The notes under the pieces were generated by a model. The model was not told the origin of the DNA, searched no databases, and was given only the letters and a program-made list of their open reading frames with translations. From Gammaproteobacteria bacterium (GTDB taxonomy: Bacteria > Pseudomonadota > Gammaproteobacteria > Pseudomonadales > Azotimanducaceae), in the NCBI GenBank assembly GCA_026713185.1, contig JAPOOX010000165.1, positions 1 through 64,000 on the forward strand: DNA of 64,000 bases, in the 5' to 3' direction. Shown here in pieces: positions 1 through 64,000 of this stretch. Made by a program: the position numbers and the translations under genes. Within the stretch, counting starts at the first letter, position 1. Each line of letters begins with the position of its first letter.

Positions 1-93
1 AAAATAAACAAAAAAAAATGAATCAAACACCAATAGAAAAGAATCGAAGAAAAAAAATTAACCCCCCACAGGGGAAAAATTTATATAAAATTT

Positions 94-474
94 ATGGGTC
101 TCGCTTATTGGGTGGTCGAAGATACAGTGCAGGCAACTGAATACGTGAATGAGGCACTGGAAGCAGTTGATCCCCATGGGCAGACATTTTCTTGCTGGCG
201 CTACTGCAACGTGTCGGACAGCGAGTTTATAAAGGATCTTGGGGAGATGATTGAATATTTCAGCGGGAATATTCTGATGACCCCTCCTTTCATTTCTAAG
301 TGATGCCTTCCTCCCAGAAACAGGACGTGTTTTGTTTCGTTCTCAACCTTGAAAGAGATCCTCAAAGAAGATAAGACGATTTCTCTGCGTGACGACGACG
401 GTTCAGCTGAAATCACTCCGATAGGAATGAGGACTCAAGAACAGATGGACAGAAATTACCGACATGTCCAGTAA
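94..474 (+). pseudogene. Small ORF interrupted by an in-frame TGA
   Basis: One reading frame of about 127 codons is broken by a single TGA at 301-303. The first part starts at ATG 94 and gives 69 residues. The part after the stop ends at TAA 472-474 and contains ordinary-looking stretches such as LKEILKEDKT and EQMDRNYRHV. I recognise no family. The upstream 90 bases are A-rich and show no clear ribosome binding site. The simplest reading is a small gene inactivated by a nonsense mutation, in keeping with the decayed look of the next kilobase; two chance ORFs in one frame is the alternative. Low confidence. Confidence 0.3.
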
Positions 475-769
475 GTGACGACTTGTAAATACAGATACAT
501 ACAATCCAGGGTCTTAGAAATTTAGAGAAGTGTAAAAAACCGAAGAGAATGCTAACAGTGTTGACTGAAAAAAGTCACTTCGAAACAATTACTATCGCAT
601 TCACATTCTTGGTAACATTTTTGAATGAGGCAACACTGGGTATACCGGTCAAAATGAACATTCATTCTGGTAATAAAAGAACGCTCGTTTCTCTGATGCA
701 TTTCTTGTCGTGTTTTCTACCTCATGTGTTCATTTTGCGTCAATACAACCGGCAAGGATAATTGAGTAA

Positions 770-1093
770 ATACGCTCCTGGTTTTCAAGTCGTCGTGCAC
801 ATGAGCTGCACGCGCTGCTGATTACGTTACAAGATGACTCATCGTCCCAAGTCATTGATAAACATAAAGAAACAGTCACTTTAATGCCATCCGCGTTACA
901 AGATATCTTAGTCACGCAACCCCTTGTTCTCATTGGATTAATCGCACACTTAAGCGATATCACGTTACAAGAAGACATCGTCTTTCTGGCGCATCGCCTC
1001 CATCAATTAGCTGAGGACATCTTCAATCAAGAACAAGGAGCACAGCGTGCACAAACGTCTACTTCGCCCGGAACGGCTACGCCGGGTACCTGA
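770..1093 (+). pseudogene. Open frame without a good start, possible gene fragment
   Basis: The frame is open from just after a TAA at 767-769 to a stop at 1091-1093. The first ATG is at 884, but the residues before it (for example AHELHALLITLQDD) look as protein-like as those after it, so the true 5' end is probably missing. The core is leucine-rich and helical, with two similar segments containing ITLQDD and ITLQED. The last 15 or so codons overlap the next remnant in another frame and look like non-coding read-through. I do not recognise a family. Confidence 0.25.
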
Positions 1094-1322
1094 TCACGGT
1101 GTCGGTCGCACCATGGCGCTCGTGAATACGGGCGTGGAGCTTGCAAAAAGAGTTCGCAAGGTCCTGCTGGCCGATTTCGACCTGGAAGCACCTGGGCTCG
1201 ACACTTTCGAAACCATCAAGCCGAAAAAAACTGCACCGGGAATCGTCGACTTTGTCAGAAGATACTTAGACACCGGACAAGCGCCTGAGGTTGAAGAATT
1301 CTTGGGAAAGTTGCCCTCATAG
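1092..1322 (+). pseudogene. Remnant of a KGGVGR-type ParA-like ATPase
   Basis: The frame reads GVGRTMALVNTGVELAKR, then VLLADFDLEAPGLDTFE and a short helical tail before a stop at 1320-1322. This matches the N-terminal P-loop and following strand of the ParA/MinD-like ATPases that carry a KGGVGR motif and are often found in signalling or conflict operons. The lysine and first glycine of the P-loop are replaced (DHGVGR), there is no upstream start in a sensible context, and only about 75 residues of a domain several times longer remain. I read it as a broken fragment, not a working protein. Confidence 0.55.
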
Positions 1323-1578
1323 AGCCCTAGCACTTCATTCTCGGCGACCTCTCTGAACTGATCCAGTGCAATCGTATGCAGATCACATAAAGAATGTTAG
1401 GATTCTCAATACGGAGGCTCGTGAAATAGATTTGAGGTATGGAAATACTCAAGGAGCCCTAATACTTGCCGAAAAAAATGTAAAATTAAAATAGATGTGG
1501 TTTGCTGGAATAGAACTCAGGATATATATTTTGTCTAAGTTATGATGTTACTGAACTCGTACCCAGAGATGCCAAAAC

Positions 1579-2373
1579 GTGCCAGGTAAAATTATATTCA
1601 CAGACCCGCCAATTCATGAACGCGTTGTAGGCGTCCAGTTCGGCGAGCTTCCTTTCTATAACAACGCACACGCAGGATGGTTTTGGAAGCAGTGGCTAGG
1701 AGACGACTGGGATGACCTAAAGATCATCCAGCCAATCCAGGAGGTTATAGAGCACTTCGGACCGCATAAAATAGAACCGCAACAGATTATTGCCGCCACG
1801 CAGCCAATTCCCCAGCGAGCTCAAATAAGAAGATCTTCTGATCAACGCCTTGTTCAGATCCAGAATACACGCTTCCACTTAAATTGGAGCAAAGAACAGG
1901 GGCTACCTTACGTTGAATTTGATGAATTACTAAAAGAGTTTTTTGAGTATTATGGCAAATTTAAAGACTTTGTAGATAAAGCAGGATCGCTTGATCTTGA
2001 AGAAAACCATTGGGAAGTCACTTATACAAATCATCTGTTCAAAGGTAACCTTTGGAATTCCATTGCGGATTGGCCATTAGTTATCAAGGGGCTTCAAATC
2101 CCATACGCCTTAGAGCAAACACCAGAATCTCTTAATATGTACTGGAATTGGGTTCTTCCAAACCAAGTAGGACGCATGCACGCCACCTTGCAAACCCGGA
2201 TTCACCTGGTTGAGGGTACTGAACTATTACACTTGGAATTAACCTGTCGCGGCCCACTAAGCCAGAAAATAGGTTTAGAAGAAGGCTTGCGAATTGGACA
2301 TGACGCAATAGTTGAGAGTTTTGTTAAGCTTACAACGCCCGATGCGCATGGTGTCTGGGGAATGAAGGAGTGA
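1579..2373 (+). CDS. TIGR04255-family protein
   Basis: A 264-residue soluble protein starting at GTG 1579. It opens with a DPPIHERVVGVQF segment and has a central stretch, about residues 85-105, with an IQNTRFHLNW core. This pattern resembles TIGR04255, a sporadically distributed family of unknown function. No signal peptide, membrane segment or catalytic motif is visible. It is followed after 6 bases by another small gene and then a third, all on the same strand, so the three probably form one transcript. The patchy occurrence of the family and the decayed surroundings suggest accessory DNA. The family call is from memory of the motif and is fairly but not fully secure. Confidence 0.65.
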   Translation: MPGKIIFTDPPIHERVVGVQFGELPFYNNAHAGWFWKQWLGDDWDDLKIIQPIQEVIEHFGPHKIEPQQIIAATQPIPQRAQIRRSSDQRLVQIQNTRFHLNWSKEQGLPYVEFDELLKEFFEYYGKFKDFVDKAGSLDLEENHWEVTYTNHLFKGNLWNSIADWPLVIKGLQIPYALEQTPESLNMYWNWVLPNQVGRMHATLQTRIHLVEGTELLHLELTCRGPLSQKIGLEEGLRIGHDAIVESFVKLTTPDAHGVWGMKE

Positions 2374-2379
2374 ACCATT

Positions 2380-2817
2380 ATGAATAACAATGACTCAAAT
2401 CGCGTGACAATGGATGTGTCTGGGTCACCTTGGGACATGGCTCTAAGGTCGTTTGAGAATGCGCAGCATGATGGTTTAAATCCCGACCTGATGAGGTCAA
2501 TTAGTGATCTGCTGAGCCGGATGTGTCAGTCTCAAATCACCCCACCTGACAGATTATTAACGTTAGATCGAAGCCTTGTTATCGAGTGGCAAAACAATGG
2601 GTTTGTGGTAGAGGTTGAGATTGAGGAACCTTGGCGAGCAGAAATCATGTCATATAAAGTTGGAGAGGATCCCGAGTTTATGGAAATTGAGTGGGCTCCG
2701 ATACCTGGTACGATAGAACGTTACTATTACCCAACAAATGCTGCAACATATCCTGACCACAATATTCGGCCTAACGCCCGCTCAGTGATAGGAGACGACA
2801 CCACTATCGCCGCATAG
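2380..2817 (+). CDS. Hypothetical protein, second gene of the TIGR04255 cassette
   Basis: A 145-residue acidic protein, ATG 2380, only 6 bases after the TIGR04255-like gene. I do not recognise it. The middle (about residues 62-95) alternates hydrophobic and charged residues, as in beta strands (LVIEWQNNGFVVEVEIEEPW), and the rest has no motif. No signal peptide or membrane segment. Position and spacing suggest that it acts with the upstream protein, but the sequence gives no function. Confidence 0.6.
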   Translation: MNNNDSNRVTMDVSGSPWDMALRSFENAQHDGLNPDLMRSISDLLSRMCQSQITPPDRLLTLDRSLVIEWQNNGFVVEVEIEEPWRAEIMSYKVGEDPEFMEIEWAPIPGTIERYYYPTNAATYPDHNIRPNARSVIGDDTTIAA

Positions 2818-2826
2818 AATTGAATC

Positions 2827-3279
2827 GTGAAAACGGAAGACGATGCAATTGAGGACGAAGAACTATTACTGCGCAGATCCTTAGTTGAGTGGGTTGACTT
2901 AAATCTTGAGTTGCCTGTTTCGAGAGTTGTTTTTCGACCCACGGAAGACGACTCAACAGGCATATCCTTCTTCCGAGAGTTTTTCTCAACCCCTGCAGAA
3001 GTTGTTGAGTTAGCCGAAAAACTTGGTCGTCGCCCAAGGAATGACTATTGTGTAATCAGGATGCCGGTGTGCTCTATTCGTGACAATGGCATGTCAATTA
3101 ACCCAGACCCAATCGAGCTACTGAAAGGCCATGCGCTTCTGCCGGAAATAAAATCCACTTTGAGAAGGCAGAGTAAGAAGTACCAAGTTCGACTTGCAAG
3201 TTGGATTAACCAGAACCTCAACCAGGACAGTATTTATTATTGTGGGCCAGTAGCACAACCAGGAAATGACTCGGAGTAA
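2827..3279 (+). CDS. Hypothetical protein, third gene of the TIGR04255 cassette
   Basis: A 150-residue protein that I place at GTG 2827, 9 bases after the previous stop. No ATG upstream is usable. It has an acidic N-terminus (EDDAIEDEELLLRR), a middle with FFREFFSTPAEVVELAEKLGRR, and no transmembrane segment. I do not recognise a family. Third gene of a compact co-directional cassette. Confidence 0.55.
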   Translation: MKTEDDAIEDEELLLRRSLVEWVDLNLELPVSRVVFRPTEDDSTGISFFREFFSTPAEVVELAEKLGRRPRNDYCVIRMPVCSIRDNGMSINPDPIELLKGHALLPEIKSTLRRQSKKYQVRLASWINQNLNQDSIYYCGPVAQPGNDSE

Positions 3280-3293
3280 GCCTGGCAATTTAG

Positions 3294-3530
3294 GCTGTTG
3301 GGAATGATAGATACATTCGTCTCCTGGAACATCCTGAAGTGATGGAAAGACTCCGGGATATAGCGCTCGACAAGTCGAAGTCATTGCACCCGGATGGTTT
3401 AACGATCCCACCTACGGTGCTAACGGTGGCAGCAGTGATACGATCGCCACAAATAAAACAGTTGACTGACCTTGACTGGTCTTCGGAAAACGTGATTAAT
3501 ACTGCCTGCTCTCTGGCCAACGAGGTATAG
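3294..3530 (+). CDS. Short ORF of uncertain status before the PHP gene
   Basis: The frame is open from 3294 to a TAG at 3528-3530 and reads protein-like, with RYIRLLEHPEVMERLRDIALD and a tail ending LANEV. The only usable starts are GTG 3339 and ATG 3342, which lie inside the protein-like stretch, so the 5' end may be lost. It ends just before the PHP-domain gene at 3533. It could be a small hypothetical gene or the truncated end of one. No family recognised. Confidence 0.3.
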   Translation, partial: AVGNDRYIRLLEHPEVMERLRDIALDKSKSLHPDGLTIPPTVLTVAAVIRSPQIKQLTDLDWSSENVINTACSLANEV

Positions 3531-3532
3531 AC

Positions 3533-5173
3533 ATGCGTGATCGATCCCGATACTTGCGTTTCATGGGCGCCGCCCTTGGCGGTGTGATATCGACCGTCGC
3601 CTTGGGCCACGGCCAGGTGCGCACGGACGCTGACGAGGCGCGACACATCGATTTCCCCGACACCGGGAAGTACCTGACCCTGGTCGTCGACCTGCACACC
3701 CACTCGGTGTTCTCCGATGGCCACGTGTGGCCCAACGTGCGCGTCGCCGAGGCGTTGCTTGATGGTCTCGACGCATTGGCGATCACCGAGCATCTGGAGT
3801 ACCAGCCACACCAGGTGTTCATTCCACACCCGGACCGCAATGTCGCGTTTGATGAGGCTGTACAGGGGGCTGTGGGCACGGACCTGATCGTCGTCGCCGG
3901 CTCGGAAATCACCCGCGAAGCCCCGGATGGACACATGAATGCCGTGTTCATCACCGACGCCAACGCGCTGTGGCCCGTTGGCGGGCGCAGTGGGCCGGAG
4001 TTAGCGGCATTCGCCTCCGAGTGGACCCTACAGGAGGCCGTCGCCGCGGCCAACGCGCAAAGGGGTTTCGTGTTCTGGAACCACCCGTGGGGTTCACCGA
4101 GGACTCCGCATCTGCGAACCGAACTGACCGAAGTGCAGCGGGCGCTGATCGAACAGGGGCAACTGCACGGCATCGAGATCGTGAACGGTGCATCGTACAA
4201 CGAAGAAGCGCATCGGATCGCTGTCGATCACAACTTGACCTACATCGGCACATCGGATGTCCACAACCTGATCGACTGGGACTACGACGTCGCCGGCAAC
4301 GGCCACCGTCCGGTCACACTGGTGCTTGCTACCGAGCGATCCGCTGACGCGATCAAAGAGGCGTTATTCGCCAGGCGCACGGTGGTCTGGTTCGACAACC
4401 TGCTGATCGGACGAGACGAACCGCTACAAGCTCTTCTGCACGCGGGGCTCGTGGTCGAGAGCGCGATTCGCGACGAGAACGACGCGACCATAGAAGTCAC
4501 TTTGCGTAACAACACCGACGCGACGCTGCAACTGCGGCACCTCTCGACAGCGTCCCAGTCCCTGCATAGACACGCCGATCTCGTCGAAGTCGCGCCGCAG
4601 AGCCAGACCAACTTGAAGGTGAAACCGGCAGTGATGCCTGACGAACTGACGATGGAGTTTGAAATCCTGAACGCGTTGACGACGCCGAATACGCACCCCG
4701 CCGTCACCCTTCGGCGTGCGATCAAGGTCGTGCCACACCCCACGTCCTACACCTATACCGGCGAGCCTCAATTCACGATCGCGTTTCCGCCGGGGACGGA
4801 TGTCGGCCCCCCGACAATGTCCGGGGAGGTATTCGTCGGTGACACACCGGATGGCGTCAAGTTCGCAGCATCCGTCGCCGACATCGCCGATGGCCTGTCG
4901 TTGGGCAAGGTATCGGACTTCATCATTTCCGTGGGGTTTGCGGCGGGATCCGGCTCGGACTACGAAGTCACGGAAAATCGCCCGATCACACTCGCCGATG
5001 GTACGCCGGCCTATCGTTCCGAGATCGCGTGGACCTACGCCCCTGCCGCGCTTAATTTCAACACGCAAGTGGTTGCGGCGTTCAAGGACGGCAAAGTCGT
5101 CTGGGTGATCGCGCATGATCAAGAGCGCAGGACGCACATTTCCGAGCTCGTCGAGAGTTTGCGCTTCGACTGA
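3533..5173 (+). CDS. Exported PHP-domain metal-dependent phosphoesterase
   Basis: A 546-residue protein with an arginine-rich N-terminus and a hydrophobic stretch (about residues 10-25, MGAALGGVISTVALG) that looks like a signal sequence. The PHP metal-site motifs follow in order: DLHTHSVFSDG near residues 53-63, ITEH near 83, GSEIT near 123, NHPWG near 183 and TSDVH near 240. This is the layout of PHP-family phosphoesterases, here probably acting in the periplasm. The C-terminal 250 residues are beta-rich with no motif I recognise. The gene is much richer in GC than the DNA before it and has long antisense shadow frames, which suggests a different origin from the 1-3.5 kb region. The substrate cannot be told from the sequence. 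Confidence 0.8.
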   Translation: MRDRSRYLRFMGAALGGVISTVALGHGQVRTDADEARHIDFPDTGKYLTLVVDLHTHSVFSDGHVWPNVRVAEALLDGLDALAITEHLEYQPHQVFIPHPDRNVAFDEAVQGAVGTDLIVVAGSEITREAPDGHMNAVFITDANALWPVGGRSGPELAAFASEWTLQEAVAAANAQRGFVFWNHPWGSPRTPHLRTELTEVQRALIEQGQLHGIEIVNGASYNEEAHRIAVDHNLTYIGTSDVHNLIDWDYDVAGNGHRPVTLVLATERSADAIKEALFARRTVVWFDNLLIGRDEPLQALLHAGLVVESAIRDENDATIEVTLRNNTDATLQLRHLSTASQSLHRHADLVEVAPQSQTNLKVKPAVMPDELTMEFEILNALTTPNTHPAVTLRRAIKVVPHPTSYTYTGEPQFTIAFPPGTDVGPPTMSGEVFVGDTPDGVKFAASVADIADGLSLGKVSDFIISVGFAAGSGSDYEVTENRPITLADGTPAYRSEIAWTYAPAALNFNTQVVAAFKDGKVVWVIAHDQERRTHISELVESLRFD

Positions 5174-5214
5174 GGTATGCACCGTCACTACTAATGCACT
5201 ACAATACCCCCACC

Positions 5215-6891
5215 ATGCCACAACCCCGCATAATACCTATCATCCTCCTGACCACCACAGTAATAACCGCCTGCGGCGGCGGCGCCGGCACAATCGAACC
5301 ACAACCAGTGGAACCGCCCCCGCCACCCCCGGAACCCGTACTGGAAATCGAATTCATCGACTCAATCCCCCTGAACGAACAGGGCAGTGTCCCCGGTTAT
5401 CAAACCGCATTCGAGTTGTCTCATTCAACCTGGTCTGACGCAGATTTCGCAGTCGAATTGAACTGCAATGGATTGAATGCTGTCAGTACCCGGCGCAGCG
5501 CATCGGATCTTGCAGACATTGAGGGGAATCAACTGACCACCCACAGACTCTCCTGCCCGCAGGGTATCGGGGCAGCCAGTCACACCATTACGGTCAAGGC
5601 AACGAGAGAAAGCGGCACCCGGTACGAAGGCACATTAGACCTTGATGTCGGCAGTGATACTCCAACGTTGAATGTCATTGATGAACAACAAAATCCACAA
5701 GACATGGTGGATAATCTCTTTGCAGGCTATATCCTGGATGCGCTGTCCGATCAACTGGATAGTCCGGATGAAGTGAAGCAACTATTGCTGGAATTAATCG
5801 TTGCTCTGATCAATAGCGAATGGCGTTACCTGGCCAATCCCGAAGTCGTTCATGATGTGATAGTGCGGAAAGTGGAGTATTCATCGACTCACCCGGATGG
5901 GTCCGCCGGGATTCTGAGTGGACTGCTGGCAATTCCCGACATCAGTTCTGCAGATGATTTTACGCCGAGAGACAGGATCATCCTGCTGAATCACGCCACC
6001 GGCTCCACGCCATCGGAACTCGATGCAACAGATGCCTGGTATATCCTTGCCAATCTGTTCGCCGGTCACGGCTTCCTCGTCGTTGCACCGGACAACTTTG
6101 GTCGGGGAACGACCGGCGAATTGCCGGAAACCTATCTTATTGCCAACAGAGTCGGCTCGCATTCGGCCGATCTTGTTCGCCGGGTGCTGGACAGTAATGA
6201 TTATGTCGATATACATGGAGATGGCAGACCCTTACCGATCAGCATTATCGGCTACTCGCAGGGAGGTCACAGCGCCATTGCCAGTTGGATGGAGATACAT
6301 CACCATCACAAAGATTCCCTGCAGACCGTCGACGTCTATTCCGGTGGTGCGCCGTTAGACTTGTATCGCACTTTCCTGGGCGTCATGCAGGCTCTGGACG
6401 GACGCTGCAATGATGACGGTTACTGCACCCTGGTGAACCAGGAAGCTCATGTGCCTTATATATCCGGTCGAGTTCTTCCGGGTATCATTGAATACACGGA
6501 CAGTGGCATAACCATTCAGGACGTTGAAGAAGACGAGAATCTGAGTACTCAATTTATCAGGGGATTTCTGGACAACGATGCCACCTATGACAGACTGAAA
6601 GCAATTCTGCAGATGAGCAGCTTTCAGAATATTGTCAATCCGGAAGAAGTCTTCAATGATGAGGACGTTACACTCCACCTGTATCATTCCACCTACGACC
6701 GGCTGGTACCGGTCGACAATACCAAAGATTTCCTGAGTACACTGGATGGCAACGTCAACGCCATGCATTATGAAGATCTATGTGATACCAGTTTTTATGA
6801 GCAGTTCTTCAATGCCACAGACGAGGTGGGTATTCTGCACACGCTTTGTGGAGTGAGCATGCTGAATCATGTCTTAAATGAAATCCGCTGA
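5215..6891 (+). CDS. Secreted alpha/beta-hydrolase lipoprotein (lipase/esterase-like)
   Basis: I take ATG 5215 as the start because it gives a short type-II signal peptide with lipobox ITAC at residues 17-20. An in-frame ATG at 5194 would add seven residues. After the cysteine comes a glycine- and proline-rich linker. The hydrolase domain has an HATGS segment, a GHGFLVVAPDNFGRG strand-turn and the nucleophile elbow GYSQGG. An aspartate in STYDRLVP and a histidine near the C-terminus (MLNHVL) complete a likely Ser-Asp-His triad. The protein resembles secretory lipases and esterases and should sit on a membrane facing the periplasm or outside. Gene and gene before it are co-directional, 41 bases apart. 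Confidence 0.8.
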   Translation: MPQPRIIPIILLTTTVITACGGGAGTIEPQPVEPPPPPPEPVLEIEFIDSIPLNEQGSVPGYQTAFELSHSTWSDADFAVELNCNGLNAVSTRRSASDLADIEGNQLTTHRLSCPQGIGAASHTITVKATRESGTRYEGTLDLDVGSDTPTLNVIDEQQNPQDMVDNLFAGYILDALSDQLDSPDEVKQLLLELIVALINSEWRYLANPEVVHDVIVRKVEYSSTHPDGSAGILSGLLAIPDISSADDFTPRDRIILLNHATGSTPSELDATDAWYILANLFAGHGFLVVAPDNFGRGTTGELPETYLIANRVGSHSADLVRRVLDSNDYVDIHGDGRPLPISIIGYSQGGHSAIASWMEIHHHHKDSLQTVDVYSGGAPLDLYRTFLGVMQALDGRCNDDGYCTLVNQEAHVPYISGRVLPGIIEYTDSGITIQDVEEDENLSTQFIRGFLDNDATYDRLKAILQMSSFQNIVNPEEVFNDEDVTLHLYHSTYDRLVPVDNTKDFLSTLDGNVNAMHYEDLCDTSFYEQFFNATDEVGILHTLCGVSMLNHVLNEIR

Positions 6892-6895
6892 ACGT

Positions 6896-7315
6896 TTACT
6901 CTCGTCTTATCCATCTACTGGTCGCGGCAACATCCTCAATCTCCTCCCCGGCTTCCTGCCAACCGCCAAATCCGGCTTCCAGGTGTGCCACATCCTTGAA
7001 ACCCATATCCAGCAGCGCAAGCGTTGCAAAGACTGAACGTCCGCCTCCGGCGCAGAACAGGATCGTCCGGCGATCTTCCTGGAAGTAATCGCGGTAATAG
7101 GGGCTGGCGGGACTTGCCCAGAATTCCAGCATACCTCTGGGCGCGTGGATGGAACCGGGGATGGCGCCCAGGTCCACTCGTTCCTGGATCTCCCTCAAAT
7201 CAATCAGCAGGAGATCCGGATTGTCCTGTAGTTCTCTTTTGAGATCATCAACGCCGAGATTCTCAATATCCTGTTTGGCTAACTCGACTTCGCTGAATAT
7301 ATCCTTGATGGTCAT
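6896..7315 (-). CDS. Rhodanese-like domain protein
   Basis: 139 residues with one rhodanese domain. LLLIDLREIQERVDLGAIPG is the usual N-terminal half, and the active loop CAGGGRS (cysteine near residue 90) is intact. It probably acts as a sulfurtransferase or sulfur carrier in the cytoplasm. The start at 7315 has a good AGGAG six bases upstream. It lies 90 bases downstream of the VOC gene on the same strand, so the two may be cotranscribed. It is convergent with the lipoprotein gene, with only 4 bases between the stops. Confidence 0.85.
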   Translation of the reverse strand: MTIKDIFSEVELAKQDIENLGVDDLKRELQDNPDLLLIDLREIQERVDLGAIPGSIHAPRGMLEFWASPASPYYRDYFQEDRRTILFCAGGGRSVFATLALLDMGFKDVAHLEAGFGGWQEAGEEIEDVAATSRWIRRE

Positions 7316-7405
7316 TATTCACTCCTGTTTCAAAAACCACCCAACCCGATAAACCGGATAGCCGTAAACTGACTGGCAATTGTCCGGGAATGCTGCATCC
7401 ATGTC

Positions 7406-7783
7406 TCAGACAAGGCTGTGATCAGGTACATGAGTTGAATTCACCACTATCCGGTTACCTCCAGGCTCAGTCAGATAAAAGGAATCGTGAATGCGTCCTT
7501 TTTCTATCTCCGTGACCTGGTAACCGCGTTCCTGGTATTGAGCATGGGTCTCCGCCAGGTCTTCCACCATGAGGTCGAAAGATACATCCGCGGGCTCATG
7601 ATTCTCATCGTTTGCCAGTACGATGTGAGTACCGCCCCGCAGTTCCAGTACCGCCACGGTTTCGCCTTTGAATATCGGTCGCATTCCAATTTCCTGCATG
7701 AAGGCATGGGACTCCTCCATTTTTGGTGTGGGCATTCTCACATGGCCTATCCACACATCAGGCCGCTTGTTGTCATCCACCAT
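7406..7783 (-). CDS. VOC-family (glyoxalase/dioxygenase fold) protein
   Basis: 125 residues with the VOC beta-alpha-beta repeat: WIGHVRMPTPKMEESHAFM near the N-terminus, LELRGGTHIVL in the middle, and a C-terminal FYLTEPGGNRIVV. Candidate metal ligands are the first histidine and the late acidic residue of each half, but the substrate is unknown. A GAGGTG sits a few bases before ATG 7783. It is divergent from greA, and the 188-base gap contains a 7-bp inverted repeat (TTGTCCA at 7867-7873, TGGACAA at 7913-7919) that could be an operator. Confidence 0.8.
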   Translation of the reverse strand: MVDDNKRPDVWIGHVRMPTPKMEESHAFMQEIGMRPIFKGETVAVLELRGGTHIVLANDENHEPADVSFDLMVEDLAETHAQYQERGYQVTEIEKGRIHDSFYLTEPGGNRIVVNSTHVPDHSLV

Positions 7784-7971
7784 GTTGCACCTCGCATTTT
7801 CTTTTCACCGGAAAGCGTAGTCCAACAACAAAGCTTTCTCAACCGCAAACTGGCAGTCAGGACCAGTTGTCCAATTTTGCCGACATGCAACACACGGATT
7901 GTGAAATTTCACTGGACAAATTCCCATTTCCATTTGACACTGTATATTCCAGGTAACAGACCCATAGGAAA

Positions 7972-8448
7972 ATGAACAAGATTCCGATGACCGCGGAAGG
8001 CGCGTCGGCTCTCCGAAGTGAACTGACTCGATTGAAATCGGTAGAAAGACAGAGGATCGTTCGTGCCATTGCAGAAGCGCGGGAACATGGAGACCTGCGC
8101 GAAAATGCCGAATATCAGTACGCCAAGGAAGAGCAGGGCTTTGTGGAAGCCCGGATTCATGAAATAGAAAATAAACTTTCCGTAGCCCAGGTTATCAATA
8201 TCCAGGAAATTCCGCCCAACGGAAAGGTCATCTTCGGGGCCACTGTAACAGTGGTTAATCTGGATGATGATTCTGAATCCACCTATCAGGTCGTTGGTGA
8301 TGAGGAATCAGACATCAAGGTGAACAAAGTGTCTATATATTCCCCTATCGCCAGGGCGCTGGTCGGCAAGGAAGTTGGAGACGTTGCAGTGGTCAAGACT
8401 CCCAAAGGAGAGGTTGAACTGGAAATCTGCAACATAGAGCACATCTGA
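7972..8448 (+). CDS. greA: Transcription elongation factor GreA
   Basis: 158 residues, the normal GreA length. The N-terminal coiled-coil hairpin carries the acidic tip in [11 protein letters not shown] (Asp41 and Glu44) that stimulates RNA cleavage in the secondary channel of RNA polymerase. The C-terminal FKBP-like domain has the typical [17 protein letters not shown] segment. It begins the conserved block greA-rlmE-ftsH-folP-glmM-tpiA-secG. The carAB genes that often precede greA are absent; a VOC gene is divergent instead. Confidence 0.97.
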
Positions 8449-8540
8449 TTTAATAAAATTGTAACGCCGAACAAATTAGCGTGTATTCAGTTCAAAATGG
8501 GGCAGCCGACTCTATCCTGAAGTTTTAAATGGAACAGGGA

Positions 8541-9155
8541 ATGGCAAAAAAATCCAGACGATGGCTGGCGGAACACGAACGGGATGCGTATGTCAGGGCT
8601 GCCCGTAAATCGGGATACCGATCCAGAGCAAGCTACAAGTTATTGGAAATACAGCAGAAATACTCTGTTTTAAGATCCGGACAGACAGTATTGGACCTTG
8701 GCGCCGCACCGGGCGGGTGGTCCCAGGTAGCAAAAGAAATCACTGGTAGAAATGGTATGGTTATTGCTGTTGATCTATTGAAGATGCAACCCATTCCAGG
8801 CGTGATATGCCTCCAGGGCGATTTTACTGAAGAAAAAACAGTTGAACAGATCCGGAAAACGCTGGATGGAACTGCGCCAAACCTTGTAATTTCTGATATG
8901 GCCCCAAATTTAAGTGGTATGAAGGAAATAGATCAGCCAAGGATTGTTTACCTGGTGGAACTGGCGCTTGCAATGGCTCAGGAAATATTGAGTCCGCAAG
9001 GCGCTTTACTGGTGAAATGTTTTCAGGGAGCAGGCATCGACCCGCTTCGTCAGGCATTTCAGCAGTCCTTTCTCCGCTTCAATAATATAAAGCCCGCAGC
9101 ATCGCGAGACCGGTCCCGGGAAATTTATTTACTGGGCCGTGGTCTTAAGGCATGA
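8541..9155 (+). CDS. rlmE: 23S rRNA (uridine-2'-O)-methyltransferase RlmE
   Basis: 204 residues from ATG 8541; an in-frame ATG at 8529 would add four. The SAM site is LDLGAAPGGWSQ (residues 51-62). The catalytic K-D-K-E tetrad is present as Lys33, Asp119, Lys159 and Glu194, each shifted by five from the E. coli enzyme. It methylates U2552 in the large ribosomal subunit. Like its usual neighbours it sits just before ftsH. I saw no yhbY between greA and rlmE. Confidence 0.96.
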   Translation: MAKKSRRWLAEHERDAYVRAARKSGYRSRASYKLLEIQQKYSVLRSGQTVLDLGAAPGGWSQVAKEITGRNGMVIAVDLLKMQPIPGVICLQGDFTEEKTVEQIRKTLDGTAPNLVISDMAPNLSGMKEIDQPRIVYLVELALAMAQEILSPQGALLVKCFQGAGIDPLRQAFQQSFLRFNNIKPAASRDRSREIYLLGRGLKA

Positions 9156-9251
9156 GGGAACAAATTTTGGTGAAATACCGAATGTGTAGTAATGTAAACG
9201 CTTGCGAATTCAATTTACCTGCAGGTCATACTCTGCAAAGGGGATCAGTTC

Positions 9252-11174
9252 TTGAACGACATGGTTAAAAACCTGGCGCTTTGGGTCATCATAGCCGCTG
9301 TTTTGTTTATCGTTTTTCAGAATTTCAATGTCTCCAGGGACACGGATGAAATCGGTTACTCCGATTTTATTGACATGGTCAAACAGGACCAGGTAGACGC
9401 GATAGAAATTGATGGGCTCACGATACGCGGTGAGCGTTTTGACGGGCAGCAGTTCGAAACCATTCAGCCGCAGATTGGGGATAAGGCGCTCATAGACGAT
9501 CTCCTCGAACATAATGTGACTTTCAAAGGTAATCGACCAGAACAGCAGAGTATCTGGACCCAGCTACTGATAGCCAGTTTCCCTATCCTGGTCATCATCG
9601 CCGTCTTCATGTTCTTCATGCGCCAGATGCAGGGTGGTTCCGGCGGTCGGGGTGGTCCACTGACCTTTGGCAAAAGCAAGGCAAAATTGCTGGGTGAAGA
9701 CCAGATTAAAACAACCTTTGCAGATGTTGCAGGTGTTGATGAGGCCAAGGAAGATGTCCAGGAACTGGTGGAGTTTCTGCAGGACCCTGCCAAATTCCAG
9801 AAACTCGGTGGTCGTATACCCCGAGGTACGCTGATGGTGGGGCAGCCCGGTACCGGTAAAACACTCCTGGCAAAAGCCATCGCCGGTGAAGCCAAGGTAC
9901 CCTTCTTTTCGATTTCCGGTTCAGACTTTGTAGAAATGTTTGTCGGCGTTGGCGCATCCCGGGTCCGGGATATGTTCGATCAGGCAAAGAAACAGACGCC
10001 CTGTATTATCTTTATAGACGAGATTGATGCTGTAGGCCGGCACAGGGGCGCTGGTCTGGGCGGTGGTCATGACGAGCGCGAGCAAACCCTGAACCAGTTA
10101 CTGGTGGAGATGGACGGTTTTGATGGTAATGAGGGCATTATTATTATCGCCTCAACCAACAGGCCGGATGTACTTGACCCGGCCCTGCTGCGCCCGGGCA
10201 GGTTTGACCGTCAGGTTGTGGTTTCCTTGCCTGATATCCGCGGACGCGAACAGATTCTGAAAGTCCATATGCGTAAAGTCCCTCTTGCGGCGGATTTTAA
10301 ACCCGAGGTGATTGCCCGTGGTACACCTGGCTTTTCCGGTGCGGATCTTGAAAATGTGGTCAATGAAGCCGCTCTGATTGCTGCCAGAAAGGACCGGCGT
10401 ACCGTCGGTATGGCTGAATTTGAACAGGCCAAAGACAAGATCATGATGGGTGCTGAGCGCAAAAGCATGGTCATGTCTGAGAAAGAAAAAAGAAATACGG
10501 CATACCATGAAGCTGGCCATTGTATTGTCGGTTACCTGGTACCGGATCACGATCCCAGTTACAAGGTCACCATCATCCCCAGGGGAAGGGCGCTTGGCGT
10601 AACCATGTTTCTGCCCGAAGAAGACCGATATTCACTCAGCAGACGGGCTATTCACAGCAAGATATGTACTCTGTACGGCGGCAGGATTGCAGAAGAAATG
10701 ACGCTTGGACCTGATGGCATTACAACAGGCGCCGCCAACGATATTGAACAGGCGACCAAGATGGCGCGTTCCATGGTGACCAAGTGGGGTCTGTCCTCCA
10801 AACTTGGTCCTCTGATGTACGATACCGAGGACGAAGAAATTTTCCTGGGTAAATCGGCCAGTATGAACCAGTCTCATTTGTCAGAAGATACCCAGAACAA
10901 GATAGATATTGAAGTACGATCGATCATTGATGATTGTTACAACACTGCTAAAACGCTGCTTGAAGAGAACCGGGACAAGCTGGATATCATGATGGAAACA
11001 TTGCTGGAATATGAAACCATAGACCGGGAGCAGATTGATGACATCATGAATGGTCGTAAACCCAGACCTCCCGATGGGTGGGATGACAACACAACACCGG
11101 TGGCGGACACAAAACCCAAACCTGCAAAGCCACGACCTCCCGGACCCGTTGGCGATCCAGCGCCGGACCATTGA
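9252..11174 (+). CDS. ftsH: ATP-dependent membrane zinc protease FtsH
   Basis: 640 residues if read from TTG 9252, 637 from ATG 9261. The TTG has the better placed AAAGGGG (about 9238-9244), while the ATG matches the usual MxKNL N-terminus. Two membrane segments (about residues 5-24 and 102-123) flank the periplasmic domain. The AAA module has Walker A GQPGTGKT near 197-204 (the family usually has GPPGTGKT), Walker [10 protein letters not shown] and an intact SRH region. The zinc site HEAGH is near 419-423. The protease removes misassembled membrane proteins and regulators such as LpxC. The C-terminus is proline-rich. Confidence 0.97.
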
Positions 11175-11195
11175 CCGCACCACTGCGGTCTTTTC

Positions 11196-12023
11196 ATGTC
11201 AAGAATAACGGGTCTCCTGGCTGAAAAGCGTCCATTGATTATGGGGATACTCAATGTTACCCCGGATTCCTTTTACGATGGCGGCCGTTATAACTCTCTG
11301 AGTGCGGCTAAAGAGCACGCGCTGCAACTGTTGCAACAGGGAGCTGACATCATTGATGTTGGTGGAGAATCCACCCGACCCGGCGCCAACCCCGTACCGG
11401 AACAGGAAGAGTTGGACCGGGTCATCCCCGTGATTGAAGCCATCCGGGCCGAAACTGATGTCTGTATCTCCGTCGACACCAGTACCGCCTCCGTCATGGA
11501 ACAGGCAGCGAAGGCGGATTGCGATGCAGTCAATGATGTACGGGCACTGACCCGCAATGGGGCAATGCCCGCTGCCGCTGCCAGCGGACTGCATGTTTGC
11601 CTCATGCACATGCAGGGACAACCGCAGACGATGCAGGAACAACCCTCCTATATCGACCTGGTCGAAGACATCAAATCATTCTTCATCGATCGAATAGAAG
11701 CATGTCGGGTTGCCGGGATAAATCGTAAACTGCTCATTCTGGACCCGGGATTCGGCTTTGGTAAAACCCCGGAACACAACCTGATGCTGATAAACCGGCT
11801 TGCTGAATTTCAGTCTTTTGGTCTGCCGTTGTTGGTAGGACTATCCAGAAAGAGTACCATCGGCATGATTACGGGTTTGAGTGACGCAAGGTTGTCTGGC
11901 AGTGTAGCGGGCGCCATTGTTGCGGTCAGTCATGGAGCGAATATTGTTCGTGTTCACGATGTAGCGCAAACCAGTGCGGCGTTAAAGGTTGTGCACGCAA
12001 TTAAGAGTGAGCGGTTGCAATGA
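11196..12023 (+). CDS. folP: Dihydropteroate synthase
   Basis: 275 residues. The signatures are MGILNVTPDSFYDGG, GADIIDVGGESTRPGA, LDPGFGFGKT and GLSRKSTIG, so the pterin and pABA sites look complete. It condenses 6-hydroxymethyl-dihydropterin pyrophosphate with p-aminobenzoate in folate synthesis. The stop codon overlaps the ATG of a 17-codon minigene made by a tandem duplication, see 12020-12073. Confidence 0.97.
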   Translation: MSRITGLLAEKRPLIMGILNVTPDSFYDGGRYNSLSAAKEHALQLLQQGADIIDVGGESTRPGANPVPEQEELDRVIPVIEAIRAETDVCISVDTSTASVMEQAAKADCDAVNDVRALTRNGAMPAAAASGLHVCLMHMQGQPQTMQEQPSYIDLVEDIKSFFIDRIEACRVAGINRKLLILDPGFGFGKTPEHNLMLINRLAEFQSFGLPLLVGLSRKSTIGMITGLSDARLSGSVAGAIVAVSHGANIVRVHDVAQTSAALKVVHAIKSERLQ

Positions 12024-12080
12024 ACCAGAGAAAAAAAGTTGTTCACGCAATTAAGAGAGAGCAGTTGCCATGAGCCAGAG
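11988..12080 (+). repeat. 43-nt tandem duplication at the folP-glmM junction
   Basis: Bases 11988-12030 and 12038-12080 are two copies of the same 43-nt segment, with a handful of mismatches and a 50-nt period. Each copy contains the end of a VVHAIK-type coding stretch followed by an ATGA stop/start overlap. The first copy is the true folP end; the second carries the glmM start. The original junction was probably a direct folP-glmM ATGA overlap. Confidence 0.9.
12020..12073 (+). CDS. 17-codon minigene between folP and glmM
   Basis: ATG 12020 overlaps the folP TGA (ATGA), and the minigene's own TGA at 12071-12073 overlaps the glmM ATG at 12070 (ATGA). It would encode [17 protein letters not shown], which repeats the folP C-terminal [11 protein letters not shown] because it arose by tandem duplication. 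Its plain role would be to pass terminating ribosomes from folP to glmM. Whether it is translated or the peptide matters is unknown. Confidence 0.5.
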
Positions 12081-13431
12081 CGAGTCAAAACACTATTTTG
12101 GAACCGATGGAATACGTGGCCGGGTCGGTACCCTGCCGATCACGCCGGAATTCGTGCTGAAACTGGGATGGGCGGCGGGGAGAGTTTTTTCATCATCAGG
12201 ACAGGGGCTGTTGCTCATTGGCAAGGACACCCGTGTATCCGGTTATATGTTTGAATCCGCCCTGGAATCCGGTCTGGCCGCCGCAGGAGTCGACGTGGCT
12301 TTGTTAGGCCCCATGCCGACACCTGCCATCGCTTATCTGACACGGACTTTCAAGGCACAGGCTGGTATCGTGATCAGCGCTTCGCACAATCCGTATTATG
12401 ACAATGGCATCAAGTTTTTTTCCGAAAACGGTGAAAAACTGGATGATGCGATCGAGCTTGCCATCGAACATGAACTGAAACAGACCATGACCGTGGTTGA
12501 TTCAATGCAGATTGGCAAGGTTACCCGTATCGAGGATGCGGCAGGACGCTATATAGAGTTCTGCAAAAGTTGTTTCCCCGGCAGCTACAACCTCAAAGGC
12601 CTGAAAGTGGTACTGGACTGTGCCAACGGCGCGACCTACCACATTGCACCCAATGTCTATCGCGAACTTGGGGCGGAGGTATTCGAGATTGGTACTGAAC
12701 CCGATGGTTTCAATATCAACGAAAATAACGGTTCAACTTCGACGGATCTTCTGGTTGAAACCGTCATCGACAACCAGGCGGACCTGGGTATTGCACTTGA
12801 CGGGGATGGAGACCGGGTCATCATGGTTGATGACCGGGGAGAGGTGGTTGATGGGGATGAGTTACTTCTCATTATTGCGTCTTCGCGCAAGCAAGAGGAC
12901 CGGCTGTCCGGCGGAGTTGTAGGGACCATGATGAGTAATTTCGGTCTTGAACAGGCTTTGGAAAGAGAATCCATCCCATTCATTCGTGCGGCGGTAGGTG
13001 ATCGATATGTCCTGACGGAACTCATTCGCAATCACTGGCAACTCGGTGGAGAATCATCAGGCCATATCCTCTGTCTCGATCTGACCTCGACCGGAGATGG
13101 CATTATTTCTTCGCTGCAGGTTGTGGCCGGCATGATCAAGTCCGGTAAATCCCTGCATGACCTGAAGCACGGAATGGAGAAATATCCCCAGCACATGGTG
13201 AATGTCCGTTGTAAGGGTGATGTTCCAAAAACAGCATCACTGGAGGAGATCCCCAGGATTGGAGAGGCAGTGGCATCGACGAAACAGGCACTTGATGGCA
13301 GGGGGCGAGTCTTGCTGAGACCCTCCGGAACCGAACCGGTCGTTCGCGTCATGGTGGAAGGAGAGAACTTATCCCAGGTCAGAGAGTTAGCCAACGAACT
13401 GGCGTCAGTCATTGCAGAATCAGTGGGGTAG
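12070..13431 (+). CDS. glmM: Phosphoglucosamine mutase
   Basis: 453 residues. The phosphoserine motif ISASHNP (Ser105) is intact, as are the metal loop DGDGDR near residue 244 and the phosphate-binding RPSGTEP near the C-terminus. It converts glucosamine-6-phosphate to glucosamine-1-phosphate for UDP-GlcNAc, feeding peptidoglycan and LPS. Its ATG overlaps the stop of the upstream minigene, so translation is probably coupled to folP. Confidence 0.97.
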
Positions 13432-13502
13432 GCAGCAACCGTGGATTGCAACTTCATGATAAAATCGCTACTATTCGCCACCTTGTTTCAGGTGTCCGAA
13501 CA

Positions 13503-14252
13503 ATGAGATCCATGGTTGCAGGCAACTGGAAGATGAACGGTACCCGCCAGGATGCCACCGAACTGGTGACCGCGATTGCGGCTCAGGAGGATTTTCAGTG
13601 TGATGTGCTGATTTGTCCTCCCTTTGTTTTTATGCAACAGGTCAGTTCACTGATTGAGAACAGTCACATCAAGCTCGGCGCTCAAAACGTAGACTGGCAT
13701 ATACAGGGGGCATTTACCGGTGAAATTTCGGTATCGATGGTCCGGGAATTTGGTTGCAGGTACGTATTGACTGGCCACTCGGAACGCAGAACCCTGTTTG
13801 ATGAATCGGATGACGTTGTGGCGACAAAGTTCAAGGCGGTCATCGATGCGGGTTTGACACCCATATTGTGTGTTGGTGAAACTCTGTCGCAGCGGCAGGC
13901 TTCAGAGACTCACGAGGTTATAAACCGGCAGATTTCAGCCGTGCTGGATCATGTTTCCAGCGATGAGTTCAGCCGGGGGATTATTGCCTACGAGCCTTTA
14001 TGGGCCATTGGCACAGGCAAAACCGCGACGCCGGACCTGGCCGCCGGTGTTCATGCCGGGATCAGGCAATTCGTTGCCGAAGTCGACTGCGAGCTGGCGG
14101 AAAACATGCGTATTCTATACGGTGGCAGTGTTAACGGCAGCAACGCGGATGAATTGATGGCCATGGAAGATATTAATGGTGTCCTGGTAGGCGGGGCATC
14201 GCTGAAAAGTAAAGAATTTATTGCCATTTGCAAGGCGGCAGGAGCAAATTGA
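13503..14252 (+). CDS. tpiA: Triosephosphate isomerase
   Basis: 249 residues from ATG 13503; a longer in-frame start at 13446 has no family support. Active-site residues are Asn8 and Lys10 (GNWKMNG), His92 (TGHSERR) and Glu164 (AYEPLWAIGTG). It interconverts dihydroxyacetone phosphate and glyceraldehyde-3-phosphate. Its TGA shares a base with the secG ATG (TGATG), so the two are translationally linked. Confidence 0.97.
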   Translation: MRSMVAGNWKMNGTRQDATELVTAIAAQEDFQCDVLICPPFVFMQQVSSLIENSHIKLGAQNVDWHIQGAFTGEISVSMVREFGCRYVLTGHSERRTLFDESDDVVATKFKAVIDAGLTPILCVGETLSQRQASETHEVINRQISAVLDHVSSDEFSRGIIAYEPLWAIGTGKTATPDLAAGVHAGIRQFVAEVDCELAENMRILYGGSVNGSNADELMAMEDINGVLVGGASLKSKEFIAICKAAGAN

Positions 14253-14623
14253 TGGACATGAACATAGTAGAGACACTGGTTCTCCTGGCACATGTGCTTG
14301 CTGCATTGGGCATCATTGGTCTGATCCTGCTGCAACAGGGCAAAGGTGCGGATATGGGATCAGGATTTGGCGCCGGTGCTTCATCGACTGTCTTTGGCAG
14401 CGGCGGCGCCGGCAGTTTCCTGACCAGAATTACCACGATAATTGCCATCGGGTTTTTTCTCACCAGCTTCGCACTGGCCTACTTTGCAAAACAGAAGTCA
14501 GAACAAGTCAGGAACCTTGGAATCCCTGAAGTTGTCGAGCAGGTCCCTGATCAGTTGCCAACTTTATCAACTGACCAGATATCGGAGATTCCAACAGTAG
14601 AACCGGAACCATCTGAAGAATGA
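14252..14623 (+). CDS. secG: Preprotein translocase subunit SecG
   Basis: 123 residues from ATG 14252, which has AGGAG seven bases upstream. Two membrane segments (about residues 5-24 and 52-75) flank the conserved loop LLQQGKGADMGSGFGAG. The tail is acidic and proline-containing. SecG joins SecYE in the inner membrane. The gene follows tpiA and is followed six bases later by tRNA-Leu(GAG), as in E. coli. Confidence 0.96.
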   Translation: MDMNIVETLVLLAHVLAALGIIGLILLQQGKGADMGSGFGAGASSTVFGSGGAGSFLTRITTIIAIGFFLTSFALAYFAKQKSEQVRNLGIPEVVEQVPDQLPTLSTDQISEIPTVEPEPSEE

Positions 14624-14628
14624 TTTTA

Positions 14629-14715
14629 GCCGAAGTGGTGGAATTGGTAGACACGCTATCTTGAGGGGGTAGTGGGGGCAACCCCGTGGAGGTTCAAGTC
14701 CTCTCTTCGGCACCA
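14629..14715 (+). tRNA. leuU: tRNA-Leu (GAG)
   Basis: An 87-base class-II tRNA. The acceptor stem pairs GCCGAAG with CTTCGGC, followed by A and an encoded CCA. The D arm has GGTAGAC, the anticodon stem-loop is CTATC-TTGAGGG-GGTAG with anticodon GAG, there is a long variable arm with GGGG/CCCC pairing, and a T arm with GGTTCAAGTCC. It decodes CUC and CUU. Its place after secG is the same as leuU in E. coli. It may be cotranscribed with secG. Confidence 0.96.
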
Positions 14716-14741
14716 TTGTTGTAACCCCCTGGTCCCGGAGG

Positions 14742-15965
14742 TTATCCCGAAGTCGGTATCTCGTTAAAGGGAATACCCTTATCAACCCTGACATCCTGGG
14801 GCATACCCAATACGCGCTCGGCAATGATGTTAGCCATGATTTCATCCGTACCGCCCGCGATACGGAGTCCCGGAGAATTCAAAAAAGCGTTCTGATATTT
14901 CCCGGCATCTTCAGAGAATTCATGGTCCAGGATGGCGCCGCTCGAATCCAGCAGGTCCAGAGCAAAAGACGACATGTCCTGCAGTTTCGGCGCCCCCACC
15001 AGTTTACCAATGGAACTTTCCGGCCCCGGTGTTTCACCTCTGGACAGGGCGCTTAAGGAACGATAACCGTTATACTTCAGTCCTGCCTCCTGGATATACC
15101 AGTCTGCCAGTTTACGGCGAACACCACTGTCTTCCAGGGCGGGTTTATCGCCGATGTTAACCTTCCCGGCCAGTTCAAATACTCTATCAAAGTTAACGCC
15201 GCCCCCGCCGCTGCCTATGGAAGCACGTTCATTCATCAAGGTGGTAATCGCTACCTGCCAACCCTGACCTACTGCCCCCAGCCTCTGACTGTCAGAAACT
15301 CTGACATCGGTTAAGTACACTTCGTTGAAATTTGCACCACCGGAAATTTGACGGATGGGTTTGACTTCGATACCGGGTGACTTCATATCAATGAAAAAAT
15401 AAGTCAATCCCTGGTGCTTCGGTACTGTCGGGTCTGTACGTAAAACGAGGATCGCATAATCGGAATAATGGGCGCCGGTGGTCCAGATTTTTTGCCCGTT
15501 AATCACCCATTCATCTCCATCTTTTTCTGCTCTGGTACGCAGGGCTGCCAAATCGGAACCACCTGCGGGTTCACTGAACAACTGGCACCAGATATCCTCT
15601 CCGCTCGCCAACCTGGGCAGGTATTTACTATTCTGTTCCTCAGTAGCCCAGGCCATCATTGTGGGTGCACACATCCCGTGACCAATGGAGAAAACATCTT
15701 CCGTGATATTATCTTCCGTGATATTGTATTTACCTTCTTCCTGCTCCCAGATAACTTTCTCGATCGGAGTGGCGCCTCGTCCACCATGAGCCTCCGGCCA
15801 GGTGATGCAGGCCCACCCCGCATCATACTTGCGCTTTTGCCAGAGCTTTGCAGCTGCGATGGTGTCCAGACCTGCAAGTTCTTTTTTATCGGGTATATTG
15901 GCTGCAAGCCATTGCCGTGCTTCCTGCCGAAATTTTGCTTCTTCCGGTGTGTCATTAAAATCCAT
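14742..15965 (-). CDS. Acyl-CoA dehydrogenase (probable catalytic subunit of a pair)
   Basis: 407 residues with the ACAD flavin fold: QLFSEPAGGSDLAALRTRA and INGQKIWTTGAHYSDY are the FAD and substrate segments. The C-terminal glutamate of medium-chain enzymes is replaced (IAGGTDEIM), but an ER pair is present in the middle (LMNERASIG), as in dehydrogenases that take the base from that helix. The next gene upstream encodes a shorter ACAD lacking both. Such pairs can form mixed tetramers, for example in steroid side-chain degradation. A 15-base tandem duplication (15696-15725) doubles the residues NITED. Confidence 0.85.
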   Translation of the reverse strand: MDFNDTPEEAKFRQEARQWLAANIPDKKELAGLDTIAAAKLWQKRKYDAGWACITWPEAHGGRGATPIEKVIWEQEEGKYNITEDNITEDVFSIGHGMCAPTMMAWATEEQNSKYLPRLASGEDIWCQLFSEPAGGSDLAALRTRAEKDGDEWVINGQKIWTTGAHYSDYAILVLRTDPTVPKHQGLTYFFIDMKSPGIEVKPIRQISGGANFNEVYLTDVRVSDSQRLGAVGQGWQVAITTLMNERASIGSGGGGVNFDRVFELAGKVNIGDKPALEDSGVRRKLADWYIQEAGLKYNGYRSLSALSRGETPGPESSIGKLVGAPKLQDMSSFALDLLDSSGAILDHEFSEDAGKYQNAFLNSPGLRIAGGTDEIMANIIAERVLGMPQDVRVDKGIPFNEIPTSG

Positions 15966-15975
15966 GATCTGCTCC

Positions 15976-17088
15976 TTAAGCCGCGCGTTCTGATTCGATG
16001 GCAGAAATCAGTTTCTCCTGCCAGACCGCTTCACTGCCAATGTTGATCGACAACAGTTTGGACCGTCGATAGGGTAACTGGCAATCAAACTCCCAGGTGA
16101 AACCCATACCACCGTGGGTCTGGATGTTTTCCTTGGAAGCCAGGTAGCCAGCCTGAATGGCGGCAACCCTGGCCGCCGCTGCCGCAATCGGCAATTCCGG
16201 GGCATCGGTCGACAAGGCCCATGATCCGTAATAACAATTTGATCTCGCCAGTGAATTTTTTACGTAGATATTCACGAGTTTGTGCTTGATGGCCTGATAG
16301 GATGCAATCGGTCGACCAAAGGCAAACCTTCCCATGGAATATTCCCTGGCCATTTCCAAAGCTGCATCTGCACAACCCAGCTGTTCCCAGGCAAAAAGAA
16401 TTGCTGCCCGGTTATAGACTTTATCCAAAAGAGCCCAGCCCTGTCCTGCTTCTCCCAGCAGTTCCGCGCTGGCTTCCGAGAAGTCTATTCTGGCGTGGGA
16501 TCTTGTCGGATCCAGAGTCTCAACAGTCTGCCTGCTAACACCACTCCCGGTGAGGCTCACCAGGTATGCGGAAACCCCTTTGTCATCCCTGGCTATAACA
16601 ATGGCAAAGTCCGCGACGTCACCATCAGCAACAGGTATCTTGGCGCCGGAGATTACACCATCCTGGACTGTCGTACTGATTGTCGATGGGCTGATTTGTC
16701 CACTGCCTTCAACAGCGGCAAAACAACCGATGACGGAACCATTTGCCAACTTTGGCAACCAATTGTTTTTCTGCTCTTTACTGCCGGCTGCCAGCAGCGA
16801 CTCTGTGGCAAGATAGACAGAAGAAGAGAAGGGAACCGGTGCATACACCCGTCCAAGTTCCTCCGCGATCACCGAAAGCTCAAGATAACTCAAACCCAGA
16901 CCATCGAATTCTTCTGGAATCACCGCGGCGGTCCATCCCATTTCAACGATCTGACGCCACAGATCCTGGTCAAAAGATTCATCCCCTTCGAGAATCTTTC
17001 GTACCACCTTTGTTGAACAGTTATCACTGAGGAATCCTTTTGCCTGCTCTCGCAGCAAATTCTGATCCTCTGAAAACTCGAAATTCAT
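15976..17088 (-). CDS. Acyl-CoA dehydrogenase-like protein (probable partner subunit)
   Basis: 370 residues with an N-terminal SEDQNLLREQAKGFL helix, the middle EVEGSGQ-type loop here reading AVEGSGQ, and a C-terminal HGGMGFTWEFD. Neither usual position for the catalytic glutamate carries one: the mid helix reads NRAAILFAW and the C-terminal segment lacks the YEGT motif. It lies ten bases upstream of the 407-residue ACAD on the same strand, so I infer that the two are subunits of one enzyme. The substrate is unknown. Confidence 0.8.
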   Translation of the reverse strand: MNFEFSEDQNLLREQAKGFLSDNCSTKVVRKILEGDESFDQDLWRQIVEMGWTAAVIPEEFDGLGLSYLELSVIAEELGRVYAPVPFSSSVYLATESLLAAGSKEQKNNWLPKLANGSVIGCFAAVEGSGQISPSTISTTVQDGVISGAKIPVADGDVADFAIVIARDDKGVSAYLVSLTGSGVSRQTVETLDPTRSHARIDFSEASAELLGEAGQGWALLDKVYNRAAILFAWEQLGCADAALEMAREYSMGRFAFGRPIASYQAIKHKLVNIYVKNSLARSNCYYGSWALSTDAPELPIAAAAARVAAIQAGYLASKENIQTHGGMGFTWEFDCQLPYRRSKLLSINIGSEAVWQEKLISAIESERAA

Positions 17089-17133
17089 ACTTTCTCCCGG
17101 TCCGCATTACTCTTGGTGCAATCTAACACGAGC

Positions 17134-17249
17134 AATGGGGTCGGAGTAAAGTGCCGGAGTAAAATAATCCAGAATCAGGGTCGAGACAAAGTGCCAGAAT
17201 ATAATTTTGAAAACCAAATGGGGTCGGAGTAGAGTGCCAGAGTGAAGTT
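17134..17249. repeat. Three copies of a GGGGTCGGAGTA-type intergenic repeat
   Basis: Three related units of about 32 bases lie at 17134-17165, 17175-17205 and 17217-17249. Each has GGGTCGGAGTA or a variant followed by GTGCC[GA]GA and an AT-rich end. The first and third are nearly identical. A shorter relative (GGGGTCAGAGTA on the minus strand) occurs at 44271-44304. Such GGGGTCAGAGT-type repeats are common between genes in gammaproteobacteria. The copies sit in the promoter region between two divergent ACAD genes. Confidence 0.7.
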
Positions 17250-17298
17250 TTCTACCTTAAGTGCTATAAAACAAGTTGAAAAAATACAGGTTGAAATA

Positions 17299-18501
17299 AT
17301 GGCTGAACTTCAGGAATTCAGGATAGAAACAAGAGCCTGGCTGGAAGAGAACTGTCCGGCCAGTATGCGTACTCCCATGGCGCCGGGGGAGGAAGTCAAC
17401 GGCGGGTCCAAAATGCGCAGTTCCAATCCTGATTCTTACATTTGGCTCGATTTAATGGCTGAGAAAGGCTGGACTGTACCCAATTGGCCCGTGGAATATG
17501 GTGGCGCCGGGCTGGATATGGACCACTATGTCGTGCTGCTGCAGGAAATGGCCCGTATTAACGCACGGGAACCCCTGGCCGGGATGGGCATTTCAATGAT
17601 TGGACCGACACTGCTGGAATTCGGTAACGACGATCAGAAAGCAAGGCATCTGCCAAAGATCGCGAGTGGCGAGATTCGCTGGTGCCAGGGATACAGTGAA
17701 CCGGGCTCCGGTTCAGACCTTGCCAGCCTGCAGACCAGGGCCGAAGATCAGGGTGATAACTTCCTCATCAACGGCCAGAAGATCTGGACCTCCCTCGCGC
17801 ATTATGCAGACTGGATTTTCTGTCTGGTACGCACCGATCCGCGAGCACCGAAACACGAGGGTATCAGCTTTCTGTTGTTCTCCATGGACTCAGAGGGCGT
17901 AACGGTCAGACCGATACGACTGATCAGCGGAGCATCCCATTTTTGTGAAACATTCTTCGACGATGTCGTTGTACCCAAAGTGGACCTGGTTCACCAGCAG
18001 AACCGGGGATGGACAGTTGCCAAAAGGTTGCTTCAGCATGAGAGATCGGGTATTCACACGCTCGCTACCGCCGCGGCAAGTCGTAATGCCCGTATGCAGA
18101 CCAGTAAAAGCCTGCCTGCAGTCGCGGCCGGTTATCTTGGAAAGACTGACGGCAAACTGTCGGACCCACAACTCCGGGACGCCATTATCACCAATCGTAT
18201 GAATGCCCGGTCACTCTCCCTGACGCAACAGAGAACCGTAGAAGAATCGGAAGGCGGTACACCCGGCGCCGCTACTTCAATTTTCAAATATTATGTTGCC
18301 GAAATCAGAAAATCTCTCCAGGAGCTCCAGTTGCAAGCTGCGGGTACCCAGGCCCTGGGATGGGAAGACGATACGTTCTCGAAAGAGGAACTGGAACTCA
18401 CTCAAATGTGGCTCTTTTCCAAAGCGAGCTCAATTGCCGGCGGTTCGAATGAAGTTCAGTTGAATATAATTGCCAAACGCGTGTTGGGATTACCGGACTA
18501 A
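17299..18501 (+). CDS. Acyl-CoA dehydrogenase
   Basis: 400 residues from ATG 17299 (MAELQEFRIETRAWLEENC). An upstream in-frame start at 17242 would run through the intergenic repeat and is less likely. FAD motifs are CQGYSEPGSGSDLASLQTRA and INGQKIWTSLAHYADW. As in the 407-residue ACAD, the C-terminus has IAGGSNEVQ in place of a glutamate-bearing YEGT, and an ER pair sits mid-protein (LQHERSGIH). It is divergent from the ACAD pair and convergent with rpoD, six bases from its stop. Confidence 0.85.
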   Translation: MAELQEFRIETRAWLEENCPASMRTPMAPGEEVNGGSKMRSSNPDSYIWLDLMAEKGWTVPNWPVEYGGAGLDMDHYVVLLQEMARINAREPLAGMGISMIGPTLLEFGNDDQKARHLPKIASGEIRWCQGYSEPGSGSDLASLQTRAEDQGDNFLINGQKIWTSLAHYADWIFCLVRTDPRAPKHEGISFLLFSMDSEGVTVRPIRLISGASHFCETFFDDVVVPKVDLVHQQNRGWTVAKRLLQHERSGIHTLATAAASRNARMQTSKSLPAVAAGYLGKTDGKLSDPQLRDAIITNRMNARSLSLTQQRTVEESEGGTPGAATSIFKYYVAEIRKSLQELQLQAAGTQALGWEDDTFSKEELELTQMWLFSKASSIAGGSNEVQLNIIAKRVLGLPD

Positions 18502-18507
18502 CCGGTC

Positions 18508-20430
18508 CTACATATCGATAAAACTTCTCAGTTGCCGGGAGCGGGCAGGATGACGCAGTTTACGCAGGGCCTTTGCTTCAATCTGTCGAATGCGTTCACG
18601 GGTAACAGAAAACTGTCTGCCTACTTCCTCAAGGGTGTGGTCAGTATTCATGCCAATACCAAATCGCATACGCAGTACTTTTGCTTCACGTTCAGTCAGA
18701 GCTTCAAGTACATTGACAGTTGTTTTTTTCAGGCCTTCATCCGTGACGTGGTCCACCGGCGATTCTTCTGAGGTATCACTTACCAGATTCCACATGGTGG
18801 AATTATCGTCATCGCCTACAGGTGTTTCCAGGGAGATCGGCTGCTTGGCGACATCCAGGGCTTTTAGTACCTTGTCTTCCGGCAGATCCATTTTAAGGCT
18901 GAGTTCCTCAATGGTTGGCGCACGTCCCAGTTCCTGGTTCAACTGCCGCGTGAGTCGATTCAGTTTATTGACGGTCTCCATCATATGCACCGGGATGCGG
19001 ATAGTCCTCGCTAAATCCGAAATGGATCGTGTAATCGCCTGACGAATCCACCAGGTTGCATAGGTGGAAAACTTGAAGCCACGCCGGTATTCGAATTTGT
19101 CAACTGCCTTCATCAATCCAATGTTTCCCTCCTGAATAAGATCCAGAAAGTTCAATCCACGATTGGTGTATTTTTTGGCAATGGAGATTACGAGGCGGAG
19201 ATTGGCTTCGATCATATCCTTCTTCGCCTTGCGGGTTTTCTCGATGGCCACAAATAAATGCCGGTTGATTTCCTTGATCTCATCGATATCAATTCCGGAA
19301 TTCTCGGCTATCCTTTTGATTGTCTTGATGCCAAGCCGCATTGATACACGATATCGTTTTAGACGACTGGTATATTCTTCGTCTTGTTCAAGCAACTGAT
19401 CAATCCATTCAACATTGGTCTCATTTGAGGTGAAACTCCTGATGAAATCTTCCTTTGGCATCTTTGCCTTGTTGATGCAGAGATCCCTGATCAGTTTTTC
19501 CTGATCACGGATCAGCTTTATATCCGATCGGAATAACTCAAGAATAGCGTCCATTTGTGCCGGCACCAGTTTGAGTAAACCAAATGCATCACCCAGTTGG
19601 TCCAGTGCCTTTCTGGTTCTGTGGTCCCGGCGACCGTACCTGGCAATCTGCTTGTCAACTTTTTGTTGAGCCTTCTGTAAGGCCTTGAATCGCTTGTGAG
19701 CCAATGCCAGGTCCGGTTCCCTGGCTTTCTTCTTATCTTCCTCTTTCTCTGCCTTGTAGTTGCCGGTTGACTTGGCCTTGGCCAGTTGTGACATGTCGGG
19801 AATTAAATCTCCCGGGTCGAGGAATCCGCTGATAATCGATGTGACGTCTTCCTTTCCCTCGTCCAAAACCTGTTCGTAAGCATCAAGTATGCGCTCTACG
19901 GTGCCTGGATAGCGGGCCAGAACTGCCATGGTTTCACGAATCCCTTCCTCGATTCGCCTGGCAATTTCAATCTCGCCCTTTCGAGTAAGCAGGGGGACAG
20001 TACCCATTTCCCGCATGTACATGCGAACCGGGTCCATGTTCTTACCCACCACAGGATCAATGGGTATCGCCTGATCCATGGGAATCTGATTCTCGGCATC
20101 GTCCTTTATCCCGGCGTCTTCAGGGACCACATCGTAGACGGTAATACCCACCTCTTCGAACTTTTGCACGATGTTCTCAAAGTCATCGGACTCATCGATG
20201 TTTGCAGGCAACATGTCTGATAATTGATCGTACGTCAGGTATCCCTGATCCTTGAGTTTTTCAACCAGGGCTTTGAGTTTGGATTCATCTATTTCCGAGT
20301 CATCATCATCGTTGCCTGGGAGGACAATATTGGAAAGGACCTCAAATGTTTCCAGGTCTTCAGACGTTTCATCCAGAGATTCATCTTCCAGAATAGAATA
20401 AAAGTCTCCTTCGTTGTCATCATTCGTCAT
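18508..20430 (-). CDS. rpoD: RNA polymerase primary sigma factor RpoD (sigma-70)
   Basis: 640 residues. Region 1.2 is [11 protein letters not shown], region 2 is [27 protein letters not shown]-type with [15 protein letters not shown], and region 4.2 ends [20 protein letters not shown]. It directs RNA polymerase to housekeeping promoters. It carries about 45 acidic residues before the usual region 1.1 ([15 protein letters not shown]), so it is somewhat longer than the E. coli and Pseudomonas proteins. The usual rpsU-dnaG-rpoD order is broken: no dnaG lies upstream, only about 700 non-coding bases. Confidence 0.97.
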
Positions 20431-20760
20431 AATCCAAGGGCTCCGTTGGTTCTTGTCCGCATAACGTACAAGACGTCATTAATGCACATATAGGGCCAAA
20501 TGCCGAAAATTAAAGATGAATTGGATAAATCTTTGTACGTCATCTACGGTCATTGAAGGTTCCAATGCTACCACTGAAGGGTTTTACGGACGCAACTATC
20601 CTACGATTGGGCATTATCAGTTCAAATTCTCGAATTGTCCAACATTTTTTTGTCCAACTATTTTTTTAAAAAAAATCTTTGTTGATAAGCCAGGTTGATA
20701 AGCCATTCAGTGAAGGGAACAATCACTAAACTGACCATACTATCTATTTCTACTTTTCAT

Positions 20761-20847
20761 TCATCAAACATGACGAAGAATCCAGGTAAGCCGGCCTGTT
20801 TGCTCCGCGACAGCGGCAGGGCGAATTTTTTGGCCCACTAAAGGCTC
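20761..20847 (+). repeat. 87-base intergenic repeat, copy 1
   Basis: Aligns over its whole length, with about 80-85 percent identity by eye, to the reverse complement of 44427-44514. The shared cores include CATCAAACATGACGAAGAA and TTGCTCCGCGACAGCGGC. Both copies contain GC-rich inverted segments. In this copy the ATG-started frame stops after 23 codons. Confidence 0.75.
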
Positions 20848-21022
20848 CCGATGAATGAACCAAAAAAATTTTTAGAATACGACCAAAATCCTCGATTGAA
20901 TTTTCCTTTTCTAATTCAAAATCTTAGATTCAATTCCTAAATGTCAAGGCATAAACATCACAGATATCTCCATTATTGATGTCTTTAAATTGCTTTCAAC
21001 AGCGGCTATATTTATCAACCTC

Positions 21023-21091
21023 GCTAGCCCAGGCTGTATGAACAGTTTGTATTCTCCTCGGCAGGAAGGATGCGCGTACAGCTTGGCTAGC
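21023..21091. repeat. Hairpin-capable element with imperfect terminal inverted repeats
   Basis: GCTAGCCCAGGCTGTA at 21023-21038 is matched in inverted orientation by TACAGCTTGGCTAGC at 21077-21091, with one gap and one mismatch and a 38-base centre. It could fold as a long stem-loop. It may be a small palindromic mobile sequence or a regulatory RNA structure. Confidence 0.45.
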
Positions 21092-21096
21092 TGAGA

Positions 21097-21123
21097 CCAA
21101 TCCCCCAAAGCCATCTGCGAACA
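21097..21123. repeat. 27-base repeat, copy 1
   Basis: CCAAT[C/G]CCCCAAAGCCATC-type sequence ending TGCGAACA. The same 27 bases with one mismatch are at 26948-26974. The copy lies a few bases downstream of the cysQ stop. Confidence 0.7.
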
Positions 21124-21133
21124 CACTCGTTAA

Positions 21134-21970
21134 TCAGGTCCCACTGCCTGTATTCAGAATACTTTCCCATGGGTAGTCAGGGTCCCCCACAACAAAAAAA
21201 TCCGGATTAAGGATGTCCTCTTTGCTGTTGTACCGCAGCGAATGTAATCCTGCGTCCATTACCACACCACCTGCCGCCTCAACGATAGCCTGTGCCGCAG
21301 CCGTATCCCATTCCGATGTTGGCGCCAGGCGTGGATAGAAGTCCGCCTTTCCTTCCGCTATCAGGCACAACTTGAGTGAACTCCCCATGTTGATAGTCTC
21401 AATCTTCGGGAAGTGTTGTTCCATACGTCTCATCAATTCAGACAAGGCTGTTACACCATGTCGACGGCTTGCGACAACAGTCACAGGTCTGTTTTCCTTC
21501 AAATGCCCTGCCAGTTGTCTGGCACGAATGGGACTGCGTCGACCCTGTTTCTCAATAAAAGCTGACCTCTTACCCAGCTGGGTTCCGGCATACAGGACAT
21601 TCTGCACCGGTACAAAAACAACTCCCATAACCGGAGTCCCATTCTCTATCAACGCAATGTTGACAGTGAATTCATCATTGCGATTAATGAACTCTTTGGT
21701 GCCATCCAGCGGGTCCACCAGGAAATACTGCCGCCAGTGTTTCCTCTCTGAGAAATCGATGGGGTCAGATTCTTCCGACAAGACAGGGATCTCCGGCGCC
21801 ATCTGAGCCAGACTGTTGACAATAATCCTGTGTGAGGCCAAATCAGCACGGGTGAGCGGGGAATCATCGTCCTTGATTTCAATGCCGAAACTGTCTTCTG
21901 CATAAACATCGAGAATCGCGTTGCCCGCTTTTCGGCTGATTTCCATTATCCCGGGTAATAGATCCAGCAT
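21134..21970 (-). CDS. cysQ: 3'(2'),5'-bisphosphate nucleotidase CysQ
   Basis: 278 residues from ATG 21970, which has CGAGGA upstream; a start at 22009 would add 13. Inositol-monophosphatase-fold metal motifs are present: SEESD near residue 67, DPLDGTKEF near 87 and EWDTAAAQAIVEAAGG near 220. It hydrolyses 3'-phosphoadenosine 5'-phosphate, the by-product of sulfate assimilation and of PAPS-dependent sulfotransferases; a sulfotransferase gene lies at 41789-43036. Divergent from hslR. Confidence 0.93.
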   Translation of the reverse strand: MLDLLPGIMEISRKAGNAILDVYAEDSFGIEIKDDDSPLTRADLASHRIIVNSLAQMAPEIPVLSEESDPIDFSERKHWRQYFLVDPLDGTKEFINRNDEFTVNIALIENGTPVMGVVFVPVQNVLYAGTQLGKRSAFIEKQGRRSPIRARQLAGHLKENRPVTVVASRRHGVTALSELMRRMEQHFPKIETINMGSSLKLCLIAEGKADFYPRLAPTSEWDTAAAQAIVEAAGGVVMDAGLHSLRYNSKEDILNPDFFVVGDPDYPWESILNTGSGT

Positions 21971-22180
21971 CGCCGATCCTCGTATTAGCAATTGCTCATT
22001 GAACACCAATCAGGGACCCGGAACAACTTGCTTGTTTTACTTACCCACCTTATTTGCGCTTTAATTGACCGGTTCTTGTCTGGATATAATCGATATGGAT
22101 GTAATTCTGCCTGGCAGACAACAGAATTCCACCGAAGTTATGGCCTTGGTCCGGTCACTGTACATTTTCGAATGCTCAGC

Positions 22181-22561
22181 ATGAACGGAACCCGGCTCGA
22201 TAAATGGCTGTGGGCCGCGCGCTTTTTCAAAACACGATCCAAGGCAAAGGAAGCCATTGATGGTGGAAAAGTCCGTGTCAACGGCGCCCGCGGCAAACCG
22301 GGAAAAGAAGTTTTAATCGATGACGAACTGCGGGTACGGCAGGGATGGGATGAAAAACACATAATAGTCAAAGGCATCTCAGAGCAGAGGCGTGGTGCAC
22401 CCGAAGCAAGACTGCTATATGAAGAAACACCCGCCAGCATTAAGAAACGTGAACTGGCCGCCGAGCAACGCCGGGCAGCTGGATCCACCATCATCTCGGA
22501 ACATAAACCGGGGAAGAAGAGTCGTCGCCAGTTACATCAGTTTCTAGACCGGAACCGCTAA
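22181..22561 (+). CDS. hslR: S4-domain heat-shock RNA-binding protein Hsp15
   Basis: 126 residues from ATG 22181; ATG 22172 three codons upstream is also possible. The S4 domain is at the N-terminus (TRLDKWLWAARFFKTR, then KVRVNG), followed by a basic C-terminal tail. In E. coli Hsp15 binds free 50S subunits carrying nascent chains and helps recycle them. It ends three bases before the gshA start, so the two are likely cotranscribed. Confidence 0.92.
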   Translation: MNGTRLDKWLWAARFFKTRSKAKEAIDGGKVRVNGARGKPGKEVLIDDELRVRQGWDEKHIIVKGISEQRRGAPEARLLYEETPASIKKRELAAEQRRAAGSTIISEHKPGKKSRRQLHQFLDRNR

Positions 22562-22564
22562 CCA

Positions 22565-24133
22565 ATGCTGGACAACCTGAAATCAATCGCAGGCAAACAA
22601 CCTGACATCCTGCGATTTAATCGTGGCCTTGAGCGTGAAACTCTGAGGGTCGATTCGTCCGGCCAACTGGCTGTAACCCCACATCCCGGGTTTCTGGGTT
22701 CCAAGCTCTGTCATCCAATGATCACGACTGATTTTTCCGAATCACAATTGGAACTCATCACGCCAGTCCAACAATCCGTGTCGGACGCATTGAACCAGCT
22801 CAATGATATTCATCGATTCATTTATTCAGGTCTTGATGGGGAAATCCTCTGGCCAGCGAGTATGCCCTGTACACTCCCGCCATCCAACGAAATTCCCCTG
22901 GCACAGTATGGCTCGTCAAATCTGGCAAAACTGAAAACCACCTACCGCAGTGGACTCGGATATCGATATGGCAGAACCATGCAGACGATTTGTGCAATTC
23001 ATTACAATTTTTCTTTTCCGGACAACTTCTGGCCTGTACTTGCAACCTATGAAGAATCCAGCGAGAACATTGATGATTTTCGCACCCGTCGCTATTTCGA
23101 CCTGATGCGCAACTTCAGACGATTATCCTGGTTGCCTACCTATCTCTTTGGTGCTTCCCCGGCGCTGTCTGACTCCTTTATAACCGGACGCCAGCACAAT
23201 CTTCAGCGATTGAATGATCAAACCTGGTTTCTGCCGGAAGCGACTTCACTGCGTAACGGAGGCCTGGGCTATCAAAGCGACACGCAGTCGGGTTTGATCA
23301 ATATCTGTTACAACACTGCAGATGATTATATCAGGACCCTGGCGGAATCAATCTGCACTGAATATACCCCGTACCGGGATTTACAACAGGATGTTCCGGG
23401 CATCATCCAGGTCAACACCAGTATTCTTCAGTCCGAGGCGGAGTTCTATACCACCATACGGGCGAAAAGAGTGACTTCGGGGGGGTTGAATCTGTTACAG
23501 GCACTCAGGAAGGACGGCGTTGAATATATTGAAGTCCGACTTCTTGATATCAACCCGTATGCCCCTCTCGGAATTGACGCCAGGACAATCCACTTCATGG
23601 ATACCCTGATTTTATATTGCCTGTTGACACCGAGTCCTGTACACGATGATTACCTGTGCAAAGCTGTGAACGACAACATGCAGGTGGTTGTCCAGCATGG
23701 CCGGGGGGATGTCTATCTGGACGATCGCGGTAAACAGATCTCACTGAAAACCTGGGGTGAAGCAGTACTGAAGGATCTTGCTCAGGTTGCCGCGGTGCTG
23801 GATGCGGAATCAGCATCCGGGGAACACGGCAATGCAGTCACCGAACAGCTGAGAAAACTTGTCAATACCGGAGAAACACCCGCCTCCAGGATGCTTGATG
23901 CGCTGCAGGGTAAAACATTCCAGGACTATGCCATGGAACTTGCTCACCGTTATCAAACGCATTTCCTGGATCAGCCCCTCAACCGTGAAGAACTCGAATC
24001 TTTCAAAGAGATGGCTGATAAATCGCGTGTTGAACAGGCCCACCGGGAAGCAGTGACCGAATTACCATTCCCGGATTACATTGCAGACATGCATAAGGAC
24101 TATCAAGACCTTATGGAGAATCCTGCCGTGTGA
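22565..24133 (+). CDS. gshA: Glutamate-cysteine ligase (class I)
   Basis: 522 residues, matching the proteobacterial class-I enzyme. The N-terminal FNRGLERETLRV and the TDFSESQLELITP segments carry ATP and metal ligands, and YIEVRLLDINPYAPLGID is the later substrate-binding part. It makes gamma-glutamylcysteine, the first step of glutathione synthesis. The stop overlaps the GTG start of acpH by four bases. gshB is not in the window. Confidence 0.95.
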   Translation: MLDNLKSIAGKQPDILRFNRGLERETLRVDSSGQLAVTPHPGFLGSKLCHPMITTDFSESQLELITPVQQSVSDALNQLNDIHRFIYSGLDGEILWPASMPCTLPPSNEIPLAQYGSSNLAKLKTTYRSGLGYRYGRTMQTICAIHYNFSFPDNFWPVLATYEESSENIDDFRTRRYFDLMRNFRRLSWLPTYLFGASPALSDSFITGRQHNLQRLNDQTWFLPEATSLRNGGLGYQSDTQSGLINICYNTADDYIRTLAESICTEYTPYRDLQQDVPGIIQVNTSILQSEAEFYTTIRAKRVTSGGLNLLQALRKDGVEYIEVRLLDINPYAPLGIDARTIHFMDTLILYCLLTPSPVHDDYLCKAVNDNMQVVVQHGRGDVYLDDRGKQISLKTWGEAVLKDLAQVAAVLDAESASGEHGNAVTEQLRKLVNTGETPASRMLDALQGKTFQDYAMELAHRYQTHFLDQPLNREELESFKEMADKSRVEQAHREAVTELPFPDYIADMHKDYQDLMENPAV

Positions 24134-24720
24134 ATCATCTCGCTCATATCAAACTCGCCTCTGCAACACCACAACTGCTGGTAGGAAACTTCCTGGCAGA
24201 TGACATCAAAGGCAGACTCAATGGTCAATACTCACCGGAAATAGAACTCGGGATTCAATTACATCGTGTCATTGACGCGTTTACAGATGCACATCCCGTA
24301 GTGCTCAACAGCCACACCCGTCTTGACAGGAAATATCGAAGGTATGGCGGCATTATCACGGACATCATTTTTGACCATTTTCTGGCCCTGGACTGGCAGC
24401 AATATGATGACCGTCCACTGGATCTGTTTTGCCAGGATATACTGCAGCAGGTACTCAGGCATTCTGATTTGATGCCCGCTGCAACGCTGGAACGGTGCCA
24501 AAGAATGCAGGCGCACAGATCATTGGAACAATATGGGAAAACAGCCTTTATTGAACACTCTTTCAACTATCTGTCAGGCAGGTTAAAGCGGGAAAACCCG
24601 CTGGCAAATGCATATTGCCAGTTTGAGGAATTTGGAGACGATCTGAAGGCTGATTTCATAGAATTCTTTCCACAGTTGGAATCTTTCGTGTTCGACTGGA
24701 TAGAACAACACCAATGCTGA
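24130..24720 (+). CDS. acpH: Acyl carrier protein phosphodiesterase (AcpH family)
   Basis: 196 residues starting at GTG 24130 within a GTGA overlap with gshA. The N-terminal MNHLAHIKLA, GNFLADDIKG and HRVIDAFTDAH segments, and FDHFLALDW, are the HD-like metal residues of the family. The enzyme removes the 4'-phosphopantetheine group from acyl carrier protein. A 55-base repeat follows its stop. Confidence 0.88.
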   Translation: MNHLAHIKLASATPQLLVGNFLADDIKGRLNGQYSPEIELGIQLHRVIDAFTDAHPVVLNSHTRLDRKYRRYGGIITDIIFDHFLALDWQQYDDRPLDLFCQDILQQVLRHSDLMPAATLERCQRMQAHRSLEQYGKTAFIEHSFNYLSGRLKRENPLANAYCQFEEFGDDLKADFIEFFPQLESFVFDWIEQHQC

Positions 24721-24760
24721 ACTTCTTTTTCCGCTATACTGTTCCCGGACATGCCAGGAG

Positions 24761-24815
24761 GCTGCCGGGAACCGCGACCGTAGCGAGGGCGAGACTGATT
24801 GAGTCATCTTTTTTG
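24761..24815 (+). repeat. 55-base direct repeat upstream of dsbB
   Basis: Nearly identical to 25364-25419. Shared core CGACCGTAGCGAGGGCGAGA, then GACTGATTGAGTC, which can form a small stem, and a run of T. The two copies bracket dsbB. It could act as a terminator for acpH because of the stem followed by T, or be a REP-like element. Confidence 0.8.
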
Positions 24816-24829
24816 TAAAGGAAATCCGG

Positions 24830-25348
24830 GTGGAAACCAACCAGATTTTAAATTTCCTGCCGCGTTCCAGAACCATTTCCATGCTGCTGTTCCTTGCGTG
24901 TGTGGCGATGATGGCTGTGGCGCTTTATATGGAACACCAGATGAATCTGGACCCCTGCCCACTTTGTATTGTGCAACGCATCATGGTCATTGCTGTCGGG
25001 CTCACCGCGCTGGTGGCGGCTGTTCATAACCCTGGCGTTACCGGCATTCGAATCTACGGTGGCATCGTTGTACTTTTTTCCGGCCTGGGCGCCGGCACTG
25101 CAATGCGGCAGTTGTGGCTGCAAAGTCTGCCGGAAAGTCAAATCCCCGCCTGCGGACCAGGGTTGGATTATCTGCTGGACGTATTCCCGCTGACAGAAGT
25201 AATCGCCATGGTCTTTGCCGGAGATGGTTCCTGTGCCGAAGTGTCATGGAGCCTGATAGGCATCAGTATTCCGGGATGGGCTCTACTGGGCTTTGCCGGT
25301 CTGATCGTTCCTGGCATATTGCAGATGGTAAGACCTGACGCAGGCTGA
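24830..25348 (+). CDS. dsbB: Disulfide bond formation protein DsbB
   Basis: 172 residues from GTG 24830, with AAAGGA about seven bases upstream. Four membrane segments. The first periplasmic loop has the CPLC redox pair (about residues 44-47), and the second loop has the other two cysteines in PACGP and GSCAE. The quinone-interacting arginine follows in CIVQRIM. DsbB reoxidises periplasmic DsbA. The gene stands alone between two copies of a direct repeat. Confidence 0.94.
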   Translation: METNQILNFLPRSRTISMLLFLACVAMMAVALYMEHQMNLDPCPLCIVQRIMVIAVGLTALVAAVHNPGVTGIRIYGGIVVLFSGLGAGTAMRQLWLQSLPESQIPACGPGLDYLLDVFPLTEVIAMVFAGDGSCAEVSWSLIGISIPGWALLGFAGLIVPGILQMVRPDAG

Positions 25349-25363
25349 ACAACTGCCTGGGAT

Positions 25364-25419
25364 GCTGTCCGGGAACTGCGACCGTAGCGAGGGCGAGACT
25401 GATTGAGTCATATTTTTTG
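25364..25419 (+). repeat. 55-base direct repeat downstream of dsbB
   Basis: Second copy of the sequence at 24761-24815, with one inserted base and a few changes. The stem GACT-GATTG-AGTC is followed by an AT step and TTTTTT, so it could also serve as the dsbB terminator. Confidence 0.8.
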
Positions 25420-25512
25420 GTTATTTGAGGCAAATATTGTACATATTGAACGAAAATAAGCGGAAAATATGGCCACGCAGTAGGTCAGTTAAGTTCTCGG
25501 ACAGCCTCCTGG

Positions 25513-26790
25513 TTACTGACTGCCCTGGCCTTGAGCCTGTTTGTTCGGGTCGGCCTTGCCTTCAACGACAGAACGGCCCAATGCGGGAAAGATCGGGATC
25601 TCAACATCCGTCAGCGGCTGCATATACTGTTTACGTTTCATTGCCGCCTCTATATAAGGCGCAAGTTCCTCTTCCTTTGCAGCTTCCCGGGCTGCTTCTC
25701 TCTCCTTGAATTCCGGCATGACTTCCGAAGCGAACAGTTCGAGAGATTCGCAGATATGTTCGTGTTTGTTCATCCCGGCCTGCTGGATAAAGGTCACCTG
25801 GTCCACACCGACTTTCTCAAACTTCTTGAGATGAGTTTTCATGTCCTGCGGAGTGCCTATACCTCCTTTTTCAGCCGTCAGTGCCAGTGTTATATCGATG
25901 GGATTATCCACAAGATGTTTTTGCCGCATTGACTTGAACTGCTCGAACAGGTTGGTCCTCCCGGGTTTGTGCTCGCCGAACCCATACAGGGAACCCAGTG
26001 CAAAACCAAAGAATTCAAACCCTTCCAGACCCCGCGCTATTGCGACTTCCCGGTCATGATGCACTGAGAAGCTGGTGACCATACAGATATTGGCGTTAAC
26101 AGCATGTCCTATGGGGACACATTCATCGCTCTTGATAATGTTGTAATACTCATCTACCCAATGTCTGGCCTCTTCAGGATCGACAAAGGCGAAAGTCAAC
26201 GCACCGATACCAAGCTGCGCCGCCAGTTTGATGGTTTCACGGCTGGAACAGGCAACCCAGATAGGAGGATGCGGTTTCTGCACAGGCTTGGGTACGATAT
26301 TTCTGCAAGGCATCTCAAAGTACTTTCCTTTGAATCCTGGATAAGGGTCCATCGTCAGCATATTGGCGATCTGTTCCGTTGCCTCAAGATACTGCTCACG
26401 CTTGGAGCTGACCGGAATACCAAAGCCACCCAGTTCCAGGATAGCTGATGACTCGCCCGTCCCGAAATCAACCCGTCCATTCGAAACCAGATCAAGTGTT
26501 GCAATACACTCGGCCGTTCTCGCCGGATGATTGTAGTTGGTAATTACCTGTCGTATGCCGTGACCCAACCGGATATTTTTGGTCCGTTGGGATGCCGCCG
26601 CCAGGAAAATCTCGGGTGATGAAGAATGGGAATACTCTTCCAGAAAGTGATGTTCCACTTCCCACGCGTAGTCAATACCAATCCGGTCCGCCAGTTCTAC
26701 CTGCTCCAGAGCATCCTGAAACAGTTTCAATTCAATATTGTCTGACCAGGGTCGCGGCAACTGGTGTTCATAAAAAATTCCAAATTTCAT
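25513..26790 (-). CDS. LLM-class (luciferase-like) flavin-dependent oxidoreductase
   Basis: 425 residues of the bacterial-luciferase-like TIM-barrel family: MKFGIFYEHQLPRPW start, EVEHHFLEEYSHSSSPEIF, then TKNIRLGHGIRQVITNYNHP and VDFGTGESS, which bind flavin. The C-terminal 60 residues are charged and helical and exceed the core domain. It probably uses reduced FMN supplied by a separate reductase; a Fre-like reductase is encoded at 30057-30773. The substrate cannot be inferred. No close operon partner. Confidence 0.85.
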   Translation of the reverse strand: MKFGIFYEHQLPRPWSDNIELKLFQDALEQVELADRIGIDYAWEVEHHFLEEYSHSSSPEIFLAAASQRTKNIRLGHGIRQVITNYNHPARTAECIATLDLVSNGRVDFGTGESSAILELGGFGIPVSSKREQYLEATEQIANMLTMDPYPGFKGKYFEMPCRNIVPKPVQKPHPPIWVACSSRETIKLAAQLGIGALTFAFVDPEEARHWVDEYYNIIKSDECVPIGHAVNANICMVTSFSVHHDREVAIARGLEGFEFFGFALGSLYGFGEHKPGRTNLFEQFKSMRQKHLVDNPIDITLALTAEKGGIGTPQDMKTHLKKFEKVGVDQVTFIQQAGMNKHEHICESLELFASEVMPEFKEREAAREAAKEEELAPYIEAAMKRKQYMQPLTDVEIPIFPALGRSVVEGKADPNKQAQGQGSQ

Positions 26791-26947
26791 AACTGTTTCC
26801 TGACTGTAATCCTGGCTGAAAACTCACTTCAATCCGAATCGCTGACATTACAAGGCCATTCGACAGAATGGAATGCAGGGAATCGTGAGTCTGATGCTCG
26901 AGTCGCGAGAACAATGCTAACGCATTTTGATCACCGGGTGGAAACTT

Positions 26948-26974
26948 CCAATGCCCCAAAGCCATCTGCGAACA
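26948..26974. repeat. 27-base repeat, copy 2
   Basis: Second copy of the sequence at 21097-21123, one mismatch. It lies in the 270-base gap between the divergent luciferase-like gene and hemB. Nothing else of note in this gap. Confidence 0.7.
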
Positions 26975-27033
26975 ATCTTAATTGAGTAAACTGCCCCCGG
27001 AATAAATGACAAACTGACCATACGCTGGGATAA

Positions 27034-28050
<1,017 letters not shown>

Positions 28051-28129
28051 ACTATCCCCGAATGGTATTGTTAATTTACATGCAGAAGATTAGGATAACC
28101 GTTTTTAGCACTGATACGGAGAAATAACG

Positions 28130-28453
28130 ATGACGGACATCACAAACGTCTCGGATGATACATTTGAAAACGAGGTTCTAAACTCTGATTTACCGGTGCT
28201 GGTTGATTACTGGGCAGAATGGTGCGGCCCCTGCAAGGCTATGGCGCCGGTACTGGAAGAACTGGCAACCGAGTACGATGGCAAGATAAAAGTCTGCAAA
28301 CTTGATATTGATAACAATGAAGGTACACCACCGAAGTATGGCATTCGCGGCATCCCCACATTTATGCTGTTTAAAAATGGTGAAGTAGAGGCTACCAGTG
28401 TCGGAACTATATCCAAATCCCGGTTCACCGCTTTCCTGGACAGCTATCTATAA
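28130..28453 (+). CDS. trxA: Thioredoxin 1
   Basis: 107 residues with the WCGPCK active site (Cys32, Cys35) and the cis-proline Pro76 in IRGIPT. General cytoplasmic disulfide reductase. GGAG lies eight bases upstream of ATG 28130. The trxA-rho order is common in gammaproteobacteria. Confidence 0.97.
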
Positions 28454-28735
28454 GACCATCCATATCGCAACAGATTCTTGACAAGAAATCATTAAAAGGT
28501 TGACAAGTACCGTAAAAAACCGCATTTTGTACATATTCAATGATTTGTTGATGATTCGAAACACCTTCTGACGCTGAAAATACTGCAGCAAACAAACACA
28601 GGTTAAGGGGCAGGTTAAGGGGCAGGCGCCCCTCGAAATCATCCTTCCAACTTTACACTCTCTGAATTCTTGGTAATAGAGAATCCGCGCATTACGCGCA
28701 CTCTAAAAAATTTTCCTCAAACAGAAATCCGACTT
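28454..28735 (+). promoter_or_regulatory. rho leader region with tandem repeat and hairpin
   Basis: The 280 bases before rho are non-coding. TTGACA occurs at 28478-28483 and 28500-28505, but no good -10 hexamer sits at 17 bases from either. Two tandem 12-base copies (CAGGTTAAGGGG at 28599-28610 and 28611-28622) run into a hairpin AGGGGC-AGGC-GCCCCT at 28618-28633, without a following T-run. rho is known to control itself through its leader in enterobacteria; this structure could take part, but that is inference. Confidence 0.4.
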
Positions 28736-29998
28736 ATGAACTTGACTGACCTTAAAACCAAACCTATTCCTGACTTGCTCGAAATTGCTCAGGAGATGGG
28801 CATGGACAACCTGGCACGCTCCAGAAAGCAGGAGATCATCGCCAGCGTTTTACGAAAACACGCAAAGAGCGGCGAATCAATATATGGCGATGGCACACTG
28901 GAGATACTGCAGGATGGATTCGGCTTTTTAAGGTCGTCAGATTCATCTTACCTGGCAGGCCCTGATGACATTTACGTTTCACCAAGCCAGATTCGACGTT
29001 TTAATCTCAGAACCGGCGACACCGTCTCCGGTAAAATTCGACCCCCAAAGGATAATGGAGAACGCTACTTCGCATTAATCAGAGTTGATCAAATCAACTT
29101 TACCGATCCTGCAGAATCCAAAAACAAGATACTGTTTGAAAACCTGACACCGCTGTTCCCAGACATCCCTTTGGCACTCGAAGCCGGCAATGGCAGTACT
29201 GAAGATCTGACATCGCGCATTATTGATCTGACCGCGCCAGTGGGTAAAGGTCAGCGGGGGCTGATAGTTTCTCCACCCAAAGCAGGCAAGACACTCATAC
29301 TGCAGAACATCGCACAGTCCATCATGCGTAACAATCCGGAATGCCATCTCATTGTCCTTCTGATAGACGAACGCCCGGAGGAAGTGACCGAGATGCAACG
29401 TTCAGTACGAGGGGAAGTCGTCGCCAGTACATTTGATGAACCACCTTCACGACACGTACAGGTCAGTGAAATGGTCATCGAAAAGGCCATGCGCCTGGTC
29501 GAGTCAAAGACCGATGTCGTCATACTGCTGGATTCGATTACCCGACTTGCCCGTGCCTTCAACACCGTTATTCCTGCATCAGGAAAAGTACTGACCGGGG
29601 GTGTTGATGCACATGCGCTGGAAAAGCCAAAACGATTTTTTGGTCGCGCCAGAAACATTGAGGAAGGTGGTAGCCTGACAATCATCGCTACCTGTCTTAT
29701 CGACACCGGTTCAAGGATGGACGAGGTGATTTACGAAGAATTCAAGGGAACGGGAAACATGGAACTGCATCTGGAAAGAGAGATTGCAGAAAAGCGTGTT
29801 TATCCTGCCATCAATATCCGACGTTCAGGAACCCGGCGAGAAGACCTGCTGATGACCGACGGGCAACTCCAGAAGGTTTGGATCCTGAGAAAGATTCTGC
29901 ACGAAATGGATGACCTTATCGCTATCGAATTCCTGTTGGACAAGATGAGAAAAACAAAAACCAACGAAGAATTCTTTGATTCAATGAAAAGAAGCTGA
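28736..29998 (+). CDS. rho: Transcription termination factor Rho
   Basis: 420 residues from ATG 28736 ([16 protein letters not shown]); a longer in-frame start at 28670 has no family support. The N-terminal RNA-binding domain contains [26 protein letters not shown]-type sequence in two adjoining motifs, the Walker A is PPKAGKT and the C-terminal Q/R loop region [17 protein letters not shown] is intact. Hexameric RNA helicase that ends transcription. No strong Shine-Dalgarno is seen. Confidence 0.97.
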
Positions 29999-30056
29999 TC
30001 AACCTGGAAACAGAAAAATTTTTCTGAACCCGTAATCCAGATCGCAGTAGTCATTG

Positions 30057-30773
30057 ATGCGAATCAACTGCCCAATTTTATCAGTCGAACTCTACAAACC
30101 GGATATCCGGCGTCTGCTGCTGTCAGTTCCGGAGGATGAATTTACCGGTTTCAAGGCGGGGCAATATCTGGAAATGGTTCTCCCTCAAAAGAATTTTCCC
30201 TTTTCCATTGCCAATTCACCTCATATCACCGGTACCATCGAACTTCATGTCAAACCAACACCGGATTCTGAGGACTCCAATGTCATAGAACAGTTTCTGG
30301 ATACGGCGGACAACATTGAGGTGGAAATACCCCTGGGCGACTGTTTTATCGAATCGACACCGGACCAGACTCTTGTCCTGCTGGCAGCAAGTACGGGTAT
30401 TACCCAGATGAAGAGCATATTTGAGTACCTGGTTCATCTGGGTCATAAAATGCCGGTTTTTCTGTATTGGGGGGTACTTGCCGCCAAAGACCTTTATCTT
30501 GATGATCTGTGCAGGAGTTGGAAACAGTCTTTCCCTAATCTCCACTATATTCCAGTTGTCAGTGAACCGGAGACTTCTCCAGACTGGTCCGGTCGTACCG
30601 GACTTGTTGGCGAAGCCGTGCTGGAGGATTTTGACGATCTGACAGATCTGATCGTGTATATCAGCGGGGGCCCCGGCATGGTTTATGCGAACTTTAACGC
30701 CTTTGTCGACCGTGGCATGCCAGAACAGAACATGTTTTCAGATGTTTTTACCTATTCACCACGCCAGGAATAA
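30057..30773 (+). CDS. NAD(P)H-flavin reductase (Fre/LuxG family)
   Basis: 238 residues from ATG 30057. The flavin motif is PFSIANSP (family RxFS-like, here with proline before FS), and the nucleotide-binding half begins LLAASTGITQMKSI and ends YISGGPGMV. It resembles Fre and LuxG, which reduce free flavins with NAD(P)H. ubiD, which often lies between rho and fre, is absent. It could supply reduced flavin to the luciferase-like enzyme at 25513-26790, but there is no direct evidence. Confidence 0.8.
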   Translation: MRINCPILSVELYKPDIRRLLLSVPEDEFTGFKAGQYLEMVLPQKNFPFSIANSPHITGTIELHVKPTPDSEDSNVIEQFLDTADNIEVEIPLGDCFIESTPDQTLVLLAASTGITQMKSIFEYLVHLGHKMPVFLYWGVLAAKDLYLDDLCRSWKQSFPNLHYIPVVSEPETSPDWSGRTGLVGEAVLEDFDDLTDLIVYISGGPGMVYANFNAFVDRGMPEQNMFSDVFTYSPRQE

Positions 30774-30780
30774 GGACTGA

Positions 30781-31920
30781 TCAGGACGGACGCATCAGGG
30801 CACGTTTCAGGTGATCGGTACTGCCGGCATAATCACCATGATCCGCAAGCATGGTACCCATTAATTCGTGAGCACCTGAATCAGGTGCAAGATCAATGCT
30901 TTTCCGGCAGTACTCCATGGCTTTCTCGAAATCTTCTTTCGATCGATACATCCTTGCCAGCGTCAGGTACAAATCAGCATCAACATGTTTTCTTGCCCAG
31001 GATTCAGCCTGTCTGATTCGCCGGTCCAGTGTGACCGACCCCAGCACACCGTACGCAAGCACGAGCGCCGGCTGCCATTGACGCCTGATGCTCCTGTGCA
31101 ACAGCTCCTCGGCAACAGACTCATCCTGAATTGACTGCACACAGGCAATGACGACCTGAGCATCCTGTTTTATTTCCTCAGGCAGTTTCCTGAAGATTCG
31201 GACTCGTTCAGCATCAGTTATTTCCAATGCCGTCAACCGTGTCATCGCTACCTGTTTTTCAAAACCCGAGAGGTCGGCGCCAGTACGCCTGAGCGCAGGC
31301 ATCAGATCTGCCAGCTTCTTCCAATCCTGAAGTTCCAGCAGTGCTTTCCGTTTTAAATTCAAAACAAGGTCATTGTCTTTTACATCCTCCAGGGCGGACA
31401 GACATCGTTGCCAGTCACCCCGTTGCAAAGCCATCTCTGCCGTGCTGATGGAGGCCGCATCGGCAAGCGTGCGATCTGCTTCCACGGCCAGTCGGAGTAG
31501 AGACTCCCGTTGTTCACCATTCGCCTGTGCGTCTGCCGCGCGGGCCGCGGCCAGGTAATTTGCACCCGGGTTTTCATGGTTTTGAGCGCCGCTGATCAGA
31601 TACTTTTCGGCTCTTGAGTAGTCTCCGACAGCCAGTAAAGACATTCCCTTTGTAGTCAGATCATGCGACCGCCTGGATTTTCTTTCTTCGCGCCAGTGTT
31701 TGAAGCTGCTCGACCCTGTCAGGAACCATTTCGCCGCACGCACAAGTAAACTGACAGCAACGATAAATATGATTAACAGCAACGGTAAAATCCAAAGGCT
31801 CGTCTGAAGGCTGTACTCACCGTAAGCAATCAGGACATAACCCGGGTCCCTTGCAATCAAGGTTCCCATCCATCCTGCAAAAACGATGACCAGAAGCAGA
31901 AGTACCAGAGAACGTTTCAT
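30781..31920 (-). CDS. hemY: HemY, heme-biosynthesis-associated TPR membrane protein
   Basis: 379 residues with two N-terminal membrane segments (about residues 3-22 and 42-63) and helical TPR-like repeats to the end (EDFEKAMEYCRKSIDLAPDSGAHE is a clear TPR unit). Proteobacterial HemY always travels with hemCDX; it is not the Gram-positive oxidase of the same name, and its biochemical role is not settled. Its ATG shares a base with the hemX stop. Convergent with the flavin reductase gene. Confidence 0.92.
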   Translation of the reverse strand: MKRSLVLLLLVIVFAGWMGTLIARDPGYVLIAYGEYSLQTSLWILPLLLIIFIVAVSLLVRAAKWFLTGSSSFKHWREERKSRRSHDLTTKGMSLLAVGDYSRAEKYLISGAQNHENPGANYLAAARAADAQANGEQRESLLRLAVEADRTLADAASISTAEMALQRGDWQRCLSALEDVKDNDLVLNLKRKALLELQDWKKLADLMPALRRTGADLSGFEKQVAMTRLTALEITDAERVRIFRKLPEEIKQDAQVVIACVQSIQDESVAEELLHRSIRRQWQPALVLAYGVLGSVTLDRRIRQAESWARKHVDADLYLTLARMYRSKEDFEKAMEYCRKSIDLAPDSGAHELMGTMLADHGDYAGSTDHLKRALMRPS

Positions 31921-33107
31921 TATTCAGTCCGGTTGTCCCGGGTATTTTCACCCTGGATGTCAGTCTTGCCTGCAGCATCCTGTCTGTGGAAGTCAGACAG
32001 TAATTGACGCACTTCGCGCAGCGACCGCGAAACGTCCGGTAATATCCGCAACACTTCAACCGAACGTAATTCCTCCAGTGATTGACGCATGGCAATCGTT
32101 AACCCGTCGCTGTCTTTAAAATATCGATCCAGCCAGTCGACTGCCTCTGCAATATTACTTTGAAATACCTGTTGTTTTTCTCTCAGCAGCGCCAGTTGTG
32201 CCATCTGCAATTTGAGAATCAAATTCTGTCGCAAGTAGTATTCTTCCTCCGGTGGTAATATCGGCATGACCTCTGGAATATTCCGACGGAAGTCTACGAG
32301 TTTGAACAATGTCTGGCCAAATTGAGATGCCATTCCCGTCAGGCCACCATCTTCGACGCCGGTTTCATCTGTAGACGCAGCATCTGTCATCTCTGGTGAA
32401 TATTGTGGAACTGGTCGAACAAGATCATCAACCAGATTGATCTGGGCGCCGATGCGAAGATAAATTCCTTCGACATCAAGATCTCCCGCGGCCTGCAAAC
32501 CAGCGATATCAAGTGCTATGGCGGCACGTAACCCATGTGCAGTCAAATCTTCTGCGTTGGCAAGAATTCTATCCGAAGAATGCAGCAGGCTCACAGCCCC
32601 GGCAGGATCACGGTCCATGAGAATTCTCTGGTTCGCCATACGTAACAGATATTCCACTTCTGCCAGCAGCCAGTCACGACCAGTGGTTGTTCGACTGGCA
32701 TTGATTTGTTCCTGAGCACTGGCAAGGGCCGATTCAATATCCTGTATCCGACTGTTCTGTGCTTCCCGGATAACATCCAGCTGTTGTTCAACAGCAGCGG
32801 CCTGACTGATTCCCTGCTCTACCTGCAGGCGTAACTGATCAAGATTGCCAGAAAGTCTGAGGGTCTCGTCCGCGCCCGTTCTCTGCTGCTGAAACTGTGT
32901 ATAAACAGCGTATCCCCCCAGCCCTGTGGCAATCAGTGCGAGCAGGAGTGTAAACAGGCCGGAAGATCTCGATCTGGTGCGGGGTGGTGGTGGCGACGAA
33001 GGTGGTGGCGGAGGCGGCTTTTTCACTGTGTCGTCTTTCTCCGCCTCTAACCGGGCGAACACTTCATTCTGCTGGATGCCACTTTCTTTGACTTCTTTGT
33101 CTGCCAT
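31920..33107 (-). CDS. hemX: HemX, uroporphyrinogen-III C-methyltransferase-like protein
   Basis: 395 residues. A cytoplasmic N-terminus with proline runs, one membrane segment near residues 52-71 (LFTLLLALIATGLGGYAVY), then a coiled-coil stretch and a helical periplasmic part. Annotated in databases as a methyltransferase by position, but no SAM motif is visible here, so the name is by family only. Third gene of hemCDXY. Confidence 0.9.
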   Translation of the reverse strand: MADKEVKESGIQQNEVFARLEAEKDDTVKKPPPPPPSSPPPPRTRSRSSGLFTLLLALIATGLGGYAVYTQFQQQRTGADETLRLSGNLDQLRLQVEQGISQAAAVEQQLDVIREAQNSRIQDIESALASAQEQINASRTTTGRDWLLAEVEYLLRMANQRILMDRDPAGAVSLLHSSDRILANAEDLTAHGLRAAIALDIAGLQAAGDLDVEGIYLRIGAQINLVDDLVRPVPQYSPEMTDAASTDETGVEDGGLTGMASQFGQTLFKLVDFRRNIPEVMPILPPEEEYYLRQNLILKLQMAQLALLREKQQVFQSNIAEAVDWLDRYFKDSDGLTIAMRQSLEELRSVEVLRILPDVSRSLREVRQLLSDFHRQDAAGKTDIQGENTRDNRTE

Positions 33108-33134
33108 ATCAGCCTTTTTAGATGATATTCACAT

Positions 33135-33869
33135 TTACCCGCGGGAGATTATCCCGTTTATCGTTTCCATTACACCAGCATCGTTCAGGCTTGGTGTTAC
33201 AACAGTGTTCTGCAATCCTCTGCATGTTGCAAGTTTTCTGACTCTCTCCGATGGCGCCACAATTGTCACTTCAGCAAGCTCAACCGGGTCCAGGGACCGG
33301 CATAACGGTTCAATAGCCTCCCCTGAAGTAATGACGATGATATCTCCCTGTTTAATATCCTGTTTCAGGTCCGGCCAATGTTGTGTACCCCGGGCATAGA
33401 CTTCCAGATAATCAACATTAACACCTCCAGCTTCAAGTGACTGCCGCAGTATTTCCAAACCACCCTTTCCCCGGACAATCAGCACCCTTTCCACATCCTG
33501 CCAATTCCGGAACCTGATTAATCCATCACTGCCAGCCGTTTCCGGGTAGGCGGCATTGATATCAAAAGCACGCAGTTCTCTGGCTGTCTGAGCCCCCGCG
33601 GCGTACCACAACAATTGACTGGGCCACTGGGGCCAGCGCCGCAAGAGATGAGGCATCCCATGAGTGACAGCGGTCCGACTCACAAAAACGACAACGTCAT
33701 AGCGGTCCAGATTCATCACACAGCGACGTATTTTCTCATTTTCATCAAGGGGGTGAATGGTCAGAAAAGGTCTCTCCAGCACCCGGTACCCTGCCTGCCT
33801 CAGTTTATCAGTCAGAGGACCATTGTAACCCTCGGGTCTGGTAAGCAGTATACCAGGCTGGATATTCAT
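33135..33869 (-). CDS. hemD: Uroporphyrinogen-III synthase
   Basis: 244 residues of the weakly conserved HemD family: ILLTRPEGYN at the start, VVVFVSRTAVTHGM, LIVRGKGGLEIL, and VITSGEAIEPL in the second half. It closes hydroxymethylbilane with inversion of ring D. Its ATG overlaps the hemC stop by four bases. Only the RPEGYN start, the VRG motif and the S/T-SGE motif are strong; context makes the call secure. Confidence 0.93.
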   Translation of the reverse strand: MNIQPGILLTRPEGYNGPLTDKLRQAGYRVLERPFLTIHPLDENEKIRRCVMNLDRYDVVVFVSRTAVTHGMPHLLRRWPQWPSQLLWYAAGAQTARELRAFDINAAYPETAGSDGLIRFRNWQDVERVLIVRGKGGLEILRQSLEAGGVNVDYLEVYARGTQHWPDLKQDIKQGDIIVITSGEAIEPLCRSLDPVELAEVTIVAPSERVRKLATCRGLQNTVVTPSLNDAGVMETINGIISRG

Positions 33870-34792
33870 AACTGGCCGGCTTTCTTGATGATCTCCGCAG
33901 CACCGTCTGCAAGCAGGTTCCCGGCGATGATACGCGCCATCGCCATGGAATCTTTTCTCGGTCCAGTTCCGGATTGCCTTATAATGCGATTTCCTGTGTT
34001 GTCACTCACAAAGGTCTGCAACGAGATCTGATCACCATTTATTTCTGCAAAAGCCGCTATTGGCAGGTTACATGTCGCTTCCAGAGTAACGGTCACAGCC
34101 CGTTCACAGTTGACACACTGGACCGATTCAGAATGATTCAGCACATTAATTAAAGACATTGTTTTTGAATCGCCATCCCTGCATTCAATGCCCAGTGCAC
34201 CCTGTCCAGCCGCCGGCAGGCATTGCCTTACATCGATCAGTTCAGTAATCCGCTGCGCAAGGCCCAGACGGCGTAAACCTGCTGCCGCCAGGATGATCCC
34301 GTCATACTCGCCGGCATCCAGCTTCTGCAGTCGGGTATCGACATTACCTCTGAGATCACGGTAATCCAATGCCGGCAAGTGTTCTGCAAGCTGAAACCTG
34401 CGTCGCAGACTGGACGTGCCAATGATTGACCTGTCAGGCAAGTCCAGAAGCCCACATCCGTCGTTTGAAATCAGTGCGTCGCGGGGATCTTCCCGCTCAC
34501 AGATTGCGCCAATAATTAAACCCGCGGGCAATTCACCAGGAACATCTTTCATGGAATGCACAGCAATATCGGCTTTCCCGGTAAGCAATGCCTCTTCCAG
34601 CTCTTTCACAAAGAGACCCTTGCCTCCTATCTGACGAAGGGGAGAGTGCTTGTTTCTGTCGCCTTCCGTTGTAAAACCTGATATCTCTATCCGAAGACCG
34701 GGATGGGCAGACAGCAGAGCATTTCTGACGAAGCCAGCCTGCCACATTGCCAGTGTACTTCGACGGGTCGCAATTCGCAGAGTATCAGTCAT
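33866..34792 (-). CDS. hemC: Hydroxymethylbilane synthase (porphobilinogen deaminase)
   Basis: 308 residues. Signatures: RIATRRSTLAMWQ, HSMKDVPGELPAGL and RGNVDTRLQKL. The cysteine that carries the dipyrromethane cofactor is present in LEATCNLPIAAFAE (the usual GGC is ATC). It polymerises four porphobilinogens. First gene of hemCDXY and divergent from argH, the pseudomonad arrangement without algZR between them. The 186-base gap should hold both promoters; I found no convincing hexamers. Confidence 0.95.
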   Translation of the reverse strand: MTDTLRIATRRSTLAMWQAGFVRNALLSAHPGLRIEISGFTTEGDRNKHSPLRQIGGKGLFVKELEEALLTGKADIAVHSMKDVPGELPAGLIIGAICEREDPRDALISNDGCGLLDLPDRSIIGTSSLRRRFQLAEHLPALDYRDLRGNVDTRLQKLDAGEYDGIILAAAGLRRLGLAQRITELIDVRQCLPAAGQGALGIECRDGDSKTMSLINVLNHSESVQCVNCERAVTVTLEATCNLPIAAFAEINGDQISLQTFVSDNTGNRIIRQSGTGPRKDSMAMARIIAGNLLADGAAEIIKKAGQL

Positions 34793-34978
34793 TTACATCT
34801 TCGGGTGATCCCGACACAGTAGCTGTATTCAGATTCCGAGATTAGCACAATCCGTATCATCACATCCCCAGGATTCTCTACAGTCTTTCGATTTTCCCTG
34901 TTGTAATTATTCAGGTTTCACTATGTAATCACATGGTGGCTGATAGTTATCCCTGATTCACTTGCAGGCGGATGAATC

Positions 34979-36364
34979 ATGAAAGACAAGAACACAAAAC
35001 TCTGGGACGGCCGATTTAACGAAGCTACAGATGCTTTTGTAGAGGCGTTTACCGCGTCCGTAGATTTCGACAAACAACTGGCCAGGTACGATATTCAGGG
35101 ATCAATTGCGCACGCCACGATGTTACAGCACATTGGTGTTCTGACTGCAGATGAACTGGCGCAAATCACGACAGGTCTTTCACAGATACAGGATTCCATT
35201 GCCGCCGACAGGTTTACATGGTCAATCGCACTTGAGGATGTTCATATGAACATTGAAAAAGCGCTGACCGACATGATTGGAAATACCGGCAAAAAACTGC
35301 ATACCGGCCGCTCGAGAAACGATCAGGTTGCTACTGATATACGCCTTTATCTCAGGGATAGAATTGATGAAATATGCCTCCTGCTTCGCAGACTTGAGAC
35401 GGGTCTGCTGGATCTTGCGGAGCGTGAAGTCGATACGATTCTGCCTGGTATGACTCATTTACAGACGGCGCAACCCGTAACATTCGGTCATCATCTCCTG
35501 GCCTGGTTTGAAATGATCGAACGCGATCACGCCCGGATGGTTGACTGTCGCAGTCGGGTCAATTCAATGCCGCTGGGTGCAGCCGCCCTTGCCGGGACCA
35601 GTTATCCAATTGATCGTAAAATGACTGCTGATCTACTTGGCTTTGAGACGGTAGCCATGAATTCGCTGGATGCTGTCAGCGACCGTGACTTCGCCATCGA
35701 ATTCACAGCAGCGGCCAGCCTGATCATGATGCATCTGTCTCGCTGGGCAGAAGAAATCATACTCTGGTCCTCGGCACAATTTGATTACATTGAGTTGCCT
35801 GACCGCTTCTGTACCGGTTCATCCATCATGCCGCAAAAAAAGAATCCGGATGTTGCGGAACTGGTACGAGGGAAAACCGGGCGTGTTTTTGGCGCTCTCA
35901 CGGCGTTACTCACACTGATGAAGGGACAACCTCTGGCCTACAACAGAGACAATCAGGAAGACAAGGAACCATTATTCGACACCGTGCAGACGGTAACGAT
36001 GAGCCTTATCGCTTTTGCAGACATGATTCCCGAGATGACGCCAAAAAGAGACAATATGCGGGCAGCGGCAGTGAAGGGGCATTCAACAGCGACCGATCTG
36101 GCGGATTACCTGGTACAGAAAGGGCTGCCCTTCCGTGATGCACACGAAGTAGTCGGCAACCTCGTTTCCCGGGCCATCGAGCTGGGAATGGATCTGCCTG
36201 ACCTGTCCATCCAGGAATTGCAACAACAGTCCAGCCTGATCACAGATGATGTATTTGAAGTCCTGTCACTCGAAGGTTCCGTTAACGCCCGTAACCATCC
36301 CGGCGGTACAGCCCCGGAGCAGGTACAAAAGGCAATTGCCGAAGCCCGCAGGAAATTGGGGTAA
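34979..36364 (+). CDS. argH: Argininosuccinate lyase
   Basis: 461 residues. The family signature [12 protein letters not shown] holds the catalytic serine, and [12 protein letters not shown] and [14 protein letters not shown] are the other active-site segments. Last step of arginine synthesis, releasing fumarate. The 3' end shows a small tandem repeat of GGGGTAAATT around the stop. It is convergent with the Rieske oxygenase gene, 14 bases between stops. Confidence 0.96.
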
Positions 36365-36378
36365 ATTAGGGGGTAAAT

Positions 36379-37413
36379 TTACAAATTATAGAATTGCTCG
36401 CAATGACGTCGAAAGAGTCTGATTTCCCCGTCTGAGCTGCATAGACGGGGATGAGGCAGATGTTGTTTTCGGTTCCAGATTACAACATCCTGTAAAACGT
36501 CCCGCATCTGGGATGCAATAATGAATTTGTTTATGATCCTGGTGCGCAGTTTAAGCGGCAGGAAGCGCATGCCGATGATCCACCGCTTCGGCTTCAGTAC
36601 TTGCCGCACCTGGCTGACCAGCACCAGTTCAACACATTTGCCGTCAATGGGTGTTGTGAGTACCCACAGGCGCGTATCCATGTCGATAGAGTGCTCGTGA
36701 ATTTCGACGAATGAACAGCCTAACCCGTACACATGAATGACAGTGGAAACATCGTATGTGTAGACCTTTTTCCCGGCGATGGTCTGGTTTCGCGTGAAGT
36801 CAACGCAACTCTTCAGGTAGGCGCCATCTACCGACACTGACCCAATCTGGTTCACATTGCTATAGCCATGCACATAGCGCAGATGTCCAAGGTCAACAGA
36901 GTTCTCGGACGTTTCCTGGGGATGTCCCTGGAACTGGATGCTCCGGAATTCCAATCCGCTCCAGTCAGTTCCGTCCGCTGGTAATTCCGGAAGGCCCCAT
37001 TGTGGTGGCCGTCCCCCCAGTCCCCACCAGGCAAAGACTATTCCAACAATTTCGCGTGTCTCAAATACCTTGAGTCTGGCGGACCCGGGCGGGGGTGCGT
37101 AGGGCGTTGCAACACATTGACCGGTGACATCGTACTCGAACCCGTGAAAAGGACAAACGAGGCAACCGTTGCGCACCCTGCCTCCGGCTTCTGGTCCCAG
37201 TTCGGATCCCAAATGCGGACAAATAGCCTCAGCCACACAGATGTGGTCCTCTTCGTCGCACCAGACGACAATTTGTTTGCCCATCCAGGTTCTTTGAACC
37301 AGTTTCTTCTTTTCTATCTCCTTTCTTGAGGCGATGAAATACCACCCTTCCGGGAATGGAGAAAGCGTGGTCAGATCATTGTGCTCGATTCGGCTGTCTT
37401 TCATTGGCATCAA
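36379..37413 (-). CDS. Rieske non-heme iron oxygenase (sterol/steroid type)
   Basis: 344 residues. The Rieske 2Fe-2S ligands are CPH (Cys65, His67) and CPFH (Cys87, His90). The mononuclear iron site is Asp174, His177 and His182 in ENSVDLGHLRYVHGY, so a full oxygenase alpha subunit. This arrangement recalls the cholesterol 7-desaturase (Neverland/DAF-36) and KshA-like branches, and the Rieske enzymes of bacterial sterol C-4 demethylation, more than aromatic-ring dioxygenases. No ferredoxin reductase is adjacent. Last gene of an eight-gene minus-strand operon, 12 bases after the sterol-reductase-like gene. Confidence 0.85.
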   Translation of the reverse strand: MMPMKDSRIEHNDLTTLSPFPEGWYFIASRKEIEKKKLVQRTWMGKQIVVWCDEEDHICVAEAICPHLGSELGPEAGGRVRNGCLVCPFHGFEYDVTGQCVATPYAPPPGSARLKVFETREIVGIVFAWWGLGGRPPQWGLPELPADGTDWSGLEFRSIQFQGHPQETSENSVDLGHLRYVHGYSNVNQIGSVSVDGAYLKSCVDFTRNQTIAGKKVYTYDVSTVIHVYGLGCSFVEIHEHSIDMDTRLWVLTTPIDGKCVELVLVSQVRQVLKPKRWIIGMRFLPLKLRTRIINKFIIASQMRDVLQDVVIWNRKQHLPHPRLCSSDGEIRLFRRHCEQFYNL

Positions 37414-37425
37414 CTATCATACCCA

Positions 37426-38511
37426 TCAATAAACTCGTGGCACAATGCGCCACGGTACTTGTTTGCGATACTGGTCCCATAACGGACCATACTTTTCGGC
37501 GCAGCGGCGGTCATCGTCGCGCTCTCGTGGCAACAGAAAGACAATGTAATACAACGGATAGAGCCAGGGAACAAGGGTGAATGGCCAACCCAGGGCAAGT
37601 GTAAGTCCACAGCTCATGAGGATTTCGCCGAGATAATTGACATGGCGCGAGACACCCCAGAAACCACTGCACAACACATGTCGTTCGCCGTCAGAAATCG
37701 TCCTGGGTTCGAACACACCAAGGAATTTTTGTTGCGGGTTCTGTTTGAAGTAGTACTTCTGCATATTTGAACCACGCGCCAGCAGCCAACCACTGAAGAA
37801 AATGACTGTCGCCAACAGGTACAGCCATGCCGGGGCATCCGGGTTGGGAAGGTCCGATACGCCCCACAAACCGACGCAGTAGAAATACGGATACCAGGCG
37901 AGGCACCCCCAGATCAGCTTGAATCCGAGGCGCTCTGCGAATAAATCATAGGTGTACAGGTGAATACGTTCGAAGATCATGTAGTCGCAGATGAACCAGG
38001 TAAACAGCAACACGTAGAGAAAGACACCGAATGATGGATCATCAGGATAGCGCAGGTAATGATGAGCACCGAATGACAGCAGGTTCAATAACAAAAGCGC
38101 TGCTCCGGCCACGTAAAGGTACATCTTGGCGTCGGTGCGACCATTGAAAATTTGCGGATTTCTCATACGGCCTAGATAGTAGTCTGCCAGCCATGTCTTC
38201 CCCTGACCGGGTGAAATGAACATCAAGACGGCGGAAACAAGTGCCCCAAGCACGCACCCACCAAGGGCGCCGGGCCAGCGATGTTGCCATAACCAATCCC
38301 ACGGCATGATACCGCTGTGTCCGAGCACGAACCAGATGACTACACTCAGGGCAAGCACCGGCAGTCCGTTCAGGCGATAGGTCAGCAATTCACTGCTGTC
38401 ATCCTTGTGAACATAGCCTTTCACCCTGCGTGCCGGGACCACCAGATGCAAAACAAGAATCCCGGCGAAAGTCAGCCATCCGGAGAAAAAACCGATCAGT
38501 AGCTCAGTCAT
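37426..38511 (-). CDS. ERG4/ERG24-type sterol-reductase-like membrane protein
   Basis: 361 residues from ATG 38511 (38514 also possible) with about nine membrane segments. The C-terminal third carries the family signature: LCSGFWGVSRHVNYLGE near residue 285, and LLPRERDDDRRCAEKYGPLW then QVPWRIVPRVY at the end. This matches delta(14)-, delta(7)- and C-24-sterol reductases, which reduce sterol double bonds with NADPH. Bacterial members are few. The specific double bond cannot be told. Overlaps the upstream SDR by eight bases. Confidence 0.85.
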   Translation of the reverse strand: MTELLIGFFSGWLTFAGILVLHLVVPARRVKGYVHKDDSSELLTYRLNGLPVLALSVVIWFVLGHSGIMPWDWLWQHRWPGALGGCVLGALVSAVLMFISPGQGKTWLADYYLGRMRNPQIFNGRTDAKMYLYVAGAALLLLNLLSFGAHHYLRYPDDPSFGVFLYVLLFTWFICDYMIFERIHLYTYDLFAERLGFKLIWGCLAWYPYFYCVGLWGVSDLPNPDAPAWLYLLATVIFFSGWLLARGSNMQKYYFKQNPQQKFLGVFEPRTISDGERHVLCSGFWGVSRHVNYLGEILMSCGLTLALGWPFTLVPWLYPLYYIVFLLPRERDDDRRCAEKYGPLWDQYRKQVPWRIVPRVY

Positions 38512-39298
38512 CATTCCTCCAGGTGGTTCGCGCTACCAGTCGAATGGCTGCTTTGCGCGAAAGCAAACGGCCATTGATAAATGCACCGATACGATTGATA
38601 AATCCAGGAACCACTCGCGGACCTTTACCCAGAACACTCAGCGTCTTGCGTGCTACTACATCGGACTCCAGCATTCCTGGCACGGCCTTGCCGAAAGACC
38701 GGAAATACGCCGGAGTTCGAGTGGCGCCGGCACAACATGCCAATACATCGATGCCCTGTTGCCGCAACTCGTACCACAGACCTTCGGCAAACATGGTATT
38801 AAAAGCCTTGGTGGCTGAATAGACTGACAGTCCTGGCAAGCCTTGCATGCCTCCCATAGACGACATGAGGACAACCGCACCGCGCTGGCGTTCGCGCATG
38901 GGTCCGAGCAGGGCATGCAGCAGGATCAGTGGACCACGCACATTGACATCAATCACCTGCTGGTGAAGGTCGAGGTCTGAGTCCATGAAAGCGCCAATGG
39001 GGATAAAGGCGGCATTGTAGATCAACATGCCAACTTCCAGTTCCCGTGTTGCTTCGCGAATGATATCGTCCAACTCAGTATCCGCCAGGTCCAGCACCAA
39101 TGTGTGAATTTTCACCGGGTACTCTGAAGCCAGTCGTCCTGCAGTCTCCTGTAGAAGTTCTTCCCGCCGCGCCAACAGCAAAAGATTCATGCCGCGTGCG
39201 GCAAGCTGTTTGGCAAATGCTGCCCCCAATCCTTCCGAACCACCGGCAACAACCGCCCAGGGCCCGTATTTCTCGGGGAAATTAACCGGATTCCGCAT
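38504..39298 (-). CDS. Short-chain dehydrogenase (17-beta-HSD-like)
   Basis: 264 residues from ATG 39298; a start at 39313 would add five. The cofactor loop is GGSEGLG, the NNAG-like motif reads YNAAF, and the catalytic serine and YSATK are present. The C-terminus is basic with hydrophobic segments, which resembles membrane-associated 3-keto or 17-beta-hydroxysteroid dehydrogenases and 3-ketoacyl-CoA reductases. Overlaps the SRPBCC gene by about 17 bases, so tightly coupled. Confidence 0.85.
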   Translation of the reverse strand: MRNPVNFPEKYGPWAVVAGGSEGLGAAFAKQLAARGMNLLLLARREELLQETAGRLASEYPVKIHTLVLDLADTELDDIIREATRELEVGMLIYNAAFIPIGAFMDSDLDLHQQVIDVNVRGPLILLHALLGPMRERQRGAVVLMSSMGGMQGLPGLSVYSATKAFNTMFAEGLWYELRQQGIDVLACCAGATRTPAYFRSFGKAVPGMLESDVVARKTLSVLGKGPRVVPGFINRIGAFINGRLLSRKAAIRLVARTTWRNDD

Positions 39299-39737
39299 TT
39301 CCAGTTTCCACAAAGGACTTTAATCCAACACCAACATCGGTGAAACCGCGACGCATGTAGCCACCGAAACACAACCACACCAACGGCGCCAGCAAGCCAC
39401 TCAGACGATCCACATTATGGTATGTACAGCACGTCTCACCAACGGGTTCCAGAATCTGCTCACGCATGGCAAACAATAACCAACGTGTAACGAAAACCTT
39501 GCTCCAGCCAAGCAGACGCGGTTTGTCGAATTTGAAAACTGTTTCAGTGATGTTGAATTTACCCGGTCCCATTCTGACCAGCAGATGGGCAGGCGAGCCA
39601 ATTTGAAAGTCAGTGCTGGCCCGGGATGTGAATGTATTCCACTCCCCATACCGGTCCACATCCGTCAGCACATTCCAAACCGTCTCAGCCGACGCCTGAA
39701 TTGTAATTCTATCCGTGCATATATTGAATATGCTCAT
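39282..39737 (-). CDS. SRPBCC (START-like) lipid-binding domain protein
   Basis: 151 residues from ATG 39737, which overlaps the preceding SDR stop (ATGA). A longer in-frame start at 39791 has no support. The SRPBCC start is clear: ITIQASAETVWNVLTDVDRYGEWN, with later GWSKVF and EPVGETCCTYHN strands. These folds have a deep hydrophobic pocket that binds lipids, sterols or polyketides. In this operon it could carry or present the substrate; that is inference. Confidence 0.8.
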   Translation of the reverse strand: MSIFNICTDRITIQASAETVWNVLTDVDRYGEWNTFTSRASTDFQIGSPAHLLVRMGPGKFNITETVFKFDKPRLLGWSKVFVTRWLLFAMREQILEPVGETCCTYHNVDRLSGLLAPLVWLCFGGYMRRGFTDVGVGLKSFVETGNAESG

Positions 39738-40735
39738 GCCCGTTTCCCCGTTACACACAATGATCCAACCCACGCGTGGGTCTCTTCCCATAATCGCCGG
39801 GACACTGTTTCGTCCATCGATTCGTTGGACACTTCCGCAATATCACAGCGGTAGTAATAACACCCGCCCTGTAATGAGGATGTACTGGCGCAATGCACAA
39901 CGGTCTGTGCGCCGGCCGGCCTGCTCAGCAACACCAGGGAAGACATTGCGGAACTGAACCGCCACACCACTTTCCCAAAATTGCTACGCGGTTCTGCCCA
40001 TTGGGTCAGATTGGTATTGACCGACCCCGGATGCAGCGCCACCGACCGTATTTTCGACGTTCCGGAGAATCGTCTCTGCAGTTCAAACGAATGGTGTATC
40101 AGCGCAAGCTTTGACATGCCGTAAGCTTCCCAGGAATTGTAACGCGGGGCAGGCTCGAATAAATATTTGTTTTTTCCACGGTCATGCAAGTGAGAAGCGA
40201 CGTTGACCACCCGTGCATCACCACTCTCCAGGCCGCCTTGTTGCAACAGCGGAAGCAATGCATGAGTCAAATGAAATGTGCCCAGATAATTGGTACGCCA
40301 GTGAATCTCAAAGCCGTCACGGGTCAATGGAGGCTGGGTGGAAGGCGTGAAGATGTTCTTGTGAATGCCGGCATTGTTCACCAGTACCTGTAAACTGTTG
40401 CCATGAGTCTCCCGGTACCACGTCACAAAACCGTCGACACTGTGTGGATCGCATAGATCAAGTGCATGAACGGAAATGTTGTTCGGGTCGGCGCCGGTAC
40501 GGCGCAGGTCCGTTTGCAGCGATTCTTTCATAAAGGCTACTTTGTGCGGACTGGTGGCAACAACTCGAGCACCCCAGGAGGCAAGAATGCGGGCGGTTTC
40601 ATAGCCCAGAGAACCGGGCGAGGCACCCGTCACGATCACGGTGCGGCCGGAAAGATCAACTTTCTTCGCTTTTGGTTTCGGTAAAAGAAGGCGGCTCAAA
40701 TGGATAACGACCTTGGTGAATGTGTTTTGCATCAT
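39734..40735 (-). CDS. Short-chain dehydrogenase (retinol-dehydrogenase/WWOX-like)
   Basis: 333 residues from ATG 40735, one base after the previous stop. The nucleotide loop is TGASPGSLG, one residue longer than TGxxxGxG. VNNAG, the serine in VNVASHLH and the YGMSK catalytic pair are present. The N-terminus is hydrophobic and basic and may associate with the membrane. It resembles retinol dehydrogenases and WW-domain oxidoreductases, which act on large lipids. Confidence 0.85.
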   Translation of the reverse strand: MMQNTFTKVVIHLSRLLLPKPKAKKVDLSGRTVIVTGASPGSLGYETARILASWGARVVATSPHKVAFMKESLQTDLRRTGADPNNISVHALDLCDPHSVDGFVTWYRETHGNSLQVLVNNAGIHKNIFTPSTQPPLTRDGFEIHWRTNYLGTFHLTHALLPLLQQGGLESGDARVVNVASHLHDRGKNKYLFEPAPRYNSWEAYGMSKLALIHHSFELQRRFSGTSKIRSVALHPGSVNTNLTQWAEPRSNFGKVVWRFSSAMSSLVLLSRPAGAQTVVHCASTSSLQGGCYYYRCDIAEVSNESMDETVSRRLWEETHAWVGSLCVTGKRA

Positions 40736-40736
40736 T

Positions 40737-41738
40737 TCACTCTCTGGATGACACAACGAGCGGCTCACTGGCTTCCCACAGTCTGGCGCCGTTATCCGGG
40801 TCTGCAGCAGCAGCCGAGACGGACTTGATATGCATCATGTGTAAATACAAACCGGTTGTACTGCCGCTTTCTTCCGCACAGCACAGATAGATTACCGGAT
40901 TGATTGCATCTTCCGGGGACTGGAACATGCGCCGTAACAACGGGTTGATGATTGGCCGCAACCACGCGGGTGCATCTCTGGCGATATTTGTTGCCACACC
41001 ACCTGGGCACATGGCGTGAACTGCGACCGACACATCGTTGCCGGGATTCAATCGCCTTGATAGTTCAGTGGCAAAAGTACACAGCACCAACTTGCTGATA
41101 CCGTAGTATTTCAGGCTGGTTTTGATGCCGTAGTCGGTAAATGCACCGAAATTTTCGAAATCAATAGCGTTGGACGAGCGATGCGACTCCGAGGAAATAA
41201 ATACGATACGCGGTATGTTGCCTGATTTACCGGCGGGACGAATCACACCATCCTGTAACCAGCGATCAATCATCACTCGCGATGACAGAAAGTGCACTGC
41301 AAACATCATTTCAAAGCCTTGCGGCGTCTTGCGCGCACGTCTCGGCATCAGACCGGCATTCATGAGCGCGATATCCAGGCAAACTTCTCTATCGCGTAAA
41401 TCGTCGCACAAGCGATGCACAGAACGCAGGTCAGCCAGGTCAACTTCCAGAATTTCCACCTTGTCAGAACCGGAAATCTGTTTGATTTCATGACAGGCGC
41501 CAGAATGCCCCGGTCGGCATGCCATTATCACCTGTCCGCCACGGCGGGCCAGTTCGACTGCTGCCGCTTTGCCAAGGCCGCTGTTTGCACCGGTAACCAG
41601 GCAGGTTTTGCCATCGATGCGCAAGTCATCAACAACCGGGGTCAATTCAACCCCGCCGGTTGACCGGAGATCACGTACAGCGGCAGTAAAAGCATTGACG
41701 AAGGTGCCGTCTCCGGTCTGTTTCTGTCCACGTTTCAT
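40737..41738 (-). CDS. Short-chain dehydrogenase (retinol-dehydrogenase/protochlorophyllide-reductase-like)
   Basis: 333 residues. Cofactor motif TGANSGLG at about residues 49-56, LMNAG, the serine in VFISSESH and YYGISK as the catalytic tyrosine-lysine. About 40 residues precede the Rossmann core. It is similar in type to the next gene but clearly diverged from it, so not a recent duplicate. The gap to the sulfotransferase gene is 50 bases. Confidence 0.85.
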   Translation of the reverse strand: MKRGQKQTGDGTFVNAFTAAVRDLRSTGGVELTPVVDDLRIDGKTCLVTGANSGLGKAAAVELARRGGQVIMACRPGHSGACHEIKQISGSDKVEILEVDLADLRSVHRLCDDLRDREVCLDIALMNAGLMPRRARKTPQGFEMMFAVHFLSSRVMIDRWLQDGVIRPAGKSGNIPRIVFISSESHRSSNAIDFENFGAFTDYGIKTSLKYYGISKLVLCTFATELSRRLNPGNDVSVAVHAMCPGGVATNIARDAPAWLRPIINPLLRRMFQSPEDAINPVIYLCCAEESGSTTGLYLHMMHIKSVSAAAADPDNGARLWEASEPLVVSSRE

Positions 41739-41788
41739 GCTTACTCTGTCTCCTTGTGCCTGAGATTCGTGATCGTTCCGCTGCCTGG

Positions 41789-43036
41789 CTACTCGTATGG
41801 GATGCCGAATTGCTGCCGGTAATCCGAGAAGTTATCTTCAATCCATTGTTCGCTTAAACCAAAATCATCGAGTTGGTAGGCATGCCGACCAAAGCGATGT
41901 TGCTGATTCTGCTGCAGAAACAGACCAGCTTCGCGTTCTGCTTCATCTGTAAACTCAATTTCTGCCCGTTGGTATATGCGACGCAGTTGGGAGACAGGAT
42001 TCTCCATCAGGTCGTAGTAGGAAACATCCACAAATTTTACTTCTTCAAGGTTAGCCCGGCATTGCAGGGACGAGTCAACCATCCGGCGGTTTTTCCTGCC
42101 CCAATGCCGGCCAATTTCCACCGGATCAACATGGTCACTGAATATGGCGCGGCTGTGTGCAACCAGGCTGCAAAAAGAAGGTAATGTCTTAAGCGGGTCA
42201 CGATGAGTTTGCACAATAGTGGCATCAGGAAAGATTCTGGAAAATACATCCAGATATTCCAGATGATGAGGAGTCTTCAGTACACGATTGGGTGTCGGCC
42301 ATTGCCAGCATAGAATCTTCAGCATAGTACGGAGATACTCATAGGTACGGGTATGGTCCTGCTGTTCCAGCCATTGTGAATAAGACGGTACATGTAGAAT
42401 GGCCTCCGGCAACTGGCTCATGAAATTCAAATCCAGCAACATGACGTCTTCTTCCGGCGCCTCATGCGCAATCGGATGCGCGGCCATGAAATCCGGTGAC
42501 AGCCAGGCAATGAGGCGTTCGGCTGCCATTGCGCGCATTCGGAAGTTTGTCTTCCTGGTGTTGTGCATGGCATTTATCGGCACGGGCTCCAGTGATTCTG
42601 CTCCGGAAATACCGCGGACCTGCGGGTGAGAATGCAACAATCGATGTAATAAAGTTGTGCCGGTGCGTTGCAATCCCGTAATCATAATGATCCGTCCAGG
42701 GTCAACAGAGTGTATCTCTGGATGTCGCTTGAGCAACGCTGCCACCCGCAACCGTTGAATCAGGGCACTTAACAGCTTTGACTTCTGGATCATCCTTCCC
42801 ACCAGGGTCAATTCAGCTTCTTTATTGATGGCATCGATCAGCGTATCAAGGGCCGGGCGAAAGCTGTCATCACCGAGATCATCCAGTCCGGTCTTCTGTT
42901 TCGCCTGTGCGATAAGCGCATCCGTCTGCAAGCTGCTCGACGCCCTGTTCCGGCCAAGCAGGTTCAACAGCCTGACCGGTAACGGCCGGTATGGCTGCAT
43001 ATAGTTCGTGGAAGACACAAATTCCATCTTGCTCAT
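41789..43036 (-). CDS. PAPS-dependent sulfotransferase
   Basis: 415 residues of the Sulfotransfer_3-type family. The 5'-phosphosulfate loop is TGLQRTGTTLLHRLLHSH near residues 118-135 and the 3'-phosphate region is VQTHRDPLKTLPSF with its arginine. A histidine in the FDAA-like segment could be the base. The family moves sulfate from PAPS to alcohols of lipids, sugars or steroids. In the cytoplasm it would release PAP, which CysQ (21134-21970) degrades. 13 bases separate it from the DUF1214 gene upstream. Confidence 0.85.
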   Translation of the reverse strand: MSKMEFVSSTNYMQPYRPLPVRLLNLLGRNRASSSLQTDALIAQAKQKTGLDDLGDDSFRPALDTLIDAINKEAELTLVGRMIQKSKLLSALIQRLRVAALLKRHPEIHSVDPGRIIMITGLQRTGTTLLHRLLHSHPQVRGISGAESLEPVPINAMHNTRKTNFRMRAMAAERLIAWLSPDFMAAHPIAHEAPEEDVMLLDLNFMSQLPEAILHVPSYSQWLEQQDHTRTYEYLRTMLKILCWQWPTPNRVLKTPHHLEYLDVFSRIFPDATIVQTHRDPLKTLPSFCSLVAHSRAIFSDHVDPVEIGRHWGRKNRRMVDSSLQCRANLEEVKFVDVSYYDLMENPVSQLRRIYQRAEIEFTDEAEREAGLFLQQNQQHRFGRHAYQLDDFGLSEQWIEDNFSDYRQQFGIPYE

Positions 43037-43049
43037 GAGCTTTTTATAC

Positions 43050-44240
43050 TCAGTCCAAATTTTGCAGTTCGTCCCATTTCACCAGCCGGGTTGTCGGTTG
43101 CGGGTGTTCAACTGCCTTTACCCAACGAAAACACATGGTGCCACTACAGTGACCCGCCGTTTCTATCCAGTTAGGCAGGTGCGGGTCCCGATGCGCAACT
43201 ATCAGACGCACTGGTCCACCTGCCTGATATTGTGCCAGATGCTTGTTGGTATGTATGCGATGATAGCGATAATCCAGGGATTCCATCCAATAATTGCTTA
43301 ACTGAAAGTTCCAGTATTCACACTGTGGAGGCGTTACTTCAATCAGCAATACTTCATCTTCCGCAATCGCCCAATGGCTGTGATAGTAAGCAATATTGGG
43401 GTCTCCCCCGGCGGCCAATGACACATCAGGGTCAAACTGCGGCAACTGGTTACTGTGTTGCTGAAAGTCACGTGCCCATTTGGCAAACAGCAGCGGCGCT
43501 CCGGCTACCAGTGTCCCCACGGTTTGCAGTCCCCGGTCCAGTTGCATTGGTGTCAACAGGGAAGGACGCCGCTCATCTTCAGTGCAGTTGATGCGTTCAA
43601 TATGCAGTTCCGCCGGTGTCTCCGCATTGCGGTCCAGGAAGGTCTGGCGCACTACCAGAGTACCCGACTCAGGGGTCATCGGCAGCCAGTTTCCACTTTG
43701 CGGCTTGCTGCTTAATATCATCTCGAAATAACCGTCTTCACCGATATCCATCTGCCTGGCCTCAATATGCCCGGTGGGAGGCAATCCACCGCCCTGGCCG
43801 TAGTTGCCGGATTGCGTACCAAAACTCAGATAGGCAATGGTATTGCGGTGGCCTGTGATGCGATATTCGTAGTTGCCGTTCAAAGCGGCGGTCTGATAGA
43901 AATTATCGGGATTGTCGGCGCCCAGCTTGGTGGTTTCATTGACCACCCGATGCAACACCGGCGCATTCGGGTCGGCATGCTCGATGAAAGCCATTAATCC
44001 GGCACGGGTTATCCGGCTAAGGTACCGGTACCCTTCAGCCTGATTGAAAGCATCACGCGGAGTTGCCGGAAACTGTAAAGCAGCTCCCGCGGCTTTCAAG
44101 GTGTCACAGAATTCGTTCCAGGACTGACCGCTGACAACCCGCTGAGCAGATACATCGTCTTCAGTCTTGCCGCGTAATTTCCAGATGAACAGGGAAACGC
44201 GCCGGAACAGGGCAAGCATACTGATGACGAGTTTTCGCAC
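43050..44240 (-). CDS. DUF1214-domain protein
   Basis: 396 residues. The C-terminal half has the DUF1214 features: HWAIAEDEVLLIEVTPPQC, then YWNFQLSNYWMESLDY and HLPNWIETAGHCSGTMCFRW. The N-terminus has a short hydrophobic stretch (about residues 5-19) that may be a membrane anchor. The family has no agreed function; members occur beside lipid and xenobiotic metabolism genes. It is the first gene of the eight-gene operon, so its promoter should lie in the 310-base gap upstream. Confidence 0.8.
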   Translation of the reverse strand: MRKLVISMLALFRRVSLFIWKLRGKTEDDVSAQRVVSGQSWNEFCDTLKAAGAALQFPATPRDAFNQAEGYRYLSRITRAGLMAFIEHADPNAPVLHRVVNETTKLGADNPDNFYQTAALNGNYEYRITGHRNTIAYLSFGTQSGNYGQGGGLPPTGHIEARQMDIGEDGYFEMILSSKPQSGNWLPMTPESGTLVVRQTFLDRNAETPAELHIERINCTEDERRPSLLTPMQLDRGLQTVGTLVAGAPLLFAKWARDFQQHSNQLPQFDPDVSLAAGGDPNIAYYHSHWAIAEDEVLLIEVTPPQCEYWNFQLSNYWMESLDYRYHRIHTNKHLAQYQAGGPVRLIVAHRDPHLPNWIETAGHCSGTMCFRWVKAVEHPQPTTRLVKWDELQNLD

Positions 44241-44270
44241 GCTATATCTCTCCTGATTAATGGGCTGGAT

Positions 44271-44304
44271 TTACTCTGACCCCATTAAAGCCTGACCCCA
44301 TTAA
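44271..44304 (-). repeat. GGGGTCAGAGTA-type repeat pair
   Basis: On the minus strand, TTAATGGGGTCAGAGTA (44287-44271) and TTAATGGGGTCAGG (44304-44291). Related to the three units at 17134-17249. Common intergenic repeat type in gammaproteobacteria. Confidence 0.65.
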
Positions 44305-44426
44305 TTTGCAGGTAAGATACATCGTTGAATGGGCAGGTTCAATTTTTGAAGAATTTTATTCAGGAAACTGGTAAAGTCGAACCATCGAAAAACGCCATAG
44401 GTTACATGTCAGGAAATTATTCGTGA

Positions 44427-44514
44427 GAGCCTTCAGCGGGCCAAAAACCCGCCCCGCCGCTGTCGCGGAGCAATCAGGCCGACATACCTGGATTTTCTTC
44501 GTCATGTTTGATGA
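44427..44514 (-). repeat. 87-base intergenic repeat, copy 2
   Basis: Reverse-complement counterpart of 20761-20847. Contains the inverted segments GCGGG-CCAAAAA-CCCGC and CCGC-CGCTGTC-GCGG, so it can form two small hairpins. Confidence 0.75.
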
Positions 44515-44550
44515 GAATTTTTTGCAGATGAATATCGACCGGAATATAGA

Positions 44551-45369
44551 ATGATGAACGCTCATATCGCTCGCACTACTCTACCGCTTCTCGCAGTCTG
44601 CGCCTGTATTCTGGCGTATCCGTCTGCACCACTATACGCAGAGGAGGCAACGCCAGAAGAAAAGGGGTTACAGATCGCACGCGAGACCCGTGAGAAAGGG
44701 AGAGGTTTTGAAAATTTCACGGCCGAACAGAGCATGGTGCTGCGCAACAAGCAGGGAAAGGAGAGCCTGCGCCAGCTCCGTGTAAAGGTTCTCGAGACGG
44801 ACGGAGGCGGTAACAAAAGCCTGTTCGTCTTCGATCGCCCTCGCGACGTCCAGGGCACCGCGCTACTCGTCCACACACACAAGGAGAGCGACGACGATCA
44901 ATGGCTCTATTTACCCGCACTGAAGAGAGTCAAGCGCATCAGTTCATCGAACCAGTCCGGCTCATTCATGGGCAGCGAATTTGCTTATGAAGACCTGGGC
45001 ACCCCGGAGGTAGAGAAATATACCTACCGTTACCTGCGTGATGAGCCTTGCCTTGAGATGACATGCACGGTCGTCGAACGCTTCCCGCTGGACAAAAGAT
45101 CGGGCTATCAACGCCTGCTCGTATGGCAGGACAAGGACGAACTTCGCATCTGGAAGGTCGAGTACTACGACAAGAAGAATTCACACCTGAAGACGCTCAC
45201 GATTAGTGATTACAATCTGTATCTGGATCGCTTCTGGCAGGCCGGTGAAATGTCAATGGTCAACCACCTGACGGGTAAGAGCACCGTGGTGACATGGAAG
45301 GATTTCAGGTTCCGCACCGAACTCAAAGAAAGCGACTTCACCCAGACCGGACTGAAACGGATGCGCTGA
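44551..45369 (+). CDS. LolA-like outer-membrane lipoprotein-sorting protein
   Basis: 272 residues with a signal peptide ending about LYAEEA. The body matches the LolA_like family found beside RND transporters: GRGFENFTAEQSMVLRN, SLFVFDRPRDVQGTALLV, DDQWLYLPALKRVKRISSS and the FMGSEFAYEDL turn. Such proteins have an open beta-barrel pocket for acyl or other hydrophobic groups in the periplasm. The stop shares a base with the start of the beta-barrel gene (TGATG). Confidence 0.82.
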   Translation: MMNAHIARTTLPLLAVCACILAYPSAPLYAEEATPEEKGLQIARETREKGRGFENFTAEQSMVLRNKQGKESLRQLRVKVLETDGGGNKSLFVFDRPRDVQGTALLVHTHKESDDDQWLYLPALKRVKRISSSNQSGSFMGSEFAYEDLGTPEVEKYTYRYLRDEPCLEMTCTVVERFPLDKRSGYQRLLVWQDKDELRIWKVEYYDKKNSHLKTLTISDYNLYLDRFWQAGEMSMVNHLTGKSTVVTWKDFRFRTELKESDFTQTGLKRMR

Positions 45370-46607
45370 TGCCACAGGCCGCCGTCTTGATATTGGCCAC
45401 GGCCCTTCTCTCCGGAGTGAGCTACGGGGCCGAAAACTACGAACTCGACATTTTTGGAAGCCTGGACGTCGAGAACCTGTGGTATCCCCAAAATGGCGCC
45501 TATGCCGAACAGCGCGCATACGCAACCGGCTTTGTTGCGAAACCGAAACTCTTTCTCACAGACTACGATGGAAGCTGGAGTATCCAAATCGCACCGTTTT
45601 TTCGGTTAGACACTGCAGACTCGCAGCGCACCCACGCCGATTTACGCGAAGCCTACTTCCTTGTTTTTGGTGAAATCGGTGATGGGGAATGGGAAATGCG
45701 CCTGGGTGTCGACCGCGTGTTCTGGGGAGTCACCGAATCGCAACACCTCGTCGACATCATCAACCAGACCGACCTCGTCGAAAATCCAAACAGAGAAAGC
45801 AAACTGGGCCAACCCATGGCACACCTCACCTGGTCCACGGAACGGGGTATCATGGAATTTTTTGCCCTGACGTATCACCGTGCGCGCACCTTTCCGGGCG
45901 TCCATGGCCGCCTGCGTTCCTCTATCCTCATAGACGATGAACACATTGAATACGAAAGCGCCGCCGGGGAGTGGCACGTGGACCTCGCCGCACGCTACAG
46001 TAACAGTTTCGGACCGTTCGACGTCGGCTTAAGCGTATTCGACGGCACCAACCGGGATCCTGTTTTCATGCCGAATCTGGATGCTGATGGCACATTGTCA
46101 CTGGTTCAACACTACGAACAGATTCGCCAGTACAGTATGGACGGTCAACTTACCATAGAGTCCTGGCTGTTCAAGCTGGAAGCTCTTCGCCGTGAAGGCG
46201 CCAGTAATCTTATGGGCGCGAAAGAGGACTACACCGCTTTCGTCCTGGGCGGCGAATACACCTTCAACTCAGTTTTGGGTTCGGCGGCCGACTTCGGCCT
46301 GCTTGCTGAATGGAATTACGACCTGCGACAGGAGCGGGAACATTCATCCACTGAGTTCCAGAACGACATGTTCCTCGCCGTTCGCCTTGCGTTGAACGAT
46401 ACACAAAGCACAAATCTCATTGCCGGCATTCTGGCAGATATGGACTATTCTACGCGAACCCTGAGCATGGTTTTAAAAAGGCGCATCTCTGATCAGTGGT
46501 CCCTGAATCTGGAAACGATTGTCTTCATGGACGTCGACGAAAAGGACATCATTTATACGACCCGGCGAGACAGCTTCATTGCGCTGAATTTGACATACAA
46601 TTTCTAG
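45369..46607 (+). CDS. Outer-membrane beta-barrel protein (DUF1302-like)
   Basis: 412 residues from ATG 45369, which overlaps the preceding TGA; a start at 45294 would bury the signal peptide. The signal peptide ends near SYGAEN. The mature part has regular amphipathic strands and the last residue is phenylalanine (LTYNF), as in outer-membrane proteins. GVDRVFWGVTESQHLVDIINQTD is a segment typical of DUF1302/alginate-export-like barrels that occur with LolA-like and MMPL proteins. It probably forms the outer-membrane part of the set. Confidence 0.75.
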   Translation: MPQAAVLILATALLSGVSYGAENYELDIFGSLDVENLWYPQNGAYAEQRAYATGFVAKPKLFLTDYDGSWSIQIAPFFRLDTADSQRTHADLREAYFLVFGEIGDGEWEMRLGVDRVFWGVTESQHLVDIINQTDLVENPNRESKLGQPMAHLTWSTERGIMEFFALTYHRARTFPGVHGRLRSSILIDDEHIEYESAAGEWHVDLAARYSNSFGPFDVGLSVFDGTNRDPVFMPNLDADGTLSLVQHYEQIRQYSMDGQLTIESWLFKLEALRREGASNLMGAKEDYTAFVLGGEYTFNSVLGSAADFGLLAEWNYDLRQEREHSSTEFQNDMFLAVRLALNDTQSTNLIAGILADMDYSTRTLSMVLKRRISDQWSLNLETIVFMDVDEKDIIYTTRRDSFIALNLTYNF

Positions 46608-46664
46608 AACAGATTGTTCCTTATTCCTTCCCCGTTGAGAAATCTTGACCAGGAGTAACCACCA

Positions 46665-47486
46665 ATGAAATTTCCAGGTCTGTGCACAACACTCTTCCTC
46701 GTGCTTTTTTGGACGTTCGGAGCCGGTGCCGCCCAAAGTCCAGAATTGATACCTTTCTGGAATACCAGCGATGAATCAAATACCAGATCAATTGATCACA
46801 GTTCCTGGCAGGAATTGCTGAATGTTTATCTGGACGCCGAACATGCTTCCGGTATTCACCGATTCAACTATGCCGCTTTAAAGGATAGTGAAGGTGATCA
46901 ACAATCCTTGAGAAAATACCTGGTATCTTTGACTTCCCTCGACCCTCGTCAATATGCGAGGCAGGAACAGTTGGCGTACTGGATCAATCTCTACAATGCA
47001 CTGACGGTCCATGTCGTCACCGGACGATATCCGGTTGAGTCAATCAGGGAAATCAAGAGTGGTCTGTTCAACTTTGGCCCCTGGGACAAAGAACTTATCA
47101 TCGTCCAGGACCAGAATCTCACTCTGAATAACATAGAGCACGGCATTCTAAGGCCCATCTGGCGGGATCCAAGGATTCATTATGCGATTAATTGTGCGAG
47201 CATCGGGTGCCCGAATCTCTCACCCGAGGTGTATCGGTCGGATAACCTGGAACGGCTGCTGGAAGAAGGTTCCAGCGATTATGTGAATCACCCCAGAGGT
47301 GTATCAATTGAAGGGGACAGACTAACAGTTTCGAGCATCTTCGACTGGTGGAAAGACGACTTTGGTAGCACGGACGAAGCTGTACTTGAACATCTCAAAA
47401 AGTATGCAGAACCCGATCTTGCTGAACAGCTCCAAAAGTTCACAAAATTTGATGACGACTACGACTGGAACTTGAATGAGCCATAG
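46665..47486 (+). CDS. DUF547-domain secreted protein
   Basis: 273 residues with a signal peptide (about residues 1-22). The DUF547 core is clear: YWINLYNALTVHVVTGRYP, NNIEHGILRPIWRDPRIHYAINCASIGCPNLSPE, and FDWWKDDFG. Function unknown; the conserved histidines and cysteines suggest a transglutaminase/cysteine-protease-like fold or metal binding. It follows the beta-barrel gene by 57 bases and is probably part of the same transcript. Confidence 0.85.
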   Translation: MKFPGLCTTLFLVLFWTFGAGAAQSPELIPFWNTSDESNTRSIDHSSWQELLNVYLDAEHASGIHRFNYAALKDSEGDQQSLRKYLVSLTSLDPRQYARQEQLAYWINLYNALTVHVVTGRYPVESIREIKSGLFNFGPWDKELIIVQDQNLTLNNIEHGILRPIWRDPRIHYAINCASIGCPNLSPEVYRSDNLERLLEEGSSDYVNHPRGVSIEGDRLTVSSIFDWWKDDFGSTDEAVLEHLKKYAEPDLAEQLQKFTKFDDDYDWNLNEP

Positions 47487-47566
47487 TTCTCCACAGGGAT
47501 AAGCAAGCCGGGCTCGTTGTTACCACTGCAGATATTACAAGTGAGCACGCCACCTACAGCACAGAC

Positions 47567-47658
47567 ACTTGAATCCATTTTTCCGCTGGGCTAAAGTTGG
47601 CTCCACAAGGCTACCTGCCGTGGCAGCCTGAGCGTCATGGCCTTCCACTGCAACAGCC
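47567..47658 (+). repeat. 92-base intergenic repeat, left copy of an inverted pair
   Basis: Matches the reverse complement of 52219-52309 with roughly 75-80 percent identity by eye. Shared cores: ACTTGAATCCAT, GCTGGGCTA, CCTGCCGTGGC and TGGCCTTCCAC. It contains the palindrome CTGCC-GT-GGCAG. It lies in the 253-base gap before the MMPL gene; the rest of that gap shows nothing else. Confidence 0.8.
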
Positions 47659-47739
47659 GCATTGCGATGATCGGTATCCAACAACCGCTATTGGAACCGG
47701 CGGGTTAAAATCGGTTGCAAGCCACTGGACAGCGAAGCC

Positions 47740-50028
47740 ATGATATCTTTCTCTCTGGACCAATACATTGCTTTTACATTGCGATACCGATGGCTGGTGC
47801 TCGCGTTGTCCGTGGCTGTCATGTTGGTTCTGGCAGCCGGCCTTCGCTTCATTTCCATCTCCAACGACTGGCGCGACATGTTAGACGAGGACAATCCTCA
47901 ACTCGTTGCATTCGACGCCCTGGAGGATACCTATACAGCGACCGATGCGGCGGTGATCGCAATCGCGCCCAGGGAGGGATCAGTATTCACCCGCGAGTCG
48001 CTCATAGCCATCGAGGAGTTGACCGAGGCCTCATGGCAGTTGCCCTTGTCCAGCCGGGTCGACTCCCTTACCAACTATAATCCAAGCGAGGCGTTCGAGG
48101 ACGACCTGATAGTCGAGCCGCTCGTGAACGACCCGGGGTCCCTCAGCGATGACGATCTCGCGCGGATCAGAATGATTGCGTTAAATGAGAGCAGTATCGC
48201 GGGCCGTCTCGTCTCCCACGACGGGCGCGTTGCCGGGCTGGTCATCAGTTTCGCCATGCCTGAGCATTTGGACGACGTGGAAATAGAGATTTTTAACAAT
48301 ATCCACAACCTCCTGGACCAGGCTCGGTTGAATCATCCGGATATCGACTATCACCTGACCGGCAATATCTTTGTGAACCGGATAATGTCGGATGCGGCCC
48401 AGGACGATATGGGGATTCTCGTGCCCTTTGCATTCCTCGTCATCGTGACCGTCGCCGCTATCCTTCTGCGCTCCCTGTTGGGCACACTGTCCCTTGTTGT
48501 CGTGATCATTTTCGTCATCGTATCGACCATGGGCGTCATCGGCTGGACCGGTTTGGTGCTCAACGCCGCCAACTCCGGCATTCCCATCATCATCATGACA
48601 CTCGCAATCGCGCACTCGGTCCACATCTTCGCGACCATCACGTCCGGTATGGGCCGTGGTCTGGACAGGGACACGGCCATCGTCGAATCGCTGCGCGACA
48701 ATGCCTGGCCGATGTTCCTTACGACAGCCACGACGATGATCGGGTTCCTCAGCATGAACGCCTCGGACTCTCCGCCTTTTCGGATTCTCGGCAACCTGGT
48801 GGCGTTCGGTATGCTGACCACCTTTGTGTATTCCATGACGATTCTGCCGGCGCTGTTGTCGGTCCTGCCGTTGCGCGCGCGCCCTGTACCCGCCGGGCAA
48901 TCCCCTTTCTTCGATCGCCTCGGCGCTTTCGTCATTGCGCGCCGCACACTCCTGCTATGGTCCATGCTTATCGTTGTCGTCGCCCTGGTATCCGGTGTGC
49001 CCCGTGTCGAACTGACTGACAACTGGACACAGCATTTGGATGAGCGTTATGAGTTCCGGCGCGACACGGACTTTGTCATTGAGAACCTGACCGGCGTAGA
49101 AACCCTGGAATACAGCCTGAGCGCAGGTCGCGAAGCCGGCATCACCGATCCCGAATATCTGCGCAAGATCGACGCTTTCGCCGAATGGTACCGTGCACAA
49201 CCGGAAGTGGCGCATGTTCAGACGTTTTCAGCCATCATGAAACGTCTCAACAAGAACATGCACGGCGACGACCCGGCCTTTTACCGACTACCCGAAGACT
49301 CCGAGCTTGCCGCGCAGTACCTGCTGCTCTACGAGCTTTCGGTTCCCTTCGGCATGGACCTCAACAACCGCATGGACATCGGCAAATCCTCGACGCGGAT
49401 GACCGTCACGCTCCACAGACTGAAGTCCGAGGAGCTGCGCAGGCTTGAAGTACGCGGGCAGGAGTGGCTCCGCGCCAACGCACCCGACCTCGCGACCGAG
49501 GCATCGGGGTACAGTCTCATCTTCGCCCATCTGGCGATACAGAACGCCAAGAGCATGTTGGGGGGTACGGTCACCGGCATGGTCCTCATTTCGCTGATTC
49601 TGATCGGGGTTTTCAAAAGCCTGCGCCTCGGTCTTGTCAGCCTCGTACCCAACCTCATCCCCGCGGCCATGGCTTTTGGCGTCTGGGGCTATCTATACAG
49701 CGAGGTGGGTCCCGCCGGTTCTCTGGTAACCGCAATTGCTTTCGGCACCGTTGTCGACGACACGATTCACTTCATGAGCAAATATCTCAAGGCGCGTCGC
49801 GAGGGCTTTTCCCCGTCCGAGGCGGTGCGTTCCGCTTTTAATTCGGTGGGTCGTGCGCTGTTCACCACAACCATGATCCTGGTGCTGGGCTTCCTGGTGT
49901 TCGCCACATCGGGTTTTGCGATCAGTTGGATGCTTGGCCTCCTGGTAGCGCTCACGGTCGGTTTCGCGCTGGTCTGCGATTTCCTGCTCCTCCCGCCCTT
50001 GCTGATGGCCATAGACCGTAAGACATGA
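47740..50028 (+). CDS. RND/MMPL-family transporter
   Basis: 762 residues in two similar halves, each with one membrane segment, a large periplasmic loop and five more segments, so about 12 in all. The second halves carry the RND sequences TMGVIGWTGLVLNAANSGIP and AIAFGTVVDDTIHFMSKY. The type is that of HpnN and other lipid-moving MMPL proteins; such proteins share a fold with sterol-sensing domains. With the LolA-like and beta-barrel proteins upstream it could move a hydrophobic compound between the membranes. GC-rich with long antisense shadow frames. Confidence 0.85.
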   Translation: MISFSLDQYIAFTLRYRWLVLALSVAVMLVLAAGLRFISISNDWRDMLDEDNPQLVAFDALEDTYTATDAAVIAIAPREGSVFTRESLIAIEELTEASWQLPLSSRVDSLTNYNPSEAFEDDLIVEPLVNDPGSLSDDDLARIRMIALNESSIAGRLVSHDGRVAGLVISFAMPEHLDDVEIEIFNNIHNLLDQARLNHPDIDYHLTGNIFVNRIMSDAAQDDMGILVPFAFLVIVTVAAILLRSLLGTLSLVVVIIFVIVSTMGVIGWTGLVLNAANSGIPIIIMTLAIAHSVHIFATITSGMGRGLDRDTAIVESLRDNAWPMFLTTATTMIGFLSMNASDSPPFRILGNLVAFGMLTTFVYSMTILPALLSVLPLRARPVPAGQSPFFDRLGAFVIARRTLLLWSMLIVVVALVSGVPRVELTDNWTQHLDERYEFRRDTDFVIENLTGVETLEYSLSAGREAGITDPEYLRKIDAFAEWYRAQPEVAHVQTFSAIMKRLNKNMHGDDPAFYRLPEDSELAAQYLLLYELSVPFGMDLNNRMDIGKSSTRMTVTLHRLKSEELRRLEVRGQEWLRANAPDLATEASGYSLIFAHLAIQNAKSMLGGTVTGMVLISLILIGVFKSLRLGLVSLVPNLIPAAMAFGVWGYLYSEVGPAGSLVTAIAFGTVVDDTIHFMSKYLKARREGFSPSEAVRSAFNSVGRALFTTTMILVLGFLVFATSGFAISWMLGLLVALTVGFALVCDFLLLPPLLMAIDRKT

Positions 50029-50089
50029 TGAAGCGTCGAGCAACTGGCGTCTCTTGATGGTAAATGACACGACTGGCGAGGACTTCTAT

Positions 50090-52171
50090 TTATCCCAGGC
50101 AGGTCCGGTTATGAATTTTCCCCGGTCCATGGGGCGCCATTTCAGCCTTTGCAGATAAATCTATGCAGGCGTTGCCTGTTGCTCCAACTCCAATTGGTCG
50201 CTTGGACTTGATGCGGAACTTGAGCGACTTGCGAGGGCCGGTGGTCGGGAATGCATTGATTTTGAGCGGCTTGTCTGCTGATAGCACTTCAAGCTCGAAA
50301 TAGTACGCGACCATCAGAATGGTTATCGCTAATTCATATTCCACCACTCTCGACCCGAGGCAGGTATGTGTACCCAACCCATAGGCAGCAAATGCGCCGT
50401 GTTTCATATTCTCCTCGCGACCGGGAAGATACCTGTCGATATCGAACTTGAGCGGGTCCGGATAATTTTCTTCCAGGTAATGGACAGCAGTGGACCCGAC
50501 CACAATACGCTGCCCAACGGGTAACTCATAACCCTCTACGATGCAGCCATTCATGACATCTCTCAACTGCATGGGTATGATGGGATAGAGTCGAAGGGTC
50601 TCAAGAATCAGCCGATGCGTGGTATCCATCGCCTCCTTTGTAAGGTCCTCCGGTTGCAGGTCGCCATCACCAAACAGCGCCTCTGCTTCCCTGCGCACGC
50701 GCTGATAGATGCCAGGATGAGTGAACAAATTATAGAGTGAGAAAGTGAGGGCATTCCCCATATAGAGGGCTGCAACAAGCGATGTTAACAGCGCGAATTT
50801 GACATCGGTTTCAGGAAAATATTGAGGATCACTGGCGTGCAGGCTGAGTAGGTCGTCGGCCAGGTCGCGGGGTTTGTTTTCGCGCAGTGCTGGTGTGTGT
50901 AACCTCTGTATCATGGAATAGACATCTTCTATACGCCGTCGGATAGCGGACATTCGCGGCGTTCGAAGCATGAACCTCGGCAGGGAACCTTGCACATGGG
51001 TAATCAACGCCCGGTTCTTGTACATGAGGATGTCATCCATCTGTTCCGAGATGTTCATGCTCAATGCATATTGAGATTGTTGACCTGAAAAGATTTTTAG
51101 GCATGACTCCCGGGCCTTGATCACCTCGCCTTCGTTCCATGTATTCAGGACCAACCGAATCTCCCGGAGCATTTCTCCGAGGCGTTCGTTTATGCGGTTT
51201 GGGCTGAAGGGGGTCTTCAGCGCCTTGCGCATGCGGTAATGTTCGGCGCCATCCATGCCAGGCAGGCTTCTCGATGCGCCAAACACGGCCTCCAGATCCC
51301 TCATGAATTCCCTCGATCGCAGATGCAGCCGGCCGTGCCGGTGGACCCAGATGTTGGCTGCGTTTCCGGAGAGGAAGATAACTTTCGATCTGGTAAAAGG
51401 CTTCTTGATTGCGAAGACAGGACCATAATCGCGGTAAAGATCGGCCAGCAGTTTTGATGTATTTCCTTCCCTGAGCGATTTTTTGCGCAGCAGTTTCAAA
51501 AGGTTGACATTGGGAATCGGTCTGGTCGCAATCGCAATGGTGCGACGGACCGATGTCACCGCCACTGCAGATGCTACGGATTGACCGATGAGGTCCAGCC
51601 TGCCCAACAGCTTGATACGGTCTTTTGATGACTCGTAATCATCCGGCAGCAAAAGGAACCTGAATGCGTCGCAGGCATCGGCAAGACCGATGAGTATGGC
51701 GTCGCGGGGGTCGGGTATGCCGTCTCCCAGAATCGTATCGATGATTCGCTGGCGTACGATTGCCTGGGTTTGACCGCTGGACACATCGAATCCAGCCCGT
51801 GTCGCGTTACGTGTGAGAGACCAGAATCCGCCGATCGCATGCTCCAGGATCCCGTTTTTCACCAACCGTTCAAAAACCTGATCCAGGATTTCGTCCGAAT
51901 TGTTTCCTATCTTCTCGACCCAGTATTGAATACTGCGTGCTTCGGGATCTTCAGCAATGTCTGCCAGTACCGGGTCGAGAATTTCGTCTCCCAGAGGCGT
52001 TGCATCATTCAGCGACAGCGACTCGAGATCGGTGTCGATTCTAAGCTCAAGGGCAAGGTCTGCGAGGACGGCGCCGGCAAGAACACAGGAGAGATTCCAA
52101 CCTGCAACCTGTTCAAGGTAGCCGCTCTCATCGTTCAGCAAGAGTAGTATGACTTCTTCAGTCAGTCTCAT
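50090..52171 (-). CDS. GPP34 (GOLPH3-like) domain fused to a cytochrome P450
   Basis: 693 residues. Residues 1-210 match the GPP34/GOLPH3 fold: LTEEVILLLLNDESGYL, LAGAVLADLAL, ATPLGDEILD, ERLVKNGILE and PDPRDAILIGLADACDAF. Residues 235-650 are a P450: the ExxR motif is ETLR (524-527), RYLPGRE follows, and the heme cysteine is Cys604 in YGLGTHTCLG. The I helix reads LYMGNALTF, without the usual acid-threonine pair. In eukaryotes GPP34 binds phosphoinositide membranes; here it may tether the enzyme to the inner membrane. Convergent with the MMPL gene. Confidence 0.85.
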   Translation of the reverse strand: MRLTEEVILLLLNDESGYLEQVAGWNLSCVLAGAVLADLALELRIDTDLESLSLNDATPLGDEILDPVLADIAEDPEARSIQYWVEKIGNNSDEILDQVFERLVKNGILEHAIGGFWSLTRNATRAGFDVSSGQTQAIVRQRIIDTILGDGIPDPRDAILIGLADACDAFRFLLLPDDYESSKDRIKLLGRLDLIGQSVASAVAVTSVRRTIAIATRPIPNVNLLKLLRKKSLREGNTSKLLADLYRDYGPVFAIKKPFTRSKVIFLSGNAANIWVHRHGRLHLRSREFMRDLEAVFGASRSLPGMDGAEHYRMRKALKTPFSPNRINERLGEMLREIRLVLNTWNEGEVIKARESCLKIFSGQQSQYALSMNISEQMDDILMYKNRALITHVQGSLPRFMLRTPRMSAIRRRIEDVYSMIQRLHTPALRENKPRDLADDLLSLHASDPQYFPETDVKFALLTSLVAALYMGNALTFSLYNLFTHPGIYQRVRREAEALFGDGDLQPEDLTKEAMDTTHRLILETLRLYPIIPMQLRDVMNGCIVEGYELPVGQRIVVGSTAVHYLEENYPDPLKFDIDRYLPGREENMKHGAFAAYGLGTHTCLGSRVVEYELAITILMVAYYFELEVLSADKPLKINAFPTTGPRKSLKFRIKSKRPIGVGATGNACIDLSAKAEMAPHGPGKIHNRTCLG

Positions 52172-52218
52172 CCTATAACATTTTCCAAAATCCGGTGAAG
52201 GAGTAAATTACTCCACGT

Positions 52219-52309
52219 GGCTCGTGCGGTGGAAGGCCAATACGCTTAGGCCGCCACGGCAGGAAACCTGATAATGCCACTCTAGCCCAGCACAACGATG
52301 GATTCAAGT
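52219..52309 (-). repeat. 91-base intergenic repeat, right copy of an inverted pair
   Basis: Inverted counterpart of 47567-47658. It begins at the cyaY stop codon, so it could also fold as the cyaY 3' structure. Contains CTGCC-GT-GGCGG, an imperfect palindrome. Confidence 0.8.
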
Positions 52310-52603
52310 ATTCAGTTGCTCACTGATGACGCGATTCACTAATGTCATCAGGGTTTCTCCCGTCGCCTTGCAACGCCAGTTGTTTTCTTCCCTGGACAGG
52401 TGATAGCCACCTGATTTAGCCGCTATCCAGACCTCGTGATTACCAATCTGGCGACTGATCACAATGGTCGTTCCGTTGGGGAATACAATGTTGAGAACAC
52501 CCTCCTCGGAATCGATTTCCACATCCTGGTCCAGATTGTCAATTTTGTCTTCCAGGTCGTAGAAAAGCGCGTCCACAAGTGCGTGGTATTCAGCATCCTG
52601 CAC
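52304..52603 (-). CDS. cyaY: Frataxin-like iron protein CyaY
   Basis: 99 residues. The N-terminal helix is acidic, then come the strands VLNIVFPNGTTIVISRQIGNHEVWIAAKSGGYH, the frataxin core with its conserved tryptophan. It binds iron and tunes iron-sulfur cluster assembly by IscS. Divergent from lptM-lysA-dapF, the usual arrangement. Confidence 0.93.
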   Translation of the reverse strand: MQDAEYHALVDALFYDLEDKIDNLDQDVEIDSEEGVLNIVFPNGTTIVISRQIGNHEVWIAAKSGGYHLSREENNWRCKATGETLMTLVNRVISEQLNT

Positions 52604-52678
52604 AGTATCCTCTCCTGCTCTATTTGATTGTTTTCATCACGCAGTATACTGTACGACTTTCCTCCAGACATTACGACG

Positions 52679-52819
52679 ATGAAGTATCTGCAAGTACTCA
52701 TGTTGATTCTGCTCATGACTGCCTGTGGCCAGAAGGGACCGTTGTTTTTGCCGGACGAAGAAGAGACCAATGTGACTGAAAATTACCCGGCTGCCGATCG
52801 TGAAAAAGAACTCCTCTAG
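52679..52819 (+). CDS. lptM: Small lipoprotein LptM
   Basis: 46 residues from ATG 52679. A short signal peptide ends at the lipobox MTAC, followed by the strongly conserved GQKGPLFLP motif of LptM (YifL), which assists assembly of the LptDE lipopolysaccharide translocon. An in-frame ATG at 52628 would give a poor signal peptide. Overlaps the lysA start by 20 bases. Confidence 0.9.
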   Translation: MKYLQVLMLILLMTACGQKGPLFLPDEEETNVTENYPAADREKELL

Positions 52820-54101
52820 CTTCTCCTTCCGCAATGGAGAACTTCACGCGGAAGACGTTCCACTGTCCCGGATCGCCAGCCAATACGGAACACCTGTTTA
52901 CGTCTACAGTCGTTCCGCCATTGAAAGTGCATACCATGAATTCGACCTGGCATTCGAGCATCATCCACACCAGGTGTGTTATTCAGTCAAGGCAAATTCC
53001 AACATTGCAATTCTGAGTCTGTTGGCAAACGCCGGCGCCGGTTTTGATATTGTCTCTGGTGGTGAGTTACAACGCGTACTGAGAGCAGGTGGTGACCCTG
53101 CAAAGGTCGTATTTTCGGGTGTTGGAAAAACGAAGCAGGAATTACTCGATGCCCTTATGGCAGGCATTGCCTGTTTCAATATCGAATCTGACACTGAACT
53201 GGGTCTGTTGGAAACCATTGCTACACAAACCAATCGTATTGCCCCTGTCTCCATCAGGGTCAATCCGGATATTGACGCAGGATCCCATCCTTACATCGCA
53301 ACGGGTCTCCGTGAAAACAAATTTGGTGTAACCCCGGACGCTGCATTGAAACTCTATGAGAAAGCGCATCAGTCAGCTAATCTTCAAGTTGTCGGGATTG
53401 ACTGCCACATCGGCTCCCAGATTACAGAAATTGCTCCAGTCATCGATACCCTGGACAAGGTGTTGGAACTGGTGGATGAACTGACGCGCATGGGTATCGA
53501 GATCGGGCATATAGATCTGGGAGGTGGTCTGGGAGTCCGGTACAGGGATGAAATCCCTATCTCCACAGATGCCTATGCCAATGCGATCCTGCAGAAGCTG
53601 GGCAACCACCCACAAAAGCTCATGTTTGAGCCAGGACGATTCATTATTGCCAACGCCGGTATATTACTGTCCGAAGTCCTGTTGCTGAAAAGTAACGAAG
53701 ACCGCAATTTCGCCATTGTAGACGCGGCCATGAACGATCTGATCAGACCTGCGTTATACCAGTCCTGGCAGAAAGTCAGTGAAGTTAAACATCGTGCCGG
53801 TAAAAAAACCTGGTCCATTGTCGGCCCTGTGTGCGAAACCGGTGATTTCCTGGCAAAAGACAGGGATCTTGCAATTCAAGCCGGTGACCTTATCGCGATT
53901 CATACGGCAGGGGCTTATGGTTTTGTCATGAGTTCCAATTACAATTCCAGAAACAGGGCCGCCGAAGTTCTGGTTTCCGGCGAACGTCATTATTGTGTTC
54001 GCCGTCGAGAAACCATGGAGGATCAGTTGGCGCTGGAATCAATCCTGCCCGGGTTGGACCAGGATGAGGACCAGACTTGCAATCGTAAAGCGCTCAAGTA
54101 A
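52800..54101 (+). CDS. lysA: Diaminopimelate decarboxylase
   Basis: 433 residues from GTG 52800 inside the end of lptM. The PLP lysine is in YSVKANSN, with HIGSQITEI and GGGLGVRY for phosphate binding, EPGRFIIANAG, and the CETGDFLAKD active-site cysteine segment from the neighbouring subunit. Last step of lysine synthesis. Tightly packed with lptM and dapF. Confidence 0.96.
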   Translation: MKKNSSSFSFRNGELHAEDVPLSRIASQYGTPVYVYSRSAIESAYHEFDLAFEHHPHQVCYSVKANSNIAILSLLANAGAGFDIVSGGELQRVLRAGGDPAKVVFSGVGKTKQELLDALMAGIACFNIESDTELGLLETIATQTNRIAPVSIRVNPDIDAGSHPYIATGLRENKFGVTPDAALKLYEKAHQSANLQVVGIDCHIGSQITEIAPVIDTLDKVLELVDELTRMGIEIGHIDLGGGLGVRYRDEIPISTDAYANAILQKLGNHPQKLMFEPGRFIIANAGILLSEVLLLKSNEDRNFAIVDAAMNDLIRPALYQSWQKVSEVKHRAGKKTWSIVGPVCETGDFLAKDRDLAIQAGDLIAIHTAGAYGFVMSSNYNSRNRAAEVLVSGERHYCVRRRETMEDQLALESILPGLDQDEDQTCNRKALK

Positions 54102-54110
54102 TCTAACAAC

Positions 54111-55001
54111 ATGCTATTAAGATTTACCAAAATGCACGCACTCGGTAACGACTTTGTGCTTCTTGATCTGGTATCTCAAAACTTCAGATTAAGTGAAAAC
54201 AAAATTCGCCAATTGGCAGACCGTCGACAGGGTATCGGGTTTGATCAGTTGCTTACCGTAGGACCGCCTCTGAATCCCGACGCTGATTTTCACTATAGAA
54301 TCTATAACGCTGACGGTTCGGAAGTGGGTCAATGTGGTAACGGTGTACGTTGTCTTGCACGATTCGTCCGTGACCGTGGTCTGACGACCAAAAAACAACT
54401 TACACTGGAAACCAACACGGGTTGCATCCATTGCAGTTTTGAAAAAAACGGCAATATCACCGTTAATATGGGCAGTCCCAGACTTGAACCGGAAAACATT
54501 CCATTTCTGGCAGACAGCACCTGCGTCACCTATGATCTTGCCATTCCTCTCGTGGAAGACCACATCCATGCAACAGGGATTGACTGTACCGCCAACCGGC
54601 ATGGAGCGGAAGAATCCATCAGAATGACTGCCGTCAATGTCGGTAATCCCCATGCTGTCATCAGGGTCGACAACATTTCTACTGCACCGGTGAATAGACT
54701 GGGATCATTAATCGAAACACACGAGCGATTTCCCGAGCGTGTCAATGTCGGATTTATGCAAATCATTTCAACCCATGAAGTCGCCCTCAGAGTTTTTGAA
54801 CGTGGTGTTGGAGAAACAAGAGCCTGCGGTACCGGGGCTTGTGCGTCAGTGGTTGCAGGCAGATTACAGGGACTTCTCGATGCAGACGTCAAGGTCAATC
54901 TGCCTGGAGGCAATTTACAAATCAAATGGGCCGGAAAGGATTCCGACATTTTCATGACGGGGTCTACCTGTCGAGTATTCGAAGGGAGGTTTCCTGCATG
55001 A
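54111..55001 (+). CDS. dapF: Diaminopimelate epimerase
   Basis: 296 residues. The two catalytic cysteines are Cys75 (GQCGNGVRC) and Cys239 (RACGTGACAS). It converts LL- to meso-diaminopimelate for lysine and peptidoglycan. It is somewhat longer than E. coli DapF. Its TGA overlaps the ATG of the DUF484 gene. Confidence 0.96.
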   Translation: MLLRFTKMHALGNDFVLLDLVSQNFRLSENKIRQLADRRQGIGFDQLLTVGPPLNPDADFHYRIYNADGSEVGQCGNGVRCLARFVRDRGLTTKKQLTLETNTGCIHCSFEKNGNITVNMGSPRLEPENIPFLADSTCVTYDLAIPLVEDHIHATGIDCTANRHGAEESIRMTAVNVGNPHAVIRVDNISTAPVNRLGSLIETHERFPERVNVGFMQIISTHEVALRVFERGVGETRACGTGACASVVAGRLQGLLDADVKVNLPGGNLQIKWAGKDSDIFMTGSTCRVFEGRFPA

Positions 55002-55687
55002 GTGAGCAAAATGAAAACAACATCATGCTCAGTCCGGAGCACGTCGCCGAGTATCTGGAGCAACATCCGGACTTTTTCCAGAACCGGGATCAATTACTGC
55101 AGAAGATGGCTATCAGGCAGGATGACAGCAGTTCCATCTCTCTGGTGGAACGACAGGTCAGGGTACTGCGGGAAAAGAACTTAAGATCCCGTCTGAAACT
55201 CAATGAGCTGTTTGAAATCGCCGAAAAAAACAATGCTACTTTTGAAAAATGCCGTACGCTGCTATTGGGCTTGCTGGCAAGCAATGACAGGGACACATTT
55301 TTCAATGAGATAGAAAATTGTCTGACCATGGATTTCGACTGCTCGGCTTACAGCTTGATTTTATTTGATTCCAAACCAGAAGAAATTAACCATTGCACCA
55401 TCGTCGTTACCGAAGACAGTGCCCAGGAACATATCGGAGCGCTGATGCGGTCGAAGAAACCAACCCTGGGTAGCCTCAGACCGGCAGAGCAGGATTATCT
55501 GTTCCGACAAGCCAGCATTAAGGTACGGTCAGCAGCAGTTCTCACCATCCGCACCGATAAACTGATTGCCCTGCTGGCGATTGGCAGCAACAAACTGGAT
55601 TACTTTAAACCATCACATGGCACGGTATTCATCGACTTTCTTGCAGATATACTGGCGTTGTTACTGCCTAAAAACCTTAAATCGTAA
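54998..55687 (+). CDS. DUF484 (GAF-like) family protein
   Basis: 229 residues from ATG 54998, which has GGGAGG upstream and overlaps the dapF stop (ATGA). The N-terminal LSPEHVAEYLEQHPDFFQNRDQLL is the DUF484 signature, followed by a coiled coil and a GAF-like fold ending PSHGTVFIDFLADIL. Always found between dapF and xerC in gammaproteobacteria; the function is not established. Confidence 0.9.
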   Translation: MSEQNENNIMLSPEHVAEYLEQHPDFFQNRDQLLQKMAIRQDDSSSISLVERQVRVLREKNLRSRLKLNELFEIAEKNNATFEKCRTLLLGLLASNDRDTFFNEIENCLTMDFDCSAYSLILFDSKPEEINHCTIVVTEDSAQEHIGALMRSKKPTLGSLRPAEQDYLFRQASIKVRSAAVLTIRTDKLIALLAIGSNKLDYFKPSHGTVFIDFLADILALLLPKNLKS

Positions 55688-55695
55688 CCATCGAA

Positions 55696-56700
55696 ATGCA
55701 CAAAGCGGCTGAGAATCAACTAACATGGCTGCACGATTTCCTTCGACACCTGGAATATGAAAGGAATCTCTCACCCAATACTGTAAAGGCGTATGCCAGA
55801 GATATCAGATCACTGACAGGCTTCTGTGAGCAGATGGATATTGAAAACTGGGAGCGGCTTGCACCACATCATCTTCGACAATATCTCGCATCCGGCCGTC
55901 GTCTTGGGCTTTCGGGCCGATCCCTACAGCGCTGTCTTTCCTCTGTCCGTACTTTTTACAATTTTCTGAACCGTGAGGGGCTGGTGAAGCACAATCCGGC
56001 ACAGGGGCTATCAGCACCAAAATCGACACGAAAACTTCCAGGTACCCTGGATGCAGACCAGGTGAATCAACTACTGGATATGAAAAGTTCAAAATGGCAT
56101 GGCATCCGGGACAAGGCAATACTGGAATTGCTCTATTCCTCCGGCCTGCGACTTGCTGAACTGGTAGGTGCAGACATTGACGACTTCAATATTGAAGAAG
56201 GTAACATCAAAGTCAGGGGAAAGGGCGACAAGGAACGTGTAGTGCCTGTTGGCTCCAAGGCAGAAGATGCACTGGCAGCGTGGCTGGACATTCGCAGGAA
56301 AATACCCGAAAAATGCAGATCCAACCCTGATCCTTCGGCCCTGTTCATCAGTCAACGCGGGAATCGCATCAGCCCCCGGAATGTCCAGACCCGTATTCGA
56401 CACTGGACACGTCATCAGCAAGTCTCGGGTAACGTCCACCCGCACATGCTGCGCCATTCATTTGCCAGCCACCTGCTGGAATCTTCCGGGGACCTGAGAG
56501 CCGTTCAGGAACTGTTGGGACATGCCGATATCAGTACAACGCAGATCTACACACACCTTGATTTCCAGCATTTGGCTGATGTTTATGACAAGGCACATCC
56601 CCGATCTAAAAAACAAGAGCCCAGAAAACAAGAGACCAAAAAACAGGAACCCGGAATAAAAGAGCCCCAAACACAACCGTCAGACAGTAACCGGAAGTGA
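55696..56700 (+). CDS. xerC: Tyrosine recombinase XerC
   Basis: 334 residues. All catalytic residues are present: Arg152, Lys176, His250, Arg253, His276 and Tyr285. It works with XerD to resolve chromosome dimers at dif. A C-terminal tail of about 30 residues (from 305) is unusual: it is built of KKQEP-like repeats and is coded by A-rich repeated DNA. Overlaps yigB by four bases (GTGA). Confidence 0.95.
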   Translation: MHKAAENQLTWLHDFLRHLEYERNLSPNTVKAYARDIRSLTGFCEQMDIENWERLAPHHLRQYLASGRRLGLSGRSLQRCLSSVRTFYNFLNREGLVKHNPAQGLSAPKSTRKLPGTLDADQVNQLLDMKSSKWHGIRDKAILELLYSSGLRLAELVGADIDDFNIEEGNIKVRGKGDKERVVPVGSKAEDALAAWLDIRRKIPEKCRSNPDPSALFISQRGNRISPRNVQTRIRHWTRHQQVSGNVHPHMLRHSFASHLLESSGDLRAVQELLGHADISTTQIYTHLDFQHLADVYDKAHPRSKKQEPRKQETKKQEPGIKEPQTQPSDSNRK

Positions 56701-57395
56701 TCAAGGTCATAGGTTTTGATCTGGATGATACCCTGTGGGCAGTAAAGCCTGTTATTGAGAAGGCAGAGACCCGGCTTGACGAATGGCTTACTGCCAACCT
56801 GTCGGAAATGAAATACACCATGGCCACAATGCGGGCACTCAGGGAAGAGGTGCTGCAAGAGATGCCGGAACTCCTCCATCGAATCACCGCATTAAGACGG
56901 TACATCATAGAGAGAGCGATGCTACTGAGTGGCATTGGCAAGACCGATGCTGCTCACCTCTCCAATGAAGCCATGAAAGTCTTCCTTGCGGCCAGAAATG
57001 ATATTGAATTCCATGAAGGCGCCATGGAAGCGATTGTAGAGCTATCTGACCGATACGTTCTCGGTGCATTAACCAACGGTAATGCGGATATAGATCGACT
57101 TGGGCTTCGGCCTTATTTTTCCTTTTCGTTCTCGGCGGAACAGGTTGGCGCTCCCAAACCGGAACCCGACTTATTTGAACATGCTCTGTCCTATACTCAG
57201 GTTTCACCCGATGAAATGATCTATGTCGGTGATAATCCGGTGTTGGATATTGACGCTGCCAACAATCTTGGCCTGCATACCATCTGGATTAACAATGGAC
57301 ATCGAGAACCGGGAATGACCACAGCGGACGTAACCATTAATCACGTTCGTGACCTCACGGACGCAGTCGGCACGATCATTGATTATCCAGCTTGA
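56697..57395 (+). CDS. yigB: HAD-family hydrolase YigB
   Basis: 232 residues from GTG 56697. HAD motif I is GFDLDDTLW with both aspartates, motif II ALTNGNADI, motif III lysine in GAPKPEPDLF, and motif IV VGDNPVLDID. In E. coli YigB dephosphorylates 5-amino-6-(5-phosphoribitylamino)uracil in riboflavin synthesis. Same dapF-DUF484-xerC-yigB order as in E. coli; uvrD does not follow. Confidence 0.9.
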   Translation: MIKVIGFDLDDTLWAVKPVIEKAETRLDEWLTANLSEMKYTMATMRALREEVLQEMPELLHRITALRRYIIERAMLLSGIGKTDAAHLSNEAMKVFLAARNDIEFHEGAMEAIVELSDRYVLGALTNGNADIDRLGLRPYFSFSFSAEQVGAPKPEPDLFEHALSYTQVSPDEMIYVGDNPVLDIDAANNLGLHTIWINNGHREPGMTTADVTINHVRDLTDAVGTIIDYPA

Positions 57396-57486
57396 TGCCC
57401 TGGAACTTCATCACTATCGCGCTGTAAATTTCCGTCATTCGAGGACAGGTCTGTAAGGCGCATGTTGCAGGTCATACCCACAGTTG

Positions 57487-58857
57487 TCATGTATGCTCAA
57501 CCAGATATTGTCTGACCGCCGTCTCATCAACCGGCATGATCTCTTTACGCTCCGGCAGGTCCAATAACCCTGCCAACGCAGGATGAGTCACTTCTACTCC
57601 AGGCAGCGCCCGGTTCATGGCTTTTTCGAATTTTGCAGGATAAGCCGTAGACAGACACAATAATGGAATGTTGTCAGTATGCAATGCCGTACCCACATGA
57701 ATACCAACCGCTGTGTGTGGGTCAACCAGGTAATCATATTGTTCATGGTACTTTTTGATGGTTTTTATGGTCTCTTCATCGGTTGCGGATGCTGAAATAA
57801 AGTCTGCATCCGGTTTTCGAGTGTTGTAGTTGATCTTAACCGACCTTTTTCGCACAAAGTCGTCCATGAATTCCGTAACCCTGGAACCGGATTGGCCCAG
57901 TTTGTAAAACAGATAGCGTTCAAAATTGCTGGCGACCTGAATGTCCATGGCAGGGCTTTCGCTGAACTGTACATCTCCCGGCCTGTATCGACCGGAATTG
58001 AAGAACCGGGCGAGAATATCATTACTGTTGGTAGCCAGTATCAATCGGTGGATTGGCAAACCCATTCGTTTTGCAACAAACCCGGAAAAAATATTGCCAA
58101 AGTTCCCAGTGGGTACAGAAACATTGAATTTCTCCGGACATCCAAGCTGATACCAGGCGTGGAAATAGTAGACAATCTGGGCCAGTACCCTGGCCCAGTT
58201 AACCGAGTTTACCGCACCCAGTCGATTCTTCCGTTTAAATTCGAGGTCGGAAAATATGGATTTCATCAGCGTCTGACAGTCGTCAAAACTTCCCTGCAGG
58301 GCAATGTTGTGAATATTGTCGTCCAGAACGGTTGTCATCTGCCGCTCCTGTAGCGGACTGGTTTTACCCTCCGGATAGAGAATAAAGATCTTGATACGGT
58401 CCTTGCCCCTGACACCGGCAATCGCGGCACTACCCGTATCTCCACTGGTAGCTCCCAGAATATTCAAGTGGCTGTCTTCATCCTCAAGGATGACTTCGAA
58501 CAAATTACCCAGAAACTGCAGTGCCACATCTTTAAACGCCAGCGTCGGACCATGGAAGAGTTCCAGAACATGAATGTCTCCGACGGGATTGACCGGTGTT
58601 ACAAGCGGATCATCGAAGGTTGCGTAACTCTTGTTGATTAACGATTTCAGGACATCGTCAGCAATGTCATTCATGTAAAGCCGCATGATGGCAAATGCCA
58701 GATCCTGATAGTCCAGGCCTCTCCAGTTTGACAACTGATTTGACACATCAGGTATGGATTGAGGAACCAGAAGACCGCCATCCAGGGCAAGACCCATCAT
58801 GACAGCCTCTTTGAAAGTCAATCCAGATACTTTACCTCGGGTGCTTTGATATTCCAT
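57487..58857 (-). CDS. thrC: Threonine synthase
   Basis: 456 residues. It begins MEYQSTRG like other proteobacterial enzymes, and the PLP lysine is Lys109 in PTLAFKDVALQF. The phosphate-binding loop is near NILGATSGDTGSAAI. It converts O-phosphohomoserine to threonine. Hom and thrB are not beside it. glnK lies upstream on the same strand with 160 bases between. Confidence 0.95.
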   Translation of the reverse strand: MEYQSTRGKVSGLTFKEAVMMGLALDGGLLVPQSIPDVSNQLSNWRGLDYQDLAFAIMRLYMNDIADDVLKSLINKSYATFDDPLVTPVNPVGDIHVLELFHGPTLAFKDVALQFLGNLFEVILEDEDSHLNILGATSGDTGSAAIAGVRGKDRIKIFILYPEGKTSPLQERQMTTVLDDNIHNIALQGSFDDCQTLMKSIFSDLEFKRKNRLGAVNSVNWARVLAQIVYYFHAWYQLGCPEKFNVSVPTGNFGNIFSGFVAKRMGLPIHRLILATNSNDILARFFNSGRYRPGDVQFSESPAMDIQVASNFERYLFYKLGQSGSRVTEFMDDFVRKRSVKINYNTRKPDADFISASATDEETIKTIKKYHEQYDYLVDPHTAVGIHVGTALHTDNIPLLCLSTAYPAKFEKAMNRALPGVEVTHPALAGLLDLPERKEIMPVDETAVRQYLVEHT

Positions 58858-58977
58858 CTGATCGGTTCGACAAAGAAGATGAAGAATTAAACAACTGTAA
58901 CCCTTTACAGAACTTTACAGATTCCCAGGCTAATTTGAAGTTGGGGCGAATCTCGCAGGATAGCGATCAACAGGAAT

Positions 58978-59001
58978 TGAAGGGCACCTGCGTACCCTTC
59001 A
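58978..59001 (-). terminator. Stem-loop after glnK
   Basis: TGAAGGG at 58978-58984 and CCCTTCA at 58995-59001 form a perfect 7-bp stem with a 10-base loop, 18 bases past the glnK stop. No T-run follows on the minus strand, so a factor-independent terminator is not certain; a 3'-end stabilising hairpin is also possible. Confidence 0.4.
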
Positions 59002-59018
59002 TGATTTCAGGAAACCTG

Positions 59019-59357
<339 letters not shown>

Positions 59358-59587
59358 TTATGTCTCCTTCTCCAGGATTGTCCCATTACCCCAATGTATC
59401 GAAAATACAATCTCTTTGGTACCCTAAAAACCAATTTGAGGCCAAAGATATTTCCACCACAATATTTGAGTAAGCAAATCCAAACGTTGGGTTCTTATGT
59501 CTACTTCCGTCTATTTCATTGAAACTCAGATATAGTTTTTCCTCTGATGTACAAACAACTATCGTTTACGTCAGGCCACAAACTCAG

Positions 59588-59603
59588 AGCATCGACCGTG
59601 CCA
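59588..59603 (-). promoter_or_regulatory. Sigma-54 (-24/-12) promoter for glnK
   Basis: On the minus strand the sequence is TGGCACGGTCGATGCT, one mismatch from the consensus TGGCACG-N4-TTGCW, with the GG and GC exactly ten bases apart. It points toward glnK and lies about 100 bases downstream of an NtrC-type palindrome. The start of transcription would be near 59577. Confidence 0.75.
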
Positions 59604-59698
59604 AGTTATAAAATAATTCAAAAATCAATGAGTTAAGTTATGCAGACCATTATTACACATTCTCGACGCTCCGTCTCTGCACTTTCCTCAATCACAAA

Positions 59699-59715
59699 TG
59701 CACTATACAGGTGCA
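59699..59715. promoter_or_regulatory. NtrC binding site
   Basis: TGCACTATACAGGTGCA is a full match to the 17-base NtrC palindrome TGCACY-N5-RGTGCA. Its distance of about 100 bases from the sigma-54 promoter is normal for an enhancer. It could also act on comM, but comM shows no sigma-54 site. Confidence 0.75.
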
Positions 59716-59817
59716 TTTAAATCAGGGAGATCACTGACAATAGCAGGCGATATAAGCCTACATCAAGTGATTAGCAGTTATGTCAGAGTGCCATGCAGTT
59801 TTCAACGCACCATGACC

Positions 59818-61344
59818 ATGACAGTTGCAATAACCTACTCCCGTGCGGCCATTGGCATACAGGCGCCATTGATAACCGTCGAAGCGGATATATCGACCGG
59901 GCTGCCCCAGGTCGTTATCGTGGGATTACCGGAAACTGCTGTGAAGGAAAGCAAGGACAGGGTTAAATCAGCGATCATCAACACCGGTTATTCCATGCCC
60001 AACAAACGAGTGACCATCAATCTGAGCCCCGCAGACCTGCCCAAGAGCGGTGGACGATACGATGTTGCCATCGCCATCAGCATTCTGGCAGCTATGGAAA
60101 TCGTACCCGTGGACAGTATCAGTCGCTATGTATTCCTTGGCGAACTGGCACTCAATGGCGATATCCGCTTCGTCAACGGTATCCTGCCGGCCACCATACA
60201 GAATCTTGCCTCGGAACAAAATCTTGTCGTCCCAACCATCAACAGTCAGGAAGCTGCTCTGGTAGAACCCGATAATGTCTACAGAGCAGACAGTCTCAGT
60301 GAAATCGTCAGACATCTTAAAGAAAAAACCATGCTCCCGCCGTTACAGCCATCAACAGGTCTGAAAGGACAAACCAGCCGCATGGAACTGTCCGACATTC
60401 GGGGTCAACTTTTGGCAAAGCGGGCACTCACTATCGCTGCCGCAGGCGGGCATAATATTATTTTTGTCGGTCCGCCAGGAAGCGGAAAAACCATGCTGGC
60501 GAGCCGGCTGCCTTCCCTGGTTCCTCCCATGTCCATCGATCAATCCCTGGCTACAGCTTCGATTCAATCTGTATCCAAATATTCTTTCGATAATGAAGCC
60601 TTCGGCTGCCGGCCATTCAGAACACCACACCATACAATATCTGCCGTAGCGCTTGTGGGTGGCGGGAATCCCCCTAAACCTGGTGAAATCTCCCTGGCTC
60701 ATAATGGTGTTCTGTTTCTGGATGAACTACCGGAATTCCCCCGGCATGTATTGGAAGTCCTGAGAGAACCCCTGGAATCAGGGAAAATCATTATCAGCCG
60801 GGCTCATCATCAAGTCAGTTTTCCTGCTAATTTCCAACTCGTCGCAGCCATGAATCCATGCCCCTGTGGTTATTATGGAGATAACACAAATCGCTGCGAA
60901 TGCACGAATGACAAAATATTGCGGTATCGTTCAAAGGTGTCCGGTCCTTTACTGGACCGTATTGATATACACATCGATGTGCCCTCCCTGCCATCAGGAA
61001 CTCTCTCCGACCCGCGATTTGCACCCAAAGACGAAGAACACGATCAGGCTTTAAAACAAGTGAACACCGCACACTCAATAATGATGGCGAGAAGCCGCAA
61101 GCTCAATTCCGAACTCTCCAACAGGGATATAGATGAGCACTGTACTCTTGAGGATCATGACCAGAAACTGCTTGACACCGCCATGATGACCCTGGGCCTG
61201 TCCGCTCGAGGGTATTACAAGATTCTCAAGGTTGCCCGTACCATTGCGGACATAGACGGACAAGTATCCATTTCCACGATGCATCTGACGGAGGCACTGG
61301 GATTCAGGAAACTGGATCGTTATCAGACTGCCGGCATGATTTAG
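59818..61344 (+). CDS. comM: ComM/YifB-family AAA ATPase
   Basis: 508 residues from ATG 59818 (ATG 59812 also possible). N-terminal Lon-like domain with GLPETAVKESKDRVKSAI and PADLPKSGGRYD, Walker A GPPGSGKTML, Walker B LFLDELPEF, and the zinc-type CPCGYYGD/RCEC cysteines, then the Mg-chelatase-like C-terminus. In naturally competent bacteria ComM is a helicase that widens recombination tracts. Stop codons of comM and the cytochrome c gene overlap tail to tail (TTAG). Confidence 0.92.
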   Translation: MTVAITYSRAAIGIQAPLITVEADISTGLPQVVIVGLPETAVKESKDRVKSAIINTGYSMPNKRVTINLSPADLPKSGGRYDVAIAISILAAMEIVPVDSISRYVFLGELALNGDIRFVNGILPATIQNLASEQNLVVPTINSQEAALVEPDNVYRADSLSEIVRHLKEKTMLPPLQPSTGLKGQTSRMELSDIRGQLLAKRALTIAAAGGHNIIFVGPPGSGKTMLASRLPSLVPPMSIDQSLATASIQSVSKYSFDNEAFGCRPFRTPHHTISAVALVGGGNPPKPGEISLAHNGVLFLDELPEFPRHVLEVLREPLESGKIIISRAHHQVSFPANFQLVAAMNPCPCGYYGDNTNRCECTNDKILRYRSKVSGPLLDRIDIHIDVPSLPSGTLSDPRFAPKDEEHDQALKQVNTAHSIMMARSRKLNSELSNRDIDEHCTLEDHDQKLLDTAMMTLGLSARGYYKILKVARTIADIDGQVSISTMHLTEALGFRKLDRYQTAGMI

Positions 61345-61847
61345 GGCGTTACAGTGGCCGCTTCCACCATATAGTCCACCAGTGCTTTCAAATCGTCGTC
61401 GGAACAACTGAAACACATGCCCCTGGCTGGCATGGCTGGTGGCATTCCGATGATGGAACTCATGTACAGTCTGTCCTTACCCTTGATGATTCTGGATGCC
61501 CATTGTTCCGCATCGCCGAATTTAGGTGCATTGGCAACACCAGCATCATGGCAGATGCCGCAGGTTTTTGCGTAATTCTCTTTCACAAGATCCATGCCTT
61601 GTGAGACGGGCTCTACAACAGCAGTCTGATCGCCGATATCTTCCTCGACAGATTCCATAGCAGTAGCAGTCTGATCACCTGTGTCTTCCCCGACAGACTC
61701 AAGGGGTGTGGCAGTCTGAACACACTCAATACCCCTGATGCAAACGTTGCCTGCTTTTCTGATGCGGTCTGCTATCCCCTCTTCCCCATCTGCGTAAGCG
61801 CCCATAGGAATCCCGGACAATAATAAAGCCGCTACTAAAATTCTCAT
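61341..61847 (-). CDS. Cytochrome c5-like protein with a repeat linker
   Basis: 168 residues from ATG 61847; an in-frame ATG at 61871 is less likely. Signal peptide ends near GAYADG. One heme site CGICH (about residue 95) and a c5-type C-terminus (IIGMPPAMPARGMCFSC, then DDDLKALVDYM) with the methionine ligand and an additional cysteine pair. Between them lies a linker with imperfect repeats of about 16 residues (ESVGEDTGDQTATAM, ESVEEDIGDQTAVV), plus an extra cysteine pair near the N-terminus. Periplasmic electron carrier; partner unknown. Confidence 0.85.
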   Translation of the reverse strand: MRILVAALLLSGIPMGAYADGEEGIADRIRKAGNVCIRGIECVQTATPLESVGEDTGDQTATAMESVEEDIGDQTAVVEPVSQGMDLVKENYAKTCGICHDAGVANAPKFGDAEQWASRIIKGKDRLYMSSIIGMPPAMPARGMCFSCSDDDLKALVDYMVEAATVTP

Positions 61848-61928
61848 GAATGTACATCCCGACTGTAACACTTTAAAAATCTCTCAACCTGCAAGGAGGC
61901 GCAATTGTAACTCACTACTGGAGAACTT

Positions 61929-63464
61929 CTAACCCGGATTGCCCCATTCAGGAGGCTCCAGAATCCGATTGGGTGAGAACTGAAACACGTTGGAAGTCCC
62001 TGCCTCAATCACCGATTGTTCAGAGACCATGGTCAGGATTGCCTGCTCCCGGAACTCCGAGAGTGAGTCAGAACCAACATTCACCATCGTGCTGCGTAGC
62101 TTGTCCAGGGTAGATTCAAGTACTTCGGACAACGGTCCAACCAGAGGGACGTATGCATCGACGCCCTCTTCAAACATCATTTTCCGGGATTCCACACCTT
62201 CGTTGTACCGTTGCCAGTTCCGGGCACGCCTGGTGCCTTCCCCCCAATAGGGCTTATACATCTGACCATTGATTGTGGTTTTTGGCGTTGGGCTTTCATC
62301 TGTCATGGCAAAGTACCGGCCCATCATGACAAAATCCGCTCCCATGGCCAGGGCGATGATAATCTGGGTATCAATAGCCAGTCCACCATCTGAGCAAATC
62401 GGAATGTACCGCCCGGTCTCATTAAACCAGGCATCACGGCGTTCAACAATATCAAGCAACGCCGAAGCCTGGCCACGTCCGATGCCTTTCTGTTCACGTG
62501 TAATGCAGATGGACCCTCCACCAATGCCGACTTTGACAAAATCCACCAGTTCATTATTCACAAGATAATCAAATCCCTCCGCGGAGATCACATTACCCCC
62601 ACCCAATACAATCTCATTACCAAAATGTTTCCTGATCCATTGCAATCCTTCCATCTGGTATTCGTTGAATCCGTCGGAAGAATCAAAACACAATACATCG
62701 GCGCCCGCGGAGATCAACGCTGGTACCCTATCAACAAAATCATATGTGTTGACTGCCGCACCAACACACAGTCGCTTGGAATCATCCAGCAATTCCAGTG
62801 GATGCCGTCGATGATCCACGTAGTCTTTTTTGAAAACCAGTGCAACCAGATTGCCGGAACGATCCAGTATGGGCAGGCAGTCCTTTTTATGGCGGTGCAG
62901 CAAATTATTGGCTTCCCGTAGAGAAATCCCGTCCTCACCATAAATGACATCCTTTACAGGTGTCATGTGTTGCTTGACCTTGTTATCCAGGTTATCTTCA
63001 AATTCCCAGAAGTCCTGGTCTGTGATCAACCCCTTCAATTTACCGTTTGCACTGCCGTCACTGGTCACCGGAACGGTGGAATGTCCGGTTCGTTCCATCA
63101 GGGAAATGACCTCTCGCAAAGTTGTCTCTTCCGTAATATTGGAATCGCTGGTGACAAAACCCGCCTTATGCGCCTTTACCTGCCGTACCATATCCACCTG
63201 CTCTTTTATGGGTTGGGAACAATAGATGAAACCAAGGCCACCCTGTCTGGCCAGGGCAACCGACAAGCGTGTACCGCTCACCGACTGCATACACGCAGAA
63301 ACGACTGGAATATTGACTTTAAAACGTGGAAGCTGGTTCTGTTCTATCGCGGATAAGGGAGTTGAAAGATCCACTCTCTCCGGTCGCTGCCCTTTACGGG
63401 TCAACCTCGGAATCAACAGGTATTCACTGAAAGTTCGTGATGGGTCTTTAAATATTTTCGCCAT
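61929..63464 (-). CDS. IMP dehydrogenase / GMP reductase family protein with CBS pair
   Basis: 511 residues from ATG 63464, which has GGAG six bases upstream; ATG 63476 is also in frame. A TIM barrel is interrupted by two CBS domains (about residues 95-215). The catalytic loop reads GIGGGSICITREQKGIG with the active cysteine, unlike GIGPGSIC in most bacterial GuaB, and the flap has RNWQRYNEG. This is a deep branch of the family. It probably oxidises IMP to XMP, but GMP reductase activity cannot be excluded from the sequence. Confidence 0.8.
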   Translation of the reverse strand: MAKIFKDPSRTFSEYLLIPRLTRKGQRPERVDLSTPLSAIEQNQLPRFKVNIPVVSACMQSVSGTRLSVALARQGGLGFIYCSQPIKEQVDMVRQVKAHKAGFVTSDSNITEETTLREVISLMERTGHSTVPVTSDGSANGKLKGLITDQDFWEFEDNLDNKVKQHMTPVKDVIYGEDGISLREANNLLHRHKKDCLPILDRSGNLVALVFKKDYVDHRRHPLELLDDSKRLCVGAAVNTYDFVDRVPALISAGADVLCFDSSDGFNEYQMEGLQWIRKHFGNEIVLGGGNVISAEGFDYLVNNELVDFVKVGIGGGSICITREQKGIGRGQASALLDIVERRDAWFNETGRYIPICSDGGLAIDTQIIIALAMGADFVMMGRYFAMTDESPTPKTTINGQMYKPYWGEGTRRARNWQRYNEGVESRKMMFEEGVDAYVPLVGPLSEVLESTLDKLRSTMVNVGSDSLSEFREQAILTMVSEQSVIEAGTSNVFQFSPNRILEPPEWGNPG

Positions 63465-63698
63465 TACATTCTCCATCGGGCAGATGCCGATCGTGATTTG
63501 GATGAATATGGATTATGGCGGGAAGTCCCCGGCAGGAAGCATCGGAGTATCTTGGGATAATCACTGAATGTCTGCAGGGTCGCCATATCGAATTCTACCA
63601 AATACATAGACTGATTCAAACAGTAAAGAGCCCGTATGACGATTTTTTTGACTGCTGCTCTTACACAGACTTCCACTGACTTGCTGGTTTTTAGTGGA

Positions 63699-64000
63699 CT
63701 AACTTGCTGGATGCTCGCCGAGATAAAACTTAAGCGACCAGGAATCGAGGGTCCCGGAATCACCGGGCGCCGCGTCAATCACTTTCAGTTTCCACTCACC
63801 CTGTGGTGATTCGCCATAGAAGGCATTACTGAGCAGGTTCCAGTCGAGGTCCTCGTTTCCAACCAGTATTTCGTTGAATACCGGATTCAGGATGCTCTCG
63901 GTGCCGGATGGTGAAACAAGATAGACACCGAGGTCATTGGTGAATGGATGCGTTACCGAGATGTGCAGTCGTACCGATTCGATAGTGGCGCTTTCACTCA
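63699..64000 (-). CDS. P-domain protein, C-terminal fragment (cut by the window edge)
   Basis: Open on the minus strand from the window edge to a TAG at 63699-63701, about 100 codons. The sequence is a P-domain of the kind at the C-terminus of subtilisin-like proprotein convertases: VRLHISVTHPFTNDLGVYLVSPSGT, then FYGESPQGEWKLKVIDAAPGDSGTLDSWSL. It is probably the end of a secreted protease or other exported protein. No start lies in the window. The 222 bases between its stop and the IMPDH-family start contain no gene. Confidence 0.8.
   Translation of the reverse strand, partial: SESATIESVRLHISVTHPFTNDLGVYLVSPSGTESILNPVFNEILVGNEDLDWNLLSNAFYGESPQGEWKLKVIDAAPGDSGTLDSWSLKFYLGEHPAS

Follow-up and report, generated by a model that had tools for sequence, protein, structure and literature searches.

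The 64,000-nucleotide stretch of DNA that we analysed (the window) encodes an ERG4/ERG24-family membrane reductase (37426..38514, minus strand; an intact reading frame of 362 amino acids) that belongs to a new variant branch within this known family, with altered catalytic residues and with an SDR as its partner. This branch, clade B, to which the protein was assigned by its Pfam family (PF01222), its similarity to the solved structure 4QUV, an AlphaFold model, and a tree, is a distinct bacterial branch that is paired with an SDR and is found in anaerobes and in bacteria that do not make sterols. Our favoured, though tentative, reading is that clade B is the ene-reductase half of a two-enzyme SDR module whose substrates are sterol-like lipids obtained from the surroundings.

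The reductase matches PF01222 (ERG4_ERG24) across residues 13-361, with 152.2 bits against a cut-off of 27 (E = 2.6e-44); no NCBIfam model matched it. The second methionine of the reading frame lies at 38511, and a start there fits the length of most homologues. It is the sole member of PF01222 in its genome. Its closest solved relative is 4QUV (E = 1.1e-38, residues 7-361), which is MaSR1, the delta(14)-sterol reductase of Methylomicrobium alcaliphilum and an integral membrane protein. We built an AlphaFold model with 29 relatives (mean pLDDT 87.9, pTM 0.88), and 345 of its residues can be aligned with those of 4QUV (Z = 31.9, rmsd 3.7); the next structural matches are SRD5A steroid 5-alpha-reductases, with Z of about 10. 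A sequence-only reading of this gene had placed it in the ERG4/ERG24 family, and the Pfam match, the similarity to 4QUV, and the model all bear this out. The C-terminal signature motifs that were quoted are indeed present, at residues 283-297, 330-343, and 356-362. The same reading had named, as evidence against itself, similarity just to methyltransferase-type relatives that lack the NADPH pocket. The C-terminal core is common to both superfamilies, and the protein has a marginal overlap with DUF1295, but the model scores Z = 9.4 against the ICMT methyltransferases (5vg9/5v7p) versus 31.9 against 4QUV, and the NADPH residues are kept. We consider it highly improbable that this is an isoprenylcysteine-methyltransferase-like enzyme without reductase function.

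In a maximum-likelihood tree of the bacterial relatives together with 4QUV and chain 9l5r_c, clade A, which holds 4QUV, stands apart from both clade B and clade C with 100/100 support. The window reductase falls in clade B. A phylogeny had been suggested as a check on the sequence-only reading, and, with 4QUV and clade A as the reference, it does not group the window gene with the delta-14 reductases. Clade C (L071-L100) is the sister of clade B; it has no SDR partner, and its hosts include bacteria with and without a sterol cyclase.

We then mapped the residues of the reductase onto the numbering of MaSR1 and compared them across the three clades. The equivalents of ten NADPH-pocket residues (N316, K319, R356, H357, N359, Y360, R395, D399, K406, and Y407) are all present in the window protein, and each is conserved in 93-100% of clade B. 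In human LBR, NADPH binding depends on the residues that correspond to N359 and R395 (PMC4951196). The position of D363 is Glu in clade B and likewise in clade A. Structure prediction, which had also been suggested as a check, gave the 4QUV fold, and the mapping shows that the NADPH pocket is kept. The NADPH-reductase fold of the window protein is well supported, as is its partnership with an SDR.

Tyr241 of MaSR1 is the proposed catalytic residue or proton donor (PMC12489058), and the corresponding residue in the window protein is Phe174. This site is Tyr in all 18 sequences from clade A and Phe in all 47 from clade B. If Tyr241 really is the acid of ERG24, then clade B must supply its proton in another way. 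Three polar residues near the substrate pocket, His185, Tyr189, and Tyr208 (V252, W256, and L275 in MaSR1), are invariant in clade B and peculiar to it, and two more, Lys199 (M266) and Cys204 (D271), are near-invariant. Any of H185, Y189, and Y208 could stand in as the proton donor. The Tyr241 site is also Phe in 18 of 22 sequences from clade C. As clade C lacks the SDR partner, the loss of the tyrosine either predates the pairing or was not caused by it. Overall, the window protein resembles MaSR1 and the C-14 reductases ERG24 and LBR in its Pfam family, fold, NADPH residues, and C-terminal signature. In contrast, it is 26-29% identical to MaSR1 and differs from it at Tyr241 and at the three sites with invariant polar residues; and, as further differences, it belongs to a separate clade, its gene lies outside any sterol cluster, and it has an SDR for a partner.

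The partner SDR (38504..39313, minus strand; 269 amino acids) lies directly upstream, and its stop overlaps the start of the reductase by 8-11 bases. Its S152-Y165-K169 triad is kept, and it has an arginine (Arg49) after beta-2. An arginine after beta-strand 2 of an SDR is typical of NADP(H) use, and Arg49 suggests that the partner may be of this type. The nearest NCBIfam models are mycolate reductase and 7beta-HSDH, both far below their cut-offs, and the nearest solved chain is 5fyd, which we take to be a 7beta-HSDH.

A homologue of this SDR adjoins the reductase at 45 of the 49 clade-B loci, at none of the 18 clade-A loci, and at none of the 22 clade-C loci. The SDR is usually upstream of the reductase with an ATGA-type overlap. 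At two loci (L045 and L052) the two genes are convergent, which implies that the partnership outlived a rearrangement. Two of the four loci without an adjoining SDR are cut by the end of the contig (L046 and L059), and the other two are basal members of clade B that have no such SDR nearby (L065 and L073). Furthermore, the pairwise identities of the SDRs and the reductases are correlated (r = 0.80, 43 pairs), to which shared ancestry contributes. We found no other neighbour that is common across phyla at the sampled clade-B loci. Nor did we find conserved context beyond the SDR in Treponema, Bacteroidia, Spirochaetia, and Clostridia, where the neighbours that we sampled have unrelated housekeeping or signalling roles. 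Flanking genes, including one for a FapA protein, are common to three of the Treponema loci (L048, L051, and L061). Apparent frameshifts, which are possibly sequencing errors, split the clade-B reductase at one locus (L036:8001-9086) and the partner SDR at another (L040:7210-8004).

The distribution of clade B is patchy. Proteins that are 46-67% identical to the window's occur in MAGs labelled as Acidobacteria, Actinobacteria, Verrucomicrobia, Bacteroidales, Clostridia, Spirochaetia, and Treponema (these host labels come from MAGs, whose contigs can be misbinned, although three Treponema loci agree in their flanking genes, as noted above). Clade B was found in just 1 of 398 sampled Pseudomonadota. 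In a sample of 296 genomes from the phylum to which the Treponema locus belongs, using a threshold of E = 1e-40, clade B proper was found in one, which is the reference itself; the remaining matches were weaker and of another kind (E of 1e-40 or better, beyond 1e-60). The statement that only a few bacteria carry enzymes of this family is outdated: 41 of 200 genomes from the window's own family (Azotimanducaceae) have a PF01222 gene above the cut-off, and ERG24-CYP51-LSS clusters have been reported from 115 sponge MAGs (PMC9531527). Three genomes (G007, G124, and G160) have genes from both clade A and clade B.

Within the Azotimanducaceae, clade A has the context that is expected of a biosynthetic enzyme. 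Clade-A genes lie in sterol clusters, and 16 of 18 clade-A genomes have a sterol-type cyclase. At L101, for instance, the gene order is an NAD-epimerase/3beta-HSD-like protein (in the SdmB position), a Rieske protein (in the SdmA position), the clade-A reductase, a P450 (in the CYP51 position), a squalene epoxidase-cyclase fusion, and a squalene/phytoene synthase. (The fusion is a single ORF of 1117 amino acids, L101:3230-6583 on the minus strand, that joins squalene epoxidase to oxidosqualene cyclase; L102 and L103 have long ORFs that are homologous to it.) These clusters resemble the CSGs of sponge symbionts (PMC9531527), and PF01222 is common to clades A and B. However, clade A keeps the tyrosine and sits with SdmB-like and SdmA-like proteins, a P450, and the SE-OSC fusion, while clade B does neither.

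We searched the window's own genome, a 98.8% complete assembly, for the enzymes that make sterols. The profile for squalene/oxidosqualene cyclases (SQHop_cyclase_C) had no match. Squalene epoxidase gave one partial match of 24 bits, which is generic FAD-monooxygenase-like, and similarly weak matches arose in the E. coli and Caulobacter controls, so we rejected sterol synthesis for this genome. Lacking both an oxidosqualene cyclase and a true squalene epoxidase, this bacterium makes no sterols, and we did not find the supply of 8,14-diene that an ERG24 enzyme would use (as judged by the searches for squalene epoxidase and cyclase). The sequence-only reading had likened the C-terminal signature to that of eukaryotic delta-14, delta-7, and C-24 sterol reductases and had favoured a sterol role. 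The PF01222 match and the similarity to 4QUV speak for such a reductase in a de novo pathway. But the pathway is missing from a nearly complete genome, the genuine C-14 reductase of this bacterial family is clade A, within its P450/Rieske/SE-OSC cluster, clade B is set apart from it at 100/100, and the proposed catalytic tyrosine is replaced by Phe. We therefore consider a biosynthetic role very unlikely.

Other hosts of clade B are similar. The Treponema, Spirochaetia, and Clostridia hosts gave no match to the cyclase profile, and neither did nearly all of the Bacteroidales hosts; one Bacteroidia host had a partial match of 65 bits. Most of the anaerobe hosts, as well as 10 of the 18 clade-B genomes in the Azotimanducaceae, make no sterols. 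The groups in question (Treponema, Bacteroidales, Clostridia, and Spirochaetia) are mostly anaerobic, and sterol synthesis needs O2. Within the Azotimanducaceae, clade B is commoner in genomes that have a sterol-type cyclase (8/18 versus 9/183, with partial matches included); this association is phylogenetically clustered (p = 1e-5 ungrouped, p = 0.03 by genus).

How might the reductase and the SDR work together? We propose that the SDR would first convert a sterol-like alcohol, polycyclic or isoprenoid, into a ketone by oxidising its hydroxyl group, so that the carbonyl activates a C=C bond. The membrane reductase would then transfer a hydride from NADPH to the conjugated C=C bond, and finally the SDR would return the ketone to an alcohol, so that the product would be the saturated alcohol. 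The same relay is described for DHRSX with SRD5A3, which turn polyprenol into dolichol (PMC13229312). As the ERG24 proton donor is absent and the reductase is locked to an SDR, our data suggest a carbonyl-assisted reduction; indeed, Phe at the proton-donor site in every clade-B sequence fits this better than it fits an acid-first mechanism. The window's genome lacks the cyclase for sterol synthesis, so the substrate must come from outside, and the other hosts without a cyclase must take it up as well. Four observations speak for a sterol-like substrate: the protein family, the presence of 7beta-HSDH among the nearest named models for the SDR, a neighbouring Rieske protein that resembles ketosteroid hydroxylases, and the higher frequency of clade B among sterol-making genomes of the Azotimanducaceae.

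Alternatively, clade B could be a conventional sterol reductase that acts on scavenged host or dietary sterols, acid-first and on isolated or diene C=C bonds, with the SDR acting elsewhere on the sterol. The fold and the NADPH pocket are the same as in 4QUV, and another conserved Tyr or His could supply the proton. There is also a precedent, as an orphan sterol reductase from a bacterium that does not make sterols is active in yeast (PMC8787468). More broadly, Stmp1 (CBU1206) of Coxiella and the delta-7 reductases of Legionella and Protochlamydia are, like clade B, orphan ERG4/ERG24 enzymes in hosts without sterol synthesis (PMC8787468, PMC2667531). Stmp1 is thought to act directly on scavenged sterols (PMC8787468), and the delta-7 type of Legionella and Protochlamydia groups with plant DHCR7 (PMC2667531). 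We compared these enzymes by their descriptions, in which a partner SDR is not reported (PMC8787468, PMC2667531). However, a conventional mechanism does not fit easily with the replacement of the proton donor throughout clade B, and it leaves the near-obligate SDR partner unexplained. This makes a conventional reductase possible but rather unlikely.

Another alternative is that the SDR and the ene-reductase act together on a membrane lipid that is not a sterol, such as a polyprenol or another isoprenoid alcohol, or a long-chain acyl group as in the KR/ER pair of fatty-acid elongation. The majority of the host genomes make no sterols, and DHRSX with SRD5A3 (Tda5 with Dfg10) shows that such a module can act on polyprenol: there, an SDR catalyses both the step that precedes and the step that follows reduction by a membrane ene-reductase of related core (PMC13229312). 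The SRD5A proteins are also the structural matches that come next after 4QUV. But DHRSX and SRD5A3 are a eukaryotic pair that converts polyprenol to dolichol, and SRD5A3 belongs to the SRD5A family, while clade B belongs to the sterol reductase family PF01222. The very patchy distribution of clade B, as in the sampled Pseudomonadota, argues against a core envelope lipid, and the enrichment in sterol-making genomes of the Azotimanducaceae argues against a non-sterol substrate. On balance, we regard a non-sterol substrate as a doubtful but real possibility.

The proposed sterol-like module has a counterpart in anaerobes. The indirect conversion of cholesterol to coprostanol that involves IsmA is proposed to proceed by oxidation of the alcohol, reduction of the C=C bond, and reduction of the carbonyl (PMC12667688), which is the same sequence of steps that we propose for clade B and its SDR. 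In these stanol routes of anaerobes, which combine an IsmA-type 3beta-HSD with a 5-reductase, a PF01222 protein is not named in the cited literature (PMC12667688). Clade B with its SDR might be an O2-independent module for saturating sterols that has spread horizontally among Treponema, Bacteroidales, Clostridia, and symbionts, and that is among the missing sterol-to-stanol enzymes of guts, sewage, and sediments; this broader idea is speculative and rather unlikely.

Cholestanol is formed by Treponema (Brachyspira) hyodysenteriae; in the sample of 296 genomes from that phylum, clade B proper was confined to the reference. Although stanols are in wide use as markers in faecal and geochemical studies, the enzymes that make them are mostly unknown. 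If the pair does reduce sterols, it would be a concrete gene pair for anaerobic sterol-to-stanol conversion. Our results also bear on annotation: bacterial genes annotated as "delta-14 sterol reductase" are a mixture of true biosynthetic enzymes and a branch that lacks the catalytic tyrosine, so a PF01222-type gene alone must not be taken as a sign of sterol synthesis.

In the window, the reductase is the seventh of eight close-packed genes on the same strand, which run from 44240 down to 36379. The last of these encodes a Rieske oxygenase with a KshA_C domain (36379..37413, minus strand; PF19298, 85.7 bits; PF00355, 68.6 bits) and starts 12 bases downstream of the reductase. Its best solved relatives are 3-ketosteroid 9alpha-hydroxylases, it matches the NCBIfam model for SdmA weakly (33 bits versus a cut-off of 600), and it is the one KshA_C gene in the genome, which makes KshA-based steroid degradation no more than a possibility here. 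The sequence-only reading had argued for a sterol role from the Rieske and SDR neighbours. Pfam confirms that these neighbours are real, and the SDR directly upstream is informative; the Rieske gene, however, is a peculiarity of the window, as we found no relative of it beside the reductase at any other clade-B locus, and we rejected it as a general partner.

Upstream of the partner SDR are a small START/Polyketide_cyc2-like lipid-binding protein of 169 amino acids (39282..39791, minus strand; PF10604, 36 bits), with relatives at L034, L038, and L062, and two retinol-dehydrogenase-like SDRs (both PF00106): SDR2 (39734..40768, minus strand), which matches NCBIfam PRK06197 with 143 bits, below its cut-off, and has a relative at L066; and SDR1 (40737..41738, minus strand). 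These are preceded by a Sulfotransfer_3 sulfotransferase (41789..43036, minus strand; PF13469, 156 bits) and, as the first gene of the run, a DUF1214 protein (43050..44240, minus strand; PF06742, 26 bits). The block of DUF1214, sulfotransferase, and SDR1 (40737-44240) recurs beside clade B at four loci (L034, L038, L062, and L066), which are from three Acidobacteria MAGs and one relative in the window's own family, and the DUF1214 proteins at these loci match the window's with 660-690 bits. This block might lead to a sulfated lipid. The START-like, Rieske, and sulfotransferase proteins might handle the product of the reductase further.

Divergent from this run, at 44551-50028 on the plus strand, are genes for a LolA-like protein, an otherwise unassigned protein that by eye is barrel-like, and, also as judged by eye, a DUF547-like protein and an MMPL/RND-like transporter. 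Together these could be a system for the export or import of lipids. Beyond them, at 50090-52171 on the minus strand, is an ORF of 693 amino acids that, again by eye, resembles a cytochrome P450 extended at its N-terminus by a GPP34-like region.

Follow-up and report, generated by a model that had tools for sequence, protein, structure and literature searches.

The window analyzed here, a 64,000-nucleotide stretch of gammaproteobacterial DNA, carries on its minus strand a gene in which a GPP34 (GOLPH3-like) domain is fused to a cytochrome P450. The gene occupies positions 50090..52171, exactly as given in the first-pass annotation, and encodes 693 amino acids between an ATG at 52171 and a stop at 50090; homologous fused ORFs occur elsewhere. 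The GPP34 domain, which that annotation had placed along the first 210 residues, spans residues 3–204 (51560..52165) and covers positions 1–199 of the 201-position Pfam model (PF05719; 112.6 bits against a gathering cut-off of 29.1, E 3.4e-32). A short, basic linker (residues 205–218; 51518..51559) leads into a conserved (K/R)PIP motif at the start of the P450 core, the I219 and P220 of which are invariant in a 32-row alignment. The P450 domain itself (residues 219–642; 50246..51517) scores 134.6 bits against a gathering cut-off of 22.8 (PF00067, E 5.7e-39). Within it lie the I-helix centre YMGNALTFS (residues 470–478; 50738..50764), the ExxR motif E524-T-L-R527 (50591..50602), invariant in the 32-row alignment, and the heme-ligand cysteine C604 (50360..50362) in GLGTHTCLG, a cysteine that is invariant in 44 fused copies within a GTHxC(L/G)G loop. 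The domain search proposed at first pass thus places both halves far above their Pfam gathering cut-offs, and the profile match, ExxR motif and heme-binding cysteine loop mark the second half as the complete P450 that had been described.

As possible causes of a false joining of two genes, the first-pass annotation had named a sequencing error or an overlooked stop close to residue 215. In 46 ORFs of independent assemblies, the reading frame runs through the junction without a break; this set includes genomes reached by kinship, and two of its entries are the window gene re-read. One more fused ORF lies in G276. Five fused copies are on single-contig chromosomes: OX638327 (Nitrospirales), OX638355 (Terriglobia), OX638293 and OX638295 (both Rhodothermales) and OX638379 (Bryobacterales). 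One copy (L023) has a frame change near residue 175 that splits the fusion ORF. An assembly or frameshift artefact is ruled out because the fusion is intact in dozens of copies from five phyla, and some of these copies are on complete chromosomes.

The distribution of the architecture was obtained from a scan of one genome per species in 84,980 species, which returned 40 loci; the query consisted of six short peptides of the window protein, and more distant members would therefore have been missed. By record titles, the fused copies belong to Nitrospirota, Acidobacteriota, Rhodothermota, Latescibacterota and Pseudomonadota, so that the count across genomes suggested at first pass finds the fusion in at least five phyla. 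Among 369 genomes sampled evenly from the class, only 7 carry GPP34 in any form, and the fusion is found in 2 (the window genome and G276). In a plasmid collection, only ordinary P450s were among the matches listed, and no record covered 80% of the query. Two loci each hold two diverged fusion copies (L035:9974-11998 and 13597-15618; L053:9228-11249 and 14588-16654), which suggests more than one substrate.

Trees of both domains fit a single origin of the fusion. In the GPP34 tree, a single branch (SH-aLRT 100) separates the 45 fused domains from the rest, and their nearest unfused relative is a second GPP34 of the window genome (L080; G000:C334:47692-48312), which adjoins an ABC transporter unit. 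In the P450 tree, the fused copies fall together with one unfused relative inside the group (L096 of G019, near a contig end), an apparent loss of the GPP34 fusion. An unfused sister (L007, G051) has, by eye, acyl-CoA degradation-like genes, short-chain dehydrogenase (SDR) genes and a TonB-type receptor as neighbors, and no GPP34, a setting that offers no direct clue. The window copy groups with the Nitrospirota chromosome, an Ircinia bin and G019 (bootstrap 98, SH-aLRT 97) and stands apart from other members of its family, G012 and G013. Since its closest relative is a Nitrospirota gene, in another phylum, the grouping points to horizontal transfer of the fusion gene. Elsewhere, bin contamination may add noise: one Latescibacterota and one Acidobacteria copy are nearly identical.

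Modeled alone (pLDDT 82, pTM 0.82), the GPP34 domain shares the GOLPH3/Vps74 fold over 193–195 residues at 19–27% identity. It matches GOLPH3 at Z 19.0 (9qpq) and 17.3 (3kn1) and Vps74 at Z 16.3–17.9; all five GOLPH3/Vps74 entries listed score Z 16–19, and the next fold scores 4.3. Judged by this model, the domain is truly GOLPH3-like. The residues of GOLPH3 that bind PI4P are W81, R90, R171 and R174, a numbering that fits the PDB 9qpq chain. Only the tryptophan of this pocket is retained in the fused family. Its equivalent, W25, is kept in 44/44 fused copies, whereas the R90 position is alanine (A32) in 42 of the 44, and at the R171 and R174 positions, where the alignment is ambiguous by a few columns, neither of two alignments places an arginine or another basic residue. 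R102 of the fusion aligns with GOLPH3 R176. The phosphoinositide binding that the first-pass annotation had mentioned for eukaryotic GPP34 therefore fails on sequence in the fusion, and PI4P binding as in GOLPH3 is not supported. A second feature, F116-W117 in a beta-hairpin, is nearly invariant across the 44-copy alignment and could enter the bilayer. With the tryptophan kept, the PI4P arginines gone and this hairpin nearly invariant, the domain is more likely to dock on membranes in general than to read phosphoinositides.

Loss of the PI4P arginines would also suit a GPP34 that mediates dimerization or binds a partner such as the Rieske enzyme or the methyltransferase, rather than serving as a membrane dock, and eukaryotic GOLPH3 and Vps74 likewise bind proteins (COPI and Sac1 complexes are among the structures matched). 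This alternative is doubtful, though the strongest of those considered here: W25 and the F116-W117 hairpin would lie where GOLPH3 meets the membrane, the domain occupies the place of P450 anchors, and GPP34 is also fused to MFS transporters, another membrane setting. These last fusions, of about 620–635 amino acids with GPP34 at the N-terminus, occur in other gammaproteobacteria (L075:1489-3354, L076:217-2115 and L085:1489-3396; the first two confirmed by Pfam, the third judged from its sequence), and several membrane proteins therefore carry GPP34 as a module. At L081:1420-2670, GPP34 is followed by about 190 residues with apparent membrane segments, upstream of a multiheme cytochrome-like gene. 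SCO4440 of Streptomyces coelicolor, a GOLPH3-like protein linked to wall-deficient cell formation (PMC12402492), is a bacterial GPP34 like that of the fusion, but no enzyme fusion is described for it. Literature matches for GPP34 were mostly to the unrelated insecticidal name 'Gpp34Ab1'.

The membrane dock, as the preferred reading, has a counterpart in the layout of anchored membrane P450s. In the model of the full fusion (pLDDT 79, pTM 0.66), the P450 core starts at about residue 217; in human CYP46A1 it starts at about residue 31, after the anchor. Both proteins would thus have a membrane-targeting element and a proline-containing linker before the core (Z 33), but at about 15% identity and with a 200-residue globular GPP34 instead of a transmembrane helix in the fusion. 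As a guide to substrate, fold comparison was of no use: the P450 half of the model fits complete P450 cores, among which CYP184A1, CYP51-fx, CYP46A1, BM3 and CYP170A1 tie at Z 32–33 with 14–19% identity. Because sterol P450s tie with non-sterol ones (BM3 and CYP184A1, the latter oleate-bound in one structure entry), the fold leaves the substrate undecided. NCBIfam P450 models fit the fusion only far below their cut-offs.

The active site departs from the usual P450 pattern. In almost every copy, the I-helix sequence is Y-(L/M)-G-(S/N)-(G/A)-L-(A/T)-F (GSGLAF/GNALTF type), and the acid-alcohol pair typical of monooxygenase P450s is absent in 44/44 aligned fused copies; ordinary O2 activation is therefore uncertain. 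P450s of the CYP7/CYP8 type, CYP74 and EryF also do without this pair; some pair-less P450s receive help from the substrate, and some act as isomerases. No redox partner was identified for the fusion P450, which counts against its being a sterol oxidase.

The genes around the fusion bear more directly on substrate. Immediately left of it and convergent with it is a plus-strand unit comprising a LolA-like gene (outer-membrane lipoprotein sorting fold; 44551..45369; PF17131 E 6e-60), a gene for a 437-residue protein with no match in a Pfam search (45294..46607) that, from its place, is probably an outer-membrane protein, a DUF547 gene (46665..47486; Pfam) and an MMPL/HAE3 RND transporter gene (47740..50028) with Patched/sterol-sensing domain matches and weak HpnN similarity. 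BstA, through which Methylococcus transports sterols, also belongs to the MMPL/RND proteins and resembles HpnN (PMC10942540). Beyond this unit, on the minus strand, are a Rieske oxygenase with a KshA C-terminal domain (36379..37413), an ERG4/ERG24-family sterol reductase (37426..38514; PF01222 E 2e-44), three SDRs (38504..39313, 39734..40768 and 40737..41738) and a sulfotransferase (41789..43036; Sulfotransfer_3 in Pfam); a further minus-strand gene (43050..44240) has a weak, short Pfam match to DUF1214. The first SDR is nearest to the NCBIfam models for mycolate reductase and 7beta-HSDH, both below cut-off, and the other two were assigned by profile matches. The Rieske oxygenase matches the SdmA model NF052579 weakly (E 3e-8, below cut-off). 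The Rieske and ERG-type genes are 12–15 kb from the fusion gene, in another transcription unit.

That these units belong together is evident by comparison with four congeners, in which argH and lysA adjoin with one small ORF between them and all of 36379-52171 (16 kb) is missing. The fusion was therefore gained or lost together with the sterol genes, as a single island. Moreover, among the sequences compared, the closest relatives of the island's Rieske oxygenase and transporter are in the two loci that also hold the closest fusion relatives: the Rieske is 76% identical to that near the Nitrospirota fusion gene, and the transporter is 77–78% identical to those beside the closest fusion copies. 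A sulfated product is possible, given the sulfotransferase in the island and the common occurrence of sterol sulfates in sponges.

Similar neighbors recur elsewhere. Of 42 neighborhoods (that of the window, 39 from the scan and two from kin, each reaching about 10 kb where contigs allow), an AcrB-type RND protein is present in 34 (a few matches weak, at 22–28% identity), a KshA-type Rieske in 28, an RND adaptor in 21, a sterol C24-methyltransferase (SMT) in 20 and an FAD oxidoreductase in 15. RND, SDR and FAD genes are common on their own. The ERG4/ERG24 and KshA-type Rieske genes of the window, together with SMT near 20 of the 42 copies, place the fusion in sterol-modification gene clusters. 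A conserved flavin amine-oxidase-like protein (PF01593), which may desaturate or reduce the sterol side chain, occurs near the fusion at L018:17430-18818 and in 14 other loci. At L018, the methyltransferase carries PF08498, the C-terminal domain specific to sterol methyltransferases. Three loci (L046, L047 and L051) hold a whole sterol operon, with a 3-beta-HSD-type SDR, Rieske, ERG24 (PF01222 E 1e-67), CYP51 and a squalene epoxidase-oxidosqualene cyclase (SE-OSC) protein, and with SMT and the fusion gene alongside. In the SE-OSC protein, two successive steps of sterol synthesis are joined in one polypeptide (L046:19335-21995, L051:19078-21995, G013:C26:143930-145786), and the bins that carry it look like sponge symbionts.

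Clusters of this kind have been reported from sponge symbionts. Kelly et al. 2022 (PMC9531527) describe steroid gene clusters (CSGs) in Ircinia symbionts that belong to many phyla; these clusters combine ERG24-CYP51-LSS with SMT, involve horizontal transfer and have the same make-up as the three operons. Sponge-symbiont clusters with bacterial SMT homologues beside sdmA/sdmB (Brown et al. 2023, PMC10070321, main text) share these homologues with the fusion neighborhoods. The main text of the former makes no mention of a GPP34-P450 gene, nor that of the latter of a P450, Rieske or RND protein. In the literature searched, which for these two papers means the main text, the GPP34-P450 architecture thus appears undescribed, in line with the first-pass remark that no protein of this kind was known.

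Profile searches of whole genomes, in which incomplete bins are a caveat outside the cases named below, show that the sterol genes vary among carriers. PF08498 is found in 29 of 40 fusion genomes, and 11 of the 40 have no detectable SMT. Epoxidase-cyclase frames (about 870–1230 amino acids) are likewise confined to 11 of the 40, other matches being of squalene-hopene cyclase size or short. No single sterol-specific enzyme is therefore universal; many carriers have SMT without a sterol cyclase. Of 58 relatives of the window genome, the only 2 with PF08498 also carry the fusion (Fisher p 0.0036 in this set). The window genome (G000), rated 98.8% complete, yields no oxidosqualene cyclase (OSC), no SMT and no convincing squalene epoxidase, and no CYP51 is among its 8 P450 matches; the Nitrospirota case (G058) is a single-contig chromosome. 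Unlike the CSGs of Kelly et al. (PMC9531527), the window genome thus has no LSS, CYP51 or SMT. With OSC, methyltransferase and CYP51 all undetected, the window fusion, on this gene content, probably acts on sterols made elsewhere and taken from outside.

The neighborhood also admits a non-sterol substrate: another membrane lipid (a polyprenoid, hopanoid, fatty acyl chain or glycolipid) or an RND-exported natural product, in symbiont islands that collect sterol genes. RND genes are the commonest neighbors, with adaptors in half of the loci, CYP184A1 and BM3 tie with sterol P450s in fold, and several fusion genomes, such as two Rhodothermales chromosomes, have neither SMT nor OSC. This substrate class is nevertheless unlikely, somewhat more so than the partner-binding role for GPP34, given that KshA-type Rieske and SMT genes accompany the fusion across unrelated phyla, the window ERG4/ERG24 gene is in the same island, and SMT is absent from those window relatives that lack the fusion.

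A more specific proposal makes the fusion a CYP51 that has acquired a new anchor and serves as the sterol C14-demethylase. The best PDB match of the P450 part of the family profile is Methylococcus capsulatus CYP51 (E 6e-33 against 8e-26 for the next molecule), and the window also encodes an ERG24-type reductase, which usually acts next, in a genome with no other CYP51. Like the M. capsulatus CYP51-ferredoxin (6mcw, 7snm, 7jj1; fold Z 33), the fusion would be a bacterial sterol-pathway P450 joined to another domain, but it has no ferredoxin, has GPP34 at its N-terminus and is about 20% identical or less to this and any other solved sterol P450, where CYP51 membership calls for more than about 40% and the CYP51 I-helix motif. 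Where CYP51 has that motif (FAGQHT in the CYP51 of L046), the fusion reads (L/M)-G-(S/N)-(G/A)-L-(A/T). Moreover, within 8 kb of the fusion, L046, L047 and L051 encode a separate CYP51 (E 4e-108 to that of M. capsulatus), by sequence a genuine one, and the fusion, unlike CYP51-ferredoxin, would be a second sterol-pathway P450 where the complete operon occurs. With the motif absent, a genuine CYP51 alongside and no cyclase in the window genome to make a 14-methyl sterol, C14-demethylation by the fusion is very improbable.

All 40 scanned fusion genomes are uncultured bins. From the bin names, we take the SB06xx, COS, RHO, CO36, IP30, Plut, p16x and OX638 sets to be mainly from sponges and corals, and mostly on such names, fusion carriers would be largely sponge and coral symbionts. 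The jk18x bins (10 of the 40) come from the sponge genus Ircinia and from the study of Kelly et al. (PMC9531527), and PMC8163846 names Rhopaloeides, Coscinoderma, Cliona and Ircinia as hosts that were sampled.

Sterol oxidation at a bacterial membrane is the most likely role for a real fusion that recurs in at least five phyla and sits beside sterol-modifying genes, and on balance we favor a membrane-docked cytochrome P450 that would oxidize a sterol. The membrane-docked lipid oxygenase proposed at first pass fits in this respect, with the lipid narrowed to sterols by the neighbors; its phosphoinositide component does not, the arginines being replaced. In membrane P450s such as CYP46A1, the core is preceded by a transmembrane anchor and a proline hinge; here, GPP34 and the short basic linker would stand in for them. 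The domain would bind the cytoplasmic face of the inner membrane through the conserved tryptophan and the Phe-Trp beta-hairpin, and would keep the opening through which the P450 takes up its substrate at the bilayer, the site of the sterols. There, the enzyme may act with the Rieske/KshA-type oxygenase, the sterol reductase and SDRs, and in many strains alongside the C-24 sterol methyltransferase, while RND/MMPL transporters may move substrate or product. It would not be the C14-demethylase of these clusters, a step for which the genuine CYP51 is present beside it in full operons. In the window genome, the sterols would come from outside, probably from an animal host.

More tentatively, and with clearly less than even confidence, horizontal transfer may have spread a new family of sterol P450s with a GOLPH3-type peripheral membrane dock among sponge and coral symbionts of several phyla. 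Often unable to make sterols themselves, these bacteria would remodel those of host or neighbors without the usual oxygen-activating pair, and so finish part of the unusual sterol chemistry of sponges. A fusion of this kind would give bacterial GPP34 domains a concrete biochemical setting and offer a new way of placing a P450 on a membrane. For the sterol clusters of sponge symbionts, it would add a so far unrecorded oxidase, and these clusters bear on which organisms produce the unusual sterols of sponges that serve as the oldest biomarkers of animals.
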